Shown: piece by piece, positions 1 through 64,000 of the stretch
Numbering within the stretch: the first letter of the stretch is position 1
How the letters are laid out: every line of letters starts with the position of its first letter
Assembly (NCBI RefSeq): GCF_016808095.1
Contig: NC_068971.1
Location: 32,651,631-32,715,630 of the forward strand
DNA: 64,000 nucleotides
Direction of reading: 5' to 3'
Source of the DNA: Vigna angularis
Taxonomy: Eukaryota; Streptophyta; Magnoliopsida; Fabales; Fabaceae
Notes under the pieces: generated by a model
What the model was told of the DNA's origin: nothing
Database searches by the model: none
Seen by the model: the letters and a program-made list of their open reading frames with translations, nothing else
Translations under genes and position numbers: made by a program

Positions 1-212
1 ATTGTCAGATCAAGGAAAATCATACTTTGAGGACGATTGGATATGCTAAATCATGGAATGGGCTCTACTACCTACAAGTTCTACCTAAACCTATTCAAAG
101 CAATACCTCAAAATGTAACGCCCCGGCAACTCACAGGGACCATCGACTGCCCCCACAGATCACCAGCAGGCTTTCCAGTGTGCTTTGTCCTCACTCGCAC
201 ACTTTCCAGGAA

Positions 213-285
213 AACTTCCCGGAAGGTCACCCATCCCAGAATTACTCCAGGCCAAGCACGCTTAACCATGGAGTTCTTATGAGTC
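213..285 (-). other. 5S rRNA-like Pol III promoter segment, copy 1
   Basis: Minus-strand sequence resembles the 5S rRNA gene interior from the A box (GTTAAGCGTGCTTGG) to the C box (GGATGGGTGACC, GGGAAGT). It is diverged elsewhere, so it is a Cassandra 5S-like domain and not a functional 5S rRNA gene. Confidence 0.8.
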
Positions 286-513
286 AGGCTACCGAAAAGC
301 AAATGCATTTTTGGTGATATGAGTAGCCAAATCAATTCCTTTAAGCTATCCTTCAACCGTATAGTCCCATACCTATACAGTCTCCAGATCCCTCTCATTC
401 CGGTGTATGTTCGATTCGTCCATGTACCCCTTCCACCCGAAGCTGCCAGGAGCCGCTCCTTGTCCACCAGGCTTTCCAGTGTGCTTTGTCCTCACTCGCA
501 CACTTTCCAGGAA

Positions 514-586
514 AACTTCCCGGAAGGTCACCCATCCCAGAATTACTCCAGGCCAAGCACGCTTAACCATGGAGTTCTTATGAGTC
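514..586 (-). other. 5S rRNA-like Pol III promoter segment, copy 2
   Basis: This is the same segment repeated 301 bp further on by the internal duplication, with A-box and C-box cores intact. Confidence 0.8.
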
Positions 587-3500
587 AGGCTACCGAAAAG
601 CAAATGCATTTTTGGTGATATGAGTAGCCAAATCAATTCCTTTAAGCTATCCTTCAACCGTATAGTCCCATACCTATACAGTCTCCAGATCCCTCTCATT
701 CCGGTGTATGTTCGATTCGTCCATGTACCCCTTCCACCCGAAGCTGCCAGGAGCCGCTCCTTGTCTGTGCCCCCTGCACCATGCTTCTTGCACCGGCGTC
801 ACTCCCCGCCCTCGTCTCCGTGCCCGGGTGTCACACAAAAGGTGTTTTCTCTTGTAAGAATGTTGATGATAACCTGTGGCATCTTAGACTAGGACACCCA
901 GGACATAGAACAATGAAGCACATATGTGAAAGTTTTTCATATATCAAAGCTGATGAAAATTTTGTTTGTGATACTTGCCATTTTGCCAAACAACACAAGT
1001 TACCTTTCCCTAAGAGTATTTCTGCTACTAATGAAAGTTTTGAAATTATACACTGTGACATATGGGGACCTCTAAATACTATTTCTGTTCATGGTCATAG
1101 ATATTTCCTCACAATTGTAGATGACTATACTAGACATACGTGGATTTTCCTAATGAACAACAAAGGACAAACAAGAGATTTATTACAAAATTTTGTGATT
1201 AAAATCAAGAACCAATTTAATAAAATGATTAAGAACATCAGATCTGATAATGGACCAGAGTTTAAATGTGAAAGTTTCTATAATCTTCATGGTATTAATC
1301 ATCAAACCAGCTGTGTTGAGACACCTCAACAAAATTCTATTGTTGAAAGAAAACATCGTCATATACTTAATGTTACACGCAGTCTTATTTTTCAATCAAA
1401 CATACCTAAGGCTTATTGGTCATATGTTGTTGGGCACGCTGTTTTCTTAATAAATAGAATGCCTTCACATATTCTCAACAACAAAACTCCCTATGACATG
1501 CTCTATGATAAATCTCCTGCTTATATAGATCTTAAGGTTTTTGGATGTCTATGCTTTGCTTCTACTCTTGAAAATAGCAGAAACAAACTTGATTCCAGAG
1601 CTAGGAAAGGTGTTTTTCTAGGTTATAAGAATGGTGTCAAAGGTTATACTGTTTTAGATTTAAATACTAAAGAGTTGTTCATAAGCAGAAATGTTATCTT
1701 TTATGAAAATGTCTTTCCTTACACAACATGCAAGAAGACAGACAAGACAATGCCAGCAATGAAGAGAAAACTTAATCTCTCAATGATCTTCTAAAGGACT
1801 CTTATCCTTTGACTGAAGATAGAAATGATGAGTTTGATGACCAGGAAAGACAGGAACAAGCCTCTGTTAACAGAGACAACAATGACAACACTGAAGATCA
1901 AGAGAATCATATAAGCAGAAGATCCAACAGGCCTAGAAAGACTCCTGACTACCTAAAAGACTATGTCCATCAGGTTCATCAATCTTTATCCATTAAAAAT
2001 ACTTTTAAAACTGCCTATCCTATAAATAACGTGTTAAATTGCAACAATCTGTCTGCGAAATACTCAAAATACATCATGACTATTACTAATAACAAAGAAC
2101 CCCAATCTTATACTGAAGCTAAAACCAAGGCTGAATGGATAGAAGCTATGGATAAAGAAATCAAAGCCTTAGAAGAAAATAAAACTTGGATCCTAACTCA
2201 ATTACCCCCTGGAAAATTCCCCATAGGGTGCAAATGGGTGTACAAAATTAAATACAGAGCGGATGGTAGTATTGAGAGACATAAAGCCCGATTAGTTGCC
2301 AAGGGTTATACCCAACAGGAAGGAATAGACTATCTTGACACATTTGCCCCTGTAGCTAAGCTTACTACTGTTAGACTTCTTATTGCTCTTGCTGCCTCCA
2401 ATAATTGGTTTTTACAACAACTTGATGTTGATAATGCTTTCCTACATGGAGATTTGAATGAAGAAGTGTATATGCAATTACCTCCAGGTATGGACACTAG
2501 TAAAGAAGGTTTGGTTTGTAAGCTAACTAAGTCTTTATATGGTTTAAAGCAAGCCAGTAGGCAGTGGTTTGAGAAGTTATCTGCCTTTCTTATATCTGTG
2601 AATTACAGTCAATCCAAATCTGATCACTCATTGTTTACCAAAAGAACTGCTACTGCTTTTACTGCTCTTCTTGTATATGTGGATGATATTGTGTTAGCAG
2701 GAAATTCTATGGAAGAAATTAACTACATTAAAGACCTTTTGCACAAAAGGTTTCGTATTAAAAACCTTGGAGAACTTAAATACTTCCTTGGACTTGAAGT
2801 GGCAAGATCCAAGAAGGGAATTCATCTGTGTTAGAGGAAGTATGCCCTGGACATACTTGAGGAAACAGGGATGCAAGGTTGCAAGCCTTCTTCTACTCCC
2901 TTTCTAAAGGACACCAGCACTCTATACAAAGAGGACAACTATCTGAGTGATCCTGAATCTTATAGAAGATTGATAGGGAAGTTACTCTACCTTACTAATA
3001 ATAGGCCAGATTTATGTTTTATTGTCAATCTTCTTAGCCAATTTATGCAAAAACCCACTCATTATCATTATCAAGCTGTTCAACATATACTAAGATATAT
3101 AAAGTCCTCACCCTCTGAAGGTTTATTCTTTGCAGCTGAATCTCCCAAAAAACTAAAGGCTTTTAGCGACTCCGACTGGGCCACTTGTCCTAACACAAGG
3201 AGATCCACTACGGGCTTTTGTGTTTTTCTTGGATCATCACTCGTTTCCTGGAAATCTAAGAAGCAGAAGACTGTTTCCAGATCTTCCACTGAAGCTGAAT
3301 ACAGGGCTCTTGCTGCCACTGTATGCGAAATACAGTGGCTCCATTATCTATTACAAGACCTTCAAATTGAAGAATCTGGGGTTCCTGTTTTGTATTGCGA
3401 CAACAAATCGGCTCGCCATATAGCCCACAACCAAAGTTTCCACGAACGAACCAAGCACATAGAGCTTGATTGTCACGTGGTCCGTGAAAAACTCCAGGAG

Positions 3501-3640
3501 CGACTCTTACATCTTCTCCCCGTCCGATCCAAAGAACAACTTGCTGATATCTTTACGAAATTTCCGCATCGCGTCAAGTTTGGAACCATTATTCCCAAGC
3601 TTGGACTGGTTAACATACATTGTCCAGCTTGAGGGGAGGC

Positions 3641-3990
3641 TATTGAGAATCACTGTTGATTCTCTTAACTGTCTTTCAACAGTTATCTGTCCTCCATGGA
3701 ACCCTATATATATAGGGTTCCTTTCCCCTTTTTCAATTAATGTCATTGTATACAGTTTTTGACAATATTAACAGAATAAAGAAAGAATTAGTTTACGTTA
3801 CTCACCGTTTTTCAGATCTACACTTTCTTCTTCTTGATCTCCGGCCACCACCGCCTCGGATCACCGTCGAGGGAGCCACCGGTCCCTTCTCCATCCATCG
3901 CCTCTCGTTCTCTGTATCGCTTTTCTCTCTCTTTCAATCTTCCCTCTTTCCGCATTATGCCACGCACGCAATCCACTATCAGATTAATAT
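3641..3990 (+). mobile_element. Probable 3' LTR of the copia element
   Basis: A purine-rich tract (GAGGGGAGG) directly follows the RNase H stop codon and is a good polypurine tract. Next comes sequence starting near TTGAGAATC with an inverted GAGAATC/GATTCTC and a TATATATA box at about 3703-3712. The right boundary is not clear because no matching 5' LTR is in the window. Downstream sequence to about 3990 is GC-richer and may still belong to the LTR. Confidence 0.5.
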
Positions 3991-4400
3991 GCCACATGGG
4001 CCAGCAGAGGAATTGGGCCATCAATGTTGTAAGTGCACAGTGCTGGGCTTGTTTCAATAATAATGTCATAGTTTAGATATCATTAAGTCAATGTGACATC
4101 TCTAAGAAAAGTTATGATTTTATTTAAGAACATATCACGTTGAAACCTTACTAGAAAAAACCATTAGTAGTAAAACCCAAGCTAAAGAAAAATAATACAT
4201 CATGCTTTACAATAATTTGAATAAACTATATCACATTTTAAGTGTGATGCATTTGAAGTCCTTGATAAAAGTTTGTCAAATAATTCTCCAAACATATAAT
4301 CAAAGGTTGTACTAAGAATTTTAAACTTATTTCAAAATAAATTAACACAAACAATAGATTTAGAAGTTAAACAAATGTTTATACAAAACAATAATATTTG
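3991..4400. other. AT-rich intergenic, no gene seen
   Basis: No coding or element signature was recognised. Confidence 0.4.
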
Positions 4401-5500
4401 TCATAATAGAGGAAAATGAGATTATTAAGATATAGCAATTCACTCATTATTAGACTTGTGTCTATATATGAGTTATTGGACTTGAAAAGAGAGACTCAAG
4501 TCTCCAGTGAAGATGTTTTAATTATTATGTTTCAAGAAGAATATGTTGAAAATGCATTTATAGAGTTTTAGCTTTCATTGTATATTGATTGAGCATTTCA
4601 TGTAAGGTTTTAGTTTGTACACAACCTATACTAAAACCAATTAAAAGAAAAATATTTTATACGGTTTAAAATGTGAGAAAAATGTTTTATGGATTTTTAA
4701 CCAATAAATTTTCAAGAAATTGATTAAATGGTTCACAAAAGGTTTCTGAAGAAGATAATCAATTACCAATTTAGTTAATCAATTAAATCAAAGAGCTTAT
4801 TTAAGTGTTATCAATGGTCTAAACAATTAAAAGATTAAAATCTTGTATAATCAATTAACTTCTTTTTTTCTAATAAATACAAAGCAAATCTAATCAACTA
4901 GTCATAATCAATTAAAACATTAAAACATAAAGCGTCGTATTTGTTTTTCAAATTCCAGTTAGAATAATTGATTAAATACTTGGAATAACTAACTAAATAA
5001 GTCTAAACTTTCTTTAAGAAACGTTTTCTTAACTAAATAGAATCTTGGTCTCATTCTTGAAATAATTAATACTATTGAGAAACAAAAATTCTATTAAGAT
5101 TGTTTGAGCTATTTTCATTTTCCAAGAGTGCTTTCAAATTTTTCTTTGAGAATCAAAGGTTGTGTTGTGTTGACTGTATCCAGCCTTATGCATTACTTTT
5201 GTTGTGACCTTTTGTACATTCCTTCTTTTTAGTAAATTTACCGTAGTGTTCCGTTGCATATCCTCTTGTCTGATCAAGAGTTATGCATATCTTCTTATGT
5301 GATCAAGAGTTGATTTGGGTTGATATCTTCTTATTAATAAATAGTTTATTAGGTTGATACCTTCTCGAGTATGTTTAAGAGTTAATCTAGATTTTTCTTT
5401 CCATATTATGTTAGTAAGTTGCTTATGATTTTTATGTACAAACCTTTTGAAGATAATGGAACCAGTTATTCTAAGATTGGACCAATATAAATTCTCAAGT
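4400..5500 (+). mobile_element. Decayed LTR-like region with paired TAATCAATTA motifs
   Basis: The stretch has no open frames. It carries repeated TAATCAATTA palindromes, including a pair 20 bp apart (4756 and 4776), as in better-preserved LTRs elsewhere in the window. The segment at 5200-5480, with repeated GATCAAGAGTT, resembles the R/U5 part of SIRE-like copia LTRs. Boundaries are not resolved. Confidence 0.4.
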
Positions 5501-5834
5501 AACGTTTCTCTTCATTTATCTTTTTACATTGCTGCAATCCAATATTTTTTCATTTTGACTTATAAATTTATTGCATTTTATTTTCAATTTTTTGTTAAAA
5601 TTTGGTATTGATTGATACTATTATTTTTATCTCACTTTTGGTTCTTCTATTATGTTTATTTCTTTTCTAAAAGGAAAATGCAGTCCTTTGGTTTATCTGA
5701 TAAAGCTTACTACTATTACTGGCGCAGTCTAGATGATTAGTCTAGATGATTTGAAGTATAAGAAACCATGCGAGATTTAAAAATTCTATTTCTATAATTT
5801 CTGATTTTTTAATTATTTTTAATTTTGTTAGGCT

Positions 5835-6790
5835 AGTCAAATTGTTAGCAAAATGAAGAAGATTGACATCTTGCTTCAACAAAGGATTTTGATGATGATG
5901 TTTCATGAAGAAATGTTAAAGAATTAAAGAAGTATTTGGTATCAAGAAATCCTTTGAAGACTCAATAACTTAGTTGTTAAAGACTTGTAATCTGTGTATT
6001 GTAATTAATTTAGTAATTCAAGAGTCAATAGGTAGAACTCAAGTAGCAAAACACTAAGAAAAATGATTTATTTTTCATAAAAGTCACTCTGATAATCGAT
6101 TATCACTATAGATAATCAATTGTCATAGTAAGAAATTATTATTTGTAAATGTTTATGAAATAATCGATTTTCACTTATGATAATCGATTATCAGTGGTAG
6201 TTGCGAATTTAACTCTTAATTTTCTGACTTAATTTTCAAATGGAAGAGTCTATAAATAATTAACTTAAACATAACTTAAATACAACTTTTCACTTAAGAG
6301 TATTAGAGTTGTGTGCCTAAGGAAAACTCTCTATTTGTGAAAAGGGAGCTCGTGAACTTGGTGCTTGTAGGAGGAAGTGTTCTTTCTTAGTGTATCTAAG
6401 TGGTGAGTATACCTACAAAGGAGAGTCAAGTTGTTCATCCTTTCGTGCATCAAAAGGATGTGCCTTTCATCTCTTATCTGTTAAGAGAAGTGATTTCTAA
6501 TCTCAATCTTTATTTCTCTATTGTAAATTGTTACTTATTTTAGTGGAAAGGTTAACCCCTCTTTTAGAAAGATTAACAACTGAACGTAGGGTCTTTTGAT
6601 CTGAATCAGTATAAAAATTACCTTTGCAATTTTTCTCTTCCCTTCTTTCCTTTGTTTATTTGCTTTTATTCAAAGTAATTTTTTAGTTTCATTAAAGAAG
6701 TTTTTAAAAGCAAAATCTGTTAAAAAGTAAATTATTTTTAACTCGAACCAATTCACCCCCTCTTGGTTGCGCTCTAAAAATTTCGTTATG
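5835..6790 (+). mobile_element. LTR or solo LTR of SIRE/Maximus-like type
   Basis: The left side begins near TGTTAGCAAAATGAAG. It contains TAATCGATTA-type palindromes at 6093, 6113, 6161 and 6181, a TATA-like CTATAAATA near 6251, and an end region (GAACGTAGG, AATCAGTATAAA, TTCACCCCCTC near 6575-6765) typical of the R/U5 of legume SIRE-like elements. No partner LTR was found nearby, so it is a solo LTR or a fragment. Confidence 0.6.
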
Positions 6791-6914
6791 CATTTTCTTC
6801 AATCTTATACTAAATAAATGAATAACACCATTGTTGCTTTAAATTTTTTTAAGTATTAATAATCGGTTTGGAAAAGTTTCTTCTTTAGTTCAAGTTATTT
6901 GGGAGTTATCATTG

Positions 6915-7310
6915 ACTACTTAGGTTAAATTTAACACAAATGGTGCAACGAAAGGTTGTCCTGATTTGGCTATTTATGTTGATATTTTTTGTGGAAACAG
7001 GGGAGAATATGTTGACAACTTTTCTTCTTTTATGGGAGTTCAAAAATATCTCTATGCTAAACTTACGAGAGCCATTTATGTAGTGGAGTATGCTTGAAGT
7101 GTTGGATTTATACCTCTTTGGTTGGAGTTTGATTTTGTTTCAATGTTCAAGGTCTTCTCTTCACAAGACATTGTTTCTTGGATTCTCAAAGGTAGATAGA
7201 GGAAATGTCTAAATATTTGTAATGATATGGAATTTAAAGTTTCACATATTTTTAGGGAACAAAACCATTGCGTCAATAAATTGGCCAATTGGGCATGGTA
7301 AATTGGGAAC
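6915..7310 (+). pseudogene. LINE (L1-type) RNase H domain remnant
   Basis: With several stops, the plus strand reads like the RNase H module at the end of plant L1-type non-LTR retroelements. Recognisable pieces are VKFNTNGA near the start, a central GGNRGE/FSSF-like patch, WLEFD in the middle, and KVSHIFREQNHCVNKLAN at the end (7230-7285). Only this domain is present; RT and endonuclease are absent. It is a dead fragment and the small open frames here are accidental. Confidence 0.7.
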
Positions 7311-8190
7311 AATTTAAATGGTATTATGTTATGCCTTCTAGCATTAGTTTGGATTCTTTTATAATAGTTACCAATTTCCTATGTATAGGGTTGTTTAACT
7401 TCTTTCTTGTCTTGTATTATTTGATCATGAGTTTGGCTGCTCTCATGATTTATTATTCTTCTTTTTTCCTTTTAGTAATATTTTTCTTCATATGATGACA
7501 AATAATATGTACTCAACATAATTGAGATGTCAAAGTGCATATTTAGCATGAATTTTTGATTATTATAAAATTGAATTAGTTTTTATAAAGGACTTGAAGA
7601 AAGAGATTTTTTTTTAAAAATTTGTTTAGAACCAATTCACTCCCTCTTGTTTTAACTAAGCCATCCATTATTTTCTAAGATGAGAATCTTTCCTAAAGTT
7701 ACCTATGATATTGATGACAAAAAATAATACAAAAGTTTGGCTATCAAATGAAGGTTTTTAGTGTGAAATGAAAGAAAAAAAAATGGCAATTTGGTTAGAT
7801 AAAGATCTTAAACAAAAGCTAACGAGTCTTAGGATGTGTTAGACTCAATCTATCAAGACCAAAGGAGCCTCAAGGTAAATTAGACAAATATTACCAACAC
7901 CAAGCAAATCTTATGGTGCATTAGATGCAAGTTATAATATCAAGATACTTTTGACTTCATAAAATGTCATTCAAACGTAAATATTTTCAAACTCATTCTA
8001 CTTGCACTATCATTTACAAAAACCTTTCAAACATAAAACATATAATGTTTCACACAGTCTGTCAATTATATGTTGAATGCTTTATTAAATGATGCATTTA
8101 TTAATGAGTTGACATATAATAAAATGTTTTGAACGCACGGTACATCTTAATGTTTATCAATGTTCAAAATATTTAATGCAGGAACGATAA
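7311..8190. other. AT-rich intergenic, no gene seen
   Basis: Short open frames only. The piece at 7610-7665 (AACCAATTCACTCCCTC) looks like another LTR-end relic. Confidence 0.4.
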
Positions 8191-9115
8191 AGTGTTTCGA
8201 TACTTATATACCTTATTCTTGATATTTGTGCAGTTCACAAAAGTACAAAAGACTTGATCATAATCACTACACACAAGAAAAATACGTTGAGAGATATAAA
8301 GAACTTTATGGGTATGTTTCCCTTGAAGACTTCTACTCTAACACATCATACAAGCTACGTTTTGCTAAAAGCTATGACAAAACAATGTACCTCTACAAAG
8401 TAGACTTGAGTTTGACTTCTCACCTAAAAAGGTCATTTCTCAAGAAAAGCTATAAATAAATGGAAGTTTGAAGAAAATATAAGAAGGATAATATAATGAA
8501 CTTGTGAACATTCATACAAGCTTATTGTTGCTCTACATCGTCTGAAACTAAATTTTCTAAGAGAAAGAACCATAGAAAAATCTTAGATTTTATTATATTA
8601 TCTGTATCCTCTCCTTGATAGTTATCATCTATATTTTCTCTTAACACTCATTGTGTTGTACATTATGAAGAGAATCAAAACACTTGGTGTTTAGCTCAGT
8701 TGAGTTAAACACTCTAGACAATTGTCTAGGATTGAACCAAAAATGGTTAAAATACTTGTATACCAAGAGTGATTAAACTTAGACTAGTCGTGTTGACTAG
8801 GTGAACCATGAGTGATGATAATACTCGTTGTAAACCTAAAGAGATAAAACTTGTGTAATATTTTTGAAGATTAGTGAAACCCCTTAAGAGTTCTTAAGGG
8901 ATAACTGGACGTAGCTCAGGTTGAGTGAATCAGTATAAAATTTATGCTTTATTGTTTTGCTTCTTCAAACATTTTCCTTAAAACTATTTTTAAAGACAAT
9001 CGTCTAAACATATATTTTGACTATCAATCTTTTGAAAACCTATCAGATGTTGATTTGCGAAAAAATTTAAAAATACTATTCAACCCCTCCCCCTAGTGTT
9101 TTCTTGTGATTTTAC
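8190..9115 (+). mobile_element. LTR remnant, SIRE-like, second family
   Basis: This non-coding stretch ends with hallmarks of copia LTRs (GGACGTAGCTCAGG, AATCAGTATAAA, TTCAACCCCTCCCCC near 8908-9095). The same family, diverged, is seen at 51120-51551 plus 54482-54800, where shared strings include CTACAAAGTAGACT and a CTATAAATA/CTATATATA box. The open frame at 8226-8459 lies inside this LTR and is not a gene. Confidence 0.6.
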
Positions 9116-9119
9116 ATTC

Positions 9120-10065
9120 CCTGTCAAAAGAGTGAAGGCGCTAACCATGTAGGCATTTTATTTTTCAAGAAAGTGGCAAGACTACATGCCATTTCAAGGA
9201 GCATTACATCCGATAGAGATGTAAAAATTGTCAGCCATTTTTGGAAGGTATTGTAAGGTAAGTTAGGTATAAAACTTCTCTTCTCTAAAATGTGTAATCC
9301 TCAAAGAGATGGATAAATCAGAGTGGTAAATCAAACTCTTTTTCAACTCCTTGGATGATTTATAAATAAAAATTTGTGAACTTTGGAGGAATGGATACCT
9401 CATGTGGGATTTGGTTATAATAGGGTAGTTCATTCTACTACTTGTATGTCTCCATTTGAGGTAGTCTATGGTTTTAACTCACTAAGTCCCTTAGATTTGT
9501 TGCCTTTTGCCTAATATTGATTTTATGACTAACAAAGATGGTCTTGTCAAAGCTAATATTTTTTAGTAACTTGCATAAGGAAGTGAAGGCACAAATTGAA
9601 AATAAGACGAAGAAACTGGCTTCTAAAGCTAAGTAAAGGATACACCTTAGGAATGAAAGGTTTCCTTCCAAAAGGAAATCTAAGCTCCTTCCTAGAGGAA
9701 ATCTAAGCTCTTTCCGAAAAGAAATCTAAGCTCCTTCCTAGAAGAGATTGACCTTTTCAAGTTCTTAAGAGAATTAATGATAATGCTTACATTTTGATCT
9801 ACCTAATGATTATGGAGTAAGTTACAGTTTCAACATTAATGACTTGTATCCGTTTGATGAAGGTACTAATTTGAGGAAAAATTCGCTTTAAGAAAGGAAT
9901 GATAAATGACTATCCATTGATCCTATAAAAGAAGAACTTGAGGAAGAGTTATTGCAATTCAAAAGACCTAACAAGGTCAATAAGCAAACATTTAGAAGAA
10001 CAAATATTCTCGAGATTCATGATGTTCCATGAAGATTGTAATTCAAAGGACATGAAAATCATGGC
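9120..10065 (+). pseudogene. Ty3/gypsy integrase 3' half, decayed
   Basis: With many stops, the plus strand follows a plant gypsy (chromovirus-like) integrase: VARLHAISRSITSDRDVK near 9168-9225, then FWKVL, GKLG, KLLFS and NPQRDG, then VHSTTCMSPFEVVYGFN near 9430-9477. A weaker C-terminal part (RINDNAYI) lies at about 9770-9795. This is the end of a dead gypsy pol gene. Earlier domains are absent. Confidence 0.75.
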
Positions 10066-10440
10066 TTGGAGTACAATTATAGAATAGTTTAGATAATTCA
10101 AAGTATTTGTAATTTTCTTATAATTTTTAAGTAGGTTGTTTCTGTTTTTAAATTTTTAAGTTATTTTTGGGTATAATGTGTTTGGGTTTTCTTTTAGGGT
10201 TTCTTATGTGGGTTAAGCATTTGTGGCTTTATATAGGGACAACAAATACATATTGGTTGGTCAATAAATGAATTTTGAATTCAATAAGAGAGAATTCTCT
10301 TGGTTCTTGTCATAGAACTTTAATTCTTATCAAAGATAGACTTCTTAGTGAAAAATCTTCATTGACTCATTAATCTACTAGATTGTGATGTCCTAACTCT
10401 GGTTCTTATCAAACATGAAAATCTTTATAATGAATCTTCA
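10066..10440 (+). mobile_element. Probable 3' LTR of the gypsy remnant
   Basis: This non-coding sequence follows the gypsy integrase directly. It has a TATA-like TTTATATAGGG near 10230 and T-rich stretches as in gypsy LTRs. No second copy is in the window, so the limits are approximate. Confidence 0.4.
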
Positions 10441-11700
10441 TTGACTCATCAATATGCTAGATTGTGATATCCTCATCTTAGTCTTAATTTCACGTTCTTC
10501 TATGATTTATTTTTGTTTGTCTCTTAAAAATTCAAATTTACAAACAATATTATTTTTTCCTGGACAGAATCGTATCACTAATATTAGATTTCCTTGCACC
10601 ACATCACCTTCACTTTGCAATTCATTCACCCTTTGCACCTCCATTGCCTTAATTTTCGAGAGCTTCAACTGATGCACTCTATTTTGGTTCATAGGTTCCT
10701 CACAACCAATGTTGTATGTCATAGTTTCCTCACGCCTGATAATCCTTTAAAAGGAATAAGTGTCATAAGACAGTGTCTCACCAAATCAAGCCATAAGTAC
10801 AATTTTAAATAACAATCTATAAGCATGACTTTGGCAACAACATCTAAGTTTCTTGTATTACATCACAAATTGCGACCACATTTATAATCAACTTTTAACA
10901 ATATCCAATATTACAATATTATCTAAACCGAATGCATGTGAAAAGCATAATGAATTCTACAATGATTTTTCATTTTAGATTTTACAATCTGACATATGTA
11001 TTTCACGATAATCCATAATATATAAAAAGTATAAAAGATTGAGATACCAACATTTATTTAGTGTTAATAAAAATTATCTTGGTAAAATAGAATAAATTAG
11101 ACTCAAAACTAATGATGTTTTCTGGAATTGTATTTTTGTATAAAATTCCACACAAATTTTCTTTTCATTTTAATAAAATTATACTTTCACTAAAGTAGTA
11201 CCTTCTAAGTTGAAAAAAAGAACATTATATTTTTTAATTGAATTTTTATTATTTAATTATTTTAAGGTGACATGAATATTATTTCATATAATCATTTTAA
11301 TGTCTTCATATTTGAAAAAAAATGATATTAACGCCTTACATTTTTTAAAACGTGCAAAGAGAAAAATAAAATAATCAAGTTATTCAATTAACAAAAAATT
11401 AAAAATCATAACTTATTTAAAAAATATAAATTTTTTAAATACTTAATAGACAACAAGTTTAATAAAAATTTAATTAAAAATATTTAAATTTATAAAAACT
11501 TAAAATTTAATTAAATTTAAAAAATGTAGAAAATATTATATATAGAACATGATGCTAAATAAAAATGTACGATTTCTTTAATTTTATTATTTAAAATGTT
11601 TTGTAGAGTGTATACCACCGTGAAAGGGCTAATAAAATAGTTTCAAAAAGAAAAGAAAAATACATAAAAGGGTAATGTAATGATTTAGTTGAAACCATGG
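10441..11700. other. AT-rich intergenic upstream of the TSSC4-like gene
   Basis: No coding sequence was recognised. Very AT-rich from 11040 to 11680. Confidence 0.4.
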
Positions 11701-11788
11701 CCATTGCGTGAGAAGCATCCCAAAGACTTCCGAGTGACGCCAATAATACCCTCACCTTTTCTCCCTTCTCCCCCTCTCACCCTTTCTC

Positions 11789-11796
11789 TATATAAA
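11789..11796 (+). promoter_or_regulatory. TATA box of the TSSC4-like gene
   Basis: TATATAAA lies 40 bp before the ATG at 11836 in a pyrimidine-rich promoter. It implies a very short 5' leader and rules out the in-frame upstream ATG at 11689. Confidence 0.65.
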
Positions 11797-11835
11797 CAGA
11801 TTTCTGTGTACGATTTGGTGACTCACTGCAACGGC

Positions 11836-13732
11836 ATGGAGGATAGTTTCAGAGTGCGAGTAGAGAGAGCCTTTGGTTCTCTTCCAATACCCTCTTCTTC
11901 TATCAACTCTCTGTGGTCTCTCACCGAAGACGAAATCGATAACGCACGCTCCAAACGAACCCTCCAACCCCAACCCTACCCTTTTTCCAGTTCGCGGGTT
12001 CAGCCGGAGGACCTAGACGATCTTGAAGACGACGACGTCGACGAAGAAGCACCACGTGGACCCTCTAAACCCCCCGATTACGATGATGAACAGTGGCAGA
12101 TTAGGTCTGGTATTGGCCAAGATTGCACCCTCGATTACGAGGTATATATACCATTCATCCCTCTTTATTCTTTCCCCCCAATAATATTTTATCATGAACT
12201 AACATTATGCAGTTATAATTTTAATTCAACCAATTTGATGATGAAAATTGCTTCTTTTTTTCCTTTTTGAAAAAAAAAAATCATTTAGACCTGCGATGAA
12301 GGAAAGCTTTTTCCTTTTAATTTGGGTTTACTATCCCTCTTTTTTGTGTGTGAGGAAATTGTGTAGGAAGAAGATTTAAATATATAAGAGTCTGTTACTG
12401 TTACCACTTAGTCCCCCCATGGGTTCACTGTTGTTCCACCTTAACTAGTGGTCTCTAAATTTGAGGGTTTTTTGGTTTAATGTGAAAATTTGTGTAGGAA
12501 GATGAGTTTATTGAAGAGTATATTATGAAGGTGATGGACTAAGATTGTATACTTAAATTTCATATATAATGAAACACATGGATCTAATCGGATGGGGTTG
12601 TTTCATTTTAGTTAAATGGTTTTGTGTTTGAACCCATGGTATGCCTGCACCAAATTCCTTTTATTGTGGTTGTTATCATTTGTGTAAGCAAATATATAAT
12701 TAAACTTGAGAAGGGCTATCTGTTTTTTCTCTGTGATTCTTGTTTTGTTGTCAGTTTTTGTTACCAGTTTTTCACTGTCAAAGTTTGGATTGGAAAAGAA
12801 AATTGAGTGAATCACACTTTATGTAGGAAGAGGAAGATCAATATGACAAACAGGCTATTGGGAAAGAGGATTCGGGTGATCGTGTGTACATGAAGGATGT
12901 AAAGGACGATGGAGTTGAGATTAGTTCTAGCAGTGTTTTCCCCACCTCGTTTAGAGATTTTGTGCGAGATCCGCGTGCAAATCATTTGGCTGCAAGGATT
13001 AAGCTGAAGCAGGATGATGAAGCCGCTAAAAAGATAGATGCTCTACATGTCTCTGAGAAATCCACACCAGACGTAGGCAGTGGCGGAGATGCTACTAATC
13101 CCAAGTCAATTTTGAAGAGTAAGGATAATTCTGGGGAGTCCAGGCCTCAGAAACGGGTTCGGTTTGACCCTGAATGTGATGATAAAGATAATTATGATGA
13201 TGATGGGCACGAAGAAGCTAGGGATGTTCGCATGAAGACCTCTTCAATGGAAGAGGTTCCTGCTTCGGACCAGTTGTCAAAGTCACAGGAATTTAATTTA
13301 GCAGTTCCGGATTACATTCGAAATCCTTCCAGATACACTCGATATACCTTTGATGATTCTCCTAGTGAAATGGATGACAAATCAAACAAGGAAGCATACA
13401 TGAGCTTCCTTTCGCAGTTGAATAAGGGAACTGCATCTCAAGCGGATGATGTTCTGGATGATCTTCCATCTGTAACCTTTATATCAAAGAAGAAATCCGG
13501 TGATTCCTGTATGCGTGACAGTGAGATGGTTTCAAAGCACAAGCTTGATGATGGCGCCCTGAATAGAATAAGCTTCCCTGTTGGCATTGCTGCTGGTGAC
13601 TCTGAAAACAGTGACGTTTCTGCAATGGAGGAGGATGAACAAGAAGTTGGGGATGTTAAAAAGAGCATGCAGAAGTTCAACCGCAAGTACAGGAAGAAAA
13701 CCCAAGAGGAGTTGGAGGAGCCAATTGTGTAA
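11836..13732 (+). CDS. TSSC4-like U5 snRNP assembly factor, two exons
   Basis: Exon 1 is 11836-12141 (102 codons, ending DYE before GTATATATA). Exon 2 is 12827-13732 (after ATGTAG, beginning EEEDQYD, stop TAA). The phase-0 junction gives 403 aa. The protein is hydrophilic and acidic, with an N terminus MEDSFRVRVERAFGSL, a basic PQKRVRFDP patch, and a conserved block around residues 262-280 (VPDYIRNPSRYTRYTFDD) resembling the core of the TSSC4 family. Human TSSC4 is a chaperone in U5 snRNP and tri-snRNP assembly; a nuclear splicing role is inferred from the family. The start was chosen because a TATA box lies between it and the upstream ATG. The C terminus is lysine-rich (KFNRKYRKKTQEELEE). 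The exon structure is secure, the family call fairly so. Confidence 0.8.
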
Positions 13733-15820
13733 TATGGTGTAGTTAGTTAAGAAACCTGTGTTATTTGCCATAATCAGACTTGTACCTTTTCCCCCTTTGT
13801 GTCTCTCAGACTAATGGTCCCATTCATACATTTGTTGAACGACATCATGCGCCTTCAGTTTCTGGATGGATAACTGCTGTAGATGTACACTTTAACTCAA
13901 GCTTTATAACAAGAGGTAAAGATTAAGATGTGTTAAAATATTCGTATGTTTAAGAGTATCAAATGCTGAAGAGTTGCCCGTAATTTTCATTTGGTTTAAT
14001 TCGTTAATTTCAATCTGTTTCGCTGAGTTTATAATGTGGCATGTTACAATTACTTTTTTAGGTTGTATATTACAATTGTATGCAAGAATTAAAAGCATGT
14101 GTGTAAAGTTGAATCACGACATTGGGACCCTCAGACAGGAATTGTGTCGTTTATTTCCTACAATGGAGTAAAAGACTGTCACTTCTTTCACCCCAATTAT
14201 TTCTTCTGCACCTCCCCAATAATTTTAATATCCACTCTACCAGGTAAAAGGTAAATCCTAATTTTCATCCCCATCGATGCATCTCCATCCATTGAAAAGA
14301 AAAAACACGTGCACCTCCCTCGCAGTCTAACCTCACAGTTAGGCCGCCGCTGTAACCGCTGTTTGGTGTTGTACAGAGGTCGAGTTGAATGAGATGCTGA
14401 GGGACATTCTGGTGGGTTATTTTGTGGACCGTTCTGAAACGTTTCTTCGAATTCAGAAATATGTTTTGGAACGGTTATTTAACAAGAAACAAAATTATAT
14501 TTCCAATTTTTCGCTTATTAAAATTTATAATTAACATAAATTATATAATTTAAAACAAAATTTCATTCTTATTTTATTAAGAAACTCAATTACAAATATA
14601 TCTTATTGAAAACAAAAACTTAAGTTTAAACACTATACCAAATGTCTCGTTATTCATCTCCCTAACATCATATATCTTCCTCACCTGAATTAAATATGTT
14701 TCCGTATAATAGATAGAATAACTTTTCAAAAAAGAAAAAAACACAAACTCAAACAACAATTCAAATATAGTCGTATTTTCAAAACATGTCATTAGAACAA
14801 TTTATATAATCATAAGTGAACTCAATGTTAGGAATCAATTTGTAACTCTTCCATGCAGTTTACTAATACAAGTATCATTTTTCGTTACTTTCTTTAGAGG
14901 CTTGACATATACAATTATCACATTCCATTACTTTCCTTGAGAGCCTCGACGAAGTACATAGGTGTCACTTCTCATTATTATCTTCGAGAGTCTGGCAAAG
15001 TTCACCTCTAGTACAACTATGTAGAGTTACCTTTCACCACATTTTACTGAGTCACCACATATAAACACGCAAGAAGACAATAAAAGAAAAAAAATGTAAA
15101 CTCCTCTTACCTTTTACTCTTCACTTCTTTCTTCTTCCCCATAAAAATTAAGCCTCTTTAAGACTTTCTCCCTTCTTCCTTAACTTGCATTGTTTCTATT
15201 TAAACACTCTAGCTTAACTTGCCATTGTTTCTATTTAAATTCTCTACCTAGACTTTGTTCTCTTGTATATTTATAAGTCTAATATTTTTAAAGAAAATAC
15301 AATATTTTATTTTCACTTATTATTATCTAACAAAAATATATAATTATATTTAATAATATCTTAAGATATCTTTTAATTTATAACAATATAATAATATTCA
15401 AGATTATCAACTCATATACAACAATATCTAAAATATCTTTTCTAATTGAATAATTATTCACAAAATCTTATTTCTTAGAAAATCTTTTACAAATAAAATA
15501 AATCCTTTATATTATAATTAACAAACTGTTTTATCTTTTTACTTAAAATATTTAACCATATTTATATTTTTTTTAATTATTAAAATTTCTATTCAAGATA
15601 TGGGTTAGGGAGGTTAGTAAAGAAATTTAAGTTTGATGTTATTTTGATGATAATTTTGTATTTTATATACACATACATTATGTGTACAATCGATAAAAAT
15701 TGAAATTGGTAACAGTGGCAAAATGGGCCAACCCAGCTTGTTTAAGCCCAACCCAATATTGGCCCCCTAAAAATGGGCAAGGCCATGCCAATTGAAAACA
15801 AGTTAAACTTTACAACTCGA
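13733..15820. other. 3' flank and AT-rich intergenic
   Basis: The first few hundred bases are likely 3' UTR of the TSSC4-like gene. The rest has no recognisable gene. A small GC-richer patch at 14310-14430 stands out but gives no convincing protein. Confidence 0.4.
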
Positions 15821-15825
15821 CCTGG

Positions 15826-16983
15826 TGATAAGTGTCCAATTTAAGTGAATTTTAAGATAATTTTGACACATCTTGTTTTGATTTTGTTTATATTATGCTT
15901 AATTCACCTGTATTTATTTTGTTTTTCAATTCTTGATATCAATAAAGAATCAAATGAAAAATGAACAAAATAGAGAAATTTTAAGCAATTTTTGGCAAAC
16001 TGAATTTGGTGCGGCTTCAACATGAAACTTAAGGCTTGAGCCACATGAAGAAACCCACCTTAGAGGAAATCCTCAAGCATTGGATCTGAGACTAAGTCAT
16101 AAAGAATCCTTCCCATAGAAGTTATCTTTGGGGCTGCAATACAAAAGCATGGGGCTTAAACCACAGAGGAAATCCATGTTGGAAGGAAACCTTTGTAATT
16201 GTAGCCATGACATCATCGCTGAAGCCACGCCCTAGACAATTTATAAATACAAACCTCATATCCTTATTTTAGGCATTGAGTGGATGATCAAATATGTAAT
16301 AATAGAGTTAGAATGAGTTAGTGAGGCTTGAGAGAGATGCTTCCATTGTAAATCTTATGTCTAGATGTTGTCAGGATTACATTGCAATATTTATGAGTAG
16401 TTGAACTCTCTTGTGTCAAGGTTGGATGTAATCAATTCTAGTTCTCTGTACTTCTACTTCTTGGATATTTATTTATGCTTTCATTCAATCCGTTTATGAA
16501 TTAGTTTGTGCGTTTTGTTAGATGAACTGATCACTTGTCTTATTTCATTAGCTTGGGATTGAGTAGGAATTGATTCCAAGTTGTGGTCCAACCAATTCTC
16601 CTCGTGTTTTTAGATGCTATGAATAGATCTAAGGCTCTAGTTGGTTATAAAGTCTTGATCTTAGTGCAAGTGATTCATTCAAGCAGTCAATGAGGAATCA
16701 AACATAAGTTCGATGAACTTAGACTCTAGGTGTTAAGAATGGACCTGGAGTGGTGCATGAGTACACAGACAATATCAATAGTGGTGCAGTGGAAGAGGAT
16801 GAGATGAAATCCACTCATAACCTCTACTTCACTCAATCTATATAATATATACTATTATCAATATTTTTCAAATACAAAATCCCAAAAGAAAAATTACCAA
16901 TATGCTTGTTAAATCCCACTAGATAGGATAACCCTCATTCTATTGTACTACAAATGACTTGGTGCACTTGCCAATTGGGCACA
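15826..16983 (+). mobile_element. Gypsy (Athila/Ogre-like) LTR or solo LTR
   Basis: A 1.16-kb non-coding block starts TGATAAGTGTCC and ends near GCACTTGCCAATTGGGCACA, features I associate with legume Athila/Tat-type LTRs. A TTTATAAATAC box lies near 16240. I could not find a matching target duplication or second copy, so the ends are provisional. Confidence 0.45.
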
Positions 16984-17578
16984 ATTAAATAAATCTTTTA
17001 AAACTTGATATTATGTGATTTTATGGATTTTGGGGCTTAAACCTAATGAACATAAAAATCACAATCCAAGATTACCCCATTAATATTTTGGATGTCGTTA
17101 ATGGAGATTTAGTTCAAGTATTTGGTAGTTCTAACCATTATTTTTCTATGTAGATATCTTGTAAATATTGGATTTGTATAGTTGTAAAGTTTATTTTTTT
17201 TACTTTTGTATAAGTTTTGTTTTCATTTTCTATTTTGCTCACACAAATATTTTAGTTTTATGTTTTTCTCTCAAACCAGAGGAAAGTTAAAAGATATATA
17301 TTTGTATTTTTGTTTGGAATGTTTGTGTATTTTCTACCGTTGAAAGGGAAATTCTACATAAAATATGCTCTTTAATTAAAATATGACAACTCGGATCTCT
17401 ACTGATTGTTTGATGTATAAATTTCTTTATAGTTATTCAATTGAGTTGATTATTTTGTTTTTATTTTGTTTTTATTCAATTTTATTTAATTTGAATGTAA
17501 ATTCCTAATTTTTGGAGGTATTTGGAAGGTGCAGTTTAATTCTGAAAACACCAAACAAATTGGTGATGATGACTTGGA

Positions 17579-18736
17579 GAGGGTTACTCCCTACAACACT
17601 TCTGATTGCTCCCTATACCACCACATTTTTTAAAAATTTTAAAACAAATCTTTATATTTTAAAAAATTCTACACCCCCACTTCTTTTTTTCAACGAATAT
17701 GCCACATCATTAACGGATGTGTTCACGTTCTTTTAAACTTTATGTTTTTTTTCTAAGTTTTTAGTTAATTAATTTATTGTATTAATAATTATTATTTAAT
17801 TAAATAAAATAAAATTAATTTAAGTAATATATTATAATAATCTATAAATTAATTAAAATATATTATTTAAATAAACTAAAAATTAAAAAAAAACTTAAAC
17901 GGATGTGGCCGTAACGGATGTGGCACATTCATTTATTATAATAAATTAAAAAAATTTATAATTAATTAAATTAATAATTATTATTTAATTAAATAAATAA
18001 AATTAATTTATTACGTAATTATATATAAATTAATTTTATTTAATAAAATAATTATTATTAATTTAATTTATGTATTATTTTTTAATTAATAATTTAAATA
18101 TTTTTTATATAATTACATAAACGGATGTGCTACATCCGTTAATGTTTTCTTTATTATTTTTTTTAGTTTTTAGTTTATTAGTTTATTGTATTTTAAAATA
18201 ATATATAAATATTATTTAACTTTTTTTAAATTTATTACATAATTATATATAAATTAATTTTATTTTATTTAATAAAATAATTATTACTAATTTAATTTAT
18301 GTATTATTATTTAATTAATTATTTAAATATTTTTTATATAATTACGGATGTGTCACATCTGTTAATGAACGTGGCCACATCCATTAAGGTTTTTTTTTTA
18401 GTTTTTAGTCTATTAATTTATTGTATTATAAATTAATATCGAAATATTATTTAATTTTTTTTATATTTTAAATTAATTTATAAAGTCTTAAATTTTTTTG
18501 TTTTTTTATAATATATTATGTAAATAAAAAATATTATTAAAATAAAATCTAAAATAAAAACAATAAACTAAAATATAAAAAAAAAGTTAAAATATGTAAA
18601 TGGATGTTAACATCCGTTCACAGATGTCAACAGCCGTTGAAGGTGAAACAGATGTTGACATTCGTTTTATAGCAAGGGTAAATTGGGTATGGGCTGGTGT
18701 AGGGAGCATTTGGTGGTGATGGAGGGAGCAACACTC
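17579..18736. mobile_element. Non-autonomous Mutator-like element A
   Basis: A perfect 9-bp direct repeat TGACTTGGA (17570-17578 and 18737-18745) flanks a 1158-bp element. Its ends are inverted repeats: left GAGGGTTACTCCCTACA, right (reversed) GAGTGTTGCTCCCTCCA. A 9-bp target duplication with such ends is typical of MULEs. The interior is extremely AT-rich, has no ORF, and carries several small palindromes built on ACGGATGT and ACATCCGT (for example 18121-18140, 18343-18390, 18600-18620). Confidence 0.85.
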
Positions 18737-19259
18737 TGACTTGGACCTTTGCTACTTGTTTGATAATAACTTTCAGGGTGTTGCTCCCTCTACCACCCCA
18801 AGTGCTTCTGCATCTCCCCACTATTTTCTTTTATTCCAAAAATGTTCTACACCTCCTCATTATTTTCTTTTATTCAGAAAATACTCTACACCTCCCCACT
18901 ATCCTCAATAATCTTTCTCTTTTTCTCTCTACATTAATGGAACATTCATATGGCTTAGATTTAAACTTGTGATATATTGCAAAATATAAAATTCAGAGAA
19001 ACTTCAATATTAGTGCTTCTATCACTTCCATTTTATAAACTTAAAAGTTAGATGCAAATACAAAATAATAAACATAATAATATTAATAGTAAATAATATA
19101 TTATTATTATTATATACTAACTTTATAATGACGAAAGAACTAAATAAATTCCAAATCTTTAACAAATAATTTTTCTTTTATATTTTAAGTATTTAATAAT
19201 ATTTTTATGTTATTTATCTAATAAATTAAATACTTTATTCAAGTTATTTGAGTCAAACA

Positions 19260-20268
19260 TGTCGGTAAGTTAAAACATAATATAATGTTAAAAATTATAG
19301 ATATTAAATGTAAAAAAAAAACATTATAGAGTCGCGCAACGGAATAAAATACTCGGAAAGCGTGTTACGGTCACAAATCAAGTTTTGATGGTCCGTTTTA
19401 GAAAAACAATTTTCTTAGAGAAAATTTATCAAACACTTTATGTGCATAAAATAGTAAAGAGAGTAGGGAGTAGAAAAATTGATACATTGGAATTTTATCC
19501 TGGTTCGATTCAAAAGAATCTACATCCAGTTGTTAATCACTATAAAAAGTGAATAACGTTTTCACTAAAATCAGTTTCACAAATTACAATAAGAGTGAAT
19601 TAAAAACAGAGAGATAAAACCTTCCTTCGACGAATGAACCAGAAGATGACCACCTTGTCAACTCGAAGAGAACCGCTCCGACTATCGACACACGAAACGC
19701 GAGCTTCTCCTATTCACGAGACCAGGAAAAGCACTTGAACTAGCTTTTTAGAACTTCCTCAGACAAACTGTATTCTCAAAAAGCTCAGAGTTAACCCTCT
19801 AAGGGTTTTGGAACAACCTTATATAGCCAACTGGTCTAAGTTCGCAGAGATAGATTATAACTGCCACAGATAATCGATTATTGTTAGTGATAATCGATTA
19901 TTTGAGTCCGTTACAAGGTTTTTCAAAAGTGATAATCGATTATTCTGAGGAATAATCGATTATTCCAGAGACTTTGGCAGTTCTCATCAAAACCAATGAT
20001 AATCGATTATTTGGAGTAATAATCGATTATTCCAGAGCAGCGAGGTTTTTTAGAAAAGCTCAGGATAATCGATTATATCTTCTAATAATCGATTAAATAT
20101 GTAACAGTTCTGGAAGTACAAATTTTTCTAAGTATTACATGTTCAAAGCCTTTCCTAATACATTTATAATCTACAAAGTGATTTTAAAACAATTATAACA
20201 GTCTATCTTCTTGCAGCAGCATCAAAATCATTTATCTTCAAATTTACCAATGCTCCTCATTGGTAACA
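19260..20268 (-). repeat. 3' LTR of the gag-only element
   Basis: This 1009-bp LTR carries eight TAATCGATTA palindromes (19871, 19891, 19933, 19953, 20000, 20020, 20066, 20086). A minus-strand TATA box lies at about 19830-19841 (CTATATAAGG). Next to its outer end, 58 AT-rich bases (19266-19323) replace 14 bases found in the other LTR. Confidence 0.9.
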
Positions 20269-21687
20269 ATCTCTCCCTTTTTGATGATGATCAAAAATCA
20301 CTTTTTAAAAGCAACTTTGGGTTATCTTCAAAAGATACAAACTAACAGACAACAAGAAGAGTTAGTAGTAACTGCACATATTTCTCCCCCTTTTTTATCA
20401 TAAGCAAAAAGATTTATAATTCTCCCCCTTAAGATATGCTCACCCCTCAACAAAAGAATAGGTGTATTTTAAACTTTCATAACATGAAAGAACAAAGTTC
20501 ATCATAGAACACATAAATTTAGCTCTTAATCAAGAAATACAAGTAAGACTTTAAAAAGGAGGGGTTGAAGAATAATAAGGAGGTGGAAGATGTCAACCAA
20601 AATTTTCTCCCCCTAAATTTAATATTCCCCTTTTAAAAAAAATTCCAAAAATTTAAGATTTATTCAGTCCAATGCAATGCATAAATTTGTAACAGTCAGT
20701 TCAAATTAGGCTTTGTAATTCCAAAAGAGTTTAACATGAAAGCATTACAGCTAGCACAATTAGTTTTAAACTAACTTTGACAGCACAATTTACAACTTCC
20801 TAGACAACAACTGTCATACATGCATTCTCATATCACAATCTGCTCAATCCCATAAATTTAGCTATGCATATCAAAACAACATATACAAAAATTCAACCAC
20901 AAGAGCTGATTCAGGTTTTATCGTTCAACAGTTTTAAACAAAATAATTTACATCAAAATTATGCAAATTTGATCAGTTCATTTTCTGCATCCAGGCTCTC
21001 AATGTATATTATCATAGCTTATTCGTTATGCATTTGAACTTAAAAACAAATCTCCACAAAACCAACTTTGAAATAGAAATGACAATTTAATTTCACATGT
21101 CTTAATCATCCAAAATTGCTAATGAAAATTTGTCAGCCAACTCATTTAAATGACTTTTTCATAGTTTTTGATGCTTGACAGAGATTACACCAAAGATAAC
21201 TTCAAAGTACTCATGAAATTGAATACTAAGCCAGTTAAACACAAATTCAATAGATAATTATCAACAAAGCACTGAAATAACAATGCACATGGCTTTACAT
21301 GACATGAATGAAATTCAGCACATGAATATCTTAAATAGATGAATTTCACTTGTAAACAGACAAGAACACACCACAAGATGAATGAAACAGTGATGAACAT
21401 ATCATTTGCCTAACCAAAAATGAATATAACAGTAATTAAATAATGGAAGATCAAGTAAAAGCAAGATGCAACATCATAGTTTAAACAACACTTAACTCAA
21501 ATACTTGGTGCTTGAACGAAGGCTTTGGGTACCACTTGATGGAGTTACATCCTGGCTTGTAGCATAAATTCAAAGAGCATAATACCATAGAGCTCTCTTA
21601 TCCTTTTGAAAACTTAACCTGCAAAGTAAAAACAATATAGTTTTTGTACCCATAATCTCATTTGGGTCTTTTGAGATTAGAGACATA
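20269..21687. other. Internal non-coding part of the gag-only element
   Basis: These 1.4 kb between the gag stop and the 3' LTR hold no significant reading frame on either strand. In a full element pol would lie here; it appears deleted or unrelated sequence remains. Confidence 0.6.
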
Positions 21688-22974
21688 TTACTTTATAACA
21701 GGAATCCAAGCATATTTCCCATTTGAAACATCAAAATGTTTAATTCTACATTTGTTTGAAGTATGTCCCTTTTTCATGCAATAAAAACAACAAACATCAT
21801 GCATCTTGTTTTTCACAAAAGTCCCTTTCTCAACCCAAACTCTACGATTTCTCTTAACTTTAGACTTTTTATGATGATGCATGTTTATATTTCTAACATT
21901 GCTCTTTCTAAAAACATTTTGAACATGTGAGATAGGCTTGATTCCTTTAGAAAGTAAATTTTCTAGTATGTCAATGTCAAACATGTGACTTTTACAAGAT
22001 AAACACTCAACAGGTTTTTCATTTGGATTAGATTCAGACAATTTTGTTTCAAGATTACTAACTTTGTTTCTTAATATGACTTCCTCATCTAATGCATTTT
22101 TATATTTCCATTTCAATTCTTTAAATTCCTTTTTCATATTTTTATGAGCAACATTCAATGTTTCAGATTCATCAAGTAATTCAAGAAATGCCTTTTGTAA
22201 ATCAAATTCACTAGATTCATAGCTAGAATTACTTACTTGGCTTCCAGCATCATCAAAATTAGCTGTCAAACACAAGTTTACTTCTTCAACAGAATCACTT
22301 GAACTAGAGGTGGTTGATGCATTATCCTCCCAAGCAATGTGAACCTTCTTCTTCTTGTGAATTTTATTTTCTTTTCTTTCTTTACTTCTTTTGTTTCTTG
22401 AACAATAAGCTTTCACATGGCCTCTTTCACCACATCCATAACATTTGAAGCTTGAAGAGGAACCTTGATAGTCCTTCTTTCCCTTCAAGATTTTGCTTTC
22501 AGATGATTTATCGTTGGCCATCAAGCATAGATTTTCTTGCTCATTAGAATCGCTTGAGCTTGAGGAGTTTGATGTAGAGCATGAGTTCGAACAAGTCAAC
22601 TTAGCCACATTCGATACTTCATCATGAGTGACTCTTAAAATTTTCCACATTTCTTGAGCACTTTTATAAACAGACACTTTGAAAAAATAATCAATGGTTA
22701 GTACAGATAAAATTATATTACGAGCCTTAATATCAAATTGGGCTCTTCTATTTTCCTCAACAGTCCAGTCAAAATATGACTTTTCTACTTCCACACCATC
22801 AACTGTATTTTTAGGAATATATGGACCATTTTGTACGGCTTCCCAGATGCCTCTGTCAATTGACTCTAAAAATATTTGCATTCTTCTTTTCCAAAACGCA
22901 TAATTTTCCCCCGTAAACAAAGGAGGTCTATCAATAGAAGCACCCTCAGCATAAACTTGGTTATGACCGCCCAT
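21688..22974 (-). CDS. Copia gag polyprotein (SIRE-like) of the nested element
   Basis: A 428-aa frame starts at MGGHNQVY. An upstream ATG at 23097 lies in the LTR and was not used. Early in the protein is a typical copia gag segment (FTGENYAFWKRRMQIFLES, then an EENRRAQFDIKARNIIL helix). A CCHC zinc knuckle follows (CYGCGERGHVKAYC). After a Ser/Glu-rich stretch and a coiled-coil-like region (FKELKWKYKNALDEE) there is a second CCHC knuckle (CFYCMKKGHTSNKC). The frame ends shortly after with no protease, so the polyprotein is cut off by deletion of pol. The product would form retrotransposon particles, not serve the host. Confidence 0.88.
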   Translation of the reverse strand: MGGHNQVYAEGASIDRPPLFTGENYAFWKRRMQIFLESIDRGIWEAVQNGPYIPKNTVDGVEVEKSYFDWTVEENRRAQFDIKARNIILSVLTIDYFFKVSVYKSAQEMWKILRVTHDEVSNVAKLTCSNSCSTSNSSSSSDSNEQENLCLMANDKSSESKILKGKKDYQGSSSSFKCYGCGERGHVKAYCSRNKRSKERKENKIHKKKKVHIAWEDNASTTSSSSDSVEEVNLCLTANFDDAGSQVSNSSYESSEFDLQKAFLELLDESETLNVAHKNMKKEFKELKWKYKNALDEEVILRNKVSNLETKLSESNPNEKPVECLSCKSHMFDIDILENLLSKGIKPISHVQNVFRKSNVRNINMHHHKKSKVKRNRRVWVEKGTFVKNKMHDVCCFYCMKKGHTSNKCRIKHFDVSNGKYAWIPVIK

Positions 22975-23019
22975 TTTCGAAAAATTTGAAAAACTATTAA
23001 AGCAATCTCTGATACCAAT

Positions 23020-23963
23020 TGTCGGAACAATCGGTACCGTTATAGAGTCGCGCAACAGAATAAAATATTCGGAAAGCGTGTTACGGTCACAAATCAAGTT
23101 TTGCTGGTCCGTTATAGAAAAACAAATTTCTTAGAGAAAATTTATCAAACAGTTGATGTGCATAAAATAGTAAAGAGAGTAGGAGTAGAAAAATTGATAC
23201 ATTGGAATTTTATCCTGGTTCGATTCAAAAGAATCTACATCCAGTTGTTAATCACTATAAAAAGTGATTAACGTTTTCCCTAAAATCAGTTTCACAAATT
23301 ACAATAAGAGTGAATAAAAAACAGAGAGATAAAACCTTCCTTCGACAAACGAACCGGAAGATGACCACCTTGCCAACTCGAAGAGAACCGCTCCGACTAT
23401 CAACACACGAAACACGAGCTTCTCCTATTCACGAGACCAGGCAAAGCACTTGAACTAGCTTTTTAGAACTTCCTCAGACAAACTGTATTCTCAAAAAGCT
23501 CAGAGTTAACCCTCTAAGGGTTTTGGAACAACCTTATATAGCCAACTGGTCTGAGTTCGCAGAGATAGATTATAACTGCCACAGATAATCGATTATTGTT
23601 AGTGATAATCGATTATTTGAGTCCGTTACAAGGTTTTTCAAAAGTGATAATCGATTATCCTGAGGAATAATCGATTATTCCACAGACTTTGGTAGTTCTC
23701 ATCAGAACCAGTAATAATCGATTATTCCAAAGCAACGAGGTTTTTCAGAAAAGCTCAGGATAATCGATTATAGCTTCTAATAATCGATTAAATACGTAAC
23801 AGTTCTGGAAGTACGAATTTTTCTAAGTATTACATGTTCAAAGTCTGTCCTAATACATTTATAATCTATAAAGTGCTTTTAAAATAATTATAACAGTCTA
23901 TCTTCTTGCAGCATCATCAAAATCATTTATCTTCAAATTTACTAATGCTCCTCATTGGTAACA
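23020..23963 (-). repeat. 5' LTR of the gag-only element
   Basis: This 944-bp LTR is very similar to the 3' copy. It carries seven TAATCGATTA palindromes (23586, 23606, 23648, 23668, 23715, 23761, 23781); one of the third pair has been lost by a roughly 20-bp deletion. A TATA box lies near 23530-23541 on the minus strand. Confidence 0.9.
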
Positions 23964-24322
23964 AAACACACATATATATAAACATTTTTCTAGAAATTTA
24001 GAACAAAATTTTACCATTTATTAAGTAATTTGAAGAAAACAAAATATATTGAATAGTGAAAATAAGATTGAATCAAACTTATATAAGGGAAAGTGTAAAT
24101 AAAATTTTGCAATACATCACAAGTTTAAATCTGAGTCATGTGAATACTCCATTAATGTAGAGAGAGAAATAAAAAGATTATTGAATATAGTGGGGAGGTG
24201 TAGGGTATTTTTAAAATAAAAGAAAATAGTGGGGAGGTGTAGAGTATTTTTGGAATAAAAGAAAATAGTGGGGAGGTGCAGGAACACTTGAGGTGGTGGA
24301 GGGAGCAACACCTTAACTTTCA

Positions 24323-26220
24323 CCACAGTTATCCAATTCAATTGATTCTTTTTTCTTTACATTCTTGATTAAAAGATATTTAATTTGAATGGAAGAAAAA
24401 TATTTTTTGGAGTTATGTGGAAGGTGCAGTTTTTAAAACATCAGACAAATTGCATAAATACTAATTTTTTATTTTAAGTGTTTCAAATTTTTAACTTGTG
24501 GTATTAGATGTTGTGATTATAGTCTAGTTTTGAACACTAAACTTAAAAGAAATATTTGAATGAAAGTTGGATAGAACCTTAATGATTTGCTGCAATCAAT
24601 AAAGAACAAAGCAGATTAGACGCCAATTTTGGTGTTGAGCAGAAAACTTACAAGGAACTTTGATTTTTGTTTTCTCTGTTATTTTGTATTCTACATATTA
24701 TTTGATCTTTTTTAACAGGCTAGAAAGAAAAAGTAAGAACTGGGCTAAAAAAGATTAAAAAGAAGTTCTTCTTCAACAAGTGAGATGCCTGATCAAACTG
24801 ATAAGGAGATGGTAAAATCATCATTTGAGGTTTTGATTGATGGGCCTTATGATTTAAGGAGATTGTGTCATGCACCTAAGACCTAGAAATTTTTCTAGAT
24901 TTTTCATTTCACTTATAGCAAGAGGAGTATATTCTAAATATGCATTTCTTAACCTTATTCTTCACATTTATTTTTAGGAAAAGATCATGAAGATTCTTGA
25001 GCTCACATATACATGTTGTGCAACAAAGGAAACTAAACTAAGGAGGCTTTAAATCCTTGACCCTCACTTAAAAGACACAACTAGTCAATACTAAAGTTAA
25101 CCAAACAAGTCAAGGATATAAACCAGAAGCATAATTTGTCAATGTTGAAGCTGGTTGCCAATTCCATAAATTTGTCAGTATCGAAGCTAGCTAATGAGTG
25201 CATATTTATTGTTGGGTACAAACAAAGTCCCACATCGGATAAAATAAGAGATGGACATGGGTTTATATACACATAAGATACCTCTATTGGTAAGAGGCCT
25301 TTTGGAGTGGTACCAAAAGCAAATCCGTGAGGGCTTGGCCCAAAGCGAACAATATATTACCAGTGCTGATAAGTGGCCGGATGTTTCATGAGAGGTGGAG
25401 AGCAAGAGATGCTCAGTGTTGTGACCATGGATAGTGAAAAAAAAGTTGACCATGGTGTACTAGAGGATAAGAAAAGAATTCAATTCCGCTGTAAGGGAGG
25501 TGGAGGTAGGAGAACCATAGTCCTTCATTGGTTTTTGTACTTTAATAAAATATTTTAGTTAGGATTTGCTATACTTGGGTTTATTTAACATAATATACAA
25601 AAACATGTTAAAATTAGATTTTAGTTGCAAAAATGTTCTTTGGATATTTTGAGGTGTGTTAATGCAGTTGCAACTAAGTTGAACTCATTGAGGTGTGAAA
25701 ATAAATTGGTTAAAGTTTCATTTAAAGATAAATTCAAGAATAGCAAATGATCAAGACCACAAGGAGGCAATCCAAGCATAGCATGAAAAGGTGAAGAAAT
25801 TTGGTAAATTTGTTTTTTTTTCGTAATTTTTGTTTGAGAAATTTTTTTGGGAAATTTGTAAAACTAGTTAGGGAATACTTTGGCTAAGGAAAAATAAGGT
25901 ATTTAAGTTGTCCATTGAGACATACCTCTCTTTCTTGGAAGTCTACTCGACAAGTTTTCAACTTATTTCTTTTCAGATTACCTTTTTAAAAAATGTAAAA
26001 TAATTTTTTCATATGAAAATAATCAACAATGTGATTTTCAAATGAAATATGATTATTATCCTCAAGTTATCACACCTTGTATATGATATAAGTAAGTTGA
26101 CTATGCGTCAAATAAACTATCTGTATCATACATTATCTTTTTTGAAATAAGAGCAACAACCATATGGACCATCCTATAGGGATGTTGGGTTATTAATGGA
26201 TGGAGTGAAAGAGAAACTAG
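24323..26220. other. Intergenic with LTR fragment
   Basis: At 24380-24450 there is a diverged direct copy of 17480-17560 (shared GGAAGGTGCAGTTT and CAGACAAATTG/CAAACAAATTG). A segment at 25212-25450 starts TGTTGGGTAC and contains AAAGTCCCACATCGG and CCGTGAGGGCTTGGCCCAAAG, strings typical of a common legume LTR family. No host gene was recognised. Confidence 0.4.
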
Positions 26221-27110
26221 AAGTTATAGATGAAAGGTTGCGAGCTGATCAAAGAAGGAAAAATATTATGTATGAGTGATATGAAAATAACAAAAATGTT
26301 ATGCAACATGATGGATGATGCAAGTAACAATAACTTTTTAGAGTTACTTCTAAGTGTTAATTCCACCATCCACTGTTTTCCAAGATTTCCCGATATTATA
26401 AAGTTTAGAGCACTTGTAAAGTTAGCTATTAGAGCGGAACATATGTCTCATGATTTAAGTCAACTAATGAATGGCAATGCCAGGGAGACCGAGTTAGAAT
26501 TTTTTCCAAAGATAATGGTTGAGCGGAATATTGAATTCAAGAAAATGAGAGAGGACATATATCAAAGGTTGTAGAATCAGATAACTAATGTGAACAACAT
26601 CAAGATTCAGAAATCGAATCAACAACCAACTATAGATAACATTGTCGTTGACGTGATCAAATTAATATTATTAAACTATAACAACTTCAATTTTGCTAAA
26701 ATAGTAACTAACAAAATAGAAAGAGTAAATTCTACCCTAAGTTGTTTCTCAACGAATACAAAATTGATTTTTAAAAAATTAGTTTTTATTAAAACTATAC
26801 AAAAGGGTTAGTAACACAAAAACAATAAAGAAGATAAAGATCAATAAAAGATTAAAGAACAAAATAACAAAAGATAGAAAGAAATAAATTGATAAAAAGA
26901 TTTAAAAAGATAAAAACAAATATAAAGAAAATAACTTGATTTCATTGTTTTTTCATAATAGAATTCATCATTGGTTATTTAAAGATTAAAATTATTGTTC
27001 AATTAACTAATGTGTTAGATTTTCAAATTAATCAATATAAATTCTCAATTAATTTGTTGACATTATCAATTAATTTTGTTACAAAGATACATATTATGAA
27101 AGGAATTGAA
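26221..27110. other. Unrecognised open stretches
   Basis: Two open frames (26230-26574, 114 aa, and 26590-26811, 73 aa, both +) follow each other. The first has charged helices (LVKLAIRAEHMSH, MVERNIEFKKMRED) but I do not recognise it. Codon use is like the AT-rich surroundings. It may be an old gag or host-gene fragment. Confidence 0.3.
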
Positions 27111-27118
27111 AGACTACT

Positions 27119-27245
27119 TATGTTATATTGTGACAACAAATCAAGTGTATTGTAGTTTAACAGTAGTGGAAGTTAGAGCAAGTTAAAACACATTGACATC
27201 AAGTTCCTGATTGTTAAAGAAATAGAACATAATGGATGGATTCCA
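27119..27245 (+). pseudogene. Copia RNase H fragment
   Basis: With stops, the plus strand reads CDNKSSVL, then KLKHIDIKFLIVKE, the end of a copia RNase H domain. Nothing else of the element is visible nearby. Confidence 0.65.
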
Positions 27246-28230
27246 TAGAACACTTAGAGACATATATCCTCTTAAAAATAAATAATTATAAATATATAGA
27301 TAAATTTATTGACTTACTATTGTGTTCGTCTCTTATTTATATAAGTCTAAATTTAAATACAAGTAAATGAGTATTATTTTACCTAGTCAAAAATAAAAAA
27401 GTGTAAGATTGTCATTTAAGAAATTTTTTTAGTTCCTTTTTACTTTTTACTCATTTTGATGGGGTGTATTTGCTAGCAGCATGTAGCCATTTTTTTTTTC
27501 TACACAAATAAATATTTAATATTTCTACTACGTAAAATTTAATATTTCTAACCATAATTGTGAAAACTAAATCAAACAAATGAATATACAGGACTAAGTT
27601 ATCGATCCCTTAATTCTTGAACATTCAATTAATTCAAAACTTGTACAAAATCAGAAAAAAAAATGGTTAAAAATCCCCAAATTCTAATAGCACGTTTTGG
27701 AAATAATTTTTAACTTAATCTAAAACACTTAAAAAACACTTTTAACAAATATAACACATTAATATTATTTTACTAATAGTTATTCATTTGCAGATATAAT
27801 AATACAATGTTTAGCTTAATATAAATAAGTACTTTTTGTTCACATCCCTTAATTATTATTTACTAATACTAAGGTTAATAAAGATTCAACCACTACTAAA
27901 TCATTAAACCTTAAACAAATGCCTTGATCAGTTACACAAGTTTTTTAAAAAAAAAAATACTTTAGATATTTGAATCTTTAAAAACTTCTAAATATGAAAT
28001 ATACCACATACAAAACCGGTTATTCATGAAAAATATAAAGCAGGTTATTTCGAGAAAAACATATATGCCTTACATTTGCACAAAATTACAAGGTCCCTTT
28101 GCTATCATTTCAGGTGAGGTCAATGTATACACTTGCTACTCATGTTTAAAAAATGTCTATGAAAAACCCCCTTTAGTTTTTCAAAAAGAAAGATCACATA
28201 CAACTTTTCCTGTGAAGGAATGAACAGCGT
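27246..28230. other. AT-rich 3' flank of SUVH4
   Basis: No gene was recognised. The part nearest 28230 should include the 3' UTR of the minus-strand SUVH4-like gene. Confidence 0.4.
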
Positions 28231-31200
28231 TTAGAATAATCGCTTCCTGCAGTCGGCGGCCCCACAATAGCATGTCATTTGCTTGATCTTCCCATCGGAG
28301 CCCAACACGCTATCTAGAGCGTAACCATAGTCATACGTTAATTCCTGCAAGCAATTCAAGACATTCAAGACATTGGTATAAATACTCCACAGAAAAATTT
28401 GGGAGAAATAAAGAAAATGAGATACCTGCAAAGGAGGTATGTTGTCCGCAGCAAACAGCATTACACGAGCCAACCTCAAATCATCGTGTGTGCTCAAAAC
28501 ACACTGCACGAACAGATTAGGCTCACAACAATGGTTTATAAATCTAGCAATATTTCCAGTAGATCCAGCATCAATGCAAAACTCTGGCACACTTTCGGAA
28601 CTTAGATCATCATATTTGTTCAATATATCTTCAGGAATTTCTCCATCTTGTGACCGCCTCTGTTCAAATTTACATAACCCAAGAGACAAGACATGTTTAG
28701 ATGAAACTAAAGTAGCTGACAAAAACGATGTTACAAGACTTGATAGGATTCAATACCTCTCTACCACCAAGGCCCTTGATCGTTTGCAAGCCATCTATCT
28801 CAAAAATATAATTGTTTTCCAACATGCTATCCATGTCTTCCGTTCTAGCAAGTATTCCTGTGTACTCACAAACTGGTGCTCCAGAAGGTATAAAATCCCA
28901 GGATCTGACAGCCCATCCCTTTTTGGCAGTCCGGAAAACCTATGCAATAATTTAATTAAATACACCATTACAATGCCAATATATTTTTCATTGATAGTCC
29001 AAAAAATGCGGAAACCAATCAAATATGCTACCTCCAGACGATATCTAAGTCCTTTTTGAGAAGTTCGGTTGACACAACCAGGACCACAACCACATTTGGG
29101 GCCACATTCAAATACTACATCTTTAGCTTCTACTAACCTGTCAATACAGCATAGCCCCATCAAATACAAAAGCAAATAAATTCATAGGCACCTGACCAAT
29201 CGAGTTTCTAACCTGCCACCATTCCGAGATACATAGGGAAAATCAGAGCCATTACGCAGAGCACATGCACATGTTGTTGGGTCATTACAGGAGCCTTTGC
29301 ATTTGCATCCAGCGGCATTAGTTGGAAGCTTCACATTTTTTGCTACCTTAAGAGACTTGCAATATGTGAAACCTGTAACAATATTAAAAAACTAGACATC
29401 AAATATATACTCCCCATTTTTCTCTCAGTACATATCCTATGCTATGTGTAATTAGACTATAGCTAGGTTGAACGGTAATGCATTTAGGAGTCACTCAAAA
29501 CAAGAGTTTTTTAGGAGTTCTGTAAAGGGCGGATTTTCAAAGAATTTCTTAAAAACTTGTATCTTTCAAGCTATTTGTCATCTTTATTTACTAAATTGAG
29601 TTTTAATTTCTTTTAAACAATAATAGCTAACATTATCTATATTATCACAAAATATTATTTAACATTAATCTAAAACATGAGTATATGATAAAAATATTTA
29701 TTATGAAATTAATTATAATATAAAAATTTTAGTTATTTAATGGAATGGGAGGAGGGAGCAAATGGTATGGTTGATAGTTGAAACCTCAAGATTTTGAAAA
29801 AGAGGTAATGAAATTCAGTACATAACACAGATGAGGAGAGAATCATGGAAAGAAGAGTTGCTGACTAATAACAGATAAACGATATCATAAATTTTGTTTT
29901 CAAATTCCTCCCACTTCAGATAAATATGAAATCCGCACTGAAGCACCAATACACAAGTTTTTAGGGTATGTATTCTTGTTGAGGACGTAGCTGTTACAAT
30001 CTGTTTTATTAGCTATATTATTTCTAGTCTTGTATATATAGATTTTATTCTCAACATAATAAGATGAATTATTCTATCCTAAATTATAACATGATGTCAA
30101 CGCCTGGGAGCCGCCTCTGACTACGCACACCAAAATCCTAGACGGCAGCCTTCATTGTTGCCACCGCTTGTTCACAGAACTTAGAAAGGTAAAGGGAAAG
30201 CTAACCACTTGACTGAAGATGCTCCAACAGAAGATCTCAAATTTACAAAATGGGATGAAGAGGACTCTATGATCATGGCATAGCTATAGAACTCCATGAT
30301 CCCAGAAATCACTGATACTTGCTTGTTTCTTAATTCTGCAAAGGAGATTCGGAATGCCATGGAGCATACATCTCCAAAGCTAAAGATGATGCCCAAATAT
30401 ATGTGATGTGAAGGTGAAGATTATTGCTACAAAATAGGGAAACAAGACTGTTACAGAGTATGCCAATCAACTCAAATCCCTATGAATGGAATTAGACCAT
30501 TACAGGGTCATAAGAGCCAAGTGCTTAGATGATTCAGCAATGCTCAAAGAGTATATTGAGCAAGATAGAGTCTATGATTTCTTGGTGGGGCTTAACGAAG
30601 TGTGGCATACCTTCTATAACAAGTCTCACCACACTCATGATATATGTTGGAAGCTACATGGAAAGTCACCTAGTAAAGATTGGGTATCCCATAATTGTGA
30701 CAAGGAGTTGGGAAAGAAAGGAGACAACACTAGAAAGGGAGGACAAGCACACATAGGTGCTGCAATAAATGAAGAAAATAAAAGAGGGTTGATTCAACTT
30801 AACGAGGATGAAGTAGAGCAGATGAGATCATTCCTCAAAAAGATGGATAAGTCACCAGGTAGTTGTTGTCTGGCACATTCACGTACATTTGGTAAGATTT
30901 TTTCTTTTGGACTTAATGCCTCTGATAAAAACCATAACCCATATTGGATACTAGATTCCGGGGCCACCGTCCACATGACACCACTACTTAAACATTTTTC
31001 AACTTACATACATCCCTTGTCCTAGCAAGAAAAAAATATCCACATTTGATGGCTCTCTGATGACTATAGCAGGTCAAGGAGAAGTCAAAATAAGCCAGTT
31101 ACAAGTTGCATTCACACTAGACCTGATGTTGCATTCACTATGAGTCTAGTTAGCTAGTTCATGCACCAACCAAAGGAGATTCACTTACAAGTTGCTCTAA

Positions 31201-33218
31201 GAATTTTGCAATTTTGAAAGGGACCCAAGGAAGGGGAATATTGTTTGAACGAAATGAGAATGTAAGTTTGGAGGAATAAGCAAATGCAGACTATGCAGGG
31301 TCAATTATGGATAGAAGGTCAACTACGAAATATTGCACTTTCCTTGGAGGGACTTGAAAGAGTAAAAAACAAAATGTGATAGCTAGATTCAGTGTTGAAG
31401 CAGAGTTCAGGCATTGGCACAAGGAATATGTGAACTACTCTGGCTGAAGATCTTGGATGACTTAAGAATAAAATCAGATGAACAGATGAGACTTTATTAT
31501 GATAACAAATTTGCTATTAGCATAGCTCATATTCTAGTGCAGCATGATAGAACCAAACATATTGAAATTGACAGACATTTTATCAAAAAAAAGTTACAAT
31601 GGTCTGATTTTCACTCCTTATCCTCACAGGTGAGCCAATTTTAAGAGTATTGTTTCCAAGCTAGGAATGTAAAATACATATTCACCAGCTTGAGGATGAG
31701 TGTTAGAATCTATTTTATTAACTGTATTATTTCTGTTAGGATTTGTGTTTTATTGTTTCCTTATTTAGCAGATTATAATTACAGTATATTTAGGGATATT
31801 CTTGAATCATAGAGATCTCGTTGTCTAGGAGCTATTGATTATACTTCCTAAAATAGCTTTCTAGCCTTGTATATATAGATTGTATTCTCCACATAATAAG
31901 TGAATTATTCTACCCTAAATTATAACAGTAACCAACACAAATACTTTTGGATAAATTTGAGATCCGTATCGGGAGAGTGTTCCCGAGATTTAAAAAGAAC
32001 AACCTGATACAATCTGGTTTTGGAACTATTCATTTTTGGATATGTTTGGGATAGGAAACTTTTAGTTTTCTATTTGAAGCAGGGAGAAACAAACATTCAG
32101 TTTCTTAATCCTTGACAAGTTCACCCAGACTGCTTGGTGCAGTGCATGTTCAATGTCTTATTCCTTCAGTTCTATTTTTGTCTTCTTCCAGTGGTATTTT
32201 TCTTTCCTATAAATATAGGCTATTTTTTACTTCATTTTATCCTATTACTTTAAACGTGCACTGCACTCTCAGATTTCGTTGAATTGGCTAAAAAAATAGT
32301 GAAACCTAAACATGCTCCTTTACCTTACCCACTGAAGATAGACATGAGAACACTTCATCAGGAGGAAAAGTAACCCTCTAGACGGGGGATTTAATTTGGC
32401 AGATAGAGACCATCTCAAAGCTATACTTAAAGTGATGAAAAATACAGGGAGTGGTTTATTGTCAGCTGATGTGTGTGTGTGTAAAAGGGTAAGTATAAGT
32501 ACATCTCAAAGAGATTAAGTACCCAGACCTAAAGCTAGGTACTCCAAAAAAGTAGCTTAATGTAAGCTGTACAGCAATATAATAGCCATAATGTTAAGAC
32601 TCCCTCAAAATGAAGCATGTAAATTGTATGCACTAAGCTTAAAACTTATAAACTGGATTCTAAACCCTCTCAAGGACTTAGTGAGAATATCTACATACTG
32701 GTTCTCAGAGTTGATAAATCCAGTAAATAGTTCCTTAGACAACCACTTCATCATGATAAAATAACAATCAATCTCTATGTATTTGATCCTTTCATGAGAT
32801 TGGAAGCAATTTGAATATGGCTTTTTAAAAATGAAAATAGCATTTAGGTTATTCTATGCACTATATACACACACATACATATCCCAAGCCTACTGTATCT
32901 TATATTTTTCGAGTCAAATCATCATATCGGATGTGTAGCATCTAATACTCATAGCATTCATGCAACAATGAAAATCAGATGGAGGGTCACTGGTCAAGGG
33001 AGCAAGGATGGAACAGTAGGAAATGGAATGATGCTTTCACCACTGAATAGTGAAATGTATATGGTTGGTCTACAGATTTTTTTAGTCATTTCCAATTAGA
33101 AATCATTTGAGGAGTTTTAGAATCAGTTACAAAAGTCAAGAATTTTCGAATATCTGACAATTAACAATTGTAAAGACAATGCAAAACTAATTATACAAGG
33201 GTCACACACACACACATA

Positions 33219-33284
<66 letters not shown>

Positions 33285-36200
33285 TGTATTGCAAATTCTT
33301 TGTTTAAACTTGCCTGAGGGTGGAACAGGGGGATCGTCTACCACATTTGTAGCTGGAATGGGTATATCTTCTTGACCTCCGGTGATATCCTCACAAACCA
33401 ATCTAAGCAAAAGTGAAACAAGATTTTAAGCCAACATAAGTTGAATAAATCACATTAAATTTTCAATTTATATGCCGTTTTACCCTCTTATTTCTGCTAT
33501 AGATTGAGGAACACGTCCATGAGTAAAATAAACCTGTTAACAGAGTAAGATAAGCAAAGATATTTTAAAGCCCCACTGTTTACATTACAAATTAAATTAC
33601 CTTTGTCTCAAATCATGATCAATAAATAGCAAATTCATAAAACAAACTATTCAATATAGTAATCTCCCGTGTCTGAAACACACGTAAGGTAATATATTTA
33701 TAATGCAGAATGATACAAATATATATGAGAACCAAACATAAATATGGTAAATAGAATATATTGCTAAAAAAATATCAACAATATCTACCAATATCAAACA
33801 ATAACAAAAGTCTATGTTTCCCTAATTAATATAAAACGCAATATATCTAACACTCTCCTTGGTGCATACAAATTGTATGTACCAAGCTTGTTACAAATAT
33901 AATCAATTCTTAGTCCCCTTAAAGACTTAGTAAAAATATCTACTAAGTGATCATTTGAGTTAACAAATTCAATCTTGATATCTCCAAATACAATTTTTTT
34001 CTTGAATGAGATGACAATAATCTCAATCTGTTTGCTCCTTTCATGAAAGACAGAACTATAACCTATATGAAGAGTCGCCTTATTGTCACATATAAATATC
34101 CTTTGAGTGACATTTCCAAATTCTAACTCTTTAAGCAATTGCTTAAGCCAAACAAGTTTACAAGTGACTGAGGTAATAGCTCTATATTCAGCTTCTACAC
34201 TAGATCTTGCCACAACACTTTGTTTTTTGCTCTTCTAAGACATGAAGTTACCACCAATGGAGACACAATATGTTAGGTACCTAGGTTTGGAACCTAACAA
34301 GAACACACTCAGAACATAGAAACAACAATGGAAGAATGTGTTTTTCTATTATTCACCATAAAAGAATCATCTTTACAAAGAATGGGTTGGGGGCATAACC
34401 TCCCTGGTTGAGAGCATAACCTCCCTCTATAGGCTAAAGACCTAACTTTACACAAAATACACTCGATCCCCCCTACAGAGTTACAAGAGCTCTATTTATA
34501 GCAACTCTAACCCGCTCCCCTTTTTACAACTGACACAACCGACACCCCCACACCCTTAACTCCTAAACCCAATCTATCCTAACACAATACCTGAAGGTAG
34601 ATCTTCTATCAAAAAGAGATCCTTCCCAACTAGCATTTGAATAGTAAAAATTTTTTGTATAGTTATTGAAACCATTTAACAAACATTTTCCAGGAAATCC
34701 TTTAATGTACTTTAATATGCGAATGATTGCATTCCAATGATTTTCACATGGGGAATTGATAAATTGGCTCACCGCACTAACTGCAAAGGAAATGTCAGGA
34801 TGAATAACTATAAGGTAATTTAATTTCCCAACCAATTTTCTATATTGCTAAGGATCTAAAATAGGCTCACCCTGATTTGGTAGGAGTTTGGTAATAGGAT
34901 TCATGGGAGTGTCAACAGGTTCAAATTCATACTTCCTTTGAGATATAACAATATCAACGTTAGATTGTGCTACCTCAATGCCCGAGAAGTATCTGAGTTT
35001 GCCAAGATCTTTGGTTTGAAAATGGTAACCAATATTTGTCACTAGTAAAGTGATCTAGGAGATGTCATGGTGGTCACAGGTGGTAAAAATAGTCATCAAC
35101 ATATACTATCAAATAGACACAACCATCACTTGAGTGATGGTAAAAGACTTAATGATTTGCCTCCCTTCAAGTCATATCAAATTGTTGGTTGAACCACGTT
35201 GCTAAGTTTGCCAACATAGGCTCTAAGAGACTGTTTCAGGCAATATAAGAATTTACGAAGACAACATACAAATCTAGAAGACTCCTCATGAGCAACAAAT
35301 TCGGAAGGTTGCTTTATATAAATTTCTTCCTATAAAACTCCATTAACGAAAGCATTTTTTCCATCAAGTTGATAAAAAGGACATTGTTGAAGAGCAGTCA
35401 TGGCCAGAAATAAACGAACAGAAGCCATCGTTGCCAGTGGAGAAAAAGTATCTCTCCATAATCCAATCCAAAAATTTGAGTGACGTTTGACTACAAGTCT
35501 AGTTTTGAGGTGATCAATAGTACCATCATGACCAACTTTGATAGAAAAAACCCTTCTGCAACCAACGACAAATTTCCCAAATGATAATGGGACGAGCTCC
35601 CATGTTCCACTATTCTAATGAGCACATAGTTCATTTAGCATGGCCTAACACCAACCATGATGGGGTAAGGCATCTCTGACAAATTTAGGAATGGACACAA
35701 AAGAGATAGACGAAAAAGATGTATAGAAAGGTGAAGACAATCTAAGGTAACTCAAAGAAATATAATGTGGAGAGAAATTACGATTAGAACATATAACTTT
35801 ATGAAGGACAACTAGAAGATCAAACTCACTTGTCAGAGCTAGAGGAAACAATATAGTTGGCACTTGAAGTGAGTCACTTGGTGGTTGTTGGGAATGATGT
35901 TTTTGACTATAAAGTTGAAGTAGAGGTGGAAGAGGAGAATTTGACAATGGACTAGACATAACTAGATGATCACAAACAACACGAATATTGACTGTAATAG
36001 ACAGACACATCAAAAGAAGGACCCTTAAAATAAAAAGAAGACTCATTAAAGGTGACATCTACCAATTAAGAGAATGACAAAAACACTTATATCTTTTTTG
36101 TGATCAAGTAAATCCTAAAAAGACATATTTGTGATATTTAGAAGGTAACTTATCAAGACCAGAAATAAAATTATAAACATAACATGTAGACCCAAAAACT

Positions 36201-39200
36201 TTAATAGGTAAGAGATGTAAAGGTGCATGAGGAAATAAAATAGAATGAGGAATTTTGTTATTAAAAATTGATAATGGCATTCGGTTAATAAGATAACATT
36301 CAGTAAGAATAACATCACCCCAAAAATGTTGAGAAACCTCACCATGAATTAAAAGTATGCGAGTTGTTTCAACAAGATGTCTATTTTTGCTCCCCACCAC
36401 CCCATTTTGTTGAGGTGTATAAGCACATGAAATTTGATGAAGAATGTCATGAGAAACCATAAAATGCTTAAAAGAATGGGAAAGGTATTCACGACCATTA
36501 TCACTTCGCTAAGTTTAAATAGAAATCCCAAATTGAGTTTTAATTTCATTATAAAATGATTGAAATATAGAAAATAACTCAGAACGATTTTTCATTAAAA
36601 CAACCAAGTGCATCTCGAATAATCATCGATAAAAGTAACAAAATACTAAAACCCTAAATTAGACTTGAGACGACCAAGATCCTAGATGTCAGAGTGAACT
36701 CATGCAGAAGGTGACGCAGCACGTTGTGAGAAATTACAAGGAAAAGAACTATGACTATGTTTCCCTAATTGACATGACTCACAACAAATTAAATAAATTG
36801 AACAAATTGGAAACAAGTTGCTACAATTTGGCACGACTGAAATGACCTGACTAAGCATGAAGAGATGGAGATTACATAATTGTGTCAACATGTGTAGAAA
36901 GGCAAAGATGACAAAGGAATTACCTGTTCTGCACTACAGTCCTATAAACAAAAAAAAATTTTGATAAAAAAAAATAACAATCAAGAGAACGGGTTAGACA
37001 ACTAATGGATAATAAGTTAAAAGGAGACCTAGGGACATAAAGAACATTAGCAATGGTTAAAGATGAAAAAAGATTAACAGTAGCAACACCATAAGATAAG
37101 ACTCTAAACCAATCAACCATTGTAACTGTAGATAAATTATCCCAAGATAAAGAAGAAAACAAATATTTGTTATCAGTAATGTGATTTGTGACACCTAAGT
37201 CGAGAACCCAAGGTCCAAGAGAAGAAGGTTGGGTTAGACCAGCAAGAGATATTTTTGTGGCTACAACAGATGCAGTGGAACAAGAGTTCTAAGGATCGTC
37301 ATCCTTTGAGAAATTCATTGAAAAGAGCAAATTGGCCCGCACTATCAGAAGAAGCAACGAAAGAATCCATGTGTAGAGAAAAGCTCTAAAAAACCAAGAT
37401 TCTCCAATCAAGACAACAAGGATAGATCCTAAAAAGGATAAAGAGACGACTTCAGCGCAACTAACTGTTGGCTAGATGATATGATCCTATGCAGGAAAAA
37501 GTACGCTTGTTTCTGAATTTGATCCTCCCATAGCATAAACAAAGAAAATCAGAGAAGAACCAGTGTTCTGTGAGTCAATAAAAATTCGCCGCAAAAATCC
37601 CAATCTTAGATAAGAACCAGTGTTCTGTGACAAGAACCAAGAGAATCCTCTTTCAATGAATTCAATATTCAAATATTAACTATCAAAAATTTTAGGCTCT
37701 AGATACCGAATTGAATATAGTAAAACTAGGTATAGGATTAATCTCTCTTGTGTCTGAAAGATATATAGGATAATATATTTATAAAGAAGAATGATACAAG
37801 TAATATGGCAACCAATCATAAATATGGTAAATAGAAGATATTGTTAAAAACAATATTAACAATATCTACCAATAGCTAAAGTCTATGTTTCCCTAATTAA
37901 CATAAAACACAATATATCTAACACAAACTAATAGGTGACAAAACAAGAAAATGTTTTTGATGAAATTAAGGAATAATGCTAAACCTGATTTGTGGTTAAT
38001 GTAGGTTGCCCTTCAAGCCTCCTAAGTCGAAACTTAAAGACTTTAAATCCAGATATCCCTGTCTCACACCAATAATTGACAACCTGCAAATAAAGAAAGA
38101 AAAAAAAGTGCGTAAGGAATTTTAATTATAAACCTTAACTTGCATACAAATGTTGCCCCTGTTTTCCATCTCATTTCTTAATCGGCAATTAAAAATTGCA
38201 ACATTTGAGTCACGAGCAAATGCCACTATGAGAACAACTACAATGCAATAGGAATTAGAAGAAAGTCAACATAAAATATGTCCCACATCACGTCTACCAC
38301 GAGAAAAAGTTTGTATGACCAAGGCAAAGGAATTAGAAGAGTTAGGGTGATAAGTGCAATGATTAGAATGTGATAAAGGACCAAAAAAAGATTTGGGCAT
38401 TTGTATTTGTTTCTAATTTTTTTTAAATAGAAAATTTATTTGTTCATTAACCTTTTGAAATTAGATTGTTATTGGATGGGCCTTGTAGTCTTAAACTCTT
38501 TTCAAATAAAAGCTTACGCTTTATGAGAAATTATCTCCAAGTCCTAGTGAATAACTCTTTATTCTTGTTTTTGAATTGTTAATAAAAAGTGGTGAATCTA
38601 CTTTGATCTATTAATCATTCTTAATTATGGCGTCTTCATCAACTTATATCCTTCCAGATTTTTTATCTTTTAATCGTTTGGTAGAAACTATCATTCTCCC
38701 TACTTAATTAGGTGTTCATCACATGGGGATGCCCAAAAGATTTTTGGGTACACAAGAAATCAAGGTCTAGCAAGAGACCAAGATGAGCAATGAACCATAT
38801 TGATAAAGTAAAAGGTATGTGCGTCAGTGGTGAAAGAAGACATTAGATTGTTCTAATCAACAACCAAAGGATCAAGCTTAACAAGATACATCTATATGTT
38901 TGTATTCTCTAGCTTGATGCCCAAACAATTTACACTACAAAAACAATAAACATTGTTGGAGTAGAGTTTTTTGGCTTTGACCCATAACTTGTAACAAGTT
39001 GGAAACGTTGATATTGAGGTTAGAGGTTGAAACAAATAACAAATGAAAGAAAAATGTGAGAATTTGTTGCCAATGATCCCAATCTTACGCACGAGTATAA
39101 ATTGCCTGATTACACCGGAAGGCAGTGCATGAACAGCACACGCCTGATTACAGCAGACTAAGATGGCATGTGTGGCAGCGCATGGTGAAGAGTCTGGCAC

Positions 39201-40123
39201 TGATTTCTACAGGACCAGTTTTCATTCGAGGAGGCGATCCAGATTCGATGGTTGCCAAACAAAACTGTGACTGCAGATTTTCACGGAGGGTGGCCAACAG
39301 TGGACAGAGACAACAGACAATGGACAATAGTGAAAAAGACACTGCAGATAACTGAATTGAGAGAATTGTCTCTCCAAGTTCTTAGCATGTTTAAGGGTTT
39401 AACTTCCAGATAAGTTAAAATTGACTTATTTAAATAACATTTGAGGAAAAAAAATAGAAAGTCACAATATGCTTTGCGTAGAGGATAGAAGAAATCGCAA
39501 CACATTGAAAATGGACTGAGATGTCTTCGCTTAACAAAATCCTTCCCCAAAAGTGTGACAATTCAAATTTAACATTTTAAAAATACTTGAAATTTTACGC
39601 TCTCCAGGAAGATATGTTCATCAAGAAGAAAATCCAATTACTGATGAACAAATTGAGAAAGTCTTTCAAAGAATTACCTTGTACAAGCCATCATAAGTGT
39701 ATACTTTCCCAGAGTAACTGCTTGAAGAATCATGACCTCGAATCACTCTAACAGGCACACATTGCTCCACACAATTCTGCAATTAAAGTTTAAGCATGTT
39801 AGGCGTGCCTTGGTAACATCTAAGAACCCTACTTGAAAATACATACAAAAATAATATACAAAAGAACAACTTGAAAAACATTGATACAAAAACACCCAAT
39901 AAAAAATAATTCAAATATTATAGCATACAATGGAGACATTAAACAACACGAAAAATCAGTAGTTTAAACAAGAAAATGAGTAACTACAAGCTTAACAAAA
40001 TACTAATTTATTTAATTATTTTGAATATTGTGAATTGTGGTATTCACATATGATTAAATGGATTTTAAGCATAATTCAACTTTATAAAAATTGACTTATA
40101 AGATAAGATTTACACCTATATAT

Positions 40124-40155
<32 letters not shown>

Positions 40156-43100
40156 TGTAAATTAATTTTATCTCTAGTCGATGTAAAACTTTTAACACAC
40201 AAATTGTGATTTTCATGTTTGCATAAATATTAAAGTTATAAAATAAGTAAACAAAAAAAATATGCAATTCAAAGTATTTGAATTGTCTATGAAATGTTTG
40301 AGACTATAAGACTAAGGCATATCTAGCATGAGTGTGACCAATGTTTTTGAAACGTGCTAAACAATTTATTAATGTACCTATAGGCATACATAGTTCTGCA
40401 CCTAGATGTGCAGTCCCTTAATCTTCCAAGTAATCTTGCATCAGTTTTCTATTATAAATAGAAGATTGTAAGAGGGATCTTTTAAGCCCTCTACAAATAT
40501 ATTTACTTGTTTTAATCTCAAGTGATGCAATTAATTATACTAGCAAGAAAAAAAAAGAAATTATTAACAAAAATCAAAAGTATTAAGAGATAACAAAAAT
40601 GGCAAACCTTGAGAGCTAGGTTCCCACGCTCCAACTTTTGATCCTGAATTTGACGCTTATCACCAGTAAGATTATGACCACCTTGACCAGTGTACACAAC
40701 ATCTTCAGCATTGTCCTGGTCATCCTCATACATGCCCGACAAAACAATTGCAATAGCAATTGGAAATTCAAAGCTATACTGTGACAATGAAAGCGGGGAA
40801 AAAGAACAAGGAGCATAGGTTTAGGTTTATATTGACAATAAGAAATTCCAATCAAACTCTAAATATGTATTCAAATTATTGAGAGATCAATACAAGAGAC
40901 AGCTAGAGAAACTCTCCATGCACACCAATACAATTCAAAAAGTCATACCACCTAGTATTCCTTTATTCCTTCATGAAACAAAGTACTATTCTGTATCTTA
41001 TTACTAACCTTAATTTCCATCTCTAGGATATATCTATTTTGACCTTCATGCACACTCTAGTAGGCTAATCCATGTTGGATCATCAGTGGAAACCCATGAA
41101 AGCAAATACTTCAAAAATGCAAACTACGACATTGTACCTATGTCAAATACTAATACTCCTTGGATACTAAGTATAGTATCATATGCCCAACAAAAGGTCC
41201 CAACAATTATAGTCTCAAAATGTGTTCTCGTTCCACAAGACCAAAAGGCAAACCAAGTCACAAACTCTATCACTGTTTTTTTCTTCTAGTGCCAACAATA
41301 GAGCATTATTTGATTTCCAAAAATCAAATGAGGATTTATGATGTTGTATTATGCATGGGTAACTTGGACTATAATGTTGAGCACATTTAAAACAAAGTTC
41401 CTTGATTCCATTCATCAACTCCAGATACAACTTGATACATTGATTTGCTTCACCTCCTCTATCCATTGTTTATACTAATTATCCAAAAATAATCAAAACC
41501 AGTATAACTTCCCTAGCCACAATCTTCAATTGGATTCAAGGTTGTCAATGCAACAATTCCCCAAGTAGGGCATGTATTTTTCCACTTACCATCCCTCCAA
41601 AGAAAGGCACCCAATCCAAACACTACTCTTTTAGTCACACATTTATATCAATGGCTCCTCCATCAAGCCATCCAAAACACAGTCAATAGATTGATCCTCC
41701 AACATTGGTGGAACCAAAACCATCAGAACCTCAAAAGTTTTTATGGATTTACTGTTGGAGATCTTACATAAACAAGAGATATGACTAAATTATAATATAT
41801 GTGGTGCAAATCTCATCTAAAATATCAAGTTTGTGAAGTCTAAATAGGCTTAAATTTCAGTTTCTAAGATAGTATCACAGTTTATCCATACAAAGGTTAT
41901 TAAATTTATTATGTCACCCATTGTCAAGCCAGTTATAAATATTTAGTCTCACATCAAGATATTGAGTCCTCATGATAAGAGAGCTTATTCAAGATCTCAC
42001 CTCAACTAAAGACATGTCCAATTTATACAACACAATCGATCAACCTCAAACCCATTAATGATGACTCAAATCTCTCCTATAGTTCAACTACAAACCAATA
42101 TAGTGCATTACTTTTATCTAGTGCCACATCATGACTTGCACATGAATATGCACCAACTAAATGTGCATCCTTAGCAGTGTTTCCAAGAAAACAAAGTAGG
42201 TCTCTACTAAGAAGTAGACTTTAAGCCTTATTAGACTTCACAAAACCGGCTTGTAAAGTGAGGTTTGCACCCACTTATATATTATAAATTGGCTTTATCT
42301 TTAATTGATGTGAGACTTCCAACAGTCTCAACCTTTGCTACCCACCTTTTTCTCCAATAAATGTAGCAAGCTCAACACACCGTGATTGTCCCTAGATAGC
42401 ACTAATAGATGAGGTATGAGACTATTAAGAGAAGGAAAGGTGTTTCATGCCTGCATTCAACCTTAATAAATGAGGTGCTAGCCAGCATAATGCATCTACA
42501 AACAACCAAGCAAGAATAGGATGAACTAAATGAAAAATATGTTGATGATTGAAGGGAAAAGTCCATCAAGCTATTTTAAATAGTAACAATTGAGTTGTAT
42601 GTTCCTTTGGTGTTTCATCATGACAACACTCCAATTGATCTTTCCCTTAGAGCAATGCTTCTTAATTTTTAATATTCATATCATCCAGCCACTAAAACAT
42701 CATTTTTATTTGCATACACCCAACTCAACCTAAAATTGACTATTATTGAAAAAAAAAGTAAATTTTCAATCAATTAGTGATTACAAAAAAGAACATAAAA
42801 AACATGTATTCAAAAGGAGAGTAAAACACCAACGATAAGAAATTACTATCTATTATTACATATTCAATTTAGTGAAAGAAAAGGTAATTCATTATAATAG
42901 GGTAGACAAAACTCTCCAAGCTCCGATCAAAATTCCAAAACCCTTGTTCCCCAGTAACGTACTACTATTTTCTTTTTCCAGTAACCAACCCTATTAAAAT
43001 AACATTTATAGTTATGATCTATAAAATTTCAAATTAGAGTATTAATAAAATACACTATAAAAAAAGATATTTCATTACCGCTTTGGCATAAGACTGGCCC

Positions 43101-45280
43101 ATATAATCAATGCCATTTAACCAGTGACTATGAAAACCAACTGCAACCATTTCAGCACGAGAATAGAACTGATACCCAACTTCAATACCTATCATAAGAA
43201 GTAAAATTAAATCAGCTGAGTAAGGAACTACCAGCAGATCAAAAGTTTATCAAGAGGCAGTGTCTATCAGTGTGAAGGGACAACAAGAAATAAATCCACT
43301 AGGTATATACGCTAAAAGTAATAGCAATGAAAGATGGCTCTTGGCTACCAACCTGGAATGCTGCCAATTTTTTTCTCAGAGTACAGTATTTCATTATTTT
43401 CCATCATCTGCAAAAAAAATGCCCAAATTGGAGATGGTGTTAAAAGAAAACAAGTTCACCTTACAAGGTACAATTTAATTGATTTCAATCAATGAAATTA
43501 TCCAAATCATAGTATAAATAACAATAATAAATGCATAGATATGTTTAAAACAGTTAATTTTATTGTAGACATAACTGAAATAGTCCATTGAATTGTTTCA
43601 AAGATACAGCTCATAATTAACTAATTAACAAAGTGAATTGATAAAATATTAAGCATCCATCGGTAAACAAAATAATGGCAATGAAAAATGGATAGTGTAA
43701 TCTTATGACAAGGGTCAAAACAGTAAAATGCTATACTAGATCATAAATAGAAAAAAGAATCACAGGACTTATAACCAATATTCTACCAAATAAAATAAAG
43801 CCGATGAATTTCACTTGCCTTGGATACGGCCTTAAGATCTGGTCGTTTAGCAGGTTTCTTTGAATCTACATGTGGAGCACCTTTCTAGACAAATTAATAG
43901 ATAAAGACTTTCAGTTAGTTCATAGTAAGACAATTATAAAAGAAAAAATCATTATCAAAGCAGAAACTATACTTCAAAACTGAACCAGCCTACATGCTAC
44001 GCTACACAGTTTTAGCACAACAATAAAATAAAGAAACATTATCAACATCCCACCAAACATGTCCACCCACCAGTTAACCATTCCGTCATTAGACCTTTCA
44101 ATAATATCATAACACTAGCCCTACATTAGACACACTTAACCATTAGAGCCCGTAGTAATAATAAATATCGGAATACAATCACATTCATTTACTCTTAATC
44201 ACTTGTGGGACAAAGTTAACAATATTTATACATGTGTGACAAGTGGACACTGAAGGGAGAATACCCAGAAGTACACCAATTAGTACTCTAAAAAAAGTCA
44301 TCCTGAAACATGCAAGAAAATTCTTCTAATGATCAATCAAATGATCAATCACATCAAGCAAAAAATATCACTGGCAAACCTAGCAGCAAAATGACATAAT
44401 AGACCAAGACAACACACACAAACCAAACAAAAGGACATGCAGTCCAATGCAAAACATTAATAATCACAATTCTTAGATTAACTCCCCGAAGAAAACATTC
44501 AGATGCTTCTTTCACTTAAAACAGGTACCTCAAGAAGCTTTTTATAGAAAATATCTAGGACCAAAACAGAGGGAGTCATGATCACACTCATATTATAATC
44601 CACAATTAACAAGTAATGGATAATCAGACACACCAACCTTTGATTTTGAAGCCTTCTGAGAAGACTTCTTAGGAGAGTTAGCATCCTTAGGCTGAGTCTC
44701 AGCCCTTATACACCTTTTTTCTTCTTCCTACACATGACAGAATTACAATTTCAACAAATCAGCATTGGATTGCAGAAACACATTGTCTTACACTGTAACT
44801 CACCTGAACAAATTGCAGATAATGTTTATTGAATAAACGTATGGTATCTTTAACTTTAACTGTATCACTCTTATCTCCAAGCTGTCCAACCGCATTCTCT
44901 ACTTTCATCTCATCCTTGTCACAAGTGAATGGTTTTTTCTTCAACAGTAAAACAGACTGTTCTTCCACCACCAAACTCTCCTCAGGGCCACTCTTTCTAC
45001 TGCGCTTCTTACCCTTCCCTTCTTTAACATTGTCTTTGTCCTCCTCTTTAACTACCACTGCATTTGGTACGGCTAGTGACTTCTCGGCTTTCTGCAGAGC
45101 TTGAATTCGAGCGCTCGATCTCCGCGGCGCTGTTGGAGAAGCCTTCGATCCTTTCAATTTCTTTAAATCCTTATCTTCTTTAACGCCATTCCTAACAGGG
45201 GAATTTGATTTAGTTTCTTTAACGCCATTCATGACAGGAGAATTTGATTTTACACTCTTCTCGGCTCTGGTGGAAACCAT
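28231..45280 (-). CDS. SUVH4: SUVH4/KRYPTONITE-like H3K9 methyltransferase, 15 exons
   Basis: Exons in transcript order: 45280-44804, 44727-44638, 43884-43819, 43407-43353, 43188-43079, 40778-40608, 39776-39678, 38083-37985, 33533-33484, 33402-33314, 29372-29213, 29137-29032, 28939-28757, 28659-28426, 28344-28231. They join in frame to 2103 nt, 700 aa. The N terminus is lysine-rich and disordered. An SRA/YDG domain (about 228-375, with VYTYDGLYK) should read methylated DNA. Pre-SET Cys clusters lie at about 445-515 (CKCKGSC, CACA, CGCGPGC). The SET domain (about 526-680) has FINHCCEPN (626-633) and ELTYDYG (664-670), and post-SET is CYCGAADC. The family methylates H3K9 in the nucleus and works with CMT3 in CHG methylation. 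Odd points: NHCC replaces the usual NHSC, and introns 3 and 10 have GC donors. Introns 8 and 10 hold retrotransposons. Confidence 0.95.
29992..31927 (+). mobile_element. Deleted copia element in SUVH4 intron 10
   Basis: The LTRs begin TGTTA and end ATTATAACA: 5' LTR 29992-30091 (internally deleted, 100 bp) and 3' LTR 31701-31927 (227 bp). The flanks GTAGC/GTAAC fit a 5-bp target duplication with one change. A degenerate Met-tRNA primer site follows the 5' LTR, and a purine tract (GAGGATGAG) precedes the 3' LTR. Inside are gag and protease (30486-31025, with WILDSGATVHM) and a broken RNase H (about 31270-31600, with IEIDRHFIKKKL). Integrase and most of RT are deleted. It lies antisense to the host gene. 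Confidence 0.85.
32585..32835 (-). pseudogene. Copia RNase H C-terminal fragment in SUVH4 intron 10
   Basis: The minus strand reads as the end of a copia RNase H: SHERIKYIEIDCYFI, then NQYVDILTKSLRGFRIQFI, then KLSAYNLHA before a stop. It is a separate copy from the element at 29992-31927, in the opposite orientation. Confidence 0.75.
33203..33280. repeat. CA/TA microsatellite in SUVH4 intron 10
   Basis: A short CA run (33203-33215) leads into about 26 TA dinucleotides (33229-33280). It starts only about 35 bp beyond the GC splice donor of exon 10, so length changes could affect splicing. Confidence 0.95.
33648..37923 (-). mobile_element. Copia element in SUVH4 intron 8, decayed
   Basis: Direct terminal repeats lie at about 33648-33852 (3' LTR) and about 37712-37923 (5' LTR), both ending TATATCTAACA on the plus strand. 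The flank CAAAC occurs at 33643-33647 and 37924-37928. A GGTATCTAGAG primer-site-like sequence adjoins the 5' LTR and a purine tract (CCAAGGAGAG on minus) adjoins the 3' LTR. Minus-strand remnants run in copia order: protease end (37162-36920), pre-integrase (36891-36700), integrase (36600-36104), RT (about 35600-34563), RNase H (34213-33812). Stops and frameshifts are frequent. It has the same orientation as SUVH4. Confidence 0.85.
34271..34584 (-). mobile_element. Solo LTR nested in the intron-8 copia element
   Basis: The 314-bp sequence starts TGTTAGG and ends CCTAACA (terminal inverted repeat TGTTAG/CTAACA). It is flanked by perfect CAATA target duplications (34266-34270 and 34585-34589) and interrupts the RNase H coding stretch. 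A minus-strand TATA box (CTATAAATAG) near 34493-34502 suggests minus orientation. No internal region remains. Confidence 0.9.
38084..39677. other. SUVH4 intron 7
   Basis: This 1.6-kb intron is long for the family. A GC-richer patch at 39070-39360 and copia-gag-like scraps near 38640-38780 hint at decayed insertions, but no element ends were found. Confidence 0.4.
40779..43078. other. SUVH4 intron 5 with LTR-like fragments
   Basis: No gene. At 42239-42330 lies a fragment (AAACCGGCTTGTAAAGTGAGG, then TGATGTGAGACTTCCAACA) matching a common legume LTR motif in reverse. Diverged relatives occur at 41755-41850 in forward orientation and at 40080-40200 in intron 6. Confidence 0.45.
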
Positions 45281-46500
45281 TACTAGATACAGATGAACAA
45301 TGTGAAGAGCTTGCACAACCTTAAAAAAAATCCTAGGGTTTGGAAATATGGAAAATACGAAGAAAGAGGATGCGAAGAGCTGGCTAACGCCCAAGGGAAG
45401 GGTTTTTTTTATTTCGTAGGTCACGCCTTCACTCTAAGTTCAGAAGCGCCATTTCCGATATATTGGAAAATTGGAAAATTTTCCAATGTCTCTCTTTGTT
45501 CTTCAACCGGTTTATCTATATTTTTTTGTTTTTTTTTTTCTTTTCATTTCTGGCGTTTAGGTTCCCGCTCTCAGCTTTGGATTTTGATCTCGCTCTCACC
45601 CATAAATGAAACGCGGACTTGCAGTGTAAGGAAATTAGGGAATTTATAGAAGTTTGAAATCCTTTTAATTACTTATATTAGTTTTAAATTGGACCGGAGA
45701 ACATGCACTTTTACTATTTTGAAAATAAGTTATGTATTGAGATTTTTAAATTATTATTATGTATTAATATAATTGAATTATTTGGCTTATACATCTATAA
45801 TAAAATTATTTCATTTAATAGAAAATTTTTTAAAAGATTATGATTTCATTTTAGGTTACAGAATTCAATGTATTTCCTTCTAGTGTAAATAAGCAGATTT
45901 TACTGAGATAAAATTTAGATTGTGGTTGTTTTTTTTATATATTTTTGAATGAGACGGTATTGTGAGTAACATATGTGTTTGTTTTTCATTATTAAAGGAG
46001 ATGTAAAAGCCGAGTTCATCTTTTGTTTGGTGAGATTATTCGAAAGGATTGTCGCTTCATATTTTCATTTTACAACATTGGCTTTTGTGTTTCTTTATTA
46101 TGTCTATTGATTTGATTGGTGAGAAAGATATGTTCCATTCAGCTTTGGTGAGAGAATGTTGAATTCCGCAGTAGGTTTAAAAAGATATATGTTAGATGCA
46201 TTTATTAATAAATAATAATATTATTAATTTTTTAATTCACAAATCATTAAAATGATTTTTCAATCAATCATATTTTATTTTAAATTTATTATATTTACTA
46301 AAACTTTGTTCTAAACAGATTATATTTTTATTAATTATAAATTAGTTTTACTTAAATAAAATTTATTTTCTATTCATTTTAATTATAAGAACAAAAAAAT
46401 AATTTTATATTTTAATCTATTGAAACGTTTTTTTATCTTTCAAATTTATCAAATTATTTATGAAATTTAAAAAAAATCAAATTCTTTCATGTATCTCTTA
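45281..46500. other. 5' flank of SUVH4
   Basis: This should hold the SUVH4 promoter and leader (minus strand). Sequence to about 45620 is GC-richer than beyond it. No second gene was recognised. Confidence 0.4.
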
Positions 46501-46529
46501 AAATAAACAATACTATAATCACATTTTTA

Positions 46530-46968
46530 TTTCTTCAAATTCATCTCATTATTATTCTTCAAATCCTCTTCTCAATCCAAACACATATTTAATTGATATT
46601 AAATAACAACAATAAATGAACAACTTTTATATTTTTTTTATAATTTGCACACATGGAAAAATCAAAACCAATATGATTTTACTAGAAGTCTTTAATTGAT
46701 ATTAAATAAGAACAATAAGTAAAAAACTTTATGTCTTTTTTTATAATTTGCACACATGGAAAAAAGCGAAATTAATACTTATTTTTGTGATTTTACTAGA
46801 AGCAGTAAAGAAAATTAAGACTTTTTCTAATAATCTTTTAAGAAAAATAAATCAAATGTTTTATTTAATTAAAATACTTTGATTTAATTTAAAAATAAAT
46901 TTATTTTGATGATTAGTATATTGGATTAATTGTTCTCTTTTTTATTATGTATTATTTGAACTATTTTG

Positions 46969-47017
<49 letters not shown>

Positions 47018-47590
47018 ATTTGTTTTGGTTTAAAATAGAGTGATTTCAAGTTAAAGAGTTCAAGTATCAATGACCTTAAATTGTATTCATGTTTATAAAA
47101 AAATTATTATAATATTATGTCTTTGATTTTGTTAAGATGTAAAATATTTAAAAACCGACTTCACTGTCTTATGTCATAATTTTTATTGATAAAAGAATTT
47201 TTCTGTGTTATTTTTTCTCTTTAATTAATCTAATTATATTTCTATTAGTACCAACACCAATTTGATTACCCTACAATTTATTGTGTTTTTACTTAAACAA
47301 GTAGATTTGGGAGAGAAATAATATATCGATTTGAGAAAACTTTGAGAGTAAATTGTGTGTTATTTTTTTTGAAAGGATTTGGATGTAATTCAAAGTGAAT
47401 TTGAAAGTAAAATTTATAAGAAATTGATGATGTGATAGATAAAACAATATTTTAATGAATAGAAATTGAAGATTACCAAAATATTCTTAGTGATAAAAGT
47501 AATATAAAATGATATTTATTAATAACATATTTATTAATAAAAAAATTATAAGTAGAAAATTAATTAAAAAATAAAATAAAAATGTATAAA
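46530..47590. repeat. MITE-like repeats and local duplications
   Basis: A roughly 102-bp tandem duplication spans about 46591-46805 (shared TTGATATTAAATAA and TTTGCACACATGGAAAAA). A block at 47380-47560 is a diverged copy of 58720-58920 (shared TAGAAATT then AAGATTACCAAAAT). Sequence at 46535-46590 reads in reverse like the outer end of that family (TGTTTGGATTGAGAAGAGG). Element limits are not resolved. Confidence 0.5.
46972..47014. repeat. TA microsatellite
   Basis: About 21 uninterrupted TA dinucleotides. Confidence 0.95.
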
Positions 47591-48554
47591 AGTAAACTTA
47601 ATTTATTTTGTTTAAAATTAATTTTTTTAGAAATTAATTTAATCATAACTGGTATAATTTTTTGGTTTTTATAATGAAATTGAATATTCATGATCAACCA
47701 AATAATAAAATAAAGTTAAAATATTACATGAGATACAGATTATACACATAATTAAGTATAATTATTTTTATCATAATTCATAATGAAGTTCTTTCATTTA
47801 GGTATGTAAGTAATATATTCAAATATATTATACTGGATCACTGTTTGAATAAGTTATCGTGTTTTGAATGTTTATTATTCTTAATAAGTTATCAATTTCT
47901 TCTAAGGTATGTTAAGATAAATGAATTCTAACAATTTGGTATTGTTACTAATTTGTCAAAGTAGTATAATTGTCATATAATATATTATTCACTATTATAA
48001 CTAAGTAAAATATAAATAAGTTTACTCACAAATGGTAAGAAAAGTAAGATGATTTCATAATGATGGTCAAAAACTTCTTTTAGACCTTAGTATTAAGCAT
48101 TAACCAACTACACATCCATTCCTAGGTTTCCATTTTCACATAAAATTTTTGTACACAAATTGTTCAAAGTTGGTTCATCTAGAGACACTAAAAGCTTCTC
48201 TTTATTAGCTTTATCTTTGTTTTTCTTCTTGATTTCATGCTATAAATCCCCTTGATTAAAGTAATCTTCAAAATTTATTAAGCCAAAGTTAAGTCATTAA
48301 ATTGCGTATCCAACTAATAAAATTGACCAAATTAATTTTCGTGATACCTTGCTCGTCACTAGTTTAATTATTTATTTATTTCTCTTCTAAATTTTTTCTT
48401 TATTAATGATTATTCTGGCTAGTAATATGCACAATTTGAAAGAAAAAAATATTTTGATTATTAGAAATGTTTTAAAATTTATTACAACATATTTATTTAT
48501 TCATATCATCATTCATGTATACATAGATAGAGTTATTCATTAATTGAATTTGTC
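47591..48554. other. 3' flank of the multi-CLE gene, AT-rich
   Basis: No gene was recognised. Confidence 0.4.
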
Positions 48555-49292
48555 TTACACAATTATATCTTTTGAAATGTTGTGGAGTGGATTTGGACCT
48601 GATAGGACTTGTCGCTTAATATGATAACTATTACTAGATTGTAAGAAATTGTTATGGAGTGGATTTGGACCTGATGGGACTTGTCGCTTAATATGATAAC
48701 TATCACTGGATTGTAAGAAATTGTTGTGAAGTGGATTTGGACCTGACGGGACTTGTCGCTTAATATGATAACTATCACTGGATTGTAAGAAATTGTTGTG
48801 AAGTGGATTTGGACCTGACGGGACTTGTCGCTTAATATGATAACTATCACTGGATTGTAAGAAATTGTTGTGGAGTGGATTTGGACCTGATGGGACTTGT
48901 CGCTTAATATGATAACCATTACTGGATTGTAATAAATTGTTGTGGAGTGTATTTGGACCTGACGGGACTTGTCGCTTAATATTATAACTATCACTGGATT
49001 GTAAAAAATTGTTGTGGAGTGGATTTGGACCTGATGGGACTGTACGCTTAATATTATAAACATCACTTGATTGTAAGGAGTTGGGATGATTGATATATGA
49101 ATCTTTTGAACCGCTCCTTAAAATCTGATCAACTTTTCTTGTTTGCATTGAGTAATGATGAATTGGTTCTAGACCAATTAGTCTCTCTTTTACACTCCGA
49201 GGAAAGTTTGTGGCTATTGCATTGCTAATGAAGAATGCATAAAGAACAACGGTAACAATGGATGCATATGTAGCCACAAGAAATGTTGCCAT
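48555..49292 (-). CDS. Multi-CLE signalling peptide precursor, seven CLE repeats
   Basis: A 245-aa intronless protein. It opens with a hydrophobic signal peptide (residues about 1-27, ending SNAIA) for secretion, then a variable region (28-80). Seven CLE motifs follow at exact 24-residue steps: 83-94, 107-118, 131-142, 155-166, 179-190, 203-214 and 227-238. The consensus is RQVPSGPNPLHN, always preceded by Lys; spacers resemble NFLQSSDSYHI. Motif 1 has T for Q, motif 2 has T for the second P, and motif 7 has L for the first P. CLE peptides are cleaved 12-13-mers sensed by CLV1/BAM-type receptor kinases in meristem, vascular, root and nodule control. Most precursors carry one motif at the C terminus; multi-motif forms are rare. 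The ATG at 49292 was chosen because a TATA box lies between it and the upstream in-frame ATG at 49358. Confidence 0.93.
   Translation of the reverse strand: MATFLVATYASIVTVVLYAFFISNAIATNFPRSVKERLIGLEPIHHYSMQTRKVDQILRSGSKDSYINHPNSLQSSDVYNIKRTVPSGPNPLHNNFLQSSDSYNIKRQVPSGPNTLHNNLLQSSNGYHIKRQVPSGPNPLHNNFLQSSDSYHIKRQVPSGPNPLHNNFLQSSDSYHIKRQVPSGPNPLHNNFLQSSDSYHIKRQVPSGPNPLHNNFLQSSNSYHIKRQVLSGPNPLHNISKDIIV
48579..49078 (-). repeat. 72-bp tandem repeat encoding the CLE units
   Basis: Seven units in perfect 72-bp register. CLE-coding segments lie at 49011-49046, 48939-48974, 48867-48902, 48795-48830, 48723-48758, 48651-48686 and 48579-48614. Units 3-6 are nearly identical in DNA, while the first two and the last are more diverged, as expected if the array grew from the middle. 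Confidence 0.95.
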
Positions 49293-49341
49293 TAAATCGA
49301 TGAAAATATAGTTAGGTGGATTTAACTTGAGAAAAACTAGT

Positions 49342-49352
49342 AATATATATAG
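49342..49352 (-). promoter_or_regulatory. TATA box of the multi-CLE gene
   Basis: The minus strand reads CTATATATATTA 50 bp before the ATG at 49292. It supports this start and an actively transcribed gene with a short leader. Confidence 0.55.
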
Positions 49353-49399
49353 GCTCAATTCAAGAACTTAGTGAATGTTTGCGTTGTCGTTATAACTTC

Positions 49400-51110
49400 G
49401 GAGGTGCTTGTATCAGTACACTATTAACGTATCAAAAAGTAAGGAGTTAGATCTTTTTGTGAACGTCTTTTTTGAGGGTCATGAATTGTAACTGAAACTT
49501 ACTATTATTAAAGTTGTTTTTTTTTTAATTTTAATGATCAGAAAATAGCACTCCCCTTTTTGGAATTTTATTTAAAAAGGCGATTTCAAATAATTCTTGT
49601 GATAATATTATTCAATCTACAATGTGATATATTTGTGAGATAATTTTTTTTTAATAATGAATGTTAAAATTTTAGGTTTTTATTTTATTTTTTATTAACA
49701 TATTCACACATTTTAGGTTGCTTATTAGACGTATATATTTGAAATATTTTTCAAAAAAACAGGGATGTTTACAGTTTTTAGTTGCTATTTTAACTTATAA
49801 CCATTCATTAAATTTTAATGCTACCATAAGTGCTTTATAGCATTTCTCACGTATAACTTTATGTAATAATACAAAATTTATGTAAATACGTTTTCCTCCC
49901 AATATTTTACTGTTTATTTTTTGTTATAATATTAATTATCTATATTTCGTGTAAAATAATTTATCTTTAAAAGATACAATTCACTAACCTTCACATAAAG
50001 TCAAATCGTGATGTTTCGTGAATATAAGTTTTAGATTTGTAATCTATAAATTCTTAGTTATTTTGGAAATATGAGTTTTATTAAAAATGAGATTCTATAT
50101 TGTTTTTGTTGTAAAATGAACATTTAGGATCCACCCATGATGATGTGATGCTAGTTTAATTCTATATTATTTTGGTTAATTTGGAATTCAAGATGAAAAT
50201 ATAGAAAATATTTTTTCCTTATAAAACCCTTTTCATTTTCATCTTCCCTTATTTTGTAAACTTATAAACAAGGACTTTTATATTAATTGTTTCAACTACC
50301 TTTAAATAAAAAATCAAAATAAGTTATTTAGTAATTATAGTTGTGTTGTGATTAAAATGGCTTCAAAACAGTAATACGATCATTTTTTGCATTGTTAAAC
50401 ACGCGTCAAGTGGAGTATGTAGTTATCTTAGGAATTTAAACAAAAATTAAGATAAATATCACATAAATATGTATTTATATATTAAGGAGTGTTATTGGTT
50501 GAGACAATTGATAACATTAATGCAACATGCATTCACTTAAGAAATTCACATTATTTTTAACTAAAAATCTTAACGTGATGGTTTTAATATTACTTATGTG
50601 TTTTATTTATATAGAATTCATTGAGAGAGATAATACTAATGAGATATGAGTTCATTTTACATAAATTATTTATATCACTTTCAATCTAAAACTTTAAAAT
50701 AAGGAATTCACTTCACATAAATGATTAACACCACCTTCAATCTAAAACTTTAAAACAATATGTTTATTGTTTTTTTATTTTATTTTGTATGAGATTTAGA
50801 CCTATGTTTAACTTTCTCATATTTATTTAGTGTGAGACCTTAGACTCACACATAAGATTCTAAACATATATAAATTATTTATTTTGTGTACACAAATAAC
50901 TTTCTATTTTATTTTTCATAATATTTTAACATTGTATTAAAAATTCACAATAAATAACACCAATATAAAAAGAATAGAAAAGAAAAAACAAAATCGTATT
51001 AAAACATGATGAAGAAAAAAAGTAAATATAAAATAAACTAACCAAAAAAAATCTCAAATAAATTAGTAAAAACAAAAGTATTTATATATTATGGAGAGTT
51101 ATTTGAGAAA
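49400..51110. other. AT-rich intergenic
   Basis: Includes the likely promoter of the CLE gene at its left end. No further gene was seen. Confidence 0.4.
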
Positions 51111-51551
51111 TAAAACAGAAATATATGATCAAAATCACGACCCCCAAGAAAAAAGTATTGGGAAAGAAGAGTAACACTATGGAAATGTTTTCCTTGAAGC
51201 CCTATGGTTAGTCACATCGTATAAGCTCAGTTTCGATTAAGGCCATGAGAAAAAAGATATGAATCCTACAAAGTAGACTAAAGTCAGACTTCACATCTAA
51301 ACGTTACCTACTCTTATGAAGTCAACCTTTTTGTGTAACAGTCATATTTTAAGAGAAGCTATATATAGAAGAAAGCTTGAAGAAAAGTTGTTGATGAAAA
51401 GTGCAAGAAAGATAACATGCAAAGAATAGAAACGTAAAAAGAGAGAAAAGCTCAAAGTGTTCCTATATCGTCTAAAGCTCAATATTCTTTGAGAGAGAAA
51501 TCTTAGTGAAAGAGAGAAACACATTCAAGTGTCACATATTATATTGTCTTA

Positions 51552-54481
51552 TGTTTCGGTCGGGTTGAGATCCCTAACTCAAAGCATTCAAAGTTGTTCA
51601 CTCCATCCTCTAGGCCATGTTGTTCTCTCTTCTTTCCTTGTCCTAGCCGCGGGGGAGGGTGTCTGCAGAAGACACTCTGACGCACAAGTCAATGACTTTG
51701 CATAATAATCTTGTAATAAAGATTAGTAATTAGAGTTAATTACCTGCCGTTTTCGTCAGACATATATTTATAGATATTATATTGAGCTTACCATTAGGTC
51801 TGACTCATTTACTACCAATAAATGACATTATTCCTATTAATTATCAATCAATGACTATTATTCTCATTAACTGTCCATTAATAGCTAGTATTGCTCAGAT
51901 TACTTGTCATTATTGACTATTCCAAATCGGTCGGTCATTTCCTTGTTGAAGGGTCGACCGCCTAATCTTTGGCTGACCGGTGGTCATACAGTACAGAAGC
52001 CCTCCAAGCCCAAGCAAGCTATTTGGAAGAGGTGTGTAGGGATTATTATGAGCTTAAGATAGGCCCCTCACGTTGTATTAAGGAGTCTATTTTCGATGCA
52101 CTTTAAATCTTCGTTCCTCTCTGCTCTGAGCAGCGAACGCTAGGAGTTACGAAAACCTTCCATAGGTCGAAGAGGCTTACCTGAGAGCTACAGAAGCGTT
52201 CCTCACCGAGTTGCGGACTCTAGGAGCTATGGAAGCATTAGGTCAAAAAGACTCAGGTGAGAGCTACGAAAACATTCCTCACCGAGCAGTGGACTCTAGG
52301 AGATACGTAAGTGTTCCCTAAGTTAGAAAGACTCAGGTGAGAGCTACAGAAGCGTTCCTCACCAAACGACAGACTTTAGGAGCTAAAAACCGTTCCCTAG
52401 GTCGAAAATACTTGGGTGAGAGTTCACAAATAACTTTCCTCACCGAGCAGTGAGCTCCAATTGGCCAAGTGGTTTGTATGCAGAGTCTTGTCCTCTACAC
52501 TAAAGAATAATAATTCGAATTTAAACCATCAAAAAAAAGTTAGACAATCAGACTAACACATTTATGACTTAAACAATTAATATTAGTGTATTTTGTTATA
52601 AGGCCGAACGACTGGGCTAGCGAGACCGTTCGATCCTAGGTTGAACGTTTGAAGACAAAAATGATAAATCCATATTAGGATGTGTCATGGCCGAGATATT
52701 AACGATTAATGCTTGTGACCGAGCGGGAGAAAGACCAAGGTATGTCTGAGCTATATCCTGCACAAAAGAAAAATGGTCTACCATGAATGACCTAAAACCA
52801 TGAGATAGGAAGACTAACACATTTTCGAGCAATTAACATTGGAGCATGTCCATGTTTAGATAATTGCATTAGGATGCGTTGAGACCAAATGGTCACAACC
52901 ATTTGAAGACCCCATTCACGGAGGGTGCTTCTAGTGAAGGACTCCAATCACGGAGTCTTTCCTGTACTCAAGTCTTAGATGGACTATGTAAATTGTTTTA
53001 AGATATCCCTTATCGTGTATGAATATTCCATCTGTAGATATGAACCTGAAAAGTAGCCTCAAAATACACAAGTCAAAGAGTACAATTTTATCGCTTCTAG
53101 TTAATGCAGAGATGACCATGTTTACATTAGAATGGAGACAAATAAGAAAGCATTCCCTCTGAAGTGCATTGAAAATCTTTCAGCATTCATTGTAGAATTT
53201 AAAATACCCTCTTTTTCATGAGGACAGTAAGTGGTCAGTTCATCAATTAATTTATCATTTTTTTTAATTTTTTTGCACTCGAACATAAAGGTTATTTGGT
53301 AGATGGAGAGGAGGACGACTGTGCCGCCTATTCAAAAAATGCAGTTGTAGAGGAGCATGGATTAATCGTTGTCGAAGTACCAATTGAGAGTTATGTTGTC
53401 CATGTTGGGCACCAGGGCATATGAGTTAGGGTTGGCTTTGAGAAAGTCCTTAGCCAGGTCAACGAAAATGAGTTCCACAATACATCCCATGTCGTCCAGG
53501 TTGTAGCTCTTGGTTTTGCTCCTCATCTTGTATTGGTTAACAATGAGTTCTGCACTGCATCCCATGCCACCCATGCGTCCGTATTTTTCGCTCCTTCTCC
53601 GGCTTGTTGTGAATTAAAAATGTTCTGATAATTCCTTGCAACTGTAGTTAAGGATAATAAAGCAATCTAAATCTCAAAAGCAAAAAGAAAGGGATTCATT
53701 TTATCCCCTTGAAATATATATATAAAAAAAAAGTTTATCCATATTTTGAGCACAAATATAGAGTTTTGGACTTATCTGTTCTTATATCGGCTTTTGTAAA
53801 AACAATTTTTTATAACCTTGCACTTAGTGATAAATAATACAAGACTAAGAATGTTTTTATATTAGCTTTTGTAAAACAATTTTTTATAGCCTTACACTTA
53901 GTGATAAATAGTACGTGAATAAGAATGTGCAGGTGATGAATTTTTTATAACTGAAGCAACGATGCCAAGACCAAGCGCTCATATGATTCCTCGTGATTAC
54001 AGGGGATGCCGCTCGGGCCCCACGGTGGACGCCAAAATGTTTCGGTAGGGTTGAGACCCCTAACTCAAAGCATTCAAAGTTGTCCGCTCCATCCTCTAGG
54101 TTACGTTGTTCTTTCTCTTCTCCTTGTCCTAGCCACTGGGAAGGGTGCCTGTAGAAGACACTCCGACTCTCAAGTTAGTGACTTTCCGTAATAATCTTGT
54201 AATAAAGATTAATAACTAGAGTTAATTACCTGCCTTTCTCGTCAGACATATATTTATAAATATTATATTAAGTTTGTCATTAGGTCTGACTCATTTACTA
54301 CCAATAAATGACATTATTCTTATTAATAATCAATCAATGATTATTATTCTTATTAACTGCCCATTAGTAGCTATTATTGCTCGGATTAATTGTCATTGTT
54401 GACTATTCCATATCGGTCGGTCATTTCCTTGTTGGAGGGTCGACCACCTGATCTTTGGCTGACCGGTGGTCATACAGTACA
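51552..54481 (+). mobile_element. Non-autonomous LTR element, 2.93 kb
   Basis: Two 444-bp LTRs (51552-51995 and 54038-54481) begin TGTTTCGGT and end CATACAGTACA. They are flanked by perfect TCTTA target duplications (51547-51551 and 54482-54486). The 3' LTR is preceded by CCCCACGGTGGACGCCAAAA, a junction common in plant gypsy-type elements. The 2.04-kb interior has no retroviral domain. It holds a roughly 78-bp tandem repeat (52120-52460) and a minus-strand open frame of unknown kind (53574-53362). This is a TRIM/LARD-like passenger. The LTRs are similar but clearly diverged. Confidence 0.9.
52120..52460. repeat. Four-copy tandem repeat of about 76-80 bp
   Basis: The motif TAGGAG recurs at 52141, 52221, 52297 and 52377, each copy also holding GAGAGCTAC and a CCTCACCGAG-like string. 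It lies in the interior of the non-coding LTR element. Confidence 0.85.
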
Positions 54482-54800
54482 TCTTAGAACACATATTCTC
54501 TTGTTGAGAGTTAATCATCTACACCTTATAGAAAATCCATTTGTGATTTTTTTGTAAGTTCAAAAGAGAACTCAAATACTTGGTTGTTTCTCTCAAGTAG
54601 AGTTGAACATCTAAACGTGTTATCTAAGGTTAGATCTTGAAGAGGCTAAACTCAGTATAATTGTGTTGACTAGAGAACCAAGAGTGATACTAATACTCGT
54701 TATAACCAAGAGTGGTGAGAATACTTGGTGAGATTCTGGAAAGGCAAAAGATTATATCTTATAATAACTTTTTACAAAAATTCTTTTAAAATAATCAATT

Positions 54801-55378
54801 TTAGACGAAGAACTTTAATTAAACTTTTTGTGCAATAACTTCAAATAATTTCTAAGAATTGAAGAATAAGAGCAAAGATGCATGAAGAGTTTTTAACTTC
54901 AACATGTTACTTTTAAGGTTGTACAATAGTGTAACCACTTTAACTTATCACTTTTAAATTATGTGAAGTTGGTAGCCACTTCACATTTCTTTTTTGAATT
55001 AAGGAATGTTTGTGTGCTATTTCATGTGACACTTCATCTTCCAAAGATCATTCACATGATAAGCCAAGATTAGCAAGTTAATCTTGTGTCAATAATAGAT
55101 TAGTGATACATTAAGTGTAATAATTAGTTTAAGTATCATCATTAGAAGTGTATTCAAACTTAGGCATTCTTTTATGTTCACATTATTTAAAACTTGTTTT
55201 ATGAACTCTTAGTTGAAGTTTTATGTTAACAAGACTAAACTCTCTCATAAACTTATAATTGAATATTAAACATGAATTTATTTTTTGAGAAAAATTTGAG
55301 TATCTTAAAACATTTTTGAAGAGATTCATTAAGGAATCCTCGTTGCACATATCCTTTGAAACTTTTATTCAAAGGTGA
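54801..55378. other. AT-rich intergenic
   Basis: No gene was seen. Confidence 0.4.
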
Positions 55379-58187
55379 TGTTGTATAAAAGCTGACAAAA
55401 TCACGAGCAGTATTTCCTGAGGCGTGTAGATTCACTGTCCTTAAAGACTTATCCGCGGTGTATTGTGCAAGTCCCCCAGAATACAACAGGAACTTCCCAG
55501 AATATCTCTGAGGATCTCAGAACTAGCAAGGATCTCTAAAACGAGTATAAAATAAACCCAGAATAATTTTAGAAGAGAAAAAGAAGAAAAAAGAAGGATA
55601 GAAAACTGCTTTTGGTGTGTTTTTGGAATGGGAAAAAACTCTCTATTTATAGAGCTAGAAAGAATAAAATCAATAAAAGACAATAAAAGTCATTAAATAT
55701 TTTATCGTTGGAGCACTTAATAAAATGAATGTAAACATTGTTGGCAATTAAAGTTTTGAACGTTGCAATCCAACGTTTTTCTTTTGCAATAATCTAACAT
55801 TATTACAACAATCCCCCACTTATTGCAAAAGAAAGTTGAAATAAAAGGTCTTTGACTCAAATAGTTCAAATACTAAAAGACAAATAAGAAACTTTTATTT
55901 TGGGTCTCATAGGATGTAATGCATCAGACCTGATATAACAAGCTATATGAACCAGTCTTAGATTGAAATACTTAACACACAGTGTAGTTGGTATAACAAG
56001 CTATATAAACCAAAGACACTTGACGTGTGTTAGAGGTTTATCAATCACAATACACCCCTACAATCCTTGCTGTTATCGTTGTGTTGCGCTTACTAGGCCA
56101 TGCGCGTGGCCAGTATTCATGAGTGCTCTAGAGATCATGCCAAGATCTCATACAAGCGGCCCCACTCGATACTCATATAGGTGATTTCATCAAGTGTATG
56201 CTGCAAATCATACACCATCCATAAGGGATATGAAAATCATTAAAAATTTTGTTTAAACTAAAATTCTTTCACCACATAGAATTTTAATAACAAAGTTTAG
56301 CCTCTCAATAATGTAGTCTCTAACATTTTCACACACACCATAGGAATATACATAATTGATTAAAATCAATTTAGTGCTATCAGAACTAACAAGTGACTTG
56401 TTTTTACCCATATGAACCTTATTCATGGGATCTCCAATCACAAAGGTTGGGTTACCATCACTTGTTTGTTTGCAAGTGACTTAAGTCTCATTCCCCTCGA
56501 TGCTTCTAATATTATTTGTCTTCCCATGAGTTTTGTCAGAGGATCTGCTAGATTTTGTTCTGACTTCACATAATCAATGGAAATAGTTCCACTCTTTAGC
56601 AGCTACTTCACCAAATTGTGTCTCTATTCTTTCCATTGTAATTATTGTTTTTAGCTATAGCTATTGCCGATTAGCAATCACAGTGTATTGACACCAATGG
56701 GGTTGGTTTCGTTCCTAGTGGAATGTTTGCTAAGAAGTTTTTCAACCACTCAGCCTCACTATCAGCCATCTCAAGAGCGAAAAACTCATATTTCATTATT
56801 GATCTTAATTGTTTGTCTAGTTGATCTCTATGTAATCGCACCACCCCCAAGTGTGAATACATAACCACTAATGAATTTTGTCTCATCTGAATCAAAGATC
56901 CAGTTAACATCACTGTACCCTTCTAGTACATCGGGAAATCCACTATATTCAATGACGTAATCCATTGAACTTCTTACGTATCTTATAAGCCTAGAAAGTG
57001 CATCCCAATGTTCTTGATTTGGACATTGAGTGTACCTACTCAATTTACCTACTGCATAAGCAATATCAGGTCTAGAAAAACTCATAAAGTGCACTAAGCT
57101 CCAAATTATCTAGGCATACTAAGGCTGAGATAATGATTCTCCTTTATTTTTCATTAATTTAGAATTAACATCATAAGGGATACTCACTGGTTTGAGGTTA
57201 TAAAACCTAAACTTCTTAAGAGTTTTCTCAATATATTGTTCTTGGGATAATAATATACTATCTTCCTTCCTTATGATTCTAATACCTAAAATCACATTGG
57301 CTTCACCCATGTCTTTCATTTCAAATTTTGATCCTAGAAACAATTTAGTTCTAGCGACAATCTCATTGCGTACAAACATATAATGACACAATCACCATTT
57401 TCAAATTTAGAATACTATCAATATCATTAGGTGAAAAGCCAAAATTTATTTTTCGAGTAATTAAGTAAAATTATCTACACCTCCACAATTTTAAAATTTT
57501 AAGATTGGTAAACGAGAAAATACCTGGTTGTGCTTTTCTCTTTGTAGGGAAAATATACAAAAATTTACTCAAGTACCTTATTTTCTTCGTCTTCATCCGC
57601 GGTCCTTACAAATGCGATCATAAGCCATTGTTGTTGCAAGCACCTTGGCAGCCTCTGGAAGTTATGGGTTTCGCAAATACCGTCTGAGTTCTGAAAACAA
57701 AGTTTTGATCCTCCGGGATTGAGTTGTTGATGTTAGCCATAAGTCCTTAAGATTGTTGTATAAAAGCTGACAAAATCACGAGCAATATTTCCTGAGGCGT
57801 GTAGATTCAATGTCCTTAAAGACTTATCCGCGGTGTATTACGCAAGTCCCCCAGAATACAACAAGAACTTCCCATAATATCTCTGAGGATCTCAGAACTA
57901 GCAAGGATCTCTATAAAGAGTATAAAATAAACCCAGAATAATTTTAGAAGAGGAAAAGAAGAAATGAGTAGGAGAGAAGACTGCTTTTCGTGTGTCTTTG
58001 GAATGAGGGAAAAAACTCTCTATTTACAGAGTTAGGAAAGAATAAAATCAATAAAAGACAATAAAAGTCATTAAATATTTTATCGTTGGAGCACTTAATA
58101 AAATGAATTTAAACGTTATTGACAATTAAACTTTTGAATGGTGCACTCCAACTTTTTCTTTTGCAATAATCTAACATTATTATAACA
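55379..58187 (-). mobile_element. Deleted copia element with paired LTRs
   Basis: LTRs at 55379-55810 (3') and 57754-58187 (5') begin TGTTGTATAAAAG and end TATAACA/TACAACA on the plus strand. Flanks GGTGA and TGTGA fit a mutated 5-bp target duplication. A polypurine tract (AAGTGGGGGAT on minus) adjoins the 3' LTR. Minus-strand remnants are the end of RT (57391-57119, with FEMKDMGEANVILGIRI), the RT-RNase H linker (57094-56828, with SRPDIAYAVGKLSRY) and part of RNase H (56913-56671). Gag, protease and integrase are gone. Confidence 0.88.
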
Positions 58188-59640
58188 TGTGAGGTTTTCG
58201 ATTTGTCTTGTTTTCTAAAACCATGATAATGTGACAAGCTTTCTCTAGCCTTGGATTTTTACTTCTTCAAACACCTTTCAAATTAATAGATTCATCTCCT
58301 TGTAAGAAAAATTTACCGTAAAAAGATACATAAATATGAACTTCTTTATATGTGAATTATTTCACATATTGAAAATTACAAAGTTATTACATACCGACTT
58401 ATAAAGTTGATACAAAGAACAAAGTATAAGCTTTGCATAGAAAATAAAATGACGCATGTTATCTTTTATAATGTCTCTAATTTTGTATATATGGCTTGAT
58501 GAATGTGACCACTCCTTGACCATTTTTCTTTTAATATTTTCCCAGTATTTCTAACAATGTAATCTTTAGAAAATGTTGTGAAGAGTTACTTGGACAAAGT
58601 AGCTTAGTTTTGCTTTGCGCCATTTCATGAAATATCACATTTTACTCTTTTAGCTTTAAGGGTTTGTTCTTTTGGAGTGATTTAAGGGAGATGATTTGGG
58701 GGAGATGATTTGAATGGATTTAAGTGGATTTGACGGTAATTTTTTTGTTGTTTTTTTGAGTGGATTTGTGGGTAATTGAGAGTGGATTTAGAAGTAAAGT
58801 TTGTGAGGATTAGTGTAGGATTTGATTGATGTGACATATTTAAAAAATTGGTTTAATTGATAGAAATTAAAGATTACCAAAATGTCCCTAGTAATATAAA
58901 ATGTTATTTGTTAATGTTATATTTAATTGTAAAAATGTTTATAAAGAGTAAAAAGTTAAAAATAATAATTAAAATTAATTTTTTAAAAGTAAAAAAATTA
59001 TAATTTAGTAAAATGAATTTATTAAAAAAATTATAATTTTTAGAAGTAAAATGAATTTAATAAAAGAATTATAATGCTTAGAAGTAATTTGCAAACAACA
59101 TCTATTAAAACATCAATTTTCAATTTTTGGAACTGCTTATCAATTATAATAATTAGTTTTAATTATAACATCAATTTTCAATTTTTGGAACTGCTCATCA
59201 ATTATAATAATTAGTTTTAATTATATAGAAAAGTATTTAAATGAATTGATTTCATCATTTGATTATTGTGGATGTTATTCCTTTTGTTTTAAAGAGACGT
59301 GTTAAAAAAAACATTTCTTGTGATTTTGTTTCAACAGATCATTTGAAATCACACGTTTTATTTTATATTTCTTTTAAAATTAAATTAACATTACAATACC
59401 AAAATGATTTATTTAAATCTATAATTATTTATTTTATAAGAAAAGATAATAGTTTTAGAAGTTTGAAGAAGCAAGGATATTTTCATTGAAGGTGATGATA
59501 TATTTAGACGGAAAAAGGGTAGGGGTTGGGGATTTTGTTGTTTGATACGTAACGTGGATTGGAAAGGGAAGAAAAAAGAAGCTACTCCACGGTGCCATCT
59601 AAACAACGACCACCGTCCATGGCTTCCAGCTGCTCCTGCG
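58188..59640. other. Intergenic with MITE-like repeat and 58-bp duplication
   Basis: The block 58660-58920 (GGGTTTGTTCTTTTGGAGTG outward end) is related to 47380-47560. A 58-bp tandem duplication lies at 59111-59168 and 59169-59226. No gene was seen. Confidence 0.5.
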
Positions 59641-59648
59641 ATCTTTGT

Positions 59649-59948
59649 TCAACCAAAGCAGCATGCCCTGTAACCGGTTACACCTTTGCGTAACCGATTA
59701 CACATGTGTGAGGAAAACTTCAGTCCTTCGTAACTGATTACAAATTTCTTGTAATCGGTTACGCCACCCTCCTGTGCATTCTTCGGCTCTGAATTCATGG
59801 AATCAGCTGCTTCTTCATTCCAGTGCTTCTTCATGCTATGAACAAACCAGGATTGAAATTTAGGTAATAATTGAAGGGCACATTTAACTTTTCCATAACA
59901 ATCCGCGCAAATCTCTTCATTCATGCGAGTGACGAAATTGGACTCCAT
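59649..59948 (-). other. Unrecognised 99-aa open frame
   Basis: The frame starts MESNFVTRMNEEICADCYG and runs to a stop at 59649. Its 3' half is built on four palindrome-like motifs (TAACCGGTTA 59671, TAACCGATTA 59691, TAACTGATTA 59731, TAATCGGTTA 59752) like those in LTRs of this window. It is more likely repeat-derived than a host gene, although base composition is richer in GC than the surroundings. Confidence 0.35.
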
Positions 59949-60000
59949 CCCGCAAATCCATCCTGCCTCATCCCTTGTTATCAGCTCAAGCGAACAGCAC

Positions 60001-60541
60001 AGGTAAATTCAATCTTCGCTCGCAAATCCGCATGAACAGTAAAATCTATTCATGCGAACACAGCGTAATAGTATAAAGACACAACTAGGCAACATGTACA
60101 TTGCAAATATATCATATATTTTCTTTTCTATTATACATTACAAACATTTGTATTTGATTCTATATCAATTATTACATAACCATTATGAACTGATTAAACT
60201 CTATATAAAAAATTAAGTACATTAGACTATATTCAAATATTTAGCTTAGTTAGAAGTTGTGAAGAGTTGGAGTTACTTTCCCTACTTTTAAAAAAATACA
60301 CTGCACTAATATAATATAATAGATATAATAAATAATCTGAAAACAAAATTATCTGAAAATACATTTTTATTCTTATTTCCTTTTTAATACGAGATATATA
60401 ATTCCGGCAGCGTTGGTGGAAGCTTCCAGGGGAAGTTTCGGAAGCTGGCGGCATCCACATTTGACGTTTGACCGAAAGCCAAACCAAATAATTCTGGGAT
60501 CGAATTTTGGGCGCAGACGCGGCAGAGAAGCGATTCAATCA
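60001..60541. other. Upstream region of the DUF716 gene
   Basis: Contains the probable promoter and 5' leader; a CTATATAAAAAA box lies near 60201. The in-frame ATG at 60413 gives a 43-residue extension of arginine-rich non-membrane sequence and was not chosen. Confidence 0.4.
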
Positions 60542-61504
60542 ATGGAACTCCTCTCTTTTGCGTTGGGAGGCGTTGGGTTCATTCTTGTCGGAGCACACGA
60601 AGCGCTTATTCACGTTTCCCCATCCAAACAATCCCCAATCTCTTCCGCTTCCTCTTCTCCGTCCAATTCTCCAACCAACAAACTCTTACTTCCGATCTCC
60701 CTCGCAATCCTCTCCTCATTTTTCATCCTCAACTCCACAGTGTCCCTTCTCAGCGCACACAACTCAAACGACGCCGTCGGCACCGCGCTTCAGCTGCAAG
60801 TCCTCCCCATCGCGTTCATCTTCCTCTTCTACTCCCTTCTTCCTCTCTTCTCTCTCCCTTCGCCGTTGCACGGCCTCGTTGGCCTCTTCGCTTTCGCCGA
60901 AGAGTTTCTCCTCTTCTACCTTCAGCGCAAGGACCCCACCGGCGTCGAGAACCGTTACTACGATCTCTTGCTCGTTCCCATCGCAATCTGCCTTTTCTGC
61001 ACTCTTCTCGATGTGGGATCTCCGCGGTCAAGTGTTCCCAAACTGGGCCGCGGTGTGGGCCTGATTCTCCACGGAACATGGCTTCTCCAAATGGGCCTCT
61101 CCCTCTTCTCGGGCTGGGTGGCCCAGGGGTGCTCTCTGCACCGAGTGAGCAGAGGGAACTACACGCTGAGGTGCAAGGGGCACCCGGAGTATCATCGGGC
61201 CAGGGCCATAGCCACGCTTCAGTTCAATTGCCACCTCGCGTTCATAGTGGTGGTTCTTGTTGGCTTCTTCTCCCTTGTTTGCGCCAGAATCGGAGGAGGA
61301 ACCCACCTTGACTCTGTTCCCACGCGGTACGCGCCGCTCGGTGCTGAATTGCAGAATATGCAGGACTCGACAAACTTCACTTTGGACTCTGATGAAGATG
61401 ATGATGATGGCAGACAAGAGGGCCACAATGTGGGTAACGAGAAAGGAGTTGCTGTGGAGCATGCTGTCAATGGTAATGGGGTAATGCCTCTCACCACTCA
61501 GTGA
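60542..61504 (+). CDS. DUF716/TMEM45-like multi-pass membrane protein
   Basis: A 320-aa intronless protein. About seven hydrophobic segments can be seen: 1-25 (LSFALGGVGFILVGAHEALIH), about 49-71, 88-108, 112-131, 145-165, 175-198 (LILHGTWLLQMGLSLFSGW) and 231-255. The His-rich first segment and the HGTWLLQMG block are typical of the plant DUF716 (TMEM45-like) family. The tail (about 280-320) is acidic, with an EDDDD run, and probably cytosolic. Function is poorly known; some plant members respond to virus infection. Start at MELLSFAL puts the first membrane helix at the N terminus, as in the family. The GC content is much higher than the surroundings. Confidence 0.88.
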   Translation: MELLSFALGGVGFILVGAHEALIHVSPSKQSPISSASSSPSNSPTNKLLLPISLAILSSFFILNSTVSLLSAHNSNDAVGTALQLQVLPIAFIFLFYSLLPLFSLPSPLHGLVGLFAFAEEFLLFYLQRKDPTGVENRYYDLLLVPIAICLFCTLLDVGSPRSSVPKLGRGVGLILHGTWLLQMGLSLFSGWVAQGCSLHRVSRGNYTLRCKGHPEYHRARAIATLQFNCHLAFIVVVLVGFFSLVCARIGGGTHLDSVPTRYAPLGAELQNMQDSTNFTLDSDEDDDDGRQEGHNVGNEKGVAVEHAVNGNGVMPLTTQ

Positions 61505-62555
61505 GTCATGTTAGGAACACGCTCTCTTCTGAAAGTTGTTGCACATTAGAAACCATGAAGCCAAGATAAAGATACATATTACTTAATATGACATGTGACA
61601 TAGAAATTTTGCATTTTGAATAAATTTCAAGCCTGAGAGCATGTATTGAAAAGAGTATGCCTGAGAGTGTCTATTTCTTCTTATAGTGCATTTTGTTGTC
61701 TTCTCTTGTTTTCTTCTGTTAGGAGAACAAATCTTTGTATAAAGGAGTTGGTTGGTTTATATTGACTTGATTTGTTGCTGTTTTACGTTTCGTATGTTTG
61801 GCTAGTACCAGTGCAACCTGCCCTTAATTAATACTTCAGATTGAATTATGCAATTCTGTGTAGCTGTGATGCAAATTTCTTTAAAGTCTGGATGTTCGTA
61901 TTTTTATTTTATTTTGTTTGGAATTCTATACTTGGTTGTCATCATCGTGAACTTGTTTAGATATAATGTAGTATGTACTAGAGAGATTATAATGAAGTTC
62001 TATGAGGGAGACCCGCCATTTTTCTGTTTGCTGTTTTTCATATTGAATATAGCAGCCACAGAATTTTTCTGCTGATTATTATTTTGGGTTGTTTGGTTGA
62101 TTTCAATTATCTTCTTTTGTTTATCTTTGCGTCTAATTGCCTCCCATGAACGTCAAAGCGGATTCTCTTGTCAAGTTTTTAGTTGAACAGTCATTTATTG
62201 CCTCTTCTCTGCAATGAGATTGATATGAAACGAATATGAAGCACTATATTTTTACGTACCCAAGCACTTGGAGAACCTTCCCATACAAGTTAGCTGTTTA
62301 GGACGGAGGACCATGCTACTCTTAAATGCTTCACTCAATATTTCATACTGGATGTGAAATTTAAACATCCCACCCATAATACAACTCCAATCAATTTGGC
62401 TGAGAGAAAACAAATTCTGGCTTATTCCAGGTGAAACCAAATAATGGGCACAAAGTATAGAAGTTATGCACTATTCTTCGATGCTACTATGCAAGCTTAG
62501 TCACTACCCCTGTTTATTAATGTTTCATGATTTCCTCTCATTTCAACCATTCCAC
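61505..62555. other. 3' flank of the DUF716 gene
   Basis: The first part is likely 3' UTR. No further gene was recognised. Confidence 0.4.
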
Positions 62556-62557
62556 TC

Positions 62558-62985
62558 TTAACTACAGCAATCTGCACCCTTAATAGTGGTTAAGCTATGT
62601 GCTACTATAATTGTGGTTCCGTTTACCAGAACTTGATCCAGAGCATCCTGAACTCCTTTTTCAGACTCAGCATCGAGGGCACTGTTGTTTTCATTTAGTA
62701 GTATTATTTTTGAATTTTTCACCATTGCTCTTGTAGTTGCCACATGTTTGACAACCCTACACATTTTCTTTCAAGAATACAGACTCATCTACCCTTGTTA
62801 TTTACAAAATTGCAATGTTAATTAATATTAGAGAGTGGTATTTTTAAAGGGTGATTGAGCTTATTCACTTTGAAATTTACCTGCCGCATGCTTCTAATGA
62901 ACATGGCCGTTATCTATAGCAGCCAAGATTTCTGCCTCTGGCATATCGTCCTTTACATAAGCAGTACTATCTTATTAAGTGTCAT
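62558..62985 (-). pseudogene. ABCB (MDR/PGP-type) transporter NBD fragment
   Basis: Two minus-strand blocks match an ABCB nucleotide-binding domain. The first (about 62985-62905) reads TAYVKDDMPEAEILAAIDN, the segment between Q-loop and signature, followed by a stop. The second (62764-62558) reads [31 protein letters not shown] and [19 protein letters not shown], covering Walker B, D-loop and H-loop. The LSGGQ signature is missing between them. Walker B is damaged: LNENNSALD instead of the family LDEATSALD, so the catalytic Glu context is lost. It is a dead copy of an ABC exporter gene. Confidence 0.8.
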
Positions 62986-62989
62986 TTAC

Positions 62990-64000
62990 CAACTGGGGCT
63001 CTCGGCATCAGACCCACCGTTACCTTAACCAGTTAGCTAGAAGTTTTTGAATCTCAATTCCATTAGGTGTGACGTGACACGGATCAGGATCATAAAATCT
63101 TGCAATACTGAGATTTTGTTGATTCTTCACTTCCAGTTTCTGCTATTTGTGCAACTTTCTGATTTTCGTTAGTGTAAACAGATTGTTGGTATCCTTCTGA
63201 TGGGAAATGTGACGTTAATCATTTTCTGGTGGATAACATCTGTGCATTGTGCTGTACAAATTTGAAAGTCTTCACGTCTTCTAGAGTCCAGAAGAGTCAT
63301 CTTTGGGAACTTTCTGACTTACCATCAATAATAATTATTACTGTAGATGCAAAGACATTTTTTTTTCCTTTGGTTGAATCAGCCTATAGGAGCTAGATTG
63401 AGAGAGATCCCATTAGCTGCCATATTTGTTCAAAATATTTCTTCAATAATCAGAAATCAATATCATGAATATTAAATATGATAAGACACCAGGAGGGCGT
63501 GTCTCTGACACATTTGGCCGAGTAAATCAGCGAATCAAGAATAATCGACAAAGGATAACAATTTTTACAAAGTGGTAAAACTTTTAGGAGGACTCACGAA
63601 AAATCTGAGAATGATGTTATACCATCCCCTACGAGTTTAGCTCCAGCATATGGACTTCTTTGTATCCCTTTCTGGTCCGTTGCCTTGATCCGCGCATGAT
63701 TCTAGTCGCTCAACAATCATTGTAAAGGAGTGCTTCGTATCCTGTTTAAAAGAGAATATAGGTTAAGATATGTGGCTAAGCCCTGTAAAAAATAATTTGT
63801 TGATTCCTTATAAAATTACAGGTCACTCATTTTCATCCCTGGTTTTGACAATGGATAATTATTTGTATTAAACAAAAAAATGTAATAATTTAAAGTTGTG
63901 TTTATTAGTATTAAGATATAATGTTAATAACTAACATCTTTTTAAAAAAATAAGATTTGTAAAATATGTTATTTGTCTATTTTCAAATAATTATTAGAGA
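62990..64000. other. Intergenic, right edge
   Basis: A minus-strand stretch at about 63745-63600 follows an acceptor-like TTTAAACAG and stays open for about 34 codons (DTKHSFTMIVERLESCAD). It could be an exon or a fragment of a gene to the right, but I do not recognise it. The rest shows nothing. Confidence 0.3.

Follow-up and report, generated by a model that had tools for sequence, protein, structure and literature searches.

The window analysed here, a stretch of 64,000 nucleotides of Vigna angularis DNA, carries on its minus strand what we consider, with a probability of roughly 0.8, to be a functional prepropeptide gene of the multi-CLE kind known in legumes from MtCLE14, LjCLE46/LjCLE47 and GmCLE37. 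This reading is based on the reading frame, the leader and the exact register of the repeats, on the lack of any stop codon or indel in the seven copies together with fewer amino-acid changes than expected, on the Ile-Lys pair ahead of all seven motifs, on the like anatomy of published legume genes, and on the two or more motifs counted in all 16 relatives retrieved from the database.

According to the ORF listing and its translation, the coding sequence occupies positions 48555–49292 (minus strand, as are all features of the gene given below), with the ATG at 49292 and the stop codon at 48555–48557, and its 738 nt specify 245 amino acids without interruption and with no need of an intron; in the ORF listing the same frame starts upstream of the ATG, at a TTG at 49358. 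The precursor has a single hydrophobic maximum, at the N-terminus (Kyte-Doolittle 15-residue mean of 2.19 for the segment starting at residue 12), while no segment starting beyond residue 30 gives a positive mean, so that the rest of the precursor is non-hydrophobic. Residues 1–27 (49212–49292) probably form a signal peptide, since they contain this hydrophobic segment and end in S-N-A-I-A, a plausible signal-peptide terminus, for which cleavage after A25-I26-A27 was called by applying the (-3,-1) rule by eye to the A-x-A site. CLE precursors are typically basic, and the pI of this one is 9.99. With no Cys, no Trp, 35 Ser and 11 Lys it also has the composition of a CLE precursor, the available excerpts of PMC5570945 describing few Cys, little Trp and much Ser and Lys for this class. 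A TATA-box-like TATATATA lies about 59 nt 5' of the ATG (49344–49351), and an AATAAA resembling a poly(A) signal lies 54 nt past the stop codon (48496–48501) with a second one at 72 nt; both elements are consensus matches only, and the AATAAA words sit in AT-rich DNA. The repeat precursor is probably disordered.

The CLE domain consensus comprises 12–13 residues with R/H1, V3, P4, G6, P7, N/D8, P9, H11 and H/N12. Seven copies of such a domain are arranged in an array of 72-nt units at 48579–49082, each unit made up of a 12-residue spacer and a 12-residue CLE motif, and Tandem Repeats Finder reported this array with a period of 72, 7.0 copies, 93% matches, 0% indels and a score of 852, far above chance. 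The 12-mers start at residues 83, 107, 131, 155, 179, 203 and 227, that is, at a constant step of 24; Ile-Lys precedes every one of them, and Asn follows six while Ile follows the last. Motif 1 (49011–49046) reads RTVPSGPNPLHN, motif 2 (48939–48974) reads RQVPSGPNTLHN with Pro9 changed to Thr, motifs 3 (48867–48902), 4 (48795–48830), 5 (48723–48758) and 6 (48651–48686) all read RQVPSGPNPLHN, and motif 7 (48579–48614) reads RQVLSGPNPLHN with Pro4 changed to Leu and is followed by the tail ISKDIIV. Gly6, Pro7 and His11 are retained in all seven motifs, the exceptions to the consensus being the Pro4 lost from motif 7 and the Pro9 lost from motif 2. Each variant occurs in one copy and differs by single-base changes, apart from a two-base Thr/Gln codon difference in motif 1. 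The frame, the hydrophobic segment and the start positions thus agree with the original prediction of a leader followed by seven CLE dodecapeptides in exact 24-residue register; the Lys that it placed ahead of each motif is there as part of Ile-Lys, and its four ligand types, one of them in four copies, are found as motifs 3–6 and the variants 1, 2 and 7. Its spacer of 11–12 residues needs correction to exactly 12 (12 + 12 = 24).

Comparing the units as DNA, we found units 4 and 5 to be the same, units 2–7 to share 90–100% identity and unit 1 to be the outlier at 84.7–86.1%. The likeness of the inner copies fits homogenisation by slippage or unequal exchange, and we propose that unequal crossing-over or slippage of the 72-nt unit would have made the array and would keep its copies alike. 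Neither stop codons nor indels occur anywhere across the seven copies. Among the 18 distinct inter-repeat base changes 10 alter the amino acid, compared with about 76% expected without selection (71% plus 5% creating a stop), giving a one-sided P of 0.049 for fewer amino-acid changes than expected; the corresponding values are 0.12 for the spacer alone and 0.17 for the CLE part alone. We regard this as a weak sign of purifying selection between the repeats. The weakness of this signal, and a second open frame that runs through the array for 184 codons from stop to stop, would suit a pseudogene that is silent, or a minisatellite whose frame is open by chance, but the intact ATG, the hydrophobic leader, the CLE consensus, the Lys-Arg junctions and the TATA-like box, as well as the like anatomy of published genes and database relatives, make such an origin quite improbable.

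The leader-proximal part of the precursor may hold a trace of an older unit. Residues 35–46 (49155–49190), reading KERLIGLEPIHH, lie exactly 48 residues, or two units, ahead of motif 1 and possibly represent a decayed CLE 12-mer, for which the statistics are modest and mixed. Their CLE likeness has a P of 0.0015 by shuffling at this fixed position and of 0.043 at any position, the in-register stretch of residues 35–70 has a joint P of 0.0008, also by shuffling, and the DNA identity of 49 of 108 bases has a P of 0.00025 by codon shuffle; this testing was picked after the sequence had been seen. Taken alone, the slot at residues 59–70 does not resemble a CLE motif (P = 0.15). Local DNA alignment with gaps over bases 1–210 of the coding sequence found no decayed unit, which counts against one at the DNA level. 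In the 1-kb flanks no further decayed repeats exceeded the shuffles. A degenerate upstream motif, GKVLEGLNPHHN, was also found in the Bauhinia relative P0009 (P = 0.015), and P0001, P0012 and P0010 (P = 0.0025 for the last) likewise gave an upstream match at P < 0.05, with 12 of the 16 relatives giving none; in P0001 and P0012 the best upstream match is a recognisable CLE motif itself. Over these 16 tests, a decayed motif conserved among the relatives is weakly indicated.

These relatives came from a protein search in which the 7989 candidates sharing most words with the precursor were scored. All 16 contain at least two CLE motifs by a relaxed count, in a search that takes only proteins of 0.55–1.75 times the query length and so favours multi-motif forms. 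The ten that bear species names span nine plant genera, and neither Medicago, Lotus nor Glycine is named among the 16 matches from the 7989 candidates. The Bauhinia protein P0009 has the same spacer pattern as the precursor, HNN..SS..H(I/L).R, and its leader likewise ends in SNAIA; the start M(E/D/G)xSKxYL is common to several relatives. In P0001, P0002, P0004, P0007 and P0013 the -PLHN end is mixed with or replaced by ends of the -ESP, -EEP and -AQS types, which perhaps mark a second ligand type. Residues 1–110 searched against the protein database gave 9 candidates and no match up to E = 10, and the PDB sequence search likewise gave no match up to E = 10. Viral and prokaryote contigs contained 5 and 17 pattern matches, respectively, none of which was confirmed by tblastn. 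A Pfam scan of the precursor returned no CLE match; the matches that it did return, to an XAF1 zinc finger (below cut-off), UTP23_sensor (with a whole-protein score exceeding its cut-off), TetR_C_2 and DUF92, map to the repeat array or to the N-terminal region, and were set aside as spurious in appearance. PF27922 is precomputed on 10 of the 16 relatives and was absent from a rescan of six of those ten.

By its sequence features, the precursor is a fresh example of an already documented legume multi-CLE class, and we found no description of this Vigna gene among the open-licence PMC papers listed. The available excerpts of the two surveys report six domains for GmCLE37a/b and seven for MtCLE14 (Hastwell 2015, PMC4526924), and seven for LjCLE46 and LjCLE47, eight for LjCLE32 and nine for LjCLE33 (Hastwell 2017, PMC5570945), in units of 24–35 amino acids whose length is constant within each precursor except LjCLE33 (PMC5570945). 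Here the seven units measure exactly 24 amino acids each, and a neighbouring DUF716 gene places the locus in a legume. The original prediction had cited multi-motif CLE forms from a few plants and from cyst nematodes; the published cases are closer than it implied, namely the seven-domain MtCLE14 and LjCLE46/47.

MtCLE14 of Medicago truncatula (Medtr7g084100), compared through its description in excerpts of PMC4526924 and PMC5570945, is alike in its seven domains, in four identical 12-mers each followed by Asn, in having no predicted intron and in a signal-peptide cut predicted after residue 28. It differs in that the identical copies are domains 2–5 rather than motifs 3–6, that two hydrophobic residues rather than Ile-Lys precede them, and that the protein has 221 rather than 245 amino acids; furthermore, MtCLE09 and MtCLE46 are located no more than 9 kb from it (PMC5570945). 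The Lotus japonicus precursors LjCLE46 and LjCLE47 (285 and 250 amino acids), again known to us by description from excerpts of PMC5570945, resemble ours in their seven domains of fixed unit length and in a signal-peptide cut predicted after residue 27, but lie 2.6 kb apart with LjCLE33 another 6.7 kb away. In contrast to both cases, no further CLE gene was convincingly seen in the 64-kb window, either by motif search or by tblastn with the 16 relatives and the query, for which 165 of the 237 rows fell outside the gene and the best 15 of these 165, with a lowest E of 0.006, were inspected.

Soybean and Vigna belong to the same tribe. The soybean precursors GmCLE37a and GmCLE37b (185 and 190 amino acids) are thus multi-CLE proteins of a fairly near legume, but by their published description they have six domains, of whose 12-mers just two are identical (in GmCLE37b), and a predicted intron, while none is needed here (PMC4526924, in excerpt). 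The BnCLEm and RsCLEm genes of Brassica napus and radish share the tandem domains and short spacers, BnCLEm3 having five domains and each RsCLEm eight according to the excerpts of PMC11172632, but are genes of Brassicaceae. Cyst-nematode multidomain CLEs also carry tandem C-terminal CLE domains, but they are parasite proteins secreted into the host, and the part of the table seen in PMC8618561 lists other CLE sequences for them; a nematode effector was ruled out for our locus, the neighbouring DUF716 gene being a legume gene. The same table contains, for the mycorrhizal fungus Rhizophagus irregularis, a 12-mer identical to motif 1 (PMC8618561), which we take as a coincidence in a conserved motif.

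Mature CLE peptides carry hydroxylation and arabinosylation and are ligands of LRR receptor kinases, those of the CLV1/BAM type being their targets. In the mechanism that we propose, the preproprotein would enter the secretory pathway, the prolines of its CLE units would be hydroxylated and Pro7, present in all seven motifs, would be arabinosylated; subtilase-type proteases would then cleave the Lys-Arg junction in front of every Arg1 and cut behind every His-Asn end. Up to seven ligands of 12 or 13 residues, mainly RQVPSGPNPLHN, would thereby be freed and would act on CLV1/BAM-type receptor kinases. In CLV3 fusion proteins, enzymes of Arabidopsis seedlings cleave at Leu-Arg as well as at Lys-Arg (PMC3878228, in excerpt), and all seven junctions here are Lys-Arg. 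Similarly, the subtilase site of IDA, HN/SF, is cut after His-Asn, as given in the excerpts of PMC13082318, and resembles the HN end followed by N-F in our precursor. The best reading, with the processing steps as proposed, is that several ligands would be released and that most of them would be RQVPSGPNPLHN. With its copies presumably kept alike, the 72-nt array would have its main effect on dose per transcript; signal amplification by multi-CLE precursors was already proposed by Oelkers 2008 (PMC2254619, in excerpt), and dosage amplification by this precursor is plausible.

Not every motif need contribute. For a wheat precursor with four domains, the authors speculated that the first domain alone is the functional ligand (PMC6747155, in excerpt), and it is a possible, though clearly less probable, account of our gene that one or a few motifs are processed and active and that the others are merely carried along in a repeat array prone to mutation. 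The loss of conserved prolines from motifs 2 and 7 would agree with this, but the Ile-Lys/Arg junction together with Gly6, Pro7 and His11 is kept in all seven units, and four of the 12-mers are identical.

The original prediction had also suggested that the variants may act as weak agonists or antagonists; variants 1, 2 and 7 could equally well reflect drift within the repeat array. A mixed-ligand precursor, in which these variants are separate signals made in a fixed ratio with the main ligand, would accord with four ligand types in a single precursor and with the recurrence of Leu4 motifs in 2 of the 16 relatives, the form RQVLSGPNPLHD in the Prunus protein P0001 and RLVLSGPNHDHS in P0015, but each variant is single-copy and arises mostly by single-base changes, as expected from drift, and we consider this rather unlikely. 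Still more speculative is the idea that four CLE ligands come from one transcript at a fixed ratio and that the single-copy variants without Pro4 or Pro9 modulate the effect of the main one, the array being a fast-evolving dial of dose and mixture from which at least two older N-terminal units have been lost. Motif 7 might then be short-lived or inactive because it lacks Pro4, the proline that maps to the protective one of CLE40, in which hydroxylation of the proline near the cut shields from internal subtilase cutting (PMC13082318, in excerpt); the mapping of CLE40 Pro65 to position 4 was made in this analysis.

The precursor offers a good substrate for processing tests, its seven units being nearly identical yet marked by natural variants at three positions (2, 4 and 9), from which mass spectrometry could identify the repeats that undergo cleavage. 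According to the excerpts of PMC4526924 and PMC6747155, little is known of how multi-CLE precursors of plants are processed. Repeat number across Vigna accessions might likewise provide a natural dose series. With this gene a multi-CLE precursor is also seen in a bean of the Vigna type, whereas in common bean no orthologue of GmCLE37a/b was found by Hastwell 2015 (PMC4526924, in excerpt).

The DUF716 frame lies 11 kb from the CLE gene at 60536–61498 (plus strand) and shares 95% identity with a protein cluster named Vigna radiata, 92% with V. unguiculata and 87% with Phaseolus coccineus. A 301-bp unit forms two tandem copies, 99% alike, at 163–765; it had no match in Rfam, and part of it presumably resembles the internal promoter of 5S rRNA, a feature of Cassandra elements. 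It directly precedes a copia-type retroelement whose long open frames occupy 646–3629 (plus strand); Pfam identified GAG-pre-integrase, integrase and SH3-like domains at 646–1791, and the frames that follow look, from sequence alone, like reverse transcriptase and RNase H. At 18777–24312, inverted repeats of 209 nt, 89% complementary and 5.1 kb apart, enclose 39-bp subrepeats, many ATAATCGATTAT palindromes and a copia-type gag frame (21691–23130), and this element may be a DNA transposon that has acquired a retroelement. Broken frames resembling copia-type polyprotein fragments were read from the ORFs at 33815–37288 and 56831–57391 (minus strand). Pieces of plant genes were also seen, encoding a TSSC4-type protein at 12827–13729 (plus strand) and a SET-domain protein, which we take to be SUVR/SUVH-like, at 28234–28749 (minus strand).
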